Shown here: positions 1-64,000 of the stretch, piece by piece
How the letters are laid out: every line of letters starts with the position of its first letter
Position numbering within the stretch: the stretch's first letter is position 1
DNA from: Zygnema cylindricum
Taxonomy: Eukaryota > Streptophyta > Zygnematophyceae > Zygnematales > Zygnemataceae
DNA length: 64,000 nt
Direction of reading: 5' to 3'
Assembly (NCBI GenBank): GCA_037447655.1
Contig: JBBHKE010003541.1
Location: forward strand, 71,339-135,338
The notes under the pieces: model-generated
Told to the model about the DNA's origin: nothing
Databases searched by the model: none
What the model saw: the letters and a program-made list of their open reading frames with translations, nothing else
Translations under genes and position numbers: made by a program

Positions 1-1032
1 AAGTTAACAGCAAACAATACATGCCCAAACAAACCCAACATGCAAATCCATGTATAAAAGCAACATGAAATCAAAATACAACAAAGCGCATACCTGCGCT
101 AAACTAAACATCCGCGAGTCACGCGTGAAATATCAAACCAAACAAAACCAACAAACCAACACATTGCAATGTAAAAGTCATGATATATGACGTCGAATCA
201 CCCTCCCTTTTGAATTAGAAAATACCCTCTTTTATAGGCACTTTATATAACCGAAAGCACCTGTCAAAAGAGAACAGACCTACAAAATAAAAACGTACGA
301 AGGCGACATTAGAACGTGAGACTAAAAAACACATTCTAGGAAAGTCAACAACAGCTACTACAAACGGCAGAAACTATATTACTCCTTATTTCAAACTAAA
401 GTACAACGAAAATATGTACCTAAACGTACAACCCAAACAAACCCGTACATAACAAACGACAATTGAACTTGGTCGTCGCAAAACCGAATCTACGCGAGAC
501 CACGAATCTACGAAAGGATTAAAAGACATAATGACGCCAAACCACCCACAAAGACAAAACGACAAATAATACGGCTGCGCGACATGCCACGACAGCCGAT
601 TACAACATTGAATCTAACAACAACTTCACATGTGACTTGTTCTTATGACACTGAGTTAGCCGTATAGAATCAAACAGATATTTTAGCATATTTTGATTCA
701 CTCTTATCGACATATGATAATTCAAACCACAATAATGATAATGCAACAAAGTCAATGGTGACATCGCAAACATACGGAAAGAACCACGCAGGTTGCTTGG
801 AAGCGTAGCACCCGGTTTCGGGCAATTTAAATGAGATCTCATACCAAAGTATAGATGTAAGAATAAAGAGGGAAGTTTTCACCTTGAACTTATGGACTAC
901 CACTGGTTGCCCTTCATAAAAACTTTTGCAAAATACATAATTTTGTTCTTCTCTGAAGGGTATAGATGCTCGAAAAGGAGATAACTCTCGTGAAGAGAAC
1001 AGTTGCAACCCATCTAGAGTTTTTCCAGCTAC
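1..1032. other. No recognisable gene
   Basis: AT-rich DNA. The short open frames on the minus strand between about 600 and 1008 overlap each other and show no domain, signal peptide or sensible composition. I see no RNA gene or transposon terminus here. Confidence 0.5.
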
Positions 1033-1152
1033 ATTGAAGATAAAAAATCACAATTTCATTATCTCTTTCTAGAGATGTGTACCATGAGTGGCATTGAAGA
1101 TAAAAAATCAAAATTTCATTCTCTCTTTCTAGAGATGTGTACCATGAGTGGC
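1033..1152. repeat. 60-bp tandem duplication
   Basis: Two adjacent 60-bp copies (1033-1092 and 1093-1152) differ at only a few positions. Each begins ATTGAAGATAAAAAATCA and ends ACCATGAGTGGC. The exact period and small divergence point to a recent local duplication. No coding role is apparent. Confidence 0.85.
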
Positions 1153-2800
1153 AGTTAGAAATTCCTTCCTAAAAACTAGAAATCGCTAGCTGATGCTAAC
1201 CGAATGTACGTAATATATAGGGCGTTCTGTGTTCCGCTTTTCTTTTGTAGTATTTAAGAAACAATATAAGTTTGACGTCAGCAAGGAAATCTTCTTTACA
1301 TCCAGTCAACGAAAGGTCTTCTATAATTTACATTTTATTATTGTGTGTAACTTGTGCTAATGTCCTTTTATTTTCCTTACATCTAGAATCACAAGTAAGT
1401 ACTTTCATCATCTAGCATGTCCTTTTATTCAGGAATATAGGTCGAATTTTTCGTTTAAAAATTGAATAACTTACGTGGTGTGACAAAGTTCGCTTCAATG
1501 CGTGGTGTGATAGAGTTCGCTTCAATGTGAAAACGTACAGACAAGTCTCGTCTCGTTGAGGCTAAGATGGTTGCCGGTAACGACAAAAACAAAAAAAACA
1601 TAAAAGTACGTAGAATACCGTCGACGTCGCAATAGATAAAATGACGTTGAGGAATACCTTTCGTAATTTAGACTGTGCTAAAGCAAAACAATTGGACTCC
1701 AAAATTTTATTTTTGATAAAATAAACATGATCGATAACAGTAAAAATCCCCAAGTGTAATTTGATCTACAAATGAGTTATAGCATGTGTCATGTCACCGA
1801 AACCAACTTGCCGTCTACATATTTCACAAACATGTGTCATCGGATCCACCTTTCAGTCTACGTATTTTGTTTTCAAATATGAACTACATATTTGTGTGAT
1901 TTGTTATTTACAGAGTACAGTTTTTACACGGAACCTATGATATGCACTATGGACAATTTTTATGATTTAGTTATCCAGTATTTTGAAAGCTTTTGTATAT
2001 CTTGAAAGAAGTGATATAAACCTCATTATGAAAGATCTTGGAAAGAGAAATCCAACCACCACCTGTAACTGTGACCAAGTTGCCCTGCATTTTCACTTTC
2101 GCACTTCTAAAAAAATACTGGAAAGCTTATCTATTTTCTTGCTGTGTGATGAGAAAAATCATGTTATTATGGTGGATGAGATATCTTACCATTTGAAGGC
2201 GTCAATGACCAGGGTGGTGGTGGACCAGTAGAATCTCTTGACCAGGGTGGTGGCGATGGCTTGAGTGGTGGCAAATGGTAGCATAAGGTATGGAAGACAT
2301 AAAATTTGCTTCAGGTACAAAATGGTTGCCAGGAATCATTGCCACCGTTGCAATAAGTTTAGATGCGCATTTAAAAAGCTTGAAAAAATGAATACCACAT
2401 GCCAGAGTTGTACCGTGGTTGGGATAATGCTCCGAAATCGGAGCATTTTACCAATATATCCCGCTCCCGGACCATTTTACAAACCTTAATACCGGTGCCG
2501 TTTTTCTAGTTTTTCAAAGAAAATGGTTCAAGTGAAATATGTTGTTTTTTACGTGTTGCCTTCGAATAAAATGCCGAAACTCGTTTCGGTCGAGTTTCAT
2601 AACTTGGTTTTTTTTCGGTCTCAAAAATGGTTAAAATGTGCCTTTTTCGGAGCATTTTTTCCCTTTGAACGCGAAAGAATACATCTCCACATATCATTGT
2701 GCGATCGGTGCTCACGATGGCTTGTTGGGTAGGTGTGAGTTCCCTCTGATTATGAAAAATGTAATACATGATGGTCCTTTTACAAAAACCTCCTAAAAAC
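1153..2800. other. Mostly unique AT-rich DNA, no gene recognised
   Basis: Contains a 27-bp tandem duplication at 1474-1500 and 1501-1527 (unit CGTGGTGTGA...TTCAATG). Plus-strand frames at 1983-2231 and 2265-2489 have no recognisable domain and are not supported by flanking exon signals. Blocks resembling the 184-bp satellite downstream (a 'CCGGACCATTTT' core) begin to appear near 2460. Confidence 0.4.
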
Positions 2801-4110
2801 ACGTGTTTTGATACCGGTTTTTTAGCCCATTTCCGGACCATTTTTGGTAGGGAAATCATAAAAACGTATCTCTCCCGTCCCTTGTCCGTTTGCTGCCTTC
2901 TTTATATCTGTGGATAGATAATCGTGCAAGTATTAACCAAAAAATATAATTGTATACGTGTCCTATAGAAAAAACCACGGAAATTGTCGATGAGAAATCG
3001 CTGTTTTGGTCCATTTCGGGACCATTTTTCGGAGGGAAATGAGATAAATGTATCTCTGCCGTCCCTTCTCCGTTTGCTGCCTTCTTTATATCGGTGGATA
3101 GATAATAATGTAAGGATTACCCAAAAAATATAATATTATACTGGTACCATACAAAAAACCACGGGAATTGTCGATGAGAAATCGCTGTTTTTGTGCATTT
3201 CCGGACCATTTTTGTAAGCTAATTGAAACAATTATATCTCTCCCGTTCCTAACCCGTTCGCTGCCGTCTTTAGATCGTTGGATAGGTAATAATATGAGGA
3301 TTAGGATAAAAATGTATTACCTGCCGGGTTCCTTACCAAAAACCGTCCGTGCACCGTTGTAAAATCCGAGTAAATTAGTGTATCCTTGTTCAAATTTTAC
3401 TAGCATAACCCACGGAGGCGGAAGTAACCCACAAAACACCACAAACGTTGTAAGCATTTCCGTGATTCGCTGAAAACGTCACGTAACCTCGTGTATCCTA
3501 GTTCAAATTTGACTAGCATAACCCACGGAGGTAGAAGATGTAGCCTTCACCCGGAGGTAGAGTGATTTTTTTCTAACCGGTATGTTAAAGTTGCACGTCC
3601 GTCGTCCCTCCCCCGTTCAACACCGTCCGTTTACTTCTAAAACAACTCAAGTACCCTAGTGTAACCTTGTTCAAATTTGACTACCCCAACCACTGGAGTC
3701 GGAGTTAAAATCCATGTTTTCTAACCGGCGTTTCGGTTCATTTTCGGACCATGTTTAGGGGCACAGTTTGAAAATTGCTCTTGCGTCTTCCGTCGTCCTA
3801 TTGACGCCTCGCCCTTGAAAACCCCTAATTAAAATAGTGCATCTTTTTTCACATTTGACCAGCATAACCACTAGAGTCGTAATACTTAGCCTACGACCGG
3901 AGGTAAAGTCCATTTTTTCCGACAGGTTTTTTGGCCAATTAAAGGACATTTTTGAATATTTTTAGCTCTCCAATCCTTTTTCCGTTTGCTGCCATTTTTT
4001 GTTCTTTAGATAGGTAATAACACATACATCGCGATATAAATATATTACTGCCCCAGGTTCATACGAAAACCCACGGAAACTGTCGATGTTTAACCAGCTA
4101 CTTTGGCAAT
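2800..4110. repeat. 184-bp tandem satellite, diverging to the right
   Basis: The core around 'GGACCATTTTT' recurs at 2837, 3021 and 3205, giving a period of 184 bp. Each unit carries a 'CGTTTGCTGCCTTCTTTATAT' type block and 'AACCACGG(A/G)AATTGTCGATG'. Diverged relatives of the core continue near 3750 and 3940 with irregular spacing. I see no coding potential. Confidence 0.75.
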
Positions 4111-4289
4111 TTTTTAGGCGAATTTATGGTTTTTAATTCACCAACTCTTACTCTCTCTCTCGTCCCTCCCCCCATTTTCCTGAGAATCGTTAAGTTAAAT
4201 AGTGTATCTTTGGTTTCCTGTACTTAGTCAAATTCGAGGTTTTTGACTCGGCGTACACGGATTCCAACACTTAGCAATATTTCGAAGTT

Positions 4290-4935
4290 TTTTTACTCGG
4301 CTTAGGTATTAAGCTCAATTCTCGGGTTTGGGTTTTATAAGCCCCAATATCGAAATACACCGGTTTGGGTATTAAACCCAATTTTTGGGTTTGGGTTTTA
4401 TAAGCCCCAATATCGAAATACACCGGTTTGGGTATTAAGCCCAATTTTCGGGTTTGGGTTTTATAAGCCCCAATATCGAAATACACCGGTTTGGGTATTA
4501 AGCCCAATTTTCGGGTTTGGGTTTTATAAGCCCCAATATCGAAATACACCGGTTTGGTTATTAAGCCCGATTCTCCGGTTTGGGTTTTATAAGCCCTAAT
4601 ATCAAAATACACACCGGTTTGGGTATTAAGCCCAATTTTTGGGTTTGGGTTTTATAAGCCCCAATATCGAAATACACGGGTTTGGGTATTAAGCCCAGTT
4701 TTCGGGTTTGGGTTTGATAAGCCCCAATATCGAAATACACCGGTTTGGGTATTAAGCCCAATTCTCGGGTTTGGGTTTTATAAGCCCCAATATCGAAATA
4801 CACGGGTTTGGCTATTAAGCCCAATTTTCGGGTTTGGGTTTGATAAGCCTCAATATTGAAATACACCGGTTTGGGTATTAAGCTTATTTCATGGGTTTGG
4901 GTTATATAAGCCCCTATATCGAAATTCAAGGGTTT
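4290..4935. repeat. 63-bp minisatellite, about ten copies
   Basis: A 63-bp unit (cores 'GGTTTGGGTATTAAGCCCAA' and 'TATAAGCCCCAATATCGAAA') is repeated about ten times head to tail. Because 63 is a multiple of three, the minus strand reads as a 21-residue repeat, but a 2-bp insertion near 4610 splits it into two overlapping frames with no conserved start. The array sits inside a looser repeat ('CACGGATTCC..CACTTAGCCAAAA', about 59 bp period) found at 4252-4290 and 4940-5110. Confidence 0.8.
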
Positions 4936-5149
4936 TCCAACACTTAGCCAAAATTTGCAAGTTTTTGACTTGGTACACGGATTCCAACACTTAGCCAAAA
5001 ATTTCGAAGTATTTTCTCGGCGTACACGGGTTCCGGTACTTAGCCAAAAATTTTGAAGTAGTTTGGCTCGGCGTACACGGATTCCGGTACATAGCCAAAA
5101 TTTCGAAGTCGTTTGTTTTTACCTTGTTCTACACACTCCAAACGTGAAT

Positions 5150-7760
5150 TTAAAGCTTCTTCAAAAGCTTCAAAGGTGGCCTAAGCGCCAATATAAGGCT
5201 TCCTCTGTGGCACAAAGCCTGAAAAATGCGGCGAAAAAGTTTGGTGCAAATGCCTATGCATTGGAGTAACCACAGTGTTTTTTGCCGAATGACCTCCTTA
5301 GGGCAAACGCCCTCCCAGTATTGAGGGACTGCTCCCTCTACTACGTAAAAAAGTGCAAATGTGCGACAGACCGCAAATTGGTAGCCCAAAAAAAGGATAG
5401 AAATACTTGATGAGATATCTAGTAAATTTTCAAAACTGAAAATTGGAAAATATTATACTGCGACCTAAAAGGCTTGAAAGGTGGCCTTAGCGCCGATTTA
5501 AAGCTTCCTATATGGCACTAGGCCGTAAAAATGCTCCCAAAGTGCTTGGGGCAAACGCCTTTGCCTTGGCAAACCCCGGGCTTACTTGTCCAAAATGACC
5601 GGCTTGGGGCGGAGTCCCGCCCAGTATTGAGGGACTCCTCCCCCTACTAGGTAAAAAAGTGCAATTGTGCGGCCTAAAAGGCTCCAAAGGTGGCCTTAGC
5701 GCCGATTTAAAGCTTCCTCTATGACACAAAGCCGAAAAAGTACTCCCAAAATGCTTGGGGCAAACGCCTTTGCCTTGGCGTAACCGCGGTCTTTGAAATG
5801 GCGCGTACACGGGTTTCGGTACTTTGCCAAAATTTTGTAAATTTTTTTCAATACTGAAAATTTCAAAATTGTATATTTCGGCCGTTTTTTCCCCGATTTT
5901 GGCCCGTGATAGCTCGTTGGGTAGGTATTGACCTACTCTTTATCACTAAGTTGACAAAAAATGCCTTTGCTTAGCCTAATGCTTGGGGCAAACGCCTTTG
6001 CCTTGGCGTAGCCGCGGTCTTACTTGTCTGAAATGACCGGCTTGGGGCAGACGCCCTCCCTGTATTGAGGGACTCTTCCCCCTACTAAATAAAAAGGGTC
6101 AAGTGTGCGTCGGACCGCAAATTGACACCTCAAAAAAAAGATAGAACACTTAGCCAAATTTTCGAAGAATTTTCAATACTGCAACATGTAAAATGCTATA
6201 TCTTGGCTGTTATTTGGTGGAATTTGACTAATTATAGCTTGTTCGAAAGATAACAAAATTATCTACCCAACAAGCTACAACAATTTAAATTCCATCAAAT
6301 ACCGGCCGAGATATAGCATTTTATACTGTGCAGTATTGAAAATTCTGAAATATTTTTCAATACTGTAAAATGTACAATGCTATATCTCGGCCGGTATTTG
6401 GTGGAATTCAACTTGTTATTGCTCGTTCGAAAGATAACCAATTTACCTACCCAAAAAGCTATAATAGGCTAAATTCCACCACATACCGGCCGAGATATAG
6501 CATTTTGCATTTTGCGGTATTGAAAATTTAGAAAGATTTGTCAATACTGCAATATGTAAAATGCTATATCTCGGCTGGTATTTGGTGGAATTTGACTTGT
6601 TATAGCGCGTTCGAAATATAAATTAATTACCTACCCAACAAGCTAAAATAAGCTAAACTCCAAAAAATACGGGCCGAGATATAGCATTTTACATTTTGCA
6701 GTATTGAAAATTCTTCGAAAATTTGGCTAACTGATCTATCTTTTTTTTGAGGTGTCAATTTGCGGGCCGACGCACATTTGACCCTTTTTACTTAGAAGGG
6801 GGAGGAGTCCATCACTACTGGGAGGGCGTTTGCCCCAAGCTGGTCATTTCAGACAAGTAAGACCGCGGTTACGCCAAGGCAAAGGCGTTTGCCCCAAGCA
6901 TTTTGGGAGCACTTTTCCGGCTTTGTGCCATAGAGGAAGCTTTAAATCGGCGCTAAGGCCACCTTAGGAGCCTTTTAGGCCGCACATTTGCACTTTTTTA
7001 CCTAGTAGGGGGAGGAGTCCCTCAACACTTGGAGGGTGTTTGCCCCAAGCCGGTCATTTCGGACAAGTAAGACCGCGGTTACGCCAAGGCAAAGGCGTTT
7101 GCCCCAAGCATTTTGGGAGCACTTTTCCGGCTTTGTGCCATAGAGGAAGCTTTAAATCGGCGCTAAGGCCACATTAGGAGCCTTTTAGGCCGCACATTTG
7201 CACTTTTTTACCTAGTAGGGGGAGGAGTCCCTCAATACAGGGAGGGCGTTTGCCCCAAGCCGGTCATTTTGGACAAGTAAGACTACGGTTACGCCAAGGC
7301 AAAGGCGTTTGCCCCAAGCACTTTGGGAGCATTTTTACCGCCTAGTGCCATAGAGGAAGCTTTAAATCGGCGCTAAGGCCACCTTTGGTGCCTTTTAGGC
7401 CGCACAATTGCACTTTTTTACCTGGTAGGGGGAGGAGTTCCTCACTACTGGGAGGGCGTTTGCCCCAAGCCGGTCATTTCGGACAAGTAAGACCACGGTT
7501 ACGCCTAGGCAAAGGCGTTTGCCCCAAGCATTTTGGGAGCTTTTTTACGGCTTTCTGCCATGGAGGAAGCTTTAAATCGGTGCTAAGGCCACCTTTGGAG
7601 CCTTCTAGGTTGCAGTGTAATATGTTTTCACAAATACTGAAATGCGTATATGCCGAGTTGAAAAAGCTTCCAAATTTTGGCTAAGTTCCGGAATATTTGG
7701 GTGGTTTTTCCCGGAACCCGTGTACGCCGAGTTGAAAAACTTCCATATTTTGGCTAGGTG
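5150..7760. repeat. Large inverted repeat with 210-bp satellite and palindromic core
   Basis: The right arm contains a satellite of exactly 210 bp: 'GACCGCGGTTACGCC' or variants start at 6861, 7071, 7281 and 7491. The left arm (about 5450-6180) carries the same unit reversed. The centre (about 6180-6720) is a cluster of direct and inverted copies of an 'ATGCTATATCTCGGCCGGTA' block. The whole region could fold into long cruciform structures. Short frames here are by-products of the repeat. Confidence 0.8.
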
Positions 7761-8340
7761 TTCTATCTTTTTTTTGACGTGTCAATTTGCGGTCCGATGC
7801 ACATTCGACCTTTTTCATTAGGTGTGGGAGGAAAGGAGAAGGACAAAAAAAAAGTGATGGAAAGCGTTTGCCCCAAGCTTGGAAATCGTTTTCCCCAAGC
7901 GAGGAAAGCGTGTGTCTCAAGGATTGAAGGCGTATGCCCCAAGGTCCCTTTCGTTATCTCGGCCCGCTTCTCCGTTATAAAGTTGCACCCCCCCCCATCA
8001 CTTTTCCCTCTTTGAGCTCTATGGCGCCGAAGTAGTTGGCATTGCGCTCCGGTTGTCGGCTCTCACTCGAATGTTCATACCACTTTTGGTTGCTCGTAAT
8101 TGGGCAGGCAGTTTCGCGTCGTGCGCTTTCATCGATAGGTTTTCAACCTGTCTTGCTTGCGTCCTCGGGATTTTTCATCACTTTCTATGGGCGATAGAGG
8201 ACCGTGGGGCTTTCGTCTCGCGCGCCTCCGTCGTGCATACTGTGTGAACGTTTGGGTCCCTTGCCGGATCTCGAACGCTTTTTGATGGAATGTTGTGGAG
8301 TTTGTGCTCATACACCATGTGAATAGCTAAGTGGAAGCAT
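7760..8340. other. No gene recognised
   Basis: Transition between satellites. It contains short 'GTTTGCCCCAAG' blocks reminiscent of the flanking arrays. Short frames on both strands show no domain. Confidence 0.4.
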
Positions 8341-9990
8341 CTTCCCAAACTTTGCCACCTTGTAGGGTGCTAAGTCTTAGGCCATTGCGAAATGGCAAAA
8401 TTCATCTTAGACTCGTTTCACTATTGGCTTGAGAACAGTTAGCCGTGAGGTAGACTTGTGCTCGCACTTAGTTTACGTTTACCCCAAACTTATGCCACTT
8501 TGAAAGCCTTTGCCAAGACTAAGGCCCTTCCGAAGTGGTAAGCTTTGCTTTGGATAGGGGTGAAGCCCTACTCTAAGGTAATGCCCTCTTTGGAGTGTGT
8601 TGAGCCCTCGGCTTTGCCGATGAGCAAACCTTTCATTCAGATTTGTTTCACTCTTGGCTTGAGAACAGTCAACCTCACCATTGGTTCGAGGAAGGCTTGT
8701 GCTCGGCTTTATTATGAAACCGATTACTCATTTTTGAAACAACCCTAACTCAGACTTTTGCCCCAATCTCAAAAATGAAATTAGGGCAAAAGTGCAAGGG
8801 GTAAGCTTTGCTTTGGACCTGCTCCGAAGCGTTTACCTCAAAGCTTATGCCACCTTGGAGGCCTTTGCCAAGTCTTATGCCCTACTGAAGTGGTAAGCTT
8901 TGCTTTGGACCGGCTCGGAAGCGTTTACCCCAAGCTTATGCCACCTTGGAGGCCTTTGCCAAGTCTTATGCCCTACCGAAGTGGTAAGCTTTGCTTTGGA
9001 CCGGCTCGGAAGCTTTTACCCCAACCTTATGCCACCTTGGAGGCCTTTGCCAGGGCTTAGGCCCTACCAAAGTGGTAAGCTTTTCTTTGGACTGGCTCCA
9101 AAGCGTTTACCCCAAGTTTATGCCACCCTGGAGGCCTTTGCCAAGTCTTCGGCCTTACCGAAGTGGTAAGCTTTGCTTTGGACCGGCTCCGAGTGTTTAC
9201 CCCAAGCTTATGCCACCTTGGAGGCCTTTGCCAAGTCTTAGGCCTTACCGAAATGGTAAGCTTTGCTATGGACCGGCTCCGAAGCGTTTACCCCAAGCTT
9301 ATGCCACCTTAGAGGCCTTTGCCAAGTCTTAGGCCATACCGAAGTGGTAAGCTCAGCCTTAGACTCGTTCCGAAAGCATACTCCAACATAATGCCAGTTT
9401 GGAGGGTGTTAAGCCCTCGGGCATGCCGAAGTTGCAAACATTCCGTCAAAGTTGTCTCACTGTTGGCTTGAGAACAGTCAGCGATGACTTGTGCTTGCCT
9501 GTTGGTTGAAACAAATTAGGCATTTTTTATACAACCCTAATCTCAAACTTTTGCCCTAATCTCAGAAATGAGATTAGGGCAAATAGTGGAAGCGGTAAGC
9601 TTTGCTTTGGACCGGTTCCGCAGCGTTTACCTTGAGCTTTCACCATTTTGAAGGCCTTTGGGAAGACTAAGGCCATTCCGAAGAGGTAAGCTATGCTTTG
9701 GACAGGGGTGATGCCCTACTCCAAGCTAATGCCACTTTGGAGGTTGTCGACCCTTCAGCTATGCCGAAGTGCAAACATTTTTTCAAACTTGTTTTACATT
9801 TGGCTTGACAACATTCACCCTCACCATTGGTTTGAGGAAGATTCGTACTCGCCTTTGGCTTGAAACAAATTATTCATTTTTGAAACAACCCTAATCTCAA
9901 ACTTTTGCCCTAATCTCAGAAATGAGATTAGGGCAAATAGTGAAAGTGGTAAGTATTGCTTTGGATCGGTTCCGATGCGTTTACCCCAAA
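8340..9990. repeat. About 91-bp tandem array inside a higher-order repeat
   Basis: 'GGTAAGCTTTGCTTTGGA' recurs with its GTAAG at 8801, 8893, 8984, 9074, 9166, 9256 and 9347, that is every 90-92 bp. A longer flanking module (from 'TTGGCTTGAGAACAGT' to a hairpin 'GCCCTAATCTCA-GAAA-TGAGATTAGGGC') occurs around 8640-8790, 9460-9590 and 9790-9940. Plus-strand frames through the array are incidental. Confidence 0.8.
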
Positions 9991-10121
9991 GTTATGTGAT
10001 GCTTGCCAAATCATTGGTTTTTCACTGAACCGTTTCGTATTTTTTGATTTTTGCCATTTAGAAAAAAAAATGTCTTAGTCCACATGAAAAATGAAGACTT
10101 TTGCAACTCAGTTGGAATTCA

Positions 10122-10197
10122 GTCTATTGTTTGGTACCATCCCATCACGTATAAACATGTAGATGGTGCATGCGGAGTTCGAATCTCCGAATAGACC
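10122..10197 (+). tRNA. tRNA-like sequence lacking a normal D arm
   Basis: A 7-bp acceptor stem is perfect (GTCTATT at 10122-10128 with AATAGAC at 10190-10196), and a perfect 5-bp T arm surrounds TTCGAAT at 10173-10189. Total length is tRNA-like. The middle does not form the usual D arm plus 5+7+5 anticodon arm. Instead ACCATC (10136-10141) pairs with GATGGT (10162-10167) around a long loop. I cannot assign an anticodon. It may be a decayed tRNA, an odd organellar-type tRNA or a tRNA-derived repeat. Confidence 0.35.
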
Positions 10198-10573
10198 CGA
10201 AAAACAATATGAATCATTGAATTTCGGTGAAAGGCAATGATATAGATATCATTGCTTTTCGGAATCTGACTGCCTGACTGCCCGTAGATGTATGCGGTGT
10301 AGAAATTTGTCACACTCCCTCCCCTCTCCTTCCCGTTCTATTCTTTTTGCCTACTAACCGCAATCTTTCTACTCTCCTCTATCTTTCGTTTTTATTCTTC
10401 GTGCAAGTGAAATTTGCAACCGATCATGTGAAACAAGCCAACTTTTAGATTGAAAATCGTGGTAAACACGTGATAGGAAAAAACGAGTAGTAAAATAATT
10501 TTAAAAAGTACTTAATCATAGATTTAGTAAGAAGGAGATTTAGGGAAAATAGTCAATAAACAACTTTATAGTT
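10198..10573. other. AT-rich spacer with a hairpin
   Basis: A near-perfect inverted repeat at about 10231-10262 has arms 'AAAGGCAATGATAT' and 'ATATCATTGCTTTT'. Otherwise the interval upstream of the broken gene at 10574 is unremarkable. Confidence 0.4.
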
Positions 10574-13216
10574 ATGCCGTTAAAAACCACCCTCCCGATT
10601 GAAGGAGATTTTATCAAAAGAGTGCAAGCCCGAATGAATCTTTGTTTGTCATACGAAGACGCTTTCTATGTCGTGTCGGAAGAAGTAATGAAGTGAAACC
10701 TTGATCTTTACGTTCAGTTATCGGAAGAATATACCTCTCGAGAGATTAGTAAACTAAGAGTGAAATACCCGAGAGAAAGGAGGGAGAGAAGAAAAGAAAG
10801 AGCAACCGAGGGAGAAGATGAAGAGAGAGGGGACAACGTGAGTAAGTTACCAAATACGGATTCTAACCTGCGTGACACTAATGCAACTAACAACATACCT
10901 CAGGCCACGAGTAATACCACCGCTGCCAAGCCCGAAGGGGTAGAGATAAATAACACGGCCAGTGAAAGAGAAAGAACGAGAGAAGAAATCCCACATAAAT
11001 ATTAAAGGAATGACACGGGAAAGGGTGCCAAGAACTGAAAAACCCCACGTGAATACAAACGTTGACACACCTCCGCCTTCGCGACAAAATAACAGAAATG
11101 GTGCGAGCGGTAATAAAGAAAACCATACTGCTCAAGCCCCCGCAACATCTACCACAAAAATCTCTAAACATTTGAAAGTGCCTAGGAGAGTTGGGTTGGA
11201 GGAAAAATAAAGGACGATGAAACCCCTAGACTTAGTAGAAAATTTGTAGATTTGAAAGGGAGAAACGTTCGCGATTCGTGAAGACTCGTCAAACTTGGCA
11301 TACGTAGAACCGAACGGAACAACGAATGTGGAAGGTCATATTCGTAACCTCAACGGATGGTTGGTGGGTAGTGACGATGTAGGCGGAGCGACAGCAAGTA
11401 GAAGCGTTAGAGATTGGAAAGAGATAACGAAATAACATAGGGCTAATGAAGGGGGTAAATTACTGTGGCGAGTCGAAAGAGCCTTCAAAGAGCGTGCGAA
11501 ACTAGCCGAATATCACTCGATCGGGCATTATGGGAGAGTTAAAACCATCTGTTTTTTGAAGTGGTTAGAGGAGGCGAAGGAAGAAGCTACAGCGTTTTTG
11601 AGCACGTACGGATTCACCGTAAATCCAAACGAGGTTAAAAACATGTACCGAGTGTTGACTTATTTAAAAAACGCTTCTTTCAACCCCGCGCTGAGATTTA
11701 TAACGCAGCTAGGTGTGGGCACGACAAGGGGAAAGGGCCATGTAGGGCCACAAAAGGGTTTAGGGTTGCCGATGACAAACAAAATCGGTTTTTCTAGGGA
11801 GATAAACCTAGCCTCCGATGCGTACTTGGAAGAGAACCCTAACCAACCTCTCCCAGGCACGTTCCCATTAGGGTTACGAGAGTTGAAGAAAGCAGTGTTG
11901 TCGAATTGTCGTCAATTCCCTTGCCGATTCGAAGACAAATTTTGCGGCGTGGTGGAAATATTCGCGGGGGGGGTGAACGATTTGGACGGGCTTAGAGTGG
12001 AGATAAAGGACGCGGTGGTGTTAGAGGGTGGCGTATGTGGGAGATGCGATTTAATTCACAAGATTGTACCCGAAAAGTATCGCAACAATACAATGGAAAT
12101 GTGAATTGTGGGCGTCGACGGGATAGAGAGGGGGCAGTGTGAAACTTGGTGGGATAAGAGCATGGATTACATTAGAGGTTTTTTGGGGAATTATTCAAGT
12201 GCCACAAAAGCCAAGGTAGTCGTATATCCTTACTATGACAATCACTACGGTTGTTTAGTGGCCAACTTACAAATAATCGTCGGGGGCTTGAACGAGGGTT
12301 TGTTAAACTACGACGAGTTTTTGGTAAGAGGATACTTGGAGTGGGAGAATATGAACGCATTTTGTTTTGTTGACCCATACCATTGTAGTAAACCAAAACT
12401 ATTTAAAATGCAGAAAAAAGCCATTAAAATAGCCGAGAAGTACGCGAAAGAGAAGAATGTAGAGCTCGGAGAAAGTTTGTTGCTAAGTTCCGCGGTCGAA
12501 GATTATACCTTTAACATTCACTTGCACCCCAATATAACCCGCCCTTGGGTTTACAAGTACGCGGACAAACACGGCGACAATGTGTACACAGCTCCGAGAA
12601 GGGGGAGATCGAGAAAGAAAGATAGTGGTAGTGATAGACAATTGAGTTTTGTCGATTTCGAAGCCGCGGTTAGCGTCGATGAAGATGAGGGACCGGGAAA
12701 TAGGAAAGACGATTTTTATTCGGAAGAAGTTGAGGACGACGGGCTAGATGAAAGTGGTAAAATCGGTGAGAGTGGCGAAGATGGAGAATTCGACGATTGG
12801 ATAGATGACCGAGAAGATTTCGAGAGAGATATAGAAGAAGATTTTAGAAGAGAGGAAAATGATGGGAACGATGAGTTTGAGCAAGGAGAGAATGAGGATA
12901 GTGTGGCGAAAAAAGTGAAGAAGAGGAGGAGGAAGGAGATCGTAGGAGGAACGAAGAATACGAAATGGAAGTAGATGGTGATAATGATTCGGAACGGGGA
13001 GGGGGAAACGGAGGATTGGAGGAAAGAGAAGAGGTTCGCTCCTTGAAAGATTCGTACGAGTTATGGGCCGAAAAACAGAACGAAAAGGAAAGGGAGAGGA
13101 GAAATCGACGCGTTGTGGACGATCACGTAAAAGAAGGTGGCGAAATGAGCAAGATAGGCGAGGAGAATGAGGAATCTAAAAGAAACAAAAAGAGACGACG
13201 CGGTGGCCGCAAATAG
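10574..13216 (+). pseudogene. Broken gene of unknown family (basic/acidic-tailed protein)
   Basis: I do not recognise the family. Coding-like sequence starts at an ATG at 10574 (MPLKTTLPIEGDF) and continues in one frame to about 11005, interrupted by TGA at 10694. It then appears in a second frame from about 10962 to 11207, briefly returns to the first frame (about 11201-11278), and resumes in the second (about 11256-12960), where TAA at 11433 and TGA at 12102 interrupt otherwise continuous protein-like sequence. A last shift near 12905-12964 leads to an acidic and basic tail ending at 13216 in RRRGGRK. The middle has a compact globular composition (for example GLRELKKAVLSNCRQFPCRF) with several Cys. 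The last 250 residues are rich in Glu/Asp, then Lys/Arg. Codon choice (gcg, tcg, cga) and base composition are less AT-rich than the surroundings. A real gene with introns is a less likely alternative, because I see no splice signals at the breaks. It could be the accessory frame of a mobile element. Confidence 0.6.
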
Positions 13217-13429
13217 AAAGAATATGGTGTAGAATTGGGGTGTAACACTTATAGTTTTGTAGAATGGTAAAGATTGGGGGGTGGTGGAAGTGAAGCGACT
13301 GTGATAAACAATGGGATGTTATATGGTATGTAATAGTGTGTGGTTGAAGTTGTATGGAATGGATGTGTTGGTGTTGTTGGATGTTATTTGCTTTCTGAGT
13401 TTTAAATGAACCTAATCATATAAACACTA
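13217..13429. other. Spacer, no feature
   Basis: GT-rich spacer between the broken gene and the tRNA. I see no open frame or repeat worth calling. Confidence 0.4.
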
Positions 13430-13500
13430 GGTGATATGGCCGAGTGGTAAGGCCGAGGATTGAAAATTCTCGCTCCCCAGTTCGATTTTGGGTGTCGCCA
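13430..13500 (+). tRNA. tRNA with GAA (Phe) anticodon on a plastid tRNA-Cys-like body
   Basis: The 71-nt cloverleaf folds fully. The 7-bp acceptor stem is GGTGATA/TGTCGCC with wobbles. The D arm is GCC-GAGTGGTAA-GGC. The anticodon arm is GAGGA-TTGAAAA-TTCTC, putting GAA at positions 34-36. The variable loop is 4 nt, the T arm is CCCAG-TTCGATT-TTGGG, and the discriminator is A at 13500; CCA is not encoded. The D arm and the T-arm/acceptor half closely resemble plastid/bacterial tRNA-Cys, remembered rather than searched, whose anticodon is GCA and discriminator U. GAA plus A73 are Phe-type identity features. It could be a functional tRNA-Phe or a nuclear copy of an organellar tRNA that has drifted. 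Confidence 0.7.
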
Positions 13501-13867
13501 TAAACAAAAAGATTGTATTTACCCCTTGTGTCATGTTTCTTTTCTATCCTTCTTTTTACCATTCTCGTGAGATTCCCCTACTCTTCTCTTTCTCTTTTTT
13601 CTTCTCCATTCTCTTTCGTTATATGTGTTCATTTTTTACTTATAGTATTATCTCCACTCTATTCCCTTTCTCCCTTTTACCACTCTTGTGTTTCTTATTG
13701 TTAATCTTTTCCCTATTCGTCGTTTAAGGCGTTTGAGTTCATTCACCCTATATCTCGATCCTTTCGTGTTTTTTCCTTTCTTCTTTACTTGTTACTCTTA
13801 TTCACTCCTCCCTTTTTTTTTTTTCCTCTCTAGAAAGACAGTTTTTACAAGTTTTAGAGACCAAAAT
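13501..13867. other. Pyrimidine-rich spacer
   Basis: T- and C-rich DNA giving hydrophobic frames (Phe/Leu/Ser) on the plus strand. These are composition effects and not gene evidence. Confidence 0.4.
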
Positions 13868-14122
13868 GTCAAAAAATGTCGAGCCCTCCGGGCTCGTGAT
13901 AGTTGAGATGATGGGTTGGGGATATAGGGGGGGGGCGAATCATGCTTATGCAAATTTGAAGCTAACGGGCGTAATAAACGATGTTCTAACGTAGGAGGGC
14001 ACCTAGGGCCCGTAAATCGTCAAAAAATTCGAGCCCTCCGGGCTCGTAGTTTTTAAATATAGGTTGGATTTGGGATATAGGGGGGGGGCGAATCATGCTT
14101 ATGCAAATTTGAAGCTACCGGG
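13868..14122. repeat. Direct repeat pair with a strong GC hairpin
   Basis: Two copies of about 100 bp (13868-13970 and 14018-14122) share a hairpin CGAGCCC-TCC-GGGCTCG, then 'GGGATATAGGGGGGGGGCG' and 'AATCATGCTTATGCAAATTT'. Arms of the hairpin are perfect in both copies, while the sequence between differs slightly. Function unknown. Confidence 0.7.
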
Positions 14123-14199
14123 ATACATATATGCCGTGAAAAGAGAACTATAAGCTATATCAAAAGTGAAGCCACTCGCCGTCACTTTTGATACCACTT

Positions 14200-15200
14200 T
14201 GCGTCACATTTGATATTTTGGAAAGGGTGTAGTACGCTACCTTCCTTATATCGGGTATATCTTTCCAACGAATTGTCGGAATCAAGATCCGGGATTTCCA
14301 CGCTCAAGAGGCTTTCAAAAGCTTTAGAACGAGCTATCATGCGAGCTTATTGGACAAGAGACATCGGATTTCAAGCCCTACCAAGGGCGACAATCGTTTT
14401 AAAGTGTCCTGCTCGGGTACCGAGAAGTATTTCGGCTATTACTTTGAAAAGAAACGTCGGAATCAAATGCCGTAAGCTTGGCAGAAAAGAGGACTTCTAA
14501 AGCTACAAAAAGAGCCATCGTACGTCGAAATCAGGCGAGGGAAACGCAAAACCGAGGCTTTACAACTTTCAAAACCGCCTCGAATCCCTTCCTCGAGTAC
14601 CGCGCCATATTTCGGCCGTAACTTTGCAAAAACGCATCGGAATCATGTTCCGTCAATTCTGCTAAAAAGAAGACTTCTAAAGCTACAAGATGACTTATTG
14701 CAAGCCAAAATACAACGAGAGAAAAGGAAATCCGAAGGTTACCAAGAAAGAAAATCTCCACTAGTCCCTTCATCGAGTACCGAGACGTATTTAAGATATT
14801 TCTTCGCAAAGACAAACCGAAAACGTGATCAATTAATTTTGCCTTGAAGAATACTCGAAAAGCTAGGCGACGATATATTGCCCCCCCAAATCCGGCAAAC
14901 GAAGGCGGAGAAACAAATCCGCGAACACAGGCTGCAAAATATCCACCCGAGCGGTTATTTTTCCCTATATAAAATGGTCGAAATTTCTAAGTTATGGGAG
15001 TCCGCCGAAAGTCAGCCGATGCGTGTTCCGCCTATTATCCCGTGTACAACGGCTTAATACAAGAACCTTTCAATAAAAGATTTTTAGCAGAAAGTGAGCC
15101 GATCGGTGAAAACAAACGCAGAAAGTTTATAGCCACTCGAGCGGCTATTTTCAAAAAATAGCCACTCGAGCGGCTATAAACCCATTAACGGTGTATAAAG
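14200..15200. repeat. About 180-bp diverged tandem repeat and CTCGAG palindromes
   Basis: 'GAGTACCG' followed by 'TATTTCGGC..TAACTTTG' and 'GACTTCTAAAGCTACAA' recurs near 14415, 14593 and 14770, about every 180 bp, with strong divergence. At 15132-15180 the near-palindrome 'AGCCACTCGAGCGGCTAT' occurs twice about 28 bp apart, with a variant near 14950. No coding potential seen. Confidence 0.55.
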
Positions 15201-15205
15201 TTATT

Positions 15206-15468
15206 TTCAGATAGTATGTCAAGCATTGCATTGGCTAAGAATCCAATGTTTCATAAGAGGACTAAGCACATTAGGATTCAGTGGCATTTTGTGAGAGATT
15301 TAGTAAAAGCTGGTGAGATTTAGTTCGTTTTTGTACCAACGGGTGAACAAGCAACTGACATGTTAACTAAAGCTGCTATGTATGATGTCTTTGTGAGAGG
15401 AAGGCCTAAGTTAGGATTGTTTTGAGTTTGGTTAAGATTTAGTATAGATTCACTATTGAGAGAGGGAT
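15206..15468 (+). mobile_element. Copia RNase H end, 5'-truncated, with a nonsense codon
   Basis: Reads as the C-terminal RNase H region of a Copia polyprotein: 'ALAKNPMFHKRTKHIRIQWHF' (cf. NP.FH.RTKHI...HF) and 'TGEQATDMLTKA' (cf. PT..Q.AD.LTK), ending FVRGRPKLGLF and a stop. TAG at 15321-15323 interrupts the frame at a place where Gln would fit. A purine-rich stretch (GAGAGAGGGA, 15458-15467) precedes the LTR, as expected of a polypurine tract. The rest of the polyprotein is missing to the left. Confidence 0.85.
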
Positions 15469-16130
15469 TGTTACGATTTACAATTATTGAATCTATGTTT
15501 ACGAAACGTTGGTTTGTTTTCAGTGTGGATTAGATTTGGTCTCGCGTCACTTCGCGTACTTAATTTGGTTTCATTTAGTACTTCGTGCGTCGGTTTGCGG
15601 AATCGGTTTTGTTTCGAATAGTTTGATGTAGTATTTCGTGCGTGTACTTTTTACACGTACACGATTAGATACAATTTTGTTTAAGTTCTAGTACCTTACG
15701 TCGAGAAGTTTCGTTTCGTGCACCGTACATCTAGTATGCTCATTTCGCATAAGTTAAGTTTGTCGTATAGGACTGTCAGTTTGGTTTCTAGTAGTTTCAT
15801 TTTGTTTTGTACCACATTTACGTCTCAGTACATTTAGACACTTCTAAAGTTAGTGTTTTAGATTGTTTCCACGACTTAGTTTAAAAGCCATCGTGTGAGT
15901 TAGAAATCATATTTAGGAATCAATCAAGAGTCAATTAAGGAGGAATGAGTTAAGAGAAGTGTAATGTTGAAGGATTGCGTTAATATGAGCTTATTGAGTA
16001 TTCAATTTCTCTCTATCTTGGATTATGAGCTTTCAATGTGTTATAATTTTTGATTTGATTTCAGTTTCGCTTCTGCATTGAGACATAAAAATATTTGTGA
16101 GCGCATTCCGATTGACTCTTATTCCTATCA
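15469..16130 (+). mobile_element. Copia 3' LTR (662 bp)
   Basis: Begins TGTTACGATT directly after the polypurine tract and ends ...TTCCTATCA, thus TG...CA. The first 280 bp match the sequence from 63721 to the window end with about ten differences by eye. It is followed by GTGTT (16131-16135). The same GTGTT precedes the second LTR copy at 63716-63720, consistent with a 5-bp Copia target duplication. Confidence 0.88.
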
Positions 16131-16330
16131 GTGTTAATGTTTTCTTTTTCCACCTAAAACATATTTTCTCCGTACATATTTGTCGGATTATGGATGTAAC
16201 GGTTGCGATTGAAAGCCAAGATTCTCACTATCCGATTGGCGGTCTCTATGTGAAAATCGGAAATGTGTGTACGGAGAAAAGATTTTTTAAGTGGCGAAAA
16301 AACTATAAACACTAATAGTGATGCCCGGTG
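16131..16330. mobile_element. MITE, right part, interrupted by the Copia LTR
   Basis: Matches the intact MITE at 21616-21829 from just after its 'TATTAGTGTT' near the left end, through 'TTTTCTCCGTACA' and 'GGTTGCGATTGAAAG' and the inverted copy, to the right terminus CCGGTG followed by TA (16331-16332). The left terminus is absent because the LTR element lies there. Confidence 0.8.
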
Positions 16331-16909
16331 TATTGCAATTCCTGAGAGACAGCTGTCACACTCTGGATGACGTGCGGGACTAGACTCATTTCTTTCCCGT
16401 GCAAGAAAAAAGCGGCTTCTTCTGCTGAGCATGTAAGGCATCAAGACTTCCCTGAAAAACAAGTCATCTGTGGAGAAAAAACTGAGGATCTCATGGTGTT
16501 ATTTACCCTAAAAGTGAATGATTTCTGCCCTAAAAATATATAATTCAACTTCAACAATTAGGGTAAATTCCTTCAATGTTATTACAGGTACAGTACTGTT
16601 ACTGTTCCCTACCACTGTACAGTACAGTAGTACTGTTACTGTTCCCTACCACTCTACCAGGCTCCTCCAGTTTGGAATGTTTGTGTTGACAATTTAAATC
16701 GTTCGAAAATTCTTAACCTTGGAAGCGATTACGCCTTTATGTTAGGGTAAGACCCCATGTGGCTTAGTAAGGGGTTTTTTCTATCGTTTTATTCAAAAAT
16801 GTAGCGGCTTACTACTAAAGTTACAACCATACGAAGAAAAAGCAATAATGTAGAGTACAATTTGCATCATCTTCGAACTTAGGATGTACTTATAAAAATT
16901 AATCTATGA
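16331..16909. other. No gene; small local duplication
   Basis: A short block containing 'ACTGTTACTGTTCCCTACCACT' type sequence is repeated at about 16595 and 16630. There is nothing else I can support in this interval. Confidence 0.4.
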
Positions 16910-17575
16910 GGAGTTGGCCAATGATCTCCAGGCATACACCGAGGCAAGAAGTTCACACGCAAGAAGTTCGTGTGACTGGGAATCGAAGTGGAAGGCGACA
17001 TTGGAAAAGGAGTGTAGATCAATTATGGAGAATCAAACATTTGAGAAAGTAACATTTTTGGAAAGGAGTAGAGCGATTGATGCTAAGTGGGTCTTCAAAA
17101 CGAAAACTCGTGCATCGGGTGCAGTAGTCAAGGCAAGAAGTTCGTGTGATTGGAAATCGAAGTGGAAGAGGACATGGGAGGAGTGCAGGTCAAATGTGGG
17201 GATCATACATTTGAGAAGGTAACATTATTGGAACGGGAAAAGGTGATTTATGCTTAGTGGGTCCTCAAAATGAAAACCGGTGTATCGGGTGAAGTAGTGA
17301 AGTACAAAGTTAGGGAAGTTTGCAAAGGATATCAGTCAAAAAAGGGGTTAGATTACATAGAGACTTATACCCTTGTTGTTAAGTTTTGTTCTTCAAGGAT
17401 GATTGTTGCTATTGCCGCCGCGAGAAGAAACACATTCATTAAATGGACATAGAAATGACATTTTCGAATAAAGAACTGGACGAGGAGGTTTATATGAAGG
17501 TACCTGAAGGTGTGACGTCATGGAAACGTTCTGTGTGGCGCCTTCATAAATCCCTTTTGGATTGAAATAGGTTCC
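16910..17575 (+). mobile_element. Degenerate Copia reverse transcriptase fragment
   Basis: Translates to pieces of Copia RT: 'W...LEKECRSIMENQTFE', 'AIDAKWVFKTKTRASG', then 'GEVVKYKVREVCKGYQSKKG' and 'DYIETYTLVVKFCSSRMI', and 'LDEEVYMKVPEGV'. These correspond in order to the RT start, the KWVFK.K..G motif, Y.VR.V.KGY.Q..G.DY.ET..PVVK, and EEVYM..PEG. The segment encoding the first part is duplicated in tandem (about 16960-17130 and 17140-17290) and stops interrupt it. Non-functional. Confidence 0.85.
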
Positions 17576-17799
17576 ACGTACCTGGTACCTGCTTCTCCAT
17601 AAAGTTTTTTTGGATTTTGGTTTTTGTGCATACGATTTTGGATTCGGGTGTGTTTGTCAAAAAGGAAGGAGTCGATCAAATAATACTTCCGGCGTAATTT
17701 GACGACTTCTTCATGACCTCGGATCTGATATGGATCCGCAAGTTGAAGGCATACATGCGTCTTCATTTCAAAGTGATGAATTTGGTGACGTACAAAATA

Positions 17800-19064
17800 T
17801 TTGAAGGATAGAGGTGATACGACATGTTGGATATGTAACAATATGGTCATCTTCATAATAGTAAGAATAATAAGATTGATGATGTCCTGCTCGAGATTGA
17901 TTGCGACCTATTCCGCATCCATTTCATCTTTCTCAACCCGCTTTTATATAAAAAGACGAATTGTTATATCTGTCGCCTTCCCCTCGATCATGGCAGTTTG
18001 TATTTGCATGTCCCCACTTGTGACATGTATGACATTCTTTGTCTTTATCTAAGCACTTGGAAGAGTTATGACCTATCTGATCCTCTATTTTGACTGCTAA
18101 TACCTCCTTGATTGCGGAGCGTATTAATCGTCGGATCTTTAGCGGTATTTACACCGAGATTTCTTTCACTATCATTTTTCTTGGAAGAAATTGAGATTAA
18201 CGGCAAAAGAGAAGGATGGGCCTGATTTGTTGGTAATTCTTTCTTTGAACGTTTCATATTTAGCAGGTAGACTATTTAGAAAGACCCAAACCAGTTTGTC
18301 CTCATCCGAGAATTTTCCCAAACTGTTTCATTGCTCAATAAAGACGTTAAAATGTTTTAAAGCTTCGTAAATTGATTCACCTGATTTCATCTTAAATTGG
18401 ATACACTCCCTGAATACAAAGTTCGTTTTTGAAGACACCCCATTTTTGAAGACGTTTTGTAATGCTTTCAATAAATAAAAAAATGATCATGTACCGAACT
18501 CATACACTTTTGCACGAGACTTGTTTTGCGACCATGTCTTTGAGCATAAATTTCTTCCTCTCTTTTGGATCCGCTGGTTTCGTTTCTTCTCCAATCACAA
18601 TTTTCTAAAGCTTCTTCATTGTCAAGGTTCCTTTAATGTATGGTTTCCAGATCGCATAGTTGCTTCCATTAAACATGATCGGTTTTCTTCATGATCGAGG
18701 TCGTAGTCTATGAAGACATCATTAAAGTCATCACCATTACTATGCTCTTATATTTTCTGTTTTTCTTTTTATATTGGTCATCATCCAAATCGTTTAGATC
18801 CCTATCGTCAGGTTCTTCATCTTTTACTTTCATTTTGCCTTCTTTCTTTTCTCTATATCATATAAATTTTGCTCATTCATTAAATAATCCGGCATTCAAA
18901 TTGACGGTTCTTGTGCCGAGTTCAAAAGGGTCGGTTGAAGGATTGCTCTCTAAATTTGATGTCTTTCCTTTTTCAAAACTGATTTTTGTTTGTATCAATT
19001 TTTTTTGGGGCCATAGCTTATTCTCTAACGCTACGCCTTGGAGTTCTAACCTGCTCCGATACCA
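17800..19064 (-). mobile_element. Degenerate Copia gag region and primer-binding site
   Basis: Minus-strand translation gives gag hallmarks in order. 'FNGSNYAIWKPYIKGTLTM' near 18670 fits the L.G.NY..W start. 'KLVWVFLNSLPAKYETFKE' near 18280 fits the UBN2-type LP..Y..F motif. A CCHC knuckle 'CHTCHKWGHANTNC' lies near 18010-18050. Several stops (near 18610, 18330) break the frame. A primer-binding site complementary to initiator tRNA-Met (TGGTATCGGAGCAGGTT, plus-strand span 19048-19064) lies two bases inside the LTR. This fragment is head to head with the plus-strand RT fragment at 16910, so the two are probably different insertions. Confidence 0.85.
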
Positions 19065-19066
19065 AG

Positions 19067-19310
19067 TGAAAGAACACAGAATATCTCTAGACAACTCTCT
19101 CACATAGAAAGCAATGAGTTCCCATACATAAAAATCCCCTTTTTAAATTCCATTATCTCCTCTCTCTCTCTCTTACAATTCTTTTGAATCTAAAAACTAC
19201 CTTTCACTCTCTGTCTAAAAGGAAACTTCCACACAAAACCTCACGCGGACAACATTTCACAGGACATTGAAAGGCGCGTACGGATTCGTACTAATGCACA
19301 AATTCTAACA
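19067..19310 (-). mobile_element. Copia 5' LTR (244 bp)
   Basis: On the minus strand it begins TGTTAGAATTTGTGC and ends ...TTCTTTCA, followed by CT and the primer-binding site. No matching 3' LTR is found in this window, so the element has lost its 3' half. Confidence 0.82.
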
Positions 19311-20715
19311 AATGAAAGAATATCAAAATGTTTTGCCCCTCCACTCATTTTTAAAGAGGAAAAAACTAAGACCAAATCTACCAATCTCACAGCTGATGAG
19401 TTTCGATACGAACAACAAGTGAAGACGAGAAAGTTTTAAAACTCCTGTTTGAAATCCATAAACTTAATATGCTAAAAAATAATCAATTTATACATTTATA
19501 AAAGGTAAGGTTATGCATTAAATCGCTGGCCTATTTGACTTAAGAATCATTGATTCTTTAGACGACCTACAACATTTTTGTAGTTTTTGATCAACTTGTA
19601 CAATCAGAAAATTCTTATGAATTCAGTATATATTCGGAAGAAAACAATCATCCCACAACAAGGTTTGCATTTTTCTTTTAGATGTAGTGGCCAGGCAAAT
19701 AAATCAAGTAAACCTTAAAATACATAACAACCAAAAGGTTTCAAAGGAAAATAGCTGTGACATTTCAAAAAGAGTCAATCATTAAAAATGTGTACCCTCC
19801 ATGATTAAGTTTTATTTTCCCAAATCAAGTTCCAGCTTTTCTGAATCGCTCGTTTATGCTAATAGGAGAAAGCAAAAAAAATGCAACCCACAAAAAATAA
19901 ATGCAAAATTCCGTAGGGCCCTTGATATGATAAAGATTTCCTTTATTTGTGACGTTGTAAATAAATCTTATGTTGTATTTTGAGCTATTAGTATTTATTT
20001 TCAACAACCTTGTCATGAGTGATTCTACCTCATACGGCGTTTATAGTGACACACCTTTGTAGTGACTTTTCTCAAGGAAAACTGAAACATTCTTGTCGTT
20101 TACATCAGCCATTTACAATTGGAAGACCCTAGTTAGAAGATCCTAATAAATGGCGTAGATAATTTAAAGATAATTATCATTTCATGAACGCTGTTTAGGT
20201 TCTTTTCCGATGTATTGGCAAAAGAGAAAGAAAACATCACGAAGATCCAGAAATTCAAGACATTAATCAGGTTTCAAAAAGGCACAATTCTCAAAGATTT
20301 CATAATATCAGTAATTAATAAAAATATTAAATTAAATATTTTAATTCAAATGTTAAATGAATATAACTTGCCCTCCATCATAGTTATTTTACCTCAAATC
20401 TTACTAATAATTCCAATGTGCGAACATAGAGCAGTATGCTAAAATAAGAGCAAACATTCATCTTGTCCCTTATATGATTATGTTTTCCATAATTTGTGAC
20501 ATTACCACCAATTCCTATGTTGTCTTTTGAGTCTTAATTTCTTTTAATCTTCAGCCACCTTGTTGGGAATGACTCAATCTCGTAAGGCGCCTATAGTGCC
20601 TCATCTTTGTATTGACTTTTGTCCTCTTTTCAATTTTGAACTCAAATATGGTCCAAGCCTTCAGCTAATCTCAGTCAGTAAAATTGAACCCACTTCCAGA
20701 CTTCTTGTGGTCTTC
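19311..20715. repeat. AT-rich DNA with a spaced direct repeat
   Basis: About 190 bp at 19912-20100 resembles 20455-20640: both run through '..TTTGTGAC.TT/AC', 'TATGTTGT.TTTTGAG', 'AACCTTGT', 'GTAAGGCG..TATAGTG' and 'TTTGTA.TGACTTTT'. The copies are diverged. No gene recognised in the interval, which is the 3' flank of gene B. Confidence 0.55.
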
Positions 20716-23700
20716 TCATTGGCACTTGCTTGACTTTGGAATGCAAAGTACTGCTCGTCTGCCAATCGCACGCAAATTCCGAAGTGCGATAGCTGTGCAC
20801 GCAAACTTATTCAGTTTTTTAAACGTTTCCAATTTTGTAAAACATTTACTCAGGCTCGTGCAAGTGTCGGTCGGCTTCAAATTATATACGCGTTCACGTG
20901 GACATCCTTTCCAGCGCGTTCCCATATCATCTGCAGCAAGACAAACCTGCAAAAAAAATTGAGTTAAGCACAGGATTGAAAAATAAATACGGTTCAAAAA
21001 ATGGCAAGTGAATAATGTGCCATAGCTGCATGAGTTAATATGGTTAGGCAGTGAGAGGAGGCAAGATGTTTCTTTTTTTCATTGGAATGTCACTTGAACC
21101 TGCATGTAACATACTTTTTAACAGGACGTGGCTAATTGCAAGAACACTTGGTACTCTCCCACAAAAACCACAATAGACCTGACGTACAACAAATTTCCAC
21201 AATGGTGCACTCTGCGTCAAGAAAACACACCTGTTGTCCAATGTTCCCGGTTCCGCTAGAAACAAAAAGAAGACGGCCGCAGTAAACTCCAGGATTTAAG
21301 GTATAGAAGAGGCGAATATCGCCATCCAATTGGCTACTGATAATGGAGAGACACGATTCGTCCTGTTTCACTTCGTACGGCCGCGTGCAAGGTCCCAGGG
21401 AGGGGAGTGGCCCCCTTTCTATGCACACCTGAAGTCGTTACACCGCCGGACATATTTAGTGTGACTGGACTGAAACACCTCAGAAATGTAAACTTTGTGG
21501 CCATATTTGCCCGCAGAAAATGTGTAAAGAGGGCCTTTGTAGAACATTGCGAATTGTAGTGTGCATAATAATCACAGAGGTCAATTCTAATTTGTGCGAA
21601 AGTCAACAAACCATACCGTGTATCGCTATTAGTGTTAAAGTTTTTTTCGCCACTTAAAACATCTTTTCTCCGTACACACTTGTCGGATTGTGGATCTGAC
21701 GGTTGCGATTGAAAGTAAAATTCTCAACTTCCGATTGAGGGTCTCAAATTGAAAATTGGACAAGTGTGTACGGAGAAAAGATGTTTTAAGCGGAAAAAAA
21801 AATATTAACACAAATAGCGATACGCTGTGTAGCGCGGATTAAATTTATGTGGCCTTTGTGAGACCTCTCATTTTAAAAATGAGATTTGAAAACATTCACG
21901 AAATTGGATAAGTTCTCAAGAGCGGAAACAAATTTACAAGGAGTACTACCAAACATGTCGCAAGAAAAAACGTAGGAGATCACCTTTGGTTTTTATGGCA
22001 TATGTTATTTGAAGAGACAAAACATACAGAATTTTGATATTATAAACGAATTTGAAAGGATTCTTAAAAAGAGGTTTTTTTTTTTTGGTTGACAAAAGTC
22101 TTGTGCTACAGATTGGAATGCTATTTTTTGTAATAGAACGACGCACTGGTTTCGTAATCAAACTTATGATTACCGTTTCATATATTGTTAGAATGACATT
22201 TTTTGTTACGGAACGACGCACCTGCTGAAACGGCCGAAGTTGAAAGCAGTCCAAGTCAACATTCGAAGAATTTGGTCCCGAAAGCGAATCGATCTCAAAC
22301 ATACTGGCGATTGTGGCACACGTGTCGCCCTGAAATAAACCAAGACCATCATAGGAATCAATTCCTGTAGTAGAAAGCTTAGCCCAAAGCACATTATCAC
22401 AAAGCTGAAAATTAAAAAACGTAATGATCTACAATTCCTAGTCAACATCATAGTGCACTAAAAGATTGAAAAAACGCTTGTTTTTCCATTCACGTAATTT
22501 CCATAGGGAGGCAAAATTATGTTGAAACCTCATTGACGGCATAGAGGAGAGAACAGTTGTTGGAGGTTGTGACATTGACAGCCGTTTTAGGAAGTAGTGG
22601 AACGGAGCAGTCAATTCCCTGCCACATAATTGAATAAATTGACATTACATTAGGAGGTAATCTGATAATGATGATCGAAGAAAAGGAAACTCTGGTTTCT
22701 ATTCCCCAACATGAAGCCAAAGGGATCAACACCAAATATAGCGTAGTAGTAGTAGGATAATGCAATCGAGAAGTGAATGTACGGCGGTAACGATCTCAAT
22801 CATGACATTGTACAATACTCATTGGCTGACCATCACCTGATTCTGTGCCAAAAACACATCCTTGTTGATGCCGTAAATGAGATAAATGTCATAACAGGTC
22901 ACGTTCACTCCACTTGGCACCTCAAAGTACTTCAGGCCACTCCCAATGGTACCATCTGGCAATCGTGCACTCCATTCATCAATACCATTGTCAGTCATGT
23001 TCGCAAATGTATCATGAAATTAAACAAAATAGTTAAGCAACTTTATGGATCTTTGCAAAGGTAGTTTTATGTCCACATCTAATGTGTTGGAAGCTTCAGA
23101 TTACGTCGTGCTTAGAATTTTATTATCATATAGAATTTCGTAATCTAGATATTTCCCTTTTAGCCATCCCATGTTTTTCGGTCTTACTCTAACTGCTAAA
23201 ATAAACTGTCCAGAGTACGTGATCTGATTTGATTTATTTTACCTTTTGATTGAATATCCAAGTGACTCCACAAAAGGTTTTCGAGTCCCGAAAAGCCACT
23301 CTCGTGACATTCCCTTTTGATATTTACCTTCTTTGTAATCTCAAATAAATTTATCTAATAAAATACGAAAACAAGATCTCTTCGTCCTCACTGTCCTTTC
23401 ACTTTTTTTGCCTTCTCCATTTCGTACTCATGTCTTCTAACTCAATAGATTATAGGCCTAGCAACGTTAATTCAAAAACTATTGCAAAAACTCGTGGCAC
23501 TGGTTTTTATGGATGGAAGAACCAAATTCAACAAAATTTACGTTGCAAAAAAAATTGTTCAATCAACAATGGTAGTGAAGCCAAGCCTTTCAACGCTATT
23601 GCTAGACTTTATTTGGCTCATTCCCAATGATGGCTCATTCTCTCGTAATCCTTCCTCTTGAGGATTCGTAAATCGACATCATTTATGCCGCCACCTCAGC

Positions 23701-26700
23701 TCATGACGCATGGACCCTGTATGCTTGCAATTTAGAGCAAGACAACCATCAATCACGTGATCATCCACCTAAAACTAGTACCAAGTGTTCGAGGAGGATT
23801 CTGGTACTCAAAAACTAGATAAAAAAGTTGCTAAGGCATTACGAGGTATGGTATTAAGATTTTATTTCAATCTTCTCGTGAACCAAGCAAGCTATGAGAG
23901 ATTGGAGGGTCACAAGTGTCGACTAACTACCAAAGGATGGAAGACAAGATAAGTGAGAGGCTGGTTAACCACCAAAAATGCTGCAATAAAATTTACTATA
24001 GAGGTAGAGGCAATATTGTTATTCATTCCGTCAACCAATGATTTGGTGTTGAATGTAAGTCAGTATGATATTCGAAAAAAGCTTGCTATATGAGATTAAG
24101 TGACGACGAAGTAAGAGATTTGACCATGGGCATGTTCCCATGTGATAAAATAAGGGTTCTTTTCTGCCGTTTTCTTCCAAAACTTAGCCCGCAACGAGAA
24201 AATCTTCAGCCCTACCAGAAAATGAAATACCAAAGTACACTTTGTGTCATCTTGAAACTTTAAATGCACGATAATTTGTCGTCTTGCGCGTTTTAACCCA
24301 CTTTCCCGTCACTCCAGCTCATCTTGAAACTTCTACTGAAATCTTCTCGGAAGGTGAATTTAGTTAAAGTAACAAGTTATAAGCAAATGGGAAGACGTTG
24401 TGGCACGCGTCACACGCTTCTGAAAAATTTTCTGCAGTACACGGAGAACCACCAAAAAAAAACCCACTGTCCCTTTCCAACCTGTACGTATTGTTCCCAA
24501 CCTGTACGCATTTTTTTCCGTGCAGGGGCCGGGGAGGGGTCTTGAGCAACGGATGCCATTTCGTAAAAGCGAAGTCCGAGAAGGAGCCTCTCTTTCTCTC
24601 CCTCTCTCACTACCGCATCTATCTCACCATTTTTGGAATGAAAAAAAAAAGATCTCTAAAAAGAATTACTGTTGACTATTTTTGGGAGTATTTTAATGGC
24701 AAGTAAAACGAGAAAAGACAAAAAAACAAAATTGAGAAACCATGGCGAAAAGTTTTGGAATTAGTGACGCCGACGCTATCATGAGTGAGCATGACGTCAA
24801 AATGTCATAAACTGTAACATCTAAAATATCACAAGAAACTATAGAATAGTAAAGTTTTACAACCGTCGCTATTTTGTAAACGTCAACAATTGTCACTAGT
24901 TTTGTTGTTGTCAAAAATTACACCCACGTCTACATTTGTCAAAATTTAAGTAGCGAATTTGTTGCCGAACATCGGAACTCTTTGAAAAGTACTACAAAGG
25001 ATCTTCGCTAACAAACAATTTAAGTATTATCGCATTTGGTTGACACGGGAGGGCCAAGTCACTCTCAACGGTGACGTCACTTTCAATAAGACCCCACTTC
25101 TCTTAAAAATTACCGACTCCTCTGCTCTCTCCTCAAGTCTTTTCTTTTTCCCTCACCCTTCCCTTTCACCGGCTCCGCCCAATATCCTCTCTCTCTTTTC
25201 TCCCACCATTGTCATGTCCCTATCATCCCCATCTCTCATTTCCATCGTCTGTCCTTGTCTAAACAACCTCTAATTCTGCTTCCTCTACGACATCATTTTC
25301 ATCGATCCTTGCCTGGTTCACCTCTGATCTATACTCTTTAACACTCTCGCTCATAACTTCTTCCCTATATCATTCCACTTGCCTAGAATATGCCCTATCT
25401 ATCCTTTTGCCTCTTGCACTGGCGCTATCTCCTGGCCCAAAACTTTGCGACCGCAATGTCGAAGCCAACAGTTCCACAACCGATGTTCCTCTCTCATTTA
25501 CTGTTGCCAAAACTAGTCTTGATATTGCCGCTTAGAATCCACAAACGCTGAGCTTGAGTCTCTCTAGTAAACGGACACGTGGGAACTCAACTTTCTTCCC
25601 TGCGATTGCAAAATTCATCGTGGAATTCAAACAAGCCCCCGGAGGTTGAAACCAACATCTCAAATCCGTTTATATGAGCAAAGTCTTCCTCAAAATCGAC
25701 ATAGACTTTAGCCATTTTAACCAAGGTAATTTTGACCACCTAGTTATCCTTGTCATCTACTCCGACCTTTGGTGGCCTGTCCCTCCCTTCCACACATTAT
25801 TTTTGTCAAATCCAAGCTTATAAATCATTTTGCAATGACAGACTTAGGAGAATTGGAATACTGCCAAGTTATCCTTGTTATCTAAGACCACTCTACCAAA
25901 AAAATATGCTTTTCTCATGCTTATTCATGCTTATCCCTTGACTGTGCCCTTGTTTCTTTGGCCTCCAAGAACCAAGTGGCAATATCATTGTCCTACACGG
26001 AAGATGAACACATGGTCGGCATCCATGCCGCCAAAGAAGCCATCTGGCTTCGGTCCCTCCTCTCCAATGTGCAGTTCCCTCCAAGCCTTTGCCACCTCTA
26101 GACTAGTGCAACTCCTAGGGTGTCTTAGCTCTCATGAGCTAGCCGGTGCATCATCGTCGGCCTAAGCACATTACTATTCAGTTCAAGTTCACCAATGACA
26201 CCACAGTCGCCAGTACCTTCACCTTCTACTATTGTCAGACTTCTCTACAGCTAGCCGAAGTTCTCACCAACGCCCTCCATTGGCTGTAAGTTATGCTTCA
26301 TCGCACCTTCACCAGCCATTGTATTTTGGAATTAACTTTTATTATATGCTTTTTGCTGTAATCTAGAATGACATATTGCTCAAAATTTTGTCATCCTCTA
26401 AAAGTTCGCTATTGAGATATTTCCCTTCTTGCCATCCTATGCTTTCTCTCCTATCTAAAGTACGTGATCTGATTCGACCTATTTTATTACTGCTCAGAAA
26501 GAATCTCTTGATCTTATTAAAGAGCCAAGTGACTCCTCAAAGTCACAAAAGGTCGTTTCCGAAAGGCCACTCTCAAGACCTTACCCTTCGGTATTTACCT
26601 TCTAGACATCGCACACGAATAGACATCGCACAGGAACTTACCTAATCAGACACAAAAATAAGGGTTCTTTGTCCTCACTCTCTCATCCACCTGACTTTTT

Positions 26701-27277
26701 ACCTTTGTGATTTCGTCATCATGACTTCTTACTCAGAATTGGGTACATCTCCTAGACTTTTACCTGCTACGCAAGTGAGTGTGCCGCTTGGAGTGTCCAA
26801 CACATAGCCGGGCGGACAAATGCACACATAAGTTCCGGGTGGAAAAGAAGAGTCCAAGCAGGTGCCCACTCCACATGGATTTTGCGGACTGAAGGTACAT
26901 GGGGAAGCTGCCACGTGTTCAAGGCCATAAAGAGTATCAAATTTAGAAAAAAGTTAGCTTAAACTCAATACAACATATAACAACATTATGTAGTCCAAAG
27001 CCACCAACGCTAACAGAGGTGCTAGAGTTTCTACCTGGAGCACAGGTTTGGGAGCCGTCCGTATTATTGACAGCCACAAATGTATCCGTACATTGGCAAA
27101 GATTGGTGCTTCCCATTGGAGTGCACACACCATTACCGCATGGGTTGGAGCGTCCTGGGCCATACTCTGTCTTTAAAACTTTTTTGGCAAAGTTGAAGGT
27201 GTTGCAAGGATCGTTGGCTGTAAAGATATACAGTTTCCCAGCATTCCCCACCGTTCCATTCCATGAAATAAGTCGAT
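20716..27277 (-). CDS. Gene B: secreted-type EGF-LysM protein (multi-exon)
   Basis: LysM domains bind N-acetylglucosamine-containing glycans. EGF modules are extracellular. Exons on the minus strand with GT/AG borders are: 27035-27277 (an LysM-like 'LYIFTANDPCNTFNFAKKVL' and an EGF with NPCGNGVC), 26764-26907 (second EGF, NPCGVGTC...CICPPGY), about 22837-23007 (LysM, 'YFEVPSGVNVTCYDIYLI'), 22529-22618 plus 22222-22329 (one LysM split at YAVNE/GDTCATIASMF), 21231-21428 (LysM, 'YEVKQDESCLSIISSQL'), and 20716-20946 (LysM, 'YNLKPTDTCTSLSKCF', then stop). The last four are in compatible phase 0. The start is not resolved: no signal peptide is identifiable before 27277, and the gene may be 5'-truncated, with only about 370 bp separating it from the stop of gene A. 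A Copia element occupies the intron between the EGF and LysM exons and a MITE lies in a later intron. No kinase or protease exon is seen. Confidence 0.75.
21616..21829. mobile_element. Palindromic MITE with TA flanks (214 bp)
   Basis: Long terminal inverted repeats of roughly 75 bp face each other: left 'TATCGCTATTAGTGTTAA', right the reverse complement of 'TATCGCTATTTGTGTTAA'. Both arms carry 'AAAACATCTTTTCTCCGTAC' and the element is flanked by TA on both sides (21614-21615, 21830-21831). It lies in an intron of gene B. It has no coding capacity and belongs to the same family as 16131-16330 and 63698-63720. The TA flanks and termini suggest a Tc1/mariner-type MITE (inference). Confidence 0.85.
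22130..22222. repeat. Duplication around a gene B splice donor
   Basis: The block around the donor of exon 22222-22329 ('TTTTTTGTTACGGAACGACGCAC', 22199-22221) is copied about 75 bp downstream in the transcript (near 22125-22147, 'TTTTTTGTAATAGAACGACGCAC'). This produces a second potential GTGCGTCGTT donor inside the intron. Confidence 0.5.
23085..26735 (+). mobile_element. Degenerate Copia element with two LTRs, in gene B intron
   Basis: Two related LTRs (about 23085-23444, starting TGTTGGAAGC, and 26320-26735, starting TGTATTTTGG) share 'GAGATATTTCCCTT', 'AGTACGTGATCTGATT', 'CCAAGTGACTCC' and 'TTCGTCCTCACT'-type blocks in order. Between them, gag-like sequence follows LTR 1 ('GTGFYGWKNQIQQNL', 'ATSAHDAWTLYA'). 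RT/RNase H pieces lie at 25620-26290 ('QHLKSV.MSK.FLKIDID', 'SKLINHFAMTDLGELEYC', an EA.WLRSLL motif and a 'LAEVLTNAL' end). Stops and shifts abound, and the part between gag and RT is largely lost or replaced. LTR boundaries are approximate. I could not read a target duplication. Confidence 0.8.
24165..24660. repeat. About 500-bp dispersed repeat, copy 1
   Basis: Aligns by eye along its length with 56301-56815. Shared blocks in order are 'ACGAGAAAATC.(T/G)CAG', 'ACCAGAAAA', 'ACTTTAAATG', 'AATTTGTCGT', 'CATCTTGAAACTT'-type, 'GTACACGGAG..CC..AAAAAAACCCAC', 'TTTTTTTCCGTGC', 'GGGGAGGGGT', 'CCATTTCG(T/C)AAAAGCGAAG' and a TCTCTCTC/CCCTCTC run. This copy lies within the Copia element in gene B. Confidence 0.8.
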
Positions 27278-27643
27278 CTGCGAAGCAACTTTGCTATATT
27301 TGCTAAAGACAAGAAAAACATATATCGGTATGCATTCAATCTAGAAGAATTTCAATTTAAAAATAGTTTTGAATAGACTGCATGATGTAAATATGACCTT
27401 ACTAACGGCGGCTGGATAAGTAAACGCAAACCTTGTGGTTTTTGGTACTTCCACATGGCTATAAAATCTCTCTAAAAATAGTTTAATACCTATGATACGC
27501 GTGCTCCCTTGCATAAGTTAACGAGAAACGTCTCGACAAGAGGAGGGGATGAAAAACCAAGAAAAAGACAGGTTAATTCTTTCAAGAGTAAATTAAACTT
27601 AAATACAACAATTATGATTCAACGCATAATAAGCAAAAACACC

Positions 27644-30600
27644 TTAGTATTGCTTGATTGTAGGTGTTAGATGCGATGCTACCAAGGCTAAAATAACAGC
27701 TAGAAAGGCCAAAATGTATGGTGTTGAATAATGTACAAGACCAGAGTGCAACGGTAAAGGCTTACAAGAGGATTGTATTATCGGCACAAGTGCCGGAAGG
27801 CTATTTATACCACAGATTCCAAGTCCTCCAGTAATCTTGATTCGCATGTAGCCATTTTCTCCCCAATTGGCCCCCCACGAGTTACGAAGCACCCAGCAAG
27901 GCGGTGACGATGTGAGGTCGTAACCGACAACGACCACACTATGGTCCACACCGCTCGAGAAGCACTCGTCATCATCAAATATCCCCTTCACAACATCAAG
28001 CAGCTTATTTTTTTACCATTCGTTGCATTGCCTAGTGGCAAGAAACCTGGTAACCTAGTGTTGCCTAGTGGTTTATTTCTCAATATTGTAGCAAATTGTT
28101 CTCAAGCTTTTTTTCAATTTAATAAAATACAAATTTAGAGTCACACGAAATTTTCAACAAAGAAGCAATCAAATATAAACCCTTAGGCATATTTAAAAGA
28201 CCGCAAAAACAAAAAAACAAATAACTACAAATAACTACAAATAACTATGTTTGGTTTCAAACATTGGCTGCAAACGCCACGGATGCTTCCAAAGATGTTG
28301 GTTTTGCTCTTCAAGGAAAAATCTAAAATTACTGGAACATCTTCACCTCTTATCAACAATATGTTCTCTTGTTGCAAATGGGTGCTTAGAAACTCAAAGA
28401 CATTGCTTTTTAGATTCTTTGTACTACATCAATAATTAGAGATTAAAGAACATACATTCTTGTAATTTTTGAAACTATAGCTGCTTCCTTCAATATTGAC
28501 AATAGCGGGTTGCTGTTGGAGCGCTAGAAGGAGACCAATCCAACCGTGGGACTGAACTTCCTCAAAAGAGATGACACGTGTGCTGCTGGTGGGCTGCAAC
28601 AAATCAACGTGGAAGAATTCATCCTAAGTACAAGATGTTCATAATTTGTTGAGTAGGTCATCTGAATGTCCTTATAAGCTAATTACATGCAACTCGATTG
28701 CTTGCACAGGAATCCATAAAAACTGAGTTGAATCTTTCACTTTTTTGTCCCAAATATAACAAAGAAAATAAAAAACTTGCGATTTTAATCAGCCTGTTTT
28801 GAAGCAAACATTACTCTCCCCATATTTTTGGTTTGCTTTCATCCATCACGAATGTGTGGGAAAAATGAGAAAGATAATTCCTTAACTTACGCATGGCAAG
28901 AAGTTATTTTCAGAAATAATACCTCAAACACAAACAAATCCTTTTTAATTCAGACATGGCCAAATTGCAAGAAATTTCAGTATTTTGGTGGATTTTGGGG
29001 ATACACATCCAAAGAAGGTTATTACATACAAGTTTATGCTCTAAATACAGACGTATAATTTCTCAAAATTCTTTTTTATTTTCAAGTAAAATGCAACAGG
29101 GACTGGCGGAACTTAAATACATATAGTTGTAGCACGTGGCAATATGAGAGAGATCATTTTCTCCATATGAAAGTTGACGAACAACTGAGGCAGATTAAGC
29201 TCATGTTTGTGCTTTTACGTAGAAAAATTGAGTGGTGTGAGAATTTTTTCATGATTTACAATTTTTTAGGGGACAATTTGTTGAATAGGGTACTGTTTAG
29301 TGATATTACTTTTTAACCTTTTTTTATTTTTCTATTTTATTAACTTTTTTTTTTTTTACCACTACTTTTTTCCAAAAATCAGGGAATGAAATTGGCGTTT
29401 ATGTCTAGCATAAGTGGTATTCTAATGTTTTTTGAATGAGTTAAGCCAATCTATAAAAACATGTTTTTTAAATTTGCAAAAATAGCTGGAGAACAAACAA
29501 GTGCCCTTCAAATGTCTAACTCAAACTGCCATCACACCTTCAAATCACGACAATTGTCTGAACACTCAAATAGTACCTCACAAATCATATTTTTATTTAT
29601 TTTTCGGTGTTTCAAATTTAGTGACGTTACTAATCTGTAAATCAACAGATAGATGTTAAAAAGAGCTTATCAAGATAAATGTATCCCTAAAATGTATCAA
29701 AAGGATATCATACCTTCGGATCAATGCAACTGTTCGGACCAAAATAAGCTTCCTTGAAAATGAGGTCATTGAGAGCAGCATAATTAAGGGCGTCTCCTGG
29801 TGAGCCCCCATCGCCACAAGTTTTATTTTGTCCGGAACAAACAAGAAACTGTTCTTCTGGGATACTCGGAACTGGTATTTGGCCAGCATTGGCAATGAAA
29901 AAAGCGCTCTCAATGGCTGAAGTTGTAGAAAACACCCAGCAAGTATCTGTATGAATTAAAGAGGAAGCAAAGGCCAGGATGAAGGGGCGATGATTAGGAA
30001 CCGTAGGTCGTTTATACAATCAGTTAATCTGTGTACAAAACCCTCATATAACCTGCGGTGTTTTCAAGTCCTTGATCTAATAGATTATAGAGCGAAGAAC
30101 GCTAGGTTACACATTAAATATATATGTATAGTATATATATATGTATGTATATATATATATGTATATATTATATATATTACATATATACATACATATTAAT
30201 TACAGACTGTGAAAGGGAAGCAGAGTTTGGGGTTATAGGTTCAGGCTAATTATTTTCTTGTTGGATAAACTGAGGTTTCAACATTTTATCTCCAGGAGTT
30301 GTTTAGGAACTAACCGTAAGCCTTGACCTGGCAGCAAACTTACAGTGAAATACACCTAGGGACTATATGTGCCAAATAAAATCTTACTTCCATGTACCCA
30401 TTCACTATCATAAGGTCAATCAGATATTATAAAAATCAGAACAATCAACTTTTCTTAAAATTTGCATTATCATTTAGCCGTGTAAATATAATCTTCAGAT
30501 GACTAAAATTCTTCAGATTCTTGCTGTTTAATTTCTGTGAGGAAACACTTTTGCTTAGCTAACTGGACCTAAACTGTGCAATGATAAACAATCCGTATTA

Positions 30601-33600
30601 AGAAATTTAAAATTTTTAACATGTCACTTGCAAAAGTACAAATAATTATTTGGCAAGCATCTCGGTGATATTGTTATTACAACATATTTTTCTGACAATT
30701 GTATATATTTTAAAAGAAAAACCACAAGATCCAAAAGAACTCATACAAAAAAGGCAAAAAAACACGTTTCACGATTGCATATTGGTCTGTATACCCGCTG
30801 TATATGTACTTAACAAAATTATACAACTTTAGGTCTGAAAACCGCTGCCCAATAAACAGGTTATCTTAAATGCGAATAAGACTAGCATTTCCAATCCATA
30901 TTGACATACTGCACGTTTCCTGGTCTCTGATTGGTTGCAAAGCCTTTGCATTGACCCATTTCCAGCTGGTAGCAACCATCCAAGAAGGAGTCGTCTCTTC
31001 GTTTAAATGCAAATATCCTGCACTCAAATAACGGAAGTACTTATTCTTCTTTGATGGCGCAGACGATTGAGCGTCAATATATCCAAGGCCTCGGTTTCCT
31101 ACATCCAAAACACACAGAACATGCAGGTTAATGAGTAGAAACGTGGTTGCAATATATTTTTTATTATTTTTGGAGCGTAAACCATGAATGAAAATGTTAA
31201 TTATTTTACAATAAAATTGGATGCATAGATAAATAACATTTATAGGAATGCTTATTTTTGGAAAACTCAATTAAGACAATCAATGAGCGTAAAGCCCCAA
31301 AATAAAGTCCATATCTTCTTTCTGCCATAGGCTTCAATGTCATGCCTCACATGCACATATTTAAGTAATCGGGGTAAGGGCAGCCTACAGAATTTTCTGT
31401 CCAAATTGCTCAAATTCATAAATCATCAATACAGCTGTATTTGGAAATGTAAGGGAGACGAAAGTGGTATTCAATATACAGATAAACAAAAGAGAAAACG
31501 GAACGTAGATGAAAGGAATATTCATGGGGGAGAAAGTGAGGGGTGGAAGGTAAATGGGAGGGAATGGGATGTATAATATATAAAATCTACATTGCTAAAC
31601 GGAAGACGGAACGATCAAAGTAGAGAAACGGGGAACCATTTAACAAAAAAATATTTAGAATAGAAAAAAAACCGAAAGAAAGGTAGGGGATAGTGATAAG
31701 GACACATCTCACCAAAACTACAGGTGACTAAATTCTCATTGTTATTATATCCTTCATCGCATACACAAGTAGAGTTATTGTCACAAATTCCATGGCCTCC
31801 ACACGCTCCCATTGGTTGAGTAGCATTGCAAAAGCCAAGACATTCGACGGGGTCTTTTTGCTTTTCCTTTTCGCAACGAAACTGGGAGTTTTCCAAATCA
31901 AAGCAATTTGACCCCAAAGTGATTTCATTACATGATTGCATTCCATTGATGGTGATTGATGGCGTTCCGGACAAAAAGTTGTTTGTGAGGTTCACGCCGG
32001 GCTTCGAAAGTGTGGTAAAGTGGAGAATGACTACGCCTGTGAAAAAGTTGTTGTTTAATTTCCTGAAAGGAAAAAAAATATATGTATATTTTTAGGAAAA
32101 GAGATAAATAAATCAATGTTAGTTCAAAACAATGACATGATGAATAACCTGCAAACAAATGATTATCAGCATATCATGATTTTTATGTGACATGTAACAG
32201 CTTCAGGCATACTATCTTGAGGTCGTAAATGCGTTTCAAAAAAGGAGATGGGGAAATGTGCTGTTTAATAGGTTTATATTGGGTATGAATGCAATGACAT
32301 TTCAATGACATTCCCTGGAGTGTTTCAAAGCTGTTGAGAGGCAAACAATTTTGAAAGAGTGCGTATATCTGCCAACGACGTCGGTATATTTCCTCTGAAT
32401 TGATTACTGTAGAGGTACCTGTCACACCCATGCAATATTCCAAAAGTGCAAAAAAAAAAACATTCAGAATACGTTAGTCACGATGTTGCCACTCAATCGG
32501 AGCAGTCATACCCTCGTCCAACAAGCATAGGAGGGTGTGCTTTTTGGGCGAAGGCCCACCAAAGCCTCACACCTCGACTAACTTGTATATTATAAACTGC
32601 TTATCCAAAACCAACGAGCAATCCGTTGTGCTCTTATTGTCGTGCTTGAGGGAAAGGAGAAAAGGTATTTTAGTTTAAAATGATGGGGTCTTGATGTCCC
32701 TATAGGAAGGAAACCTTCTAGTGGTGGATAAATTTTCTGCCCGAAACTGTATGCAGATAAAGAGTATTTCTCACAAACTCATAACAAGGAGGGAAAAACA
32801 TAGACCATGAATCGTAGGAGCTAAAAAACTTGAGAGGCTATTGCTTAATTGATGTTCCTGTAGTTACTTTGAGTTTGAACGTGTTTCATTTAAATGAATC
32901 ATGATCGCATGGCCCTCTGTAAATTATGTAAATTGTTATGCTCATTTACGCTATGTGACGCGTGAATAGATGTGTACGAATTTCTACTTATTATGGTCCC
33001 AATGTGTAAGCAGGTACAAAGATACCGCTTACTTAGACCTTGTTTGACACTAGCCTTCATAGGTGTTAAAGAGAGAGCATACAATATCCGAAGACTTCGC
33101 AAATTTGCAATACTTTCGGGGATGCTTACAAGTCTGTTCCTATCCAGCAGCCTGCAACATTTACACGTTCCAAAATTATAGTTTATATTAATGAAATAAA
33201 GTTGTCATAAATCATTTAGTTAGATAAACTAAACACTTGCTATGGGATTTATCATCTTCAAGGGACCAGAGTTAAATATGTTTTTCTACCTTGGCTAGAG
33301 ACCTCCGTCACCTGTAGTATAAAGAATCAACCAATGGCTTACGTCATAGAAATATGAAAGTGGAGAAAACTACCAACATATTAAAACTTCGGATGATAAA
33401 GAATAGAAACTTAAAAAAACACCAAAAAATAGTCTTCAAAATTAGTAAATGGTTATAAGGGACGTAGGAAAAAAAAATGGAAAAGGCAAAATGCAAAGAT
33501 ATAAGGGAAGGCTGCCCTTTACAATTGACGGCTGAGGGGGAGTGCTGATTTTAAAACATTCGAGCAATGGAGCTGCAAAGAGGTTTGTGACTATGCAACA

Positions 33601-36600
33601 CTCACAACTCTTGGAGGGTAAAAAGGCTTCCAATGCTTGCAGGAATGGCACCAGTCAATTGATTGGACGACAATATCCTACGAAGTCCAAACTTAGCACA
33701 TTAGAAGCAACAAAGATTTACAAAATTGTGGTAACGTAAGGTCTAATTAGTCTAAAATAAACAGGTAGGCAAGTATGTTTCCATTTTTCTCAGATAAATA
33801 TATAAAAAACGTATGTCAATACGATGATTCATATTGACAGAAGGCGTTAGAATCAGTTTGAGAAAGGTATTAAAGACAAGGGCCAATATGTGTTTCAAGA
33901 TTCAGTCCAGATATGCCGGAGTTAAAAGATTTAATATCTTGGTTCAGGAGTAGACTAGTCTCAATAGGATGTTAGAGGAAAGTGAGAAGTTACAAGCGTT
34001 TGTCAATAGTCTGCCCGATAAATTCACCCATTTTTTCAAGTAATTCTTCAAGCGAGAAAGAAGACTACTTTTGATTTTGCGGTTAACTACTTAAAGATGT
34101 TGAGAAGTCAATCCTGAGATGACTCTAGTAGAGGGTCGAACAGACAGGGAATCTGAATGTAAGGACGCCTGAGACCCTGGAGCTAAATTTACTTTGAAGG
34201 AGAGGTGTTGAGATCATGGTGAGAGAGGAAAGCATCAATCTCTTACATGAAGAGGTAAGGTTGATACTAGTGGTCTCTCTGTGACTTGCTGGACAATTCT
34301 GGTGGCGAGCCCCATAAATTTACAATTGCTTGAAGGGTTCTATTGGTGGTGACAAAAAAAAGCTTAAGTAATGGATAATTAATATGGGGAGTGACTCATC
34401 CTGTGTGTATGGACAATTTTTTTTTCGAGAATATGAGGACCTTGATAGTTCCCGATAGAATCACAATGGCGAGTGGCCACGTCATTTCGGTTGACACTGC
34501 GAGGACCGTCAAGTCGGACAAGTAGGGACGAGAACAGGAACTATAAATTTACGGGGAGAAGCTTCTCATAATGCCTATACATTCCCAATGGTTTCATGAA
34601 CGGCGTGAACGTTCCTCAGATTCACAAGGTTGACAACAGGGTTCCGGCAATGGAGGAATTCAGTATCGTGATTGAAAATTCTTAGGACAATTTATCGGTG
34701 AAGGATTCGTAAGTGGCAGCAATATAAAATCTTTAACATTGAAAAAGAATCTCGTGTTTCATAATCGAATGAAAAACGTCAGAATTTCACTGGCATTTTG
34801 TGACAGACCTTGTGAGTGGTAAGGAGTTAGAGTTCAGTTTTGTCTCTACTACTAAGGAAGTGGCAGATATATTGACCAAGACTGCCATGCCTAACGTCTA
34901 TGTTAGGGGAAGGCCTAAGACTGGATTGTTATGTCTAAGTGAAAGGATTTCCATAACGAGTGAGGGAATGATAGGATGCATTATGTGAATTGACTATCGA
35001 CCGTGTTCGCGCACTATTTATTATTCGGATTTGTACATCTGTGTTGTTTGGTGTTGTATGTTTGTTTCGTGCTCGTTACATGGTACCTTATTTTTGTTGA
35101 ACCGTACGTTTAGTTTTGGTGAAAAAAATATCTGATATGCAGCACACTGTTCGTCATCTATATGTTTTAGTCATCTATATGTTTTAGTGGAAGTCTGTCC
35201 TGTATGATAGTGGAGAACGTCCAGGTAGATTTTGTTGTGTATTTTGTGGTATAATAAGTTATTATGTTAGTCTGTTTGAGTAGTAAGAAAGAAATTTGTA
35301 AGAGCGAGTGAAAAGAAAAGCTACGGTTTAACATATGTGTATTTTTTTGAGCCCAAAACGAGGAAAAAAAGGGGCGAGAGAAAATGAAAACTGGTGGAAA
35401 CTAAAAACAAACACAAAAGTGCTTTCTGTGGGAATATTCTGAACTTTTGTACCATGTATTCTTATGTTATCTCAGCAAAATTTTAATTTTACCCCTAGCA
35501 AGAGGCAAAACCGGATCACTTGACTTTTTTAAAAAAATTCAAAATTGCGAATTTCCGGAAAGATGACAATATTTGAATGCTCCCAAGTACAGACACAAAA
35601 AAAAGAAACAAAAAGTAATTGCGCTGAAAATAATTTACCAAACCAAAATTTTACTTGTGTTAAAAAGAGTGGAAAGGTTTGAAACCAAGGTGAACTCAAA
35701 AAATATCCAGCATCCTATCTTGATGTCATGTTCTCCAGTTTCTTGGACACATCTAAACAGTGAAAATTTGCAGGATTGCAGGTCAAAACAACAAAAAAAA
35801 TGAGTCTCACAACTTCTCGAGATTTTTTAGGTTTCCAATGGAAGACGGTATGTTCCCCGTGAAAAAATTGTTCGCTAGGTTCCTGAAAAAAAAAAAATGC
35901 CATGGCATAAAAATGAAATGCCATGATTTAGCCTTCAGTTTCAAATTTGCAGGAATGCAAATACTTCATGACACGCCCTTCCAATAAATTCCATTTAATC
36001 TCACTTATGTCTGAGCACAAAAATCTCTTAATGAGATGAAAGGCACTTAAACGGGTTCATCAGTGAACTGCCCAAGTAGTTAAATGATTTGCAACTTTCT
36101 TGAGGCTAAAGAAGAAAGCTGTATAATTGCCTTCTTAGCGTTGTAAAGTTCCACAGTTCATTGCCTGCAACTTTCTCACTACACGAGCGACGTTTACTTT
36201 GTCCCTTGGAGAAAGTTGCGTGACTGGTGAATATTTTTTATAAATCATCATTTTGTGAATATGCTCATTCGTCTTATCAGCTTTACACATTATTTTCTAG
36301 AACTGAACAGTTTTTATTATGATTACTGTTAAAGATGATTCCTGCAACTTTTATACTTTGTTTGTTTGTAGATACATGGGAGAACTTTTTATTTCCAAAA
36401 AACCTCCAGCTAAGATCGTCAGATGAGCAGCACCCAAAAAGAATACAAACTTCAAACAAACAAACAACCTAAACCTTTACTGTATACTTGTTTACGTACA
36501 AACGTGTCTATGTACTAGACAACCATCACTTTGATAAGCATTTTGCCAACTGAGCAAAAGGATCAAATGCAATGTAACCTTTCACACATCTACACTTGAG

Positions 36601-37194
36601 CCTCTATATCGAACACAAGATTGTCATTCAGATCCATTGGGACATGCAGCGAAAGATCAAGCTCTCACAATTCTTGAAGGCCGCTGAGGAGTCCTATAGA
36701 AGGGGGAATAGAGCCGATAAGGTCCAGTCCATTCAGCAAACTGCGTCAACGATAAAATGTCTTTTTTGTTATGATTTTACACGAATATTATAAAAAAAAG
36801 TCTCATGGTTACCATTTTAACCCTAGATAACATAATATCAACAATAAGTTCAAACCAATCCTCAAGTTAAAAATGATAGTCTTGTTTACATAACGTCATA
36901 TCTTCAGAATCATGATATGTTGAAGCAAAAAGACTGAAACAATTTTGATAGTTGTCCCTTGTGTTGTTCATTTTGTTTACAACTATAAATAATTAGTAAT
37001 TCAGCACTCTAAATATAAAGAATAGGATTAAGGATTTAAAATATCAGTTTGACGTGCTCACATTTTTTTCACTTGCAGCCTACTGTTGCACACTATGCCA
37101 TCCCACCCACAAAAGCTTGATCCATTCTTCCAGTTTGCAAAATTATTGTTTGGATCGCTTGTGATGGCATCTTTCAAATTTAGGAGGACGACAC
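27644..37194 (-). CDS. Gene A: LRR-EGF-papain (C1A) protease with C-terminal membrane anchor
   Basis: Predicted extracellular cysteine protease joined to recognition domains. Minus-strand exons: 37073-37194 (LRR N-cap 'LKDAITSDPNNNFANW', FCGWDGIVC); LRR exons 36669-36740, 35811-35882, 33606-33677 and 32347-32418 (72 bp each) and 33083-33151 (69 bp), all phase 2, with motifs like 'NNFFTGNIPSSIGNLKNLEKL'; 31713-32062 (last LRR, Cys cap, EGF 'CGGHGICDNNSTCVCDEGY'); then protease exons 30910-31098, 29714-29946, 28456-28593 and 27644-27985. All four C1A active-site residues are present: Gln in RDQETC, Cys in NTCWVFS, His in GVDHSVVVVGYD, Asn in LRNSWGANWGENGY; the usual CG.GG is CGDGG. Phases agree at every junction from 36740 down to 27644, including EGF to protease (phase 1). 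The C-terminus has a hydrophobic segment (YILAFLAVILALVASHL) plus a 7-residue tail, so membrane-anchored or GPI-processed. No I29 propeptide is seen. The N-cap-to-first-LRR junction does not match in phase, so an exon is missing or undetected there. Confidence 0.82.
30118..30200. repeat. TA-rich microsatellite
   Basis: Alternating TATATG/TATATA runs in an intron of gene A, between the first two protease exons. Simple-sequence repeat only. Confidence 0.85.
33850..35300 (+). mobile_element. Degenerate Copia fragment in an intron of gene A
   Basis: Gag-like UBN2 sequence near 33970-34040 ('SEKLQAFVNSLPDKF') is followed, after a decayed stretch, by the RNase H end. 'NLVFHNRMKNVRI' and, after a frameshift, 'KEVADILTKTAMPNVYVRG' lie at about 34745-34930, like the end of the element at 15206. 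A purine-rich GAGTGAGGGAA at about 34958-34968 and TGATAGGATG may mark the 3' LTR start. Opposite strand to gene A. Boundaries uncertain. Confidence 0.7.
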
Positions 37195-37560
37195 CTGTGT
37201 TTACATCAAATAGAACCATAGAGATCATAAACCCTTGGACAATGTTATTCTCCTACACCTCAAATCTCACATAAACATGAAGGTTATGGTCTCCCGAAGT
37301 TGTAGGAAACGGTACCAAAATAAGAAGGTACGGACTAGAAAAAGCTGGAAAGTCAGGTAAAATCCCTACAAAGAATAAAAATCACACATAAATATAAGGT
37401 GGTTTCTCAACATTGAGCTGTCGCAATGTTGGATACCATGCATAAATTGGCATTACTTTTGGGATAAATTGAACACTAGCCTTATTTCGATTCCCATACC
37501 AATGAGATAATATCTTGGTTAAGGATGAGAACATTCTAATGGGGTAGTTTTCTTCAGAAA
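37195..37560 (-). other. Possible upstream exons of gene A
   Basis: Two minus-strand coding-like blocks precede the LRR N-cap: about 37395-37558 ('SEENYPIRMFSSLTKIL', 'PKVMPIYAWYPTLRQ', ending EKPPYIYV) and about 37255-37370 ('GILPDFPAFSSPYLLIL' ... 'NLHVYVRFEV'). The position before an LRR N-cap and the general look suggest a malectin-like ectodomain, as in plant malectin-LRR receptors, but I cannot confirm the family. A related, more decayed block ('GKPPYVCV') lies near 38200-38280. If real, the gene A protein is longer at its N-terminus. Confidence 0.35.
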
Positions 37561-39889
37561 ATGTATTCTAACGCAAGAAAAACCTGAAATGAACATAAGA
37601 TATTTGACAATTGTTTTCTCAAGGTTGGCTATTCACATGATCCTATAATTAACTCTAGATCCATCAGAAAAAAGTCAAGGTACGCGGCAGTGAGGCTGTT
37701 TAGGGGTTTAACATGATAAATACCAGAAAATATAAAATTCATGAACAGCAAATAGACATCAATTTCGAAAGAACAGCTGAAAAAAAAACTCGAATCTGTT
37801 AAGATCTCACGCTCCAAACTGGTTCCGAATTTGACCCATTCAAAATGCATCGCAGAAAGGCACCTTTAATCAACTCTTAGAAAACAAATCAGCAAGCTAT
37901 GTGGGTTATTGAGATGTGTACAAACACATTGTATACATACATATATGTATGTGATTTATATATGTTACATACATATATGTATGTAAATAAATTGTTTAGC
38001 AAAGGGAAGGGGTTGCACCAGGAAGTCACGTAATGTGACTCCTTAAAAAAAGAAAAATAAAAGCGTTCCCGACTTTCATAAGATCATAAAATAACAAGGG
38101 TAAAAAGTTGACAGCCATTCCAAATAAAAAAGTAAATCCCTTGGCATTTCATCCTCCAAGTACCAGTCCACATTTGAGTTATTATAAAATTTTCTAAAAA
38201 TCTTCACACAGACATAAGGTGGTTTCCCTGCTTTCCCAAACGTAGAGTAGCGATAATGTTATTGAGGTTAATAAAAGACATTTATAACAAAGTATTTTTA
38301 TGGAGTAGGAAAACCGCAACCTTAATGTCACAACAACTTTACCAGCAAAATATAATGAAGTGAGGCTTCGGATTTTTGTTTGGGAAAAATATTAAAGCTC
38401 TACGTTGAATATGGTGGACTCATCATACGTTAATATTATATTTAAGTAGCAAAGTAAATTGAGAAGAGAGCCTGATTTCTGATTGGACCAAATGAGGAAG
38501 TCACGTTGTTCACTTAATATGATAGGATCATTATGCATAGCCATAGTGTTTGAGTTGACAACTTAAACATTGTTATGTATCCACGATAACACAATGAATG
38601 CTTAATATTTTCAATTGATCAGCAAACAAGATTACATAATACTAACGGCATTTAGTTTCGTCACCATTAACGTTTTGACATCAAATTCACTTTTTAAGTG
38701 TTAAGACATAGGAAAATATATTTATGCAGTAATAAAAACACATTATTGTTGTAATTGTTATAGTAGATTCTAATTTTTAAATTTTTATGTTGGTTCATCA
38801 ACGTGTAATAGAATCATAACACATATATTATCTTGTTAAACCGTACAAAATCCGTATAACTTCTCCATTGTGTACAAGATGGATCACATTACTATAACAC
38901 ATTCGAACCTTAATGATGATGGATATTCAGTTTTTTTATATAAGATCATAGCACACTGTGTATCTGTGCTCCATTAAGAAAAAAAATCCTTTCATTTCTC
39001 CATTTTGCATAACATGCATCATATTATTATAAAAGGTGAAAGTATACTGAAGAAAAAAAATATATATAAGTCTTTTTGATCAACTTCTTGAAACCATTGA
39101 ATTTCTCACAACTATCAGCCAAAAATGAGGTTTGCAGTAAACAATTTGAAAAAAAATAAAGTGGGTTTACCTAGTCTTTTTCACGAATTTTTTTTGGAGA
39201 AAACATGTTTACTTTCCTTTTCAAATTTGGTCAACATACATGACAATATTGTGTAATATTGTTAATAACATTGTTAATAATATTGCTAATAAGGGATACA
39301 ATCTGAAAGACTTTAGAGTCTGCAAACTCTAATATTTGTTTGAGCTTCACCTTCAGATACAGGTGGAGGACTTGGAGACAGGTTGGCAGGATGGAGGGGA
39401 GGGAAGGATGGGGATGAAGGGTAGCCGAGATAACAGGAAAATCGGAATCAAATGGCAGGAAAATGTGAAGACTGGATCAAGGAAAAGGGGAAGGAAATCA
39501 AGGGGGGGAAGGAGGGGAAGGGTGATGGGGATGGAGGTGAAGGAGGAGGGGGACGTAGGGAGGGGTGAAGAATGGAAAGAAATCTTTAGTATTGAAACAA
39601 CAATTGTTGTCAAAGCTTTAGATCCTTCTTTTTTCTTGGTTAACATGTTGCTTTAAACCAATTATTGGAAAACTTTAACAACTTGCATCGGTTGCTAAAA
39701 TTCAAAAAAGCTTCAAACATTCTCAAAATTTGTGTGATGAAATGAAAACTTTCAAACACCAGACCACAATTGAAAACAATGGATTCAAAAATGCATAGAT
39801 ATAAAACCACAAAAGTAAAAAGTATAAAAGGCATAAGACCATAAAAACGAAAATTATCCATTTTTTTAGTAAGCATAATGAGAACTTAC
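37561..39889. other. AT-rich interval between genes A and C, with a purine tract
   Basis: I searched the minus strand here for C1A exons that gene C would need and found none (no CW.FS, no H-V..VGY, no NSWG). A G/A-rich tract at about 39360-39580 gives long charged frames on the plus strand that I do not accept as genes. A possible remnant of the putative malectin-like block lies near 38200. Confidence 0.5.
37930..37986. repeat. Two copies of a 20-bp palindrome
   Basis: 'TACATACATATATGTATGT' occurs twice about 32 bp apart, each copy self-complementary. Simple-sequence origin likely. Confidence 0.8.
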
Positions 39890-42800
39890 ATTTGCAAGTG
39901 TATTTGCTCGCTATATCAGTGTAGCCTTGGTTGCAAGCACATGTAGTTGTAATCCCATTTGTAATATTGGAGCAAATACCGTTCCCCCCACAAGGTCCTC
40001 CCGCCTGGGTAGTATTGCAAAACGCGTCACAACTACTTTTACTACGTTGGGCACTGGATCCGCATCCAAATGGGATGTTCGAGTCAAGCAGGCAATTTCC
40101 GTACAATTCTTCACATGCTGGGTGTCCGTTGCCTTGTACAATGGGCCCAGTGAAATAGTTGTTGTAAATGTAGCTAATCATAAAACCCGTCCATAGTGAT
40201 AGAAAACCAGTTAGTGACTTTTGACTATAATCGAACTATCGCGCTCTTTTACTGGATGTTGCAAATGAGAAAAAGAAGCTGTTTTATTGTTTCATTCTAT
40301 ACTCCTTTATATTTAATGTGATTCGGGAGGTATTTGGTGTCAAAATGGGGGAGGGATTTTATAGTCCTTACATGTTTACTTTGAGGATAAAAAAAGTGTT
40401 TGTAAACACTTGAAAAATAAAGGCATTTGGAAAGGTCAATTTTTTACTCTTTTATCTTAACCGTCACTAAGGGTCATGATTTATTTATTTAGTTTTTTTC
40501 CTTTGAATGTTTATATTTTATTCGGAAAGCCTTTTGTTTTTCTTGACTCTAAATAAGACATCATAATTGAAAGAAAGAAAAAGTCAATCATTATGGAATA
40601 AAAGAAAATACAAAATATTTTTAATTTTACTCTTAAAAAATTGGATTCGTAAAAGCAATTGAACATGTAGTAAAGTTGGAAATGTGAGAGCGACAATATG
40701 GAGGTGACTCCTCGCCTTCCCCTTACCTTTCCACATGCACCTTATCGTCCCCTTAGTTTTCTTATCCGAGGTTACTTTCTTGATTTACCGATTGTATATA
40801 TTGTTGCTTTATATTTTCATATTCTTTTTCTTTTTTCTTGCATTCTGGGCTTCTTTTGTTATGTCTTCGTAAAATTTCATTATCCATTGGAATCTTATCG
40901 TAAAGTTAGTTATGATAAAGTTAGTTGGGACTGTATGGTGCATATTTACGATTTTTCAAATTTTTGCTCCCCTTTCTCCTATTGCTATTCATTAAATCCT
41001 TCAATTTCTCAGTGTTAATTTTCTCATAGTTCCAAAAAGAAAAAAATCCCAATTTCTCCAATATCTTACTAAAACTTTTGTGCTTAACGTTAAACTCTAC
41101 CAGTTTTCTTGAAGTAAATTTTTACTCCCACATCCTTTTTTCCCAGACTTTCAAAGTTTTACCCTCTTTATTACTCATCCTGTTCCCGCTCCTACTTTCC
41201 CGTCCATGCCTTTCTTTTCTCCTCTCCTGTCCCAACCTTCTCTTCCTCCCTCTATTCACCGCTCCCATCCGCTCCCCTAACCCTCTCCTCCGCTCCCTTA
41301 GCCCTCCACTCCTCTCATCTCCCCACCTCCCTCTTTTCCCTCCTCTCCCCTCTTCTCCCCTCCGCTCCACTTGCCCTCCCCTCTTCTCCCCTCTCCACCT
41401 TTAAATGGCTCCGCTCTCCAACACATGACAGTCCCTCCCTCTTCCTCTTTAATGAAGATAATACCAATATTAATTGAATATACAAATGTTTTGGCTTTTC
41501 TTGTTTTATATTTTGAGGGAGGGATATATTTAGGGGGTAGAGGGAGATGTTAGAAATAAGGCGGCAGAGGAGTCCAGAAGCACCAAAAGGAGGCTGAAAA
41601 TGGCTTCGTGCCGGGCGGTTGAGGAGGGGGGGAGGAGGGAGTGATAAGATGTAAGACTTGTTTTGGTTTTTTCTTTTTGTTTTTATTTTCAATAAATATT
41701 AGGCTTTCGTCAAGTTCTTCTTTTGTAAGTTATTGTTGTTAATTATATTGATAGAGGAGAAATGCCCCGTCTTCCAACTTTTTCTGTTAGATTTTTATTG
41801 TTTTTTGCAAGGTTTTTTGATTTTTTTTTTTTATTGGTGAGTTGGGTAAAGTAATTCTTGTAATATTTTCTATTTCTTTTTTACTTTTTGGCAAACTTGG
41901 TGGATATGTTTCCAGGTTTTGTAGTGTTTCCAGTATAGTATATTTTTTTCAGGAATTATTGCGTATTTTGGGGGTGGGAAGGTAAAAGGAGGGGTACGGG
42001 CCGCACTCTTTGGTCATGTTTAACATCGCACTAAACATGGTTTGTGGGAGGGGTGAGTGTAAGCTCCCCTATCACACTAAATATGATTGTGGGGGAAGGG
42101 GGGAATATGGAGAAAATAGGGGGCTGTGGGGTATGGTGCTAGGGCATTTCCCCCCCCCCCCTACGCTCCCCTCTCCTTTTTCGCCTTCCTCTCCCCCTCT
42201 CTCTTCCCCTCTCTCTTCTCTTCTCCCTCTCCTCTTCTTCCTCTCTCTTTTTTTCCTTTCTCTTCTTCCTCTCTTCCTCCCCTTTCCTCTTCTTCCTCTC
42301 TCTTCTCTTCTCTTCTTTTCTTCCTACATAGCCTTAACTTGTGTTGTTTGCTGATTTAAAAAACTTTGGAAAAGATGAGTAGTGTGTTTAAAACAATTTT
42401 GGTAAATCTGCTAAAAAACATAGAAAATAATACCTACAAAAGATAAAAATATTGCAACAACGTTTATTGCCGTTAAGCACCATATTTGAGAAATTTCTTA
42501 AAAAAAATTGAAGTAGCAATTGAATTTGTGTAGAATTTAATCTTACAAATTTTGGAGGTTTGTAAGTTGACCGATGGACGATGGAATGCTTCCACTCAAC
42601 TGGTTGTTAGTTAGATATCTGTAACGCCATCCACTCCATCAAATAGTCTCCCGTTTCCTTCTGTTTATTTGGACCGAAGTATAATAAATTTAAGAAAAAA
42701 TGGGTATGAACTTTTTCTATGTTCATTTATAAAATTCTCTCATTTTGGGTTTTTGTGTTGTTAAGATTTTTTTCGTTTGTTTGCAACATTTTGAGCTTTC

Positions 42801-43642
42801 ATCGCTTAGTGATAGTGAAAAATATTTTAAAATATCTCATGTAACTCCCTAACTTCTCTTTTTTCGTCCTCTCCTCTCCGCATCCCCCGCTCTACCACCC
42901 CCTACCACACCGTTTCTCTGTACATCCCCACCATTTCTCTCTCTCTCCCTCCCTCACTCTCTCCTCTCCCAATCTATTCCCTATCCCTCCCTTTCTTCTC
43001 CATCCTTCTCTCACACCACCTCTCCCGTGACCAACCCCTGTCCCCCTCCTCATCCTCTCTCCTTTCTACTTTCTCTCTCCCTCTCTCTCCCTCTACCTCT
43101 CCTTCTCCCTCTCTTTCCCTTGAGGGAGAGGTGAGGGTAAGCTCCGTTTTGACGTTAAATATAGATTGAGGGCGGGTTGAGTGTAATCTCTATTATCACA
43201 CTAAATACGGTTCGAGGGAAGGGTGCGTATAAACCTCGTGTGATACTAAATATGATTGTGGGGAGGGGAAGAAATGGGCGAAAGGGGAAAGGAAGTTAAG
43301 ATCCCTAGCCACATTAGCTATGGTGTTGGGAGAGTAGGTCCGTCCCTCTCTCCCTTCTACCCCTCTACCTTCCCCTCCCCTTTCCCCTCTCCCTCTCGAG
43401 TTACGTTCTGTTGCTTTCTAATTCATAAATATTTGGTATAGCTTATGATAAAAACATGAAAATACGAACTTCAAAAAAGAAGATTCGAATACGTTCATTG
43501 TCAGTACGCATCATTTTCGTGCAAATTCTACCCCATTTTAGTGTTAGCTTTCTGTCGAATTTGGTCTTACACGTGTTGGAGGCTTCTGAGTTGACCGATG
43601 GACGATGGAATGCTTCCACTCAACTGGTTGTAATGTAGATAT
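39890..43642 (-). CDS. Gene C: LRR-EGF gene, partial, paralogue of gene A
   Basis: Three minus-strand exons are clear. 43571-43642 and 42547-42618 are 72-bp phase-2 LRR exons ('NQLSGSIPSSIGQL' in both) with CAG acceptors and GTAAG donors. 39890-40173 begins with the last LRR ('YIYNNYFTGPI'), continues through a Cys-containing cap (CEELYGNC...FGC) and an EGF module ('CGGNGICSNITNGITTTC', CNQGYTD) and ends at GTAAGT. The order and spacing of Cys match the LRR-EGF exon of gene A, so the two are paralogues. Not found: an N-cap, further LRRs and any protease exons. It may be a pseudogene, may splice onward to undetected exons, or may be a non-protease relative. Its introns contain long pyrimidine tracts. 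Confidence 0.65.
41140..43400. repeat. Series of polypyrimidine tracts within gene C introns
   Basis: C/T-rich tracts on the plus strand at about 41150-41450, 42150-42330, 42850-43120 and 43340-43400. The 42-kb and 43-kb LRR exons and their flanks are themselves near-duplicates ('GAGTTGACCGATGGACGATGGAATGC' in 43.6 kb), so exon and flanking tracts were duplicated together. Confidence 0.7.
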
Positions 43643-44109
43643 CTGTAAGGCCATCCAGACCATTAACCCTCGCTTGCCTCTAAATGCCTTCTGTTTATTT
43701 GGACAAAAATATTATAAATTTAATAAACAATGAGTATGCATAAATAAACATCCGTTTGTAAAATTCCATTAGAGTAGGTTTTTTTTTGTTAAATTTCCAT
43801 TCGCCTTCTTTGCGACATTTTGAGCTTTCGCCACTTTGAGATAGAGAGAACTATTCAAAACTTCCACATCTTTTCTCAAGTAATATGCCAAATTCAGCCA
43901 AAAAATTAACCACGGTGTGGAGATATGCGATAAGTATATAAAAATTTGGCAATCAAAGATCTTGTTCAATAAACTTTTGTATATTAAGTGGTTCATAAAA
44001 TTTAACTATTATTTCACAGTAGAAAATTCAAAAATTCCACCATTTATTTTCGAATTTTGTTTATGTTTTGAAAACGAGACATAAGTGTGGTGGCTCAAAC
44101 CCTAATATT

Positions 44110-45214
44110 GTCTTGTTCACAAGAATTTTAAAACGTCAACTTTTTTTCCACTCCCTAAGCTTCATTTTCTCTTCCCCTCCCTTCACCACCTTTACCCTCT
44201 CACCTCCCCTACCCTCCACTCCCTTCCCCTCCTCTCTCACCGTATCTTTTGCCCTACTTTACCCTCCTATCGACCCCCTTTCCTTCCCTCTCCTCCTCTT
44301 CCCTCCCCTCCTCTCCATTCCCCACCCTTCCCCTCCCACCACCTCCCACTTTCTCCCACCCTCTTTTTTTTTACCTTCTCCTTCCCTTCACTTCTGCCAC
44401 TCACTCCCAGCCGCCCCTTTTTCCCTCCCCTTCTCTCCCCTCTTCCCCCCCTCCATCCTCTCCCTTTCCCCAGTCTCCGCTCCCCCCAACCCTATCTTCT
44501 TTGGCCAGTCCCCTTGTCCCGTCCTCCGACCCCCTCTCCGTTCCCTCCCAATTCCTATTTTCTCTTCTTCCACCTTTCTCCCATTCACCACTCCACTCTC
44601 TCATAAACAATTTGCCGCTCTCCCTCTCTTTTTCCCACCTTTTCTCCACATCTCTCACTCACTCTCCGCCTCTCTGTATTACTTTTTATCCCCTTTCCCC
44701 ACCCTTTCCCTCCACATTTTAGCTCTTTCCCTCAACCCTTCTCCCTCTCTATCACTTCCTAATCTTTCCGTGTCTCCTTACCCAAGTATTCACCTCTCAC
44801 TCTCCCTCCCTATCTCTTCCTTTCGCTCTCCCACTTTCTCCCTCCCCTCTTCCCACACTCCATCTCCTCTTCTCCACCCACTCCATCTCCTCCACTCCCC
44901 CACTTCATCTCCTCCTCTCCTCTTCTTCCATATCTTGTGCCCTTATTCTCTACCTCCCTCTCACTCCTTTCCCTCTCAACCACTCCCTCCGTCCCCTTAT
45001 TCCTTTTCCCCAACCCCACGTCCCCTCCAATCCCCACTTCCCCTCTCTCCCCCTCCCAACTCCCCCCCTTTTGCCCTCCCCAACTTCCTCTGGCCCACTC
45101 TCCCTCTCCTTAACTTCTTTCCTCCCTCCGTATCCGCCTCTCTGCAATTCTTGCTCTAGCCCCTCACTCTACAACACCCCCCTCCCTTTCCCTCTTCTTT
45201 TGCTTTCCCTTCCA
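44110..45214. repeat. 1.1-kb polypyrimidine tract
   Basis: Almost only C and T on the plus strand, giving a 363-codon Ser/Pro/Leu/Phe frame that I regard as non-coding. It ends at the assembly gap. Such tracts can form triplex DNA and are difficult to assemble. Confidence 0.85.
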
Positions 45215-45224
45215 NNNNNNNNNN
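45215..45224. other. Assembly gap (10 N)
   Basis: Ten undetermined bases at the right edge of the polypyrimidine tract. The true length is probably unknown, and the sequence on its right is of ordinary composition. Confidence 0.99.
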
Positions 45225-46490
45225 CGTGATTATATTTGGGGTTCAATTATGAAAGAAATGGGATTGTCTCTAAATGCAAATCGACAACTTCGGTACTCTT
45301 CGTAAAGAGTGGAAAGTAGTAGTGGTGGAGGTGTAAAACGCGTTAAGGTCAGAGGTCGACTTCACCTTACTGAATATATGACCACGCTGACATATGTTTA
45401 TGAACTACTGCCGCTGGAAGTGCCAGACCTTGACCAAATTACATCCTTGCAAAACGGGATAGAACTTAGGAATCCCATACAATACCGGGCACTCACACAA
45501 CATAGTAGGAGTTACTTCCTCGCTGGCAACATTACTTGAATTTGGACGACCTGCGACAAAGAAATTTCTTGACTAGTTTCTTGACTTCAGCTGGAGACTG
45601 GAATTGCGCAAAATGTGGAGGTGGTGATGATGAAAGGTGAGAAATGCTTCTCATGGCTTCAACAGCTAAACGTAAATCTCTGTTAGGGTAAAGAAAGTAT
45701 TAACTTGGGGTTTATATTAGTGCTATTAATTCTAATTCAGTTCCGAAACACGCGTGATTTTGAACCATTGACAGAAACTATCATTAAGAAAAAAAATGGT
45801 GATAATAATTATAGTTATTTAGTGCTGCTTCAACACTTCTAAAAATCAAACTGCTGAAAAGGAAAAAAACATACATGAAGAAAACATATAGGACAAAATA
45901 AGACAGAACAAGACAAAAAAATGAGATGGGACAAGACAAGACAAGTAACACAGGACAAGATCCTTAAAGACAAAATCATTAACGACAAGATCATCGACAT
46001 TCATTTCCCACTTCTCACTCTTCTTTCTCCACTATGTTTCTTCCACTCTGTTTTTGTTTTCTTCCCCTTTTTTTATTCTTTGTTAATTTTTTTACCGACA
46101 AGATACTTACATCCAGAATATTATTGACATTATTTGTACTGTCCGGAGGCCGTGATTCGTCGTCCAATTGCCGACAGTAATATACTTTTAATAAAATCTC
46201 ACAATCTACTCGTCATTAAATCCAAAAACAAAAATGTAAGTCACAACATGAAAATAACATAAAGTTTTCATTTCAATCAGTTATTTTGTTACTTAACAAA
46301 AAACCAGAACCTTTTTTGGCTCATATCAAGCTTTCTGCGTTTTTTCTGAGAGGTTTTGTAACCATTCTTTGAGTTTCTAACGGTTTTTCTTGAGTATATT
46401 GAGTTCTTTTGGACCAAAGGACCAAGTTTTTTTGGCTTCTTTAAGGTTTTTCCAAAACTTACCGGAAGTTATCGGTTAACCACCCATCGT
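45225..46490. other. No gene confidently recognised
   Basis: A plus-strand frame at 45309-45539 (76 codons, basic start then 'LPLEVPDLDQITSLQNGI') has a plausible composition but no domain I recognise and no supporting splice signals. Near 45890-45990 there is a short 'GACAA(G/A)' repeat. The rest is AT-rich. Confidence 0.35.
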
Positions 46491-46494
46491 CCCT

Positions 46495-48326
46495 CTTTCG
46501 CGACAAACTTAAAAACGGTATGAAAATACGGTCTGAAAAAACGATTTAAAAAACGATCTGAAAAAACGGTCAAAAACGGACAGAAAAAACGGAATGAAAA
46601 ACTGACAAAAAACGGAATGGAAAAAGAGACTAAAAAAACGGCCTGAAAAACGGTCTGGGAAAACGGACTGAAAAACGGCCTGGAAAAACGGTCTGAAAAA
46701 ACGGTCTGAAAAAACGGTCTGACAAAACGGTCTGAAATAGGATCTAAAAAACGATTTAAAAAACGATCTGGGAAATGGGTCTGAGAAGACGGTCTAAAAA
46801 CGGACAGAAAAAACGGACTGACAAAACGCACTGAAAAAAGGGTCTGGAAAAACGGTCTGGGGAAACGGACTGAACGCCTAGAAAAACGGTCTAAAAAAAG
46901 GGTATAAAACCGGTTTGGAAAACGGTCTAAGAAAACGATCTGAAAAAAGGGCCTGAAAAACAGTCTAAAAGCGGACTGGAAAAACGGTCTCAAAAAACGG
47001 TCTAAAAACGGTTTTAAAAAGGTATGAGAAAACGGTGTAGAACAATAAAAAGCGATCTGGAAAACAGACTGAAAACGGTCTAAAACGGTTTTTAATACGG
47101 ACAGAAAATCGGACTGAAAACCGACTGGAAAACGGTCAGGGAAACGGAATGAAATAAACAGATCCAGACAATGAACGAAAATGTTTAAAAACAACCTGCG
47201 GTCTCGAACAAACGGTCTGAGAACGAGCTGAAAACGGAACGAAATCCGAAAAGCTGGAAAAAGTATAACAACGGTCTTAAAAACGGATTTAGAAACGGTA
47301 TGGAAAAACGGACATGACAAACGTACTGGAGAAACAGACTGAAAAACCGGTATGAAAAAATGCTCCGAAAAAAACGATCAAAAAACGGATTGAAAAATGG
47401 TCAAAAAAAACGGTCTAAAAATGGTGTGAAAAAACAGCCTACAAAACAGTCTGAACAAGGGGACTGAAAAAACGGTGTGCTGGAAAACGGTCTGGAAAAA
47501 CCGACTGAAAAAACGGTCTAAAAAGGTCTAAAAAAACGGCATGTAAAAACGGCTAAACGGACTAAAAAAACGATCTGAATAAACGGCCTGAGAAAAGAGA
47601 CTGAAAAAAGACCTAGAAAAGAAACTTTGAAAATCGGAAACAGAATCGAAAAAAGAACTGAAAAAACAGCTGCAAAAACGGACTGAAAAAAAGGACTGAA
47701 AAAGTCTGGAAAAGCGGTCTGGAAAAACGGATTGGAAAAACAAACTCGACAAAACGGACTGAAAAAAAGGAACTGGGCAACGGCCTGGAAAGGTATGGAA
47801 AAACGGACTAAAAAAAAACAGACTGAAAAAACAATCTGTAAAACAGTCTGGAAAAACGGTCTGGAAAAACGGTCTGGAGAAACGGTCTGGAGAAACGGTC
47901 TGGAGAAACGGTCTGGAGAAACGGTCTGGAAAAACGGTCTGGAGAAACGGTCTGGAGAAACGGTCTGGAGAAACGGTCTGGAGAAACGGTCTGGAGAAAC
48001 GGTCTGGAAAAACGGTCTGGAGAAACGGTCTGGAAAAACGGTCTGGAGAAACGGTCTGGAAAAACGGTCTGGAGAAACGGTCTGGAGAAACGGTCTGGAG
48101 AAACGGTCTGGAGAAACAGTCTGGAGAAACGGTCTGGAGAAACGGTCTGGAAAAACGGTCTGGAGAAACGGTCTGGAAAAACGGTCTGGAGAAACGGTCT
48201 GGAGAAACGGTCTGGAAAAACGGTCTGGAAAAACGGTCTGGAGAAACGGTCTGGAAAAACGGTCTGGAAAAACGGTCTGGAGAAACGGTCTGGAGAAACG
48301 GTCTGGAGAAACGGTCTGGAGAAACA
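46495..48326. repeat. 13-bp minisatellite, diverged left half and homogeneous right half
   Basis: From about 47845 to 48326 the unit ACGGTCTGGAGAA (or GGAAAA) is repeated about 37 times with almost no change. To the left, down to about 46495, more variable relatives (ACGGTCTGAAAAA types) continue. Since 39 bp is three units, both strands read as 13-residue protein repeats in long frames. These are incidental. The decrease in homogeneity from right to left fits array growth on one side. Confidence 0.9.
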
Positions 48327-49649
48327 GAACCAACACTAACTCACTAGCTCATTCACTAGCTCTAATAGTGAAGGGCGGTGTACTTGACGGAGTCGAGAAA
48401 CAATTTTCCTATCCGCCATTAATTAACACTATTCATGAACAGAGTAGTTGGGCAAACCAAGTTGGAAAACATAATAAATAGATTAAATACCATGAAATAA
48501 AGATTGATTCCACAACAAACAACATGTAACAACAAAACGGAGAGAACAACGAGATGGATGAGAACTAAACTCCGGGAATAAACACCGGGAGCGGAAGAGT
48601 GACAAATAAAAACGTACTTAAGATTCCGATGAAAACGTGATTCTCCTCTTTGTTTCTACGAACGAATTTCATTTGCTCTCTTCTGACCGGAAGGGATAAA
48701 AAGGGAGAAATCGGGTGGAAAAGGGAGAAAGGGAAGGGGGAAGGGACAAAAAGGGAGAAATGGGGGGGGGAGAAAAGGGAGAGGGGAATGGAAAAAAGGG
48801 AGAGGGGAAGGGAGAAAAAGGAGGGGGGAAGGGATAAAAAGGGAGAAATTGGGGGGAAAAGGAAGAAAAGGGATAAGGGATGGGGGAAGGGGGAAAAGGG
48901 AGGGGGGAAGGGAGAAAAGGGAGGGGAGAAGGGACTAAAAGGGAGAAACCTGTGGGGGGAAGGGAGAAAATGGAGGGGGGAAGGGACAAGAGGGAAAAAT
49001 TGTAAAGAATCGTGCGATCTTATAGCCGATTTTGTACAATTCAAATATGGTTTGTGACTGCGCGCAGTCTTACTTACCACAATTTTGTACCGTACCGTGA
49101 GAGGAATCAAATTTCTTTGTCGTTTTGTAACAATTGACTATTTCCGTACATCCATTTTGTTTCGAGCTTTCGACGTAAGTCAAATCGTAAGCGACGACGT
49201 GGACGGTATACTGACGGTGTACTTATTTTTTGTCGTTTGGCTATGAAGTTTTGCCGTACTGTTAAATCCTACGGCAAATGTCTATGGTGACGGAGAGAGT
49301 CTCTGTCATTTTGTCGTATGCAGTGATGGTCAGAGTAACAGAATAAACGTTTTTTCGGCTAAAGAAGTCCTGTCGCACATGTCTATATTCCATACGAAAT
49401 ATTTGAGCTGTATATCGTGCGAACCTGTAAAATTACGAAACACACACTACACACGTATTTTAATATTTTTCCTTTAAAGCATAGAATGACGCCACGTATT
49501 ACTGACATTGTATTTGAACACGCATGGGTATTACGTCAGCAGTTTCGCCTGTACTTTTGACCCTTAACTTTTTTAAGAAATAAAGCAAAAAAAAAATGTT
49601 TTTTTTTTGGACCAAAAATGATGGAAAGGAAAACGGGAATTATTCGCTG
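48327..49649. other. Spacer with a purine tract
   Basis: A G/A tract with AAAAGGGAGA(A) units occupies about 48690-49000. Near 49030-49070 there is a short piece resembling the termini of the Mutator-like elements to the right (TGACTGCGCGCAGTC). No gene recognised. Confidence 0.5.
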
Positions 49650-49873
49650 TTTTTTTTGTCAAAAATGGCAAAAGTACAGCAATGTTAGAGGCTGTTTTTC
49701 TTGTAAAGTTGGTAAATAACGACTGTACGGCGTGAGCTGTCTCAACGGTGCAAAGAGTTCGCATGCATGAAAACTACTAAATTTACGACACGTGTAACCG
49801 GCCGAGCTGCTCCTTAAAAAGGATATCTGCGCTTAGAATAAGTACAGTACAATACTAATAGCGATTCGCGGTG
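49650..49873. repeat. Segmental duplication, copy 1
   Basis: From 'TCAAAAATGGCAAAAGTACA' through 'GCATGCATGAAAACTACTAAA' to the TIR end at 49873, this matches 51482-52326, where a 618-bp transposon interrupts it. It ends in GCGATTCGCGGTG, itself a right terminus of the TA element family, and continues into the 551-bp element below, which is also duplicated. Confidence 0.85.
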
Positions 49874-49880
49874 TACTGTA

Positions 49881-50431
49881 CACCGTGAATCGCTAGTAGA
49901 GTATATAGCGCCAATTCGGTGCCCTTTTTTCAAAAAAATAAACCTGAAATACAATCCATAATTCTATTTTTTCCATTATTCTAATTAGGGGTTTTTTTCA
50001 ATTAGCGTCAATAATGGAAGTACACTGTGATGGAAATAGTGTGGCGTACGGACAGGGTATCTCCGTACAAAATGGTACTTTTTGAATAACAAAGTCATAA
50101 AAAGACACTTAACATTATTGCGCACACATGTGAATGTGCACTGGAAGAAAGAGACGCAAAATCGTCGACAAAAATCACGTTCTCATATGTTCGTCCGTCG
50201 ACCGTGTGAACAGCGCGACGTTGTACGAATTGTCAAGTTTTGTACGGGTACACATATTACTGTAGACATCGAAAGGGAGGATATTTATTATCATGGACAA
50301 CCCAAATTACAGTTAGGGATTAATTAGTATATATACATATATATAAATATATAAAAATCCCGATTAGAGTTATAAACACTAATTTTTTTTTTACGCTATT
50401 TATTCCTTTACTCTAATAGCGATTGACGGTG
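49881..50431. mobile_element. TA-flanked TIR element, 551 bp, copy 1
   Basis: Left end CACCGTGAATCGCTAGTAGAGTA and right end the reverse complement of CACCGTCAATCGCTATTAGAGTA, flanked by TA (49879-49880 and 50432-50433). It matches 52334-52883 along its length. An open frame of about 80 codons is present in both copies, but the copies differ at many replacement positions, so I do not call it a gene. A non-autonomous Tc1/mariner-like element is the best fit (inference from TA and TIRs). Confidence 0.85.
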
Positions 50432-50444
50432 TACGGTAAATTTT

Positions 50445-51075
50445 GTACGGAAATATTAAAACGCACGAAACGGAATTTTGTTGTCAATGTAAGAATGCTA
50501 ATTCGTAGATAGCGTGGCTCGATTTTGTCGCGCGTGACGACAATCATTTTTTTCATTTAATTTCAATTGATATTTTTACGCCGGTTCGTTTTATTATAGT
50601 GTACAAAGTTTATTTCGTTTCGTGCGTTTTAATATTTCCGTACAAAACTTACAGTAGTTCAGTTTAGTTTAAACAGGTTTCGTTTAAATTTGCGTCTAAG
50701 TTTAATGTAACCCTTAGACGATTAAATTTCAATTTTGCGACTGAGTGCTCCGACCGTGGGGCTCACGTAAAGACAAAAAGTGAATGTCTGCAACACTTTT
50801 ATTTACATGTGGTTGCCGCAATTTTGTTACCGTAAACGTTCGCCGACCGTATGAATTGCTAATTTTACTATGACAGTCTACGTTCGCAAGCGCGGCAAAA
50901 TTTTAAGCGGTTAAAACAATATTTTGGAAGTCAAAGTTGTCCAACCGATTGACCGTCAAATGTGTGCTCAACGTGACTCTATTTGTACCAATGTGTACTT
51001 TAAACCTACAATTTTTGACATAATGACGTAAGTGACTGTGCGCAACCAAAACAGTCACTGTCATGATCAATTCCC
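50445..51075. mobile_element. Truncated Mutator-like element, right half
   Basis: Its right arm (about 50760-51075, ending in CAATTCCC) is the reverse complement of the left arms of the elements at 55036 and 57312. Its interior (GCTAATTCGTAGATAGCGTGG, CGCGCGTGACGAC) resembles their interiors. The left arm is missing: the sequence stops next to the TA element ending at 50431. Confidence 0.75.
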
Positions 51076-51481
51076 AAAAACAAAGGAATAACAGATCCAA
51101 TGTACAGTCGTACTTTACAAAGGGTAAAGAACCGTTTTTAGTAGCATGTAACAGTAATAGTGGATCAAACTTGTTCGTAAATGGGTATTTAAGTGTTACG
51201 AATATAGAGTTTTAAATTTGGAAGACGTCCGCGAAAGAATCGCAAGATTTGGACTTGTATTTTAAAAGACCAGTAAATCAATGCCCGTTACACGGGCAAA
51301 GGTCGTGTTTTGTGTCTTTAAGGTTGTATAGAGTTTTTGTATTCTATATATTTGGGAATAACAACAGGTGGGTTTTTTGATGAACTACACAAATGTGAAT
51401 TATATATAAAAATAACAACCATAGGGTGTTTTGATTTACATCACAAATATAGACAATTTTAAACCGCGATAATGTCCCATC
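51076..51481. other. Unique spacer with a small hairpin
   Basis: A GCCCGT-TAC-ACGGGC hairpin lies at about 51284-51299. I considered a Helitron end but see no CTRR terminus next to it. No gene. Confidence 0.4.
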
Positions 51482-52326
51482 GTTTTTTTTATCAAAAATG
51501 GCAAAAGTACAGCAATGTTAGAGGCTGTTTTTCTTGTAAAGTTGGTAAATAACGACTGTACGGCGTGAGCTGTCTCAACGGTGCAAAGAGTTCGCATGCA
51601 TGAAAACTACACCGCGAATCGTAATTAGAGTAATGAAAAAATTAGAGTAAAAAAACAAAAAAAAACAATTAGAGTAATTGACGCTAATTTATGTGATAGA
51701 GTTTTTTCAACTATGAAGTTTACTCTAATTTATTTAGTTATTCTATATTGGGTTATGTCGGCGATAATTATGTGCGCGATAATTATGAACACTAAATTAC
51801 GAAGACGTACAGAATGTGTCAGTCCGTTATAATATTGACGTCATTATGACGCTAATAATATTTGTCGCATTGAATGTCAGTTAATGTTCACACTCACGAC
51901 GATGCTGTCGACGGACAAGAGTTATGCGAACGGCTTTTTTTCGATGTGATTGATTTTTTTGTTTAGTGCGATCTCACCTGCGAGCACGATTCTATTAAAT
52001 CCTTATTTGTACCTTTTTACTTATAAAAGTACAGTTTTGCACGGTCAGACGTCGTCCGTATTCCACACTATTTAAAATGAGCCTATATTAGAATTTTTTA
52101 CGCTAATTAAACCTCACCTAAATTAGAATAATGAAAAAATTAGAATCGATTACTCTATTTGATGTGATAGAGTCGAAATTTCGAGCGACCAAATTAGAGT
52201 AATTTACTCTAATTACAATTCGCGGTGTACTAAATTTACGACACGTGTAACCGGCCGAGCAGCTCCTCAAAAAGGATATCTGCGCTTAGAATAAGTACAG
52301 TACAATACTAATAGCAATTCGCGGTG
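51482..52326. repeat. Segmental duplication, copy 2 (interrupted)
   Basis: Same sequence as 49650-49873 with minor differences, carrying a 618-bp insertion at 51610-52227. The uninterrupted copy shows what the site looked like before the insertion. Confidence 0.85.
51610..52227. mobile_element. TA-flanked TIR element, 618 bp, with readable empty site
   Basis: Termini CACCGCGAATCGTAATTAGAGTAA and reverse complement of CACCGCGAATTGTAATTAGAGTAA. The filled site reads GAAAAC-TA-element-TA-CTAAATT, while the empty paralogous site near 49770-49785 reads GAAAAC-TA-CTAAATT. So the target duplication is exactly TA, as in Tc1/mariner elements. No transposase-like frame inside. Confidence 0.92.
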
Positions 52327-52333
52327 TACTGTA

Positions 52334-52883
52334 CACCGTCAATCGCTATTAGAGTATATAGCGCCAATTCGGTGCCCTTTTTTCAAAAAAAAAAACCTGA
52401 AATACAATCCATAATTCTATTTTTTTCATTATTCTAATTAGGTTTTTTTTTCAATTAGCGTTAATAGTGGATGTACACTGTGATGGAAATAGTGTGGCGT
52501 ACGGACAGGGTATCTCCGTACGAAATGGTACTTTTTGAATTACAAAAGCATAAAAATACACTTAACATTATTGCACACACATGTGAATGAGCACTGGAAG
52601 AAAGAGACGCGAACTAGTCGACAAAAATCACATTCTCATATGTTCATCCGTCGACCGAGTGAACAGCGCGACGGCGTACGAATTGTCAGATTTTGTACGG
52701 ATACACATATTACTGTAGACATCAAAAGGGCGGGTATTTATTATTCAGGACAACCCAAAATACAGTTAGGGATTAATAAGTATATATATTTTTTTTCAAA
52801 AAAAAAATTTCCCGATTAGTGTTAATAACACTAATTTTTTTTTTACGCTTTTTATTCCTTTACTCTAATAGCGATTGACGGTG
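52334..52883. mobile_element. TA-flanked TIR element, 550 bp, copy 2
   Basis: Second copy of the element at 49881-50431, with TA at 52332-52333 and 52884-52885 and termini CACCGTCAATCGCTATTAGAG in inverted orientation. It was probably duplicated together with the flanking DNA rather than by separate transposition. Confidence 0.85.
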
Positions 52884-52901
52884 TAGTTAATTACAAACGA
52901 C

Positions 52902-53722
52902 TAGTGTTGGGTATCGGGTAAATTAATATCGCATACTATCGAATGTCAATCGAGCAAAGTCCTCAATATATCGAACCGGACATAAACTATCACGATATAT
53001 ATCGCGATATATAGTACTTTTTCAATTAAATATTTTATGTAATAAGTTATTTTAGCGAAAAAGACAAATTGTCTGAAACACCACGTACAACGAGATTTTA
53101 GTTCCGTGACTTAAAGCTAGACGCCGCAAAATGCAACTGACAAAAAAGTAATAATTCAGTGATTCATAAAATTTATTATTTAGTACGTAGAAAACTTCAC
53201 ATACAAAAAGTTCACACTAATTTAGTCAAAGTATGATCTGAAAAAAAAAATGCAAACTCTTCGTTTCATTATGCAGTCAGATTGGTAGCCATTACTGCTT
53301 TTCCATTTCCAGCGACTCGTATTATTCTTATTTTTAGGGTTTATTTTTTGAAGTGAAAGGAGAATTTTTATATTTTTTTTTTATTAATTATTTTTTGAAG
53401 TGTACCAAATGTGAAACTTTATTATTATTTTTATTAATTTGGATTAGCAGTAGCTAGTACTACCAGCTGCAGTAGCATCAATACTGGCAACAGCAGTGGC
53501 ACTAGTATCCAACAGCAGTGGCACTAGCAGCAATAGCAAGAATAGTTTTTTTTTTTTTTTTAAAAAGCCTCGATATATCAGCGATATGATATATTAGCAA
53601 AATATCAGCAATATATCGCGATAGTTAGCTTTTCGATATATTGAAGCGATATATCGATTATCGGGTACGTGAAATTCGATACATATCGAATATCGACAAA
53701 TGGTCCTCAATACCTAACACTG
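52902..53722. mobile_element. Non-autonomous hAT element with 8-bp target duplication
   Basis: CAAACGAC flanks the element on both sides (52894-52901 and 53723-53730). The left end TAGTGTTGGGTATCG and the right end, read inverted, CAGTGTTAGGTATT are typical hAT ends. The interior is full of ATATCG/CGATAT motifs near both ends and a CAGCAGTGGCACTAG minisatellite near 53470-53530. No transposase-like coding sequence. Confidence 0.92.
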
Positions 53723-53730
53723 CAAACGAC

Positions 53731-55035
53731 GTTATCGTCAGTATCCATTAGCATGATTCGCGTAGTACGGTGCATACGGTAAAGTCAACGTCGGAAAATG
53801 TCTTGTGTATCGGGAAATTTCTTATTGTTATAAATTCGTTATTCGATATATTCAGTATCGAAGGATCAGAATAGCCAATATATCGCTTTGGGGACTAACA
53901 AATTTTATCTCAGTATACTCAAAAATATATAGTATAAATATACTTAAGTACTTTGTACGATATAGTTTTATTATGTGTACATATATAGTGTGGTGTGCCA
54001 CGCATGACGTGAACGAAGTTATGGAACTTCAGTCCGTAAAGCGCATCATTTAACCGACAAAGAAATATTACTTTATGGAAATAAAAAGTACAAACCAGTA
54101 CACGAGAGTTAATAAATATTTGTGCAAAGAAACAATTAGTGTTATCAACTCTTTTTCGGGTTCAAAGGCCTACCGCCAACAAAAATTAACGCAAACTACT
54201 AGTGTTGTATATCAGCAAGGATTTGTCGATAACCGATATGGGCCTTTTTTAGGGTTGCCAATAATCGATATATTGGAACGATACATCGACATCAGATTCA
54301 TCGTCGATAAACAACCGATAATATCGGTTGTTTATCGGCGATAACACCGATATCGATAGCTATTGGCGATAACCGCGATAACTGTACGTACCGTACATCT
54401 AAATGTACGACCCCTACACTCAACTGTGCGAGTTATTCCTCGGACGTTGCGCGGACCCCCTTCCCCCCAATTTTGGGAAAAAATCGAGATATTTTTCTAA
54501 TTTATGGGGGTTTTACTTGTGTTCCACCCTCCCATACCTTTCCAAAATGTCCTTTTGACTGCTAATTTTTTTTGCATAGTTAACTACGCCCTCATATCAC
54601 ATCCATTGTTTCTCTATATTGGTTTTATACTTTTAAATGCATTTTCAATGATATAAATATATATTCTTACTATTTTATATCCACTAATATTTCCTCAAAT
54701 AAGTGTTGTCTGCTTACAAAATTTTCAGAAGGTGGTGGCAGTAAATAGCGCCAGTCTGCAGATTTGTTCGTCTGCTCTGTTTGTCTGTTCGTCTGGTTTT
54801 CGAAACTGTTTGATTTTACAAATTTACAATGTAATTAATTTTTTTCGTTTCGGTACTACAATTTTAGGAGTATAAACAGAATTTGTCAACGTCTATGTGT
54901 TGCGTTGTCCCTGCCTTTCTATACACTTTCGGTACAAAATTTCATACATTTTTTCCGTACATTACATCTGTACAAGAAAGCTACGAATTTTATGAAAACT
55001 TCAAAAACTGAAAAAAATAACGTATTATTAAAAAA
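53731..55035. other. Transposon-derived DNA, unresolved
   Basis: 'CTAGTGTTGTATATCAGC' at about 54203 followed by dense CGATA/TATCG motifs (54220-54385) resembles a second hAT-like element, but I cannot find its other end or an 8-bp duplication. The remainder is AT-rich with no gene recognised. Confidence 0.4.
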
Positions 55036-56002
55036 GGGAATTGCTAATTGCAGAGAGAATTTTTGTTGCACGCAGGTAGTTGTCAAAAATTGTACATTTC
55101 AAGTACAATATAGTACAATCTATGTACCTTTGAGTTTAGATTTGACGGTCAATCCGTCAAACAACTTTGACTGGCGAAATATTGTAACGACTGTTAAAAA
55201 AGTGTCGCGCTTGCAAACGTCGACCGTCTTTTAAAAAAAACAATTCACACGGCCGACGCAAGTGTACGGAAACAAAACTATGGCAGCCACATGTAAATAA
55301 AATGGTTGCGCGCAGGTAGTTTCTCACTTTATGTGAGCTCTAGTGTGAGAGCACATGTTGGCATTTAAGTGCGTACTTTATTTTGTTTTTAGTTGCGCAC
55401 TTTATTTTTTCCGTGATTGTGAATTAATGTGAAGTACGTTGTCAATGTACGAATGTTGATTCGTAAATAGTGTGGCTTTATTTGGTCGCGCGTGACGACG
55501 CATTTTTTTATCATTTAGTTTCATCGATATTTTTAGGAGGGTACGTTTTCTTATCAAGTACGAAGTTTGTTTCGTTTCATCCGATTTTATTTTTACATAT
55601 GACGTCGTCCTTCAATTTTTGTCCGAGTTCAACGTATCGGTTTGGATTATATTCTTTTTTTGCTGCTAAGTTAAATGTCAGTATGTGCTTTCACACTAGA
55701 GCTCACGTGAAGTGAGAAACTACCTGCGCGCAACCATTTTATTTAAATGTGGTTGCCGTAGTTTTGTTTCCGTAAACCTGCGTCGGCCGTGTAAATTGTT
55801 TTTTTTTTATGAAGGTCGACGTTCGCAAGCGCGATACTTTTTTAACCGTCGTTACAATATTTTGCCAGTCAAAGTTGTTCGACGGATTGACCGTCAAATC
55901 TAAACTCAAAGGTACGTAACTTATACTTTAGTGTACTTCTAAGGTACAATTTTTGACAACTACCTGCGCGTAGCAAAAATTGTCTCTGCGATTAGCAATT
56001 TC
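55036..56002. mobile_element. Mutator-like foldback element, 967 bp
   Basis: Inverted arms of about 330 bp (55036-55370 and 55675-56002) begin GGGAATTGCTAATTGCAGAGA and, read inverted, GAAATTGCTAATCGCAGAGA, and share 'GTAGTTGTCAAAAATTGTAC' and 'TTGACGGTCAATCCGTC'. The interior is about 300 bp. Flanks ATTAAAAAA and GTAAAAAAA could be a decayed 9-bp target duplication. Non-coding. Same family as 57312-59563. Confidence 0.8.
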
Positions 56003-56300
56003 GTAAAAAAAATTGAAAATCCGTACGACTGGTAACTCTATGCAAAACGAAGAAGGAATTGTGTAGAATCAAATGTTATCTTTTAGTTCCAATTTCAACT
56101 CGTAGGTTAACTTCTTCGGGGTCCTCATTTTAAAGTACGATGTCAAAATAACAACGACTCACCGTACTCGAGAAAATGACGAAACCTTATAGTTGTTATA
56201 TACATACACAGTACTTAACGTACAGAAAATGTACGGATGTCGTAGAAACATTGTCTTAATTTACTAAGGGTACTTTCACATGTGCTAAAGTTATAGTTAT
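56003..56300. other. Spacer
   Basis: AT-rich interval between the Mutator-like element and the dispersed repeat. I see nothing I can name. Confidence 0.4.
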
Positions 56301-56815
56301 TTTTTGTCGTTTTCCTCCATAACTTAGAAAAAAACGAGAAAATCCGCAGTCGTACCAGAAAATTGAAATTGACACCGTACAAGTTGCGTTACCTTACAAC
56401 TTTAAATGTAATGCAATTTGTCGTGTATTGCGAAGCAGTTTGTTGTCTAGCGCATTTCGACCCAATTTCGCGTCCTTCCATCTCATCTTCAAACTTTATA
56501 TAAAATCACCTCGCGAGGTAATTTTAAATAAAGTTTCATGAGGTAAACGAATAAGCAGATGCTGTCGTACGTGCCGGAAGTCTTTTACAATTTTTGAGCG
56601 CGGAGTACCTAAAAAAACCCACCGCACGTTTCCAGCCTGTGCGTGACTTTTTTTCCGTGCGCTTTTTGTCGTACTCGGGCCGTGGAGGGGTTTCGACCAA
56701 CGGACGCCATTTCGCAAAAGCGAAGTCCATGATAGCCCCTCTCTCTCTCTCCCTCTCCCACTAACGCGCCTATCTCACAATTCTTGCAATGAAAAAATTT
56801 TTTTTTTTAATCTTT
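56301..56815. repeat. About 500-bp dispersed repeat, copy 2
   Basis: Partner of 24165-24660 in the same orientation. The best-kept part is the right half, from 'GGAGTACCTAAAAAAACCCACC' type sequence through 'CCATTTCGCAAAAGCGAAGTCC' to a TCTCTC run. Termini and target duplications could not be read. Confidence 0.8.
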
Positions 56816-57302
56816 TTGAAGCGATGAAGGTTTGAGGAATGAAGAAAGTGGCTATAGAAAGCGGTCTACTGCCAACTTTTTTTAAAGTTGAAAATTATTT
56901 CGGGCAAGTGATAAAAGTGATAGTGTTGAAAGCTACTTATTAAATTGACAACTAAAGACTTTTTGAAAGAAAGACATGAATTACAATCACAGAGGAAGAC
57001 GTTTCAAACACAACACCTACAGGGCATTTGTTGGGGGGCTCAAAACAATGCAATGACCCTTTTTCAGCATGTAATCAATACTACAATTTTACTATTATTG
57101 CATAAATTCCTACTAGCGTATGTGTACGATGTATTAATGCCGCACGATATGGGGTATACATTAATTACAGTACATGTACCTGTATTGTCGTCTTATCATC
57201 GAGAAAAAAACCGACAAAAAATGAGCTATGTATCACATATGACAGGCAAACAATGCTTAAACTAAGTACCGGGAAAATCCACAGACGTCAAAATTTCGAA
57301 TA
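56816..57302. other. No gene recognised
   Basis: A plus-strand frame at about 56945-57265 has no recognisable domain and no conserved partner. Left flank of the Mutator-like element. Confidence 0.35.
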
Positions 57303-57311
57303 ATATTCTTA

Positions 57312-59563
57312 GGGAATTGATTATGGCAACGACTACTTTGGTTGCGCGCAGTCACTTACGTCAGCTTGTCAAAGATTGTACATTTTAAGTGCACATTGGT
57401 ACAAGCTAAGTACACTTAAGATTAAATTTGACGGTCAATCAGTTGAATAGCTTTGACTTTCAAAATATAATAACAACTGGTACAATTTTGCCACGCTTGT
57501 GAATATCGACCGTCATAATAAAATCAACAATTCACACGGCCGGCCTAAGGTTTACGGTAGCAAAACTGTGGCAACCACATGTAAATAAAAGTGTTGCGCA
57601 TAGTCACTTTCTCCGTTACGTGAGCTCCACTGTGAGAGCACATGATGGCTTTTAGCCGCAAAATTGAAATTAAATCGTGGACCGTAAATTTTGTGGCTAG
57701 ATTTGGTCACGCGTGACGACGCACATTTTTTTCATTTAGTTTCATTGATATTTTTACGCGGGTGTGTTTTATTAGTGTACAAAGTTTATTTCGTTTTGTG
57801 CGATTTAATTTATCCTTACAAGACTTCTAATACTTAAGTTTTGAGAGGTTTAATTTCGCGTTGTTCTTCAATGTAACGATTCGCGATTAAATTTAAATTT
57901 TGCGGCTAAGGTGTGTGCCATGTCACCGAAACTTTGAAATGTTACTTTGGTTTTTAGCGTAGATTTTACGACGTACTCTTCAAAGTGTTCCTTTGTCAAT
58001 CATTACTTGCGCCTTCATTACTTCAAATATGTGACAATTGTAGACAACAAAATGTGCGACAACCTACGATAGTACGAAATGAAATGTAGATGACTACAGA
58101 ACTTCCTAAAATTGGTCTACAAAAACGGCGACGGTTGTAGACGTCGAGTTTTTTGTGACATTGCACATGTTTAGGGTCAGCACGTAAACTTTCTGCCATG
58201 ACTTCCCGATTTCTTTTTCTTACCTTTTATCATTCAATATGACATCAAACTGAGACAAAAATATTAAAAAAAAGGAAAAAAAAATCTTTCATTTGATATT
58301 ATTATTGCTACATTTCATTTAGAGATGAGAGAAAGAGGAGCGGTTGAATGAGAAAGAAAGGGAGAGACGAGGTCGTCTTAAACTTTTGCGAAGGACCCAT
58401 GAATGAAAGTGGAGGTTCTAGACCCGAACAATTTTTTTTCCGTACATGCTTGTCATTTTGGTACGTACATGCACGTGACGAGCAAAGAAAAAAATAGCCT
58501 GTACTTCGCTTGCTCAAAATTTTTTTGAAGACGTTTCACGCGTGCGATACCGAATTTCTATTCTTCAATAGGTTGTTATTTTAGTTAAAATCAGGTCGCG
58601 ATTTGATTCCAGTACAAGTGTGAAGATGAGCTGGCGTGACGTGGAAGTGGGTCGCCATGATAATAACGCCAAATTGACGTACTGTCCAAGTTCCAAGATG
58701 ACGCAAAATGCATTTTGGTTCTTGCCCATTTTTCGTACGGCGTAAGATTTTCTCGCTGCAAGTCCCATTTTCTGTGAAAAGGATGGGAAAAAACCCTTAC
58801 TTGAACACATGGGCACACACCCTAACGCAAAGTGTACATTCACGTTACTTTAATTTGCGGCTGGTCGTACAGACCACAAGTTTCAGTTTTTGTGCTTTTG
58901 GAATCTTTGACTGTGCTCGTAGTCTGAACACAAACCTACGTGCATCTATTCGAGATGAATAGACGATAGATTTCTTGCTGACAGGACTTGATGGAGAAGT
59001 GAACAAGGCCGTAATCATTTCCGTACGATTACTGTCGACGCTTGATGGATGGCGCCGACACTATGACGGTCGACGTTGTCGCCCAAAAGTATGGAGAATC
59101 TTGACAAATCTCCGGTAATCATGTTTTATTTAAAAAAAAAAACACAGTATGACCTAGTACAGAAATGCACTTTTTCTAGTAATGAATCTCACTTTTCGCC
59201 TGAAGGAGTTTCACCCTAAGTTAAAAGCCCACATTTGCTCTCACGGTGGAGCTCACGTAAATGAGAAAGTGACTGTGCGCAACACTTTTATTCACATGTT
59301 GTTGCCGCAGTTTTGTTACCGTAAACCTTGGCCGACCGTGTGAAATGTTGATTTTATTATGACGGTCGACGTTCATAAGCGCGACAAAAATTTAAGAGGT
59401 TGTTACAATATTTTGAAAGTCAAAGTTGTTCAACTGATTGGCCGTCAAACTTAATCTCAAGTGTACTTAGCTTGTACAAATGTGTACTTAAAATGTACAT
59501 TTTTTGACAAGCTGACTTAAGTGACTGCGCGCAACCAAAGTAGTCCCTGCCACGATCAATTTC
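57312..59563. mobile_element. Mutator-like element with long TIRs and 9-bp target duplication
   Basis: ATATTCTTA is repeated on both sides (57303-57311 and 59564-59572), the 9-bp length typical of Mutator-like elements. TIRs of about 330 bp (57312-57650; 59225-59563) start GGGAATTGATTATGGCA and, inverted, GAAATTGATCGTGGCA, followed by 'GACTACTTTGGTTGCGCGCA' in both. The roughly 1.6-kb interior has no transposase motif I can see; frames near 58308-58517 and 58565-58962 are unidentified. Non-autonomous or carrying captured DNA. Confidence 0.9.
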
Positions 59564-59635
59564 ATATTCTTATTAGTTCTATTTATCTATATCGTGTGCT
59601 ATGCTTTATCACACAATGAGAGTAACAAGAATATA

Positions 59636-61269
59636 CTAGAAGAATTGGAAGCTGTCTTTGTTGACGAGTAAGATGGGAGTTATCATTCCATGAGGAGCAT
59701 CACCGTACACTTTTGTTTTGTCCGGCAAATAGTGATGTGAATTACATCGTTTTAAAAGGCAATTCATTGTTTGCCTAAAAAACAAAGAGAAAGATTGTTG
59801 GCATCAACATGTTGAACATAGAAAGAATAGCTTGCACATACTCTTATAAGAAAACAAGAGTTTATTACAAGAGCACGATAGCGAACCATCTGAATACATG
59901 GGAACCAAAAAAAAAAAGTCCTAAAAAGCCCTAAAAAAACACCCTAAAAAAAACCCTTTGCTCTTATAGGTAACACATTATTTACAAATAAATAGATAAG
60001 TGAACAAATACCTTTAAAACTTTCCATTCAGGAACATACTTCATCATCGACTTATTGGATGTTAGTTCCATCGCATATAAAAAATGAAATCATTTATTAC
60101 GCAACATCAATAAAATGCAAAAAACAAAGAGAACAAAAACGTACAAAAGTAACATATATTCTGAAGTACTTTTTGGCTCTGTATAGTTCCAACTAAATAC
60201 AACATGTGATTGAAAATTTATTATTAAAGAAAGAAATATTAAAAAAAATCCAATAAAAAAAAACGTTTTAATCCCTTCCCAAACTTAATTGAAATGTGAA
60301 AGAAAAAGAAAGTGGAAAAAAAAAGTAGAGAAAGCAAAAAGAGTAGAAGTTTGGGCAGGATAAACTAAAAAAAAAGTAACTGGTTGAAAGTACAGTTGAA
60401 AGTACAGTTGAAAGTAGAGTCGCCTTAGAACGAAAAGTATAAGAAACTGTGTTCCTCTAAAATTACACAAGATTTCGTTGCTGTAAAAGTACACAAGATT
60501 TTGTTCCTTTAAGCTGTGTGATGTATTGTGTTAGAAGACGTGACAACGACTAGGAAAGAAGGATGAGAAGATAATAGTTTTACGAGTTCAAGACATAACT
60601 AATAACTATATAAAGTTTTTCGCTATTTGTTTTAGATACAAAATTTTTTTGCGGCAAGCAAAAAACAATCATCATATGCTAATGGTTTTTCCGCCGAAAC
60701 ATTGACAATGTCTCATTTAGCCTTCTCAACACTGTCTTTAAACCCTAGTATACTAAAGCGACTAATATGTTATATATATATATATATATATATATATTTT
60801 CCCGTTTTTCATCCCAGAAGCCACGATAAAGAGTTTGTCCCCAACACCAACTAATCGAAGGTTTACCATTTCTCGGAATCCTGCCGTACCCATATGGTTA
60901 TAACATGCAACGGTCTCCCATGTATTTCGAGACTCATCAAAGTACTTAATGAAGCGGTCCAATTGAAGGCCAGTTCCAAGAACATTTGAAAAAAGGCCAA
61001 AAAATCTTCCACCTACCACAGTAAAAGAAGCTCCACAACTCGAAAAGGATTTTTCACCAAGTCCAAATGGACTCATGGAGGACCATGGGGAAGTCTTAGG
61101 ATCATAGACATAAAAAAAAATCATCAATTTTAGGAGATACCTTTACAATGTATAATTTGCCATCCTTCACAAATGATCCTTGACTCTTGAGCTCAAAATT
61201 TCCTTACTCCACAGGAATACTCTCCCACTCACCACAGTTGTACTTGTCATCCAGATCGAGAACCTCCAT
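59636..61269 (-). pseudogene. Kelch-repeat protein gene, damaged
   Basis: Minus-strand kelch-like sequence, as in F-box/kelch proteins, although no F-box is seen. It runs from an ATG at 61267-61269 (MEVLDLDDKYNCGEW), 'SFVKDGKLYIVKV', 'VYDPKTSPWSSMSPFGLGEK', 'GASFTVVGGRFFGLF', 'DESRNTWETVACYNH' and 'LVGVGDKLFIVASGM', with the usual W, GG and YD spacing, to about 60797, where a TA microsatellite begins. A likely last exon is 59636-59774 ('LPDKTKVYGDAPHGMITPIL', then stop). Two lesions: TAA at 61204-61206, and a frame change in a run of nine T (plus-strand A, 61112-61120). These may be true inactivation or assembly error. The last exon lies only about 70 bp from the Mutator-like element's right end. 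Confidence 0.65.
60768..60797. repeat. (TA)n microsatellite
   Basis: Alternating TA run at the 3' end of the kelch-like block. It continues the frame as Ile-Tyr repeats, which I regard as intron sequence. Confidence 0.85.
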
Positions 61270-61564
61270 TGAAGATCATGAAGGACATGCAAAACGGTTT
61301 TCAGTTCACTCTGTCACATTATTTAAAACAAAAGGTGAAACCAGAAAGTGGTTTGCGATCTTGTTACAAAGAAATACTTGCATAGTTTTTTAGAATAGGA
61401 TGCTTTATTTGGTGGGTAAGATAATCACAGGCTATTGGCACAAGATATTATCTTTTTTGTCGTTGAAACATTGATGTCTGATTTAATTTCAAAACGAAAA
61501 AGTTTTGATAATGGTCAAGTCAAGGCAAGACAAGTAAAAAAGTTTCATTTAGCATTGAAAAGGG
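61270..61564. other. No further kelch exon recognised
   Basis: Upstream side of the kelch block. An in-frame TGA lies just before the ATG at 61269, so earlier exons, if any, must join by splicing. None is recognisable before the satellite. Confidence 0.4.
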
Positions 61565-62714
61565 AATTTCATGAAGGAAAAAAGTGAAAAAAACCCCTCT
61601 CTCCCTCTCTCTCCCCCTCTCTCCCTCTCTCTCCCTCTCTCTCCCCCCCCTCCCCCTCCTCCCTCTCCCCCTCCCCCCCCTCCTCCTCCCTCCCCCCTCC
61701 CTCTCCCCCCTCCCCCTCCCCCTCCCTCCCCCCTCCCTCCCCCTCCTCCCCCTCCCCCTCCCCCTCCCCCTCCCCCTCCCCCTCCCTCTCCCCCTCCCTC
61801 TTTCATGAAGGAAGAAAGTGAAAAAAACCCCTCGCTCCCTCTCTCTCCCTCCCTCTCCCTCTCCCCCCCCCTTTCCCTCCTCCCCCCCTCCCTCCTCCCT
61901 CCAACCCTCCCTCTCCCCCTCCCCCTCCCCCTCTGCCTCCCTCTCCACCTCCCTCTCCCTCTCCCTCTCCCTCCCCAACTCCTCTCCCCCTCTCCCTCCC
62001 TCTCCTTCTCCCTCTTTCATGAAGGAAGAAAGTGAAAAAAACCCCTCTCTCCCTCTCTCTCCCTCCCTCTCCCTCTCTCCCCCCCCTCCCCCTCCTCCCC
62101 CCCTCCCTCCTCCCTCCCCCCCTCCCTCTTTCCCACCCCCTCTGCCTCCCCCTCTCCCTCCCTCTCCCTCTCCCTCTCCCTCTCCCCCCCTCTCCCTCTC
62201 CCTCTTCCCCCCCCCCCTCCTCCCTCCTCCCTTCCCTCCTCCCTCTCCCCCTCCCCCTCCCTCTTTCATAAAGGAAGAAAGTGAAAAAAACCTCTCTCTC
62301 CCTCTCTCCACCTCCCTCTTCCTCTCTCCCCTCCCTCCCCCTCCTTCCCCCCTGTCTCTCCTCCCTCCCCCCTCCCCCCCTCCCTCTCCTCCTTCCCCCC
62401 TGTCTCTCCTCCCTCCCCCCCTCCCTCTCCCCCTCCCCCTCTGCTTCCCTCTCCCTCTCCTTCTCCCTCTCCCTCTCCCTCCCCCCCCCCTCCCCCTCCT
62501 CCCTTCCCTCCTCCCTCTCCCCCTCCCTCTTTCATGTAGGAAGAAAGTGAAAAAAATCCCTCTCTCCCTCTCTCTGCCTCCCTCTCCCTCTCTCCCCCCC
62601 CCTCCTCCTCCCCCCCCTCCCTCTCCCCCTCCCCCTCCCCCTCCCTCTCCCCCTCCCTCTCCCCCTCCCCCTCCCCCTCCCTCTCCCCCTCCCTCTCCCC
62701 CCCTCCTCCTCCCC
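61565..62714. repeat. Polypyrimidine satellite with 35-bp anchor
   Basis: A non-repetitive anchor (TTTCATGAAGGAAGAAAGTG then AAAAAAACCCCTC) recurs at about 61565, 61801, 62017, 62265 and 62531, separated by 180-230 bp of CCCTCT-type pyrimidine DNA. Long Pro/Ser/Leu frames on the plus strand and Gly/Glu/Arg frames on the minus strand are composition effects. The array ends at a lone TA-element terminus (CTCTAACGATTCACGGTG, 62715-62732). Confidence 0.88.
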
Positions 62715-62991
62715 CTCTAACGATTCACGGTGTAAATTATGTTTCAGTCACGAGGGGGAGTTTTCAACTTCTCCAACTCCAACATCACTTTATAGTTGTT
62801 TATACCTGTTGGTTTCTTTGTACATTGGTACGGATCCGTACATAACTTTGTTTTATGCGCGGCGGATTCTGGTCTTGGTCCTGTACGGACTGTATGGACT
62901 TTCAGATTCATGTGAAATGTCGGTTCCCGTCCGCATGCGGTCACGCGGCAGTACGCTTAAATGTACACTGCGAATCGTAATTAGCGTTACT
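62715..62991. mobile_element. Two lone termini of the TA element family
   Basis: A right terminus ends at 62732 with TA following, and a left terminus starts at 62966 (CACTGCGAATCGTAATTAGCG) after TA at 62964-62965. Neither partner end is identifiable in the window. Confidence 0.5.
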
Positions 62992-63648
62992 TCACGTGAT
63001 CAGGTAAAGGTGGAAACATGCTAGATGCTTGAGACGTGACAGTGACAGCAGCTTTAGCTTCTTCATTAGATTCTCCTTTAGATTCTTCAAAAGATTCTTC
63101 ATCAGCTTCTTCTTCAGATTCTGCTTCAGATTCTGCTTCAGATTCTGCTTCGGATTCTTCATCAGATTCTCCTTCAGATTCTCCTTCGGATTCTTCATCA
63201 GATTCTCCTTTAGATTCTTCATCAGATTCTTCTTCAGATTATTCTTCAGATTCTTTTTCAGATTCTTCATCAGATTCTCCTTCAGATTCTCCTTCGGATT
63301 CTTCATCAGATTCTCCTTTAGATTCTTTTTCAGATTCTTCATCAGATTCTCCTTTAGATCTTCATCGGATTCTTCTTCAGATTTTCCTTCATATTTTACT
63401 CTAGATTCATCTTCTCCCTCTGAAAGCTTTTCATCACTGTGAAAAACACCATATCTCTTCACACCATGTCTACAAGGCTTCTTCGCCGAACAATTAAACT
63501 GTAAATGTGTATTTCTATGCTCCTCCGAAAAACGCGGAGCATCAGCCATGGTAGTTGCAGATACTGGATCAATAGCTTGTGAAACTCTAGCCATGGCTGG
63601 AGAATGAACTGCTACAATAACATTGCCATTCGATCCAGAATCTTCCAA
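62992..63648 (-). CDS. Hypothetical protein with a Ser/Glu-type repeat, probably frameshifted
   Basis: I do not recognise the family. The N-terminal 110 residues look like real protein ('[16 protein letters not shown]', '[19 protein letters not shown]', '[20 protein letters not shown]'). The rest is a repeat of '[11 protein letters not shown]' type. At about 63358-63361 the repeat lacks one T relative to its other copies (AGATCTTC for AGATTCTTC). With that base the minus-strand repeat would read as acidic Ser-Asp-Glu-Glu units continuing the acidic region before it, so the Lys/Asn repeat is probably out of frame. It could be a decayed gene or part of a transposon: a TA-element terminus lies just beyond its 3' end. 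Confidence 0.4.
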
Positions 63649-63697
63649 TGAAGTATCTGTGAATAGAAGTCTCTTACGTCCATGTCAGCAACTGCTA

Positions 63698-63720
63698 CAC
63701 CTTGTATCGCTATTAGTGTT
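63698..63720. mobile_element. MITE left terminus, cut by the Copia LTR
   Basis: CACCTTGTATCGCTATTAGTGTT after TA (63696-63697) is the left end of the MITE family seen whole at 21616-21829. It stops exactly where the LTR begins at 63721. Confidence 0.85.
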
Positions 63721-64000
63721 TGTTACGATTTACAATTATTGAATCTATGTTTACGTAACGTTGGTTCGTTTTTAGTGTGGATTAGATTTGGTCTCGCGAC
63801 ACTTCGCGTACTTAATTTGGTTTCATTTAGTAGTCCGTGCGTCGGTTTGCGGATTCGGTTTTGTTTCGAATAGTTTGATGTAGTATTTCGTGCGTGTACT
63901 TTTTACACGTACACGATTAGATATAATTTTGTTTAAATTCTAGTACCTTACGTCGAGAAGTTTCGTTTCGTGCACCGTACATCTAGTATGTTCGTTTCGC
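63721..64000 (+). mobile_element. Copia LTR, second copy (runs off the window)
   Basis: TGTTACGATTTACAATTATTG and the following 280 bp match 15469 onward. Since the MITE left end precedes it, it is either the 5' LTR of an element continuing beyond 64000 or a solo LTR. GTGTT immediately before it (63716-63720) is the same five bases that follow the LTR at 16131-16135. Confidence 0.85.

Follow-up and report, generated by a model that had tools for sequence, protein, structure and literature searches.

The window analyzed here, a 64,000-nt stretch of Zygnema cylindricum DNA (GCA_037447655.1, contig JBBHKE010003541.1, positions 71,339 to 135,338, forward), carries on its minus strand a gene of 21 exons, which, when spliced in silico from the genomic DNA, form a single open frame of 1039 amino acids with GT-AG at every junction (Table 1). 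This is roughly double the length first reported. A sequence-only reading had proposed that a leucine-rich repeat (LRR) part, a Cys cap, an EGF module, and a complete C1A (papain-type) protease are fused; we confirmed that the 11 exons concerned (37194 to 27644) share one frame with GT-AG borders, and a Pfam search of their 579-residue product detected LRRNT_2 (E 4e-8), LRR_8 (E 2e-13), and Peptidase_C1 (E 1e-40, residues 322 to 529), the EGF between LRR and C1A falling below the threshold. In the 1039-residue model, Peptidase_C1, LRRNT_2, LRR, and one LysM were above the cut-off and EGF was slightly under it. The LysM match (26.2 bits versus a cut-off of 20.9) covers one stretch only, across E15/E16, and the remaining LysM-type units are recognized by similarity to relatives only, not by the Pfam cut-off. 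Judged from its sequence, the product is probably an extracellular mosaic cysteine protease, [LRR-EGF]-[LRRNT-LRR-EGF]-C1A-EGF-EGF-LysM x4, likely secreted and tethered to glycans, with swappable arms.

Table 1. Exons and related features of the mosaic protease gene, in window coordinates
Feature	Positions	Strand	Remarks
Module 1 LRR exon a	43571..43642	-	72 nt, phase-2 introns; putative part of the gene
Module 1 LRR exon b	42547..42618	-	
Module 1 Cys cap + EGF	39890..40173	-	Phase-1 donor GTAAGT; E1 is the next in-frame exon
E1, module 2 LRRNT_2 cap	37062..37194	-	Phase-1 acceptor before exon
E2, LRR	36669..36740	-	
E3, LRR	35811..35882	-	
E4, LRR	33606..33677	-	
E5, LRR	33083..33151	-	69 nt
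E6, LRR	32347..32418	-	Weak donor GTTTGC
E7, final LRR + Cys cap + EGF	31713..32062	-	
E8, short pre-protease linker with YFRYLS motif + C1A start including Gln	30910..31098	-	
E9, C1A with catalytic Cys	29714..29946	-	
E10, C1A	28456..28593	-	
E11, C1A with catalytic His + Asn	27766..27985	-	Donor GTAAGC at 27765
Intron start, first read as hydrophobic anchor	27644..27765	-	Non-coding in main product
E12, EGF-like domain 2	27035..27217	-	
E13, EGF-like domain 3	26764..26907	-	
E14, LysM-type 1, first part	22837..22955	-	
E15, LysM-type 1, second part / LysM-type 2 start	22529..22618	-	
E16, LysM-type 2	22222..22329	-	
E17, LysM-type 3	21231..21428	-	
E18, LysM-type 4 + stop TGA	20716..20946	-	

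The 3' end differs from the sequence-only reading, which had the protein membrane anchored by a hydrophobic C terminus. The 40 residues after IIQSS are an intron read-through, and beyond E11 seven further exons (EGF, EGF, LysM-type x4) continue in frame to the stop. Of 16 family members, 13 have GTAAG as the donor at the end of E11, 2 have a different GT donor, and 1 has GC. No membrane-strength helix was found in the 1039-residue product, in which no 19-residue Kyte-Doolittle window exceeds 1.48 (the best one sits within C1A). It is very improbable that the gene encodes an anchored LRR-EGF-C1A protein terminating at 27644: the tail is hydrophobic (2.07 over 19 residues) and open for 40 codons, an anchored form could arise through intron retention, and the tail of paralog L031 is likewise open (32 codons, though in a different frame), but the consensus donor sits where family identity ends, and the anchor frame is broken in all three close paralogs (L029 and L030 reach a stop at codon 15, and L031 is frameshifted), whereas E12 onwards is conserved and in frame, with 90 to 98% identity for E12 to E17 in the C20 paralogs where covered, and relatives run on into EGF-EGF-LysM. 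The read-through of an intron had thus mimicked a membrane anchor. A point against the model is E18, whose identity in the same paralogs is only 59 to 67%, compared with about 90% or more for neighboring exons.

The protease domain belongs to C1A (Peptidase_C1, 140 bits versus a cut-off of 20.7), and alignment to papain-type structures, relatives, and paralogs bore out the presence of all four catalytic residues, Gln, Cys, His, and Asn. An I29 inhibitory prodomain, usual but not universal in C1A, gave no PF08246 match in either the 579- or the 1039-residue model; only a short conserved linker precedes C1A. Among 30 relatives elsewhere, the catalytic Cys is retained in 16 and replaced by Ser in 9 (1 was misaligned and 4 were uncovered). 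These nine substitutions would suit a catalytically idle scaffold in which the protease fold serves to bind, but we regard this as quite unlikely for the Zygnema protein, since among the exons of this genome that cover these positions all 16 have the Cys, all 20 the His and Asn, and all 22 the Gln. A "1 TAG" seen repeatedly in many of the last C1A exon's matches to the genome was considered as a possible recoded stop and rejected: in the two loci read (L024 and L025), it is the acceptor TAG before the exon.

The intron phases are as previously described, that is, 1 at the EGF-to-protease junction and 1, 0, 0 within the protease. The phase match had been held to speak against two adjacent genes, but this argument is insufficient by itself, because phase 1 is found at every border between modules of this gene, the pattern expected of shufflable modules. 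Plants have LRR proteins and papains as separate proteins, and phase 1 is usual at module borders, so that two neighboring genes, LRR-EGF and C1A, might be suspected. This is scarcely conceivable given that E7 precedes E8 by 0.3 to 0.8 kb, with the order unchanged, in the window and 13 of the loci fetched (by 2.5 kb in a 14th), and that Mesotaenium and Closterium have one-protein models. One gene is therefore the reading that we retain, and the fusion is not due to chance, because the paralogs repeat the exon order and pairwise dN/dS over the compared exons is 0.24 to 0.36 (8 comparisons), which indicates purifying selection.

At the 5' side, a second LRR-cap-EGF module (43642 to 39890) lies 2.7 kb upstream of E1. 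In the four paralogs that are closest among those covered (C20 x3 and C249) it also precedes E1, by 1.7 to 3.3 kb. In L019, the 2.4 kb preceding E1 showed no such module, and L017 has a lectin in its position. The closest paralog (L035, C20:270-295 kb) has, ahead of its module 1 LRR exons, one exon for a signal peptide and one for LRRNT, spliced to each other in phase 1; this LRRNT was found using as a query an L022 exon spotted by eye, the E1 profile having matched no module 1 LRRNT in any locus. In the window copy, neither a start codon nor a signal peptide nor the LRRNT of module 1 was found, even with the LRRNT of the closest paralog as a query, and a 10-N assembly gap lies near 45217 to 45226. 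Module 1 might instead be a separate gene or remnant, in which case the protease gene would begin with a signal-peptide exon of its own somewhere from 39889 to 37195. In favor of this, a single LRR module is what relatives such as Mesotaenium P0003 possess, and in the closest paralog module 1 itself carries a signal peptide and LRRNT, like a separate gene. We nevertheless consider this unlikely: the four aligned intervals between module 1 and E1 share no exon that would encode a signal peptide and end in a phase-1 donor, the module recurs before E1 in C20 x3 and C249, and its donor and the E1 acceptor are both phase 1. We infer that module 1 is part of the same gene as the protease.

At least 104 exons of this protease type were counted in the genome, and a part of them may be haplotypes. 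The C1A-EGF part is constant among members, and the N-terminal part varies (LRR-EGF, double LRR-EGF, legume lectin, or lectin plus LRR). The regions around C1A exons were fetched for 20 loci; with E7 as the sole query, 14 of them yielded an LRR-cap-EGF exon, and 4 of the 20 contain legume-lectin exons. By section, dN/dS was 0.08 to 0.34 for C1A, 0.06 to 0.23 for EGF2-3, 0.31 to 0.49 for cap-EGF, and 0.19 to 0.58 for the module 2 LRR; module 1 reached 0.66 in one of the three comparisons that include a cap exon. Positive selection on the LRR surface was not seen, the surface evolving only mildly faster (omega, 0.48 versus 0.31). The window copy could be a decaying or 5'-truncated, unexpressed duplicate: one LRR exon present in at least six paralogs is absent between E3 and E4, the module 1 signal peptide and LRRNT of the closest paralog were not found in the window, there is an assembly gap, and some family members (L020 and L021) contain stops. 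Decay has a minor share of the probability in our view, as 1039 codons are open, all four catalytic residues are retained, and dN/dS against paralogs is 0.27 to 0.33 in the three best-covered pairs.

The sequence-only reading knew of no such combination. The gene is not unique: the combination occurs in a zygnematophyte family whose database entries are unnamed or hypothetical proteins; we found no published description of LRR-C1A-LysM, C1A-LysM fusions being already in print. In a tree, 14 family C1A rows (the window and 13 relatives, 3 without stated species) form one branch against 13 outside rows (100/99), which was present in 100% of 200 bootstrap trees. The collinear C1A-EGF-EGF-LysM core was found in E12 to E18, in frame after E11, and in relatives P0001, P0003, and P0005. 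A search with the cap-EGF part alone gave 128 candidates, none of them at E 0.001. The same domain order is encoded by Mesotaenium and Closterium. In Mesotaenium endlicherianum, Mesen1/9575 (P0003) and Mesen1/4019 (P0002) likewise have a signal peptide, LRRNT-like cap, LRR, Cys cap/EGF, and C1A, but with one LRR module and 36 to 38% identity; P0003, a single predicted protein, shares the C-terminal EGF, EGF, and LysM but has Ser in place of the catalytic Cys, and predicted protein P0002 ends after C1A. Closterium P0111 (Naga37s-1) and P0113 (CLOP_g13460, NIES-67) each combine LRR, C1A, weak EGF, and LysM in a single predicted protein, P0113 with Ser for Cys, and P0006 and P0007 differ in having a legume lectin inserted between EGF and C1A. 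By sequence comparison, the gene is thus a member of a zygnematophyte C1A-EGF-EGF-LysM mosaic family.

The earlier proposal that a protease takes the place of the kinase of plant receptors is unsupported in that form, since the LRR and the protease have no membrane helix between them and the protease is mid-protein, followed by EGF and LysM. Besides, no kinase domain was among the Pfam matches of the 1039-residue model up to E 1. The protein may instead be secreted, with its LysM repeats as a tether to wall glycans, of GlcNAc type or other, on the algal wall or a microbial surface, while the LRR arms would select a protein partner and the protease would cleave proteins held nearby; the switch would be recruitment through binding, not a membrane signal. 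At the cell surface, its most likely role would be defense, proposed by analogy, or recognition of wall/self, and many paralogs with module swapping would pay in such a role. Phase-1 exon shuffling is best known from animal extracellular proteins, and our data suggest exon shuffling at phase-1 borders in streptophyte algae as well. Tentatively, and with less than even confidence, we propose that the family, with its many paralogs, is a zygnematophyte extracellular recognition repertoire with proteolysis as output, in which LRR-EGF and legume-lectin arms are exchanged via phase-1 exons on a LysM-tethered papain core, some forms being Cys-to-Ser, and which would be a secreted counterpart of land-plant receptor kinases. 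Land plants put LRR, legume-lectin, and LysM parts on receptor kinases; if the proposal is true, a large secreted protease family represents a different use of these parts. The family is a testable candidate for immunity, wall remodeling, or mating in these algae.

Combinations of C1A peptidase and LysM lectin domains occur in non-vascular Archaeplastida, and C1A-lectin combinations were reportedly not kept in vascular plants (Van Holle and Van Damme 2019; PMC6362431). In those proteins LysM is joined to C1A as here, but the passages on them name no LRR part and no zygnematophyte expansion. The catalytic domain resembles solved papain-type C1A enzymes (ervatamin C 2pns, ficin, and actinidin; E 4e-31), whereas the Zygnema C1A is embedded in a mosaic protein with no I29 prodomain found. 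In plant LRR receptor-like kinases and proteins, too, LRRNT_2 is present and the 24-residue LRRs lie on phase-2 exons of 72 nt. The Zygnema gene shares LRRNT_2 and plant-type LRRs with them, as detected by Pfam, but it is without a membrane-strength helix or kinase and places its protease centrally and LysM at the C terminus.

In the spliced minus-strand model, 37194-27644 reads as claimed from the sequence by eye: first an LRRNT cap and five LRR exons, then one exon combining the last LRR with a Cys cap and an EGF (E1 to E7, here module 2), and finally a complete four-exon papain-type protease (C1A) domain (E8 to E11), with the claimed intron phases correct. A Pfam search of this product bore out LRRNT_2 (E 4e-8), LRR_8 (2e-13) and Peptidase_C1 (1e-40), while the EGF that had also been named reached only sub-threshold scores. 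The best match of the C1A part among solved structures was ervatamin C (E 4e-31), with which the active-site motifs align. The matching phases had been offered as proof of one gene. This argument is weakened, since phase 1 occurs at every module border (module 1-2, EGF-C1A, C1A-EGF, EGF-EGF, and EGF-LysM) and is a requirement for module exchange; LRR exons are phase 2, and introns within the LysM part are phase 0. The proof that this is one gene and not two is the conserved exon order.

The hydrophobic anchor proposed in the sequence-only reading turned out to be read-through of an intron, namely 40 residues beyond the E11 donor (GTAAGC at 27765, immediately 3' of the ...VPIIQSS codons). Its frame is broken in all three paralogs on contig C20 with that stretch in hand, by a stop at codon 15 (L029 and L030) or by a frameshift leading to an unrelated 32-residue reading (L031). 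Of 16 family members (the window is one of them; four C1A rows of greater distance are not counted), 13 have GTAAG as the donor, 2 have GT with other next bases, and 1 has GC. Besides, the next exon, E12 (EGF), was found downstream of E11 in 12 of 15 relatives, and the remaining three loci end less than 0.5 kb from E11. The in-frame continuation gives a stop-free 21-exon model of 1039 codons, and nowhere does the encoded protein reach the hydrophobicity of a membrane helix on the Kyte-Doolittle scale. C20 paralogs are 90-98% identical to the window over E12 to E17 and 59-67% over E18, the L031 comparison spanning E12 and E13 only. C-terminal EGF modules and LysM domains also follow C1A in predicted proteins of Mesotaenium (P0001 and P0003) and Closterium (P0005) and in a metagenome protein (P0004; 64% identity across 31% of the 371-residue query region); Mesotaenium P0002, as predicted, ends after C1A.

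A second LRR-EGF module (module 1) lies upstream of E1, its cap-EGF donor and the E1 acceptor both being phase 1. Each of the four closest paralogs for which the stretch upstream of E1 was fetched (three on C20 and one on C249) carries the cap-EGF exon of this module 1.7-3.3 kb upstream of E1 and on the same strand; in locus L019 it was not seen within 2.4 kb upstream of E1, and its place in L017 is taken by a legume lectin. No signal-peptide exon between module 1 and E1 is common to four aligned copies. The module 1 LRR exons of the closest paralog (C20:270-295 kb) have an LRRNT exon upstream of them (L035:2130-2026), and before this comes a signal-peptide exon whose donor is in phase 1 (L035:2338); the same pair of exons occurs at L022:4857-5188. 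Judging from these exons, the pair (L035 2338-2026 and L022 4857-5188) is likely the true start of family members. From this, we infer a gene order of signal peptide, two LRR-EGF modules joined to each other, and protease.

With the paralog's LRRNT as the query, no signal-peptide or LRRNT exons were found in the window, and a run of 10 N (assembly gap) stands in low-complexity DNA upstream of the gene, at 45217-45226. Hence 5' exons may have been lost or put in the wrong place at the gap, or the window copy may be truncated; that it is truncated or silent seems to us unlikely, though less so in view of the exons not found. In intron E3-E4 (35500-33700), no counterpart was found of an LRR exon present there in at least six paralogs. 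A plus-strand ORF in this intron (34773-34988; no Pfam match) resembles, by its motif, the terminal part of a Copia-type RNase H, and for this reason a transposon insertion may have removed the LRR exon. Elsewhere in the window, two adjoining long plus-strand ORFs (11436-12974; 222 and 289 amino acids, the second with an acidic tail) gave no Pfam match.

Exons and other features located in the window
Feature	Position	Strand	Remark
Module 1 LRR exons	at 43642 and 42618	minus	upstream of cap-EGF exon
Module 1 cap-EGF exon	40173-39890	minus	phase-1 donor
Two EGF modules	27217-27035, 26907-26764	minus	next in-frame exons; in-frame exon model
Four LysM-type units to stop	22955-20716	minus	in-frame exon model
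tRNA-Phe (gaa)	13430-13500	plus	ARAGORN; Rfam as tRNA
Large tandem arrays	46511-48325, 61594-62718, 4298-4925, 6771-7609, 8796-9405
13-bp AAACGGTCTGGAG array	47841-48325		95% matches; within 46511-48325 tandem region

Within the Zygnema genome, the active-site Gln is kept in 22 of 22 E8 rows aligned there (two more of the 24 stop short of it), the catalytic Cys in all 16 covered E9 rows of 17 (a stop follows it in one of the 16), and His and Asn in every one of the 20 E11 rows, among them four from more distant C1A genes; each count includes the window. Of 30 relatives elsewhere, 16 have Cys and 9 Ser at this position, with 1 misaligned and 4 uncovered. The Ser forms, in Mesotaenium and Closterium, retain His and Asn (P0003, P0005, P0010, P0018, P0019, P0024, P0107, P0108, and P0113). 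On these counts, the window copy should be catalytically active, and the family appears to make altered (Cys to Ser) forms as well.

Searching the same genome (352.8 Mb, 2689 contigs) with C1A as the query yielded at least 149 matches. At least 104 of these, with identities of 46-98%, span the last catalytic exon; this is a minimum number of exons, given that scoring covered 131 of 485 candidates, and haplotypes may account for some of them. Twenty loci around C1A exons were fetched from strong and weaker matches, and 14 contained the LRR-cap-EGF exon (query, window E7 alone; E 1e-3). The others, without an E7 match, had legume-lectin modules (L024 and L025), an LRRNT exon (L026), a signal peptide and LRRNT-like exon (L022), or only a broken protease exon (L020); the last of them, L028, is a more distant C1A gene. 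Lectin also lies upstream in two of the 14, on the same strand: before LRR-EGF-C1A exons in L017 (9275-8159) and before cap-EGF-C1A exons in L018 (8926-8450). These two appear to represent a lectin-plus-LRR version of the family. In-frame stops occur within protease exons of L020 and L021; some of the family copies may therefore be in decay.

When the window copy was compared with each of eight paralogs over all exons used, pairwise dN/dS came to 0.24-0.36, exon matches below 58% identity having been removed beforehand and one stop codon (C966) skipped. By section, values were 0.08-0.34 (C1A), 0.31-0.49 (cap-EGF), 0.19-0.58 (module 2 LRR), 0.06-0.23 (EGF2-3; three pairs), and 0.43-0.48 (LysM; two pairs). 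Module 1 gave 0.66, 0.27, and 0.25 in the three pairs with the cap exon matched, for which alone the value is meaningful; elsewhere, and partly there too, LRR queries matched other LRR exons. At surface positions of the LRRs, dN was 0.204 versus 0.076 elsewhere and omega 0.48 versus 0.31. Since dS was raised along with dN (0.423 versus 0.241), these positions seem relaxed rather than positively selected.

The sequence-only reading had suggested charophyte and bryophyte genomes as places to look for the same domain order. LRR and C1A do share a single predicted protein in Mesotaenium (P0002 and P0003) and Closterium (P0006, P0007, P0024, P0111, P0113, and P0114), and one frame of P0110, from a transcript assembly of unstated species, holds two legume-lectin stretches, C1A, a weak EGF, and LysM. 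Among the matches listed from 5.8 billion proteins, where names stand on only part of the rows and the search reaches only relatives sharing exact words, no row named as bryophyte or vascular plant was noticed with C1A joined to LRR or LysM. For a tree of C1A domains, sequences with a match of at most 150 positions were set aside, namely 17 of the 30 relatives and 2 of the 15 outside proteins picked by hand. The window and the 13 relatives kept then group on a single branch, apart from 13 others (100/99; 100% of 200 bootstrap trees).

From the domain content, we argue for a secreted protease, with a LysM part that would hold it on glycans and LRR and lectin arms that would direct it. Given the size of the family and its varied recognition parts, we favour defence or surface recognition as the likeliest role, with wall remodelling and mating as further candidates. 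In the parts consulted, neither the Zygnema genome paper (PMC11096116) nor PMC11289646 mentions C1A with LRR or LysM, and no description of such a combination as here was found in the portions of open-licence literature covered. As far as the consulted part of one survey goes, C1A joined to LysM occurs in Archaeplastida, and vascular plants have not kept C1A-lectin combinations (Van Holle and Van Damme 2019, PMC6362431).
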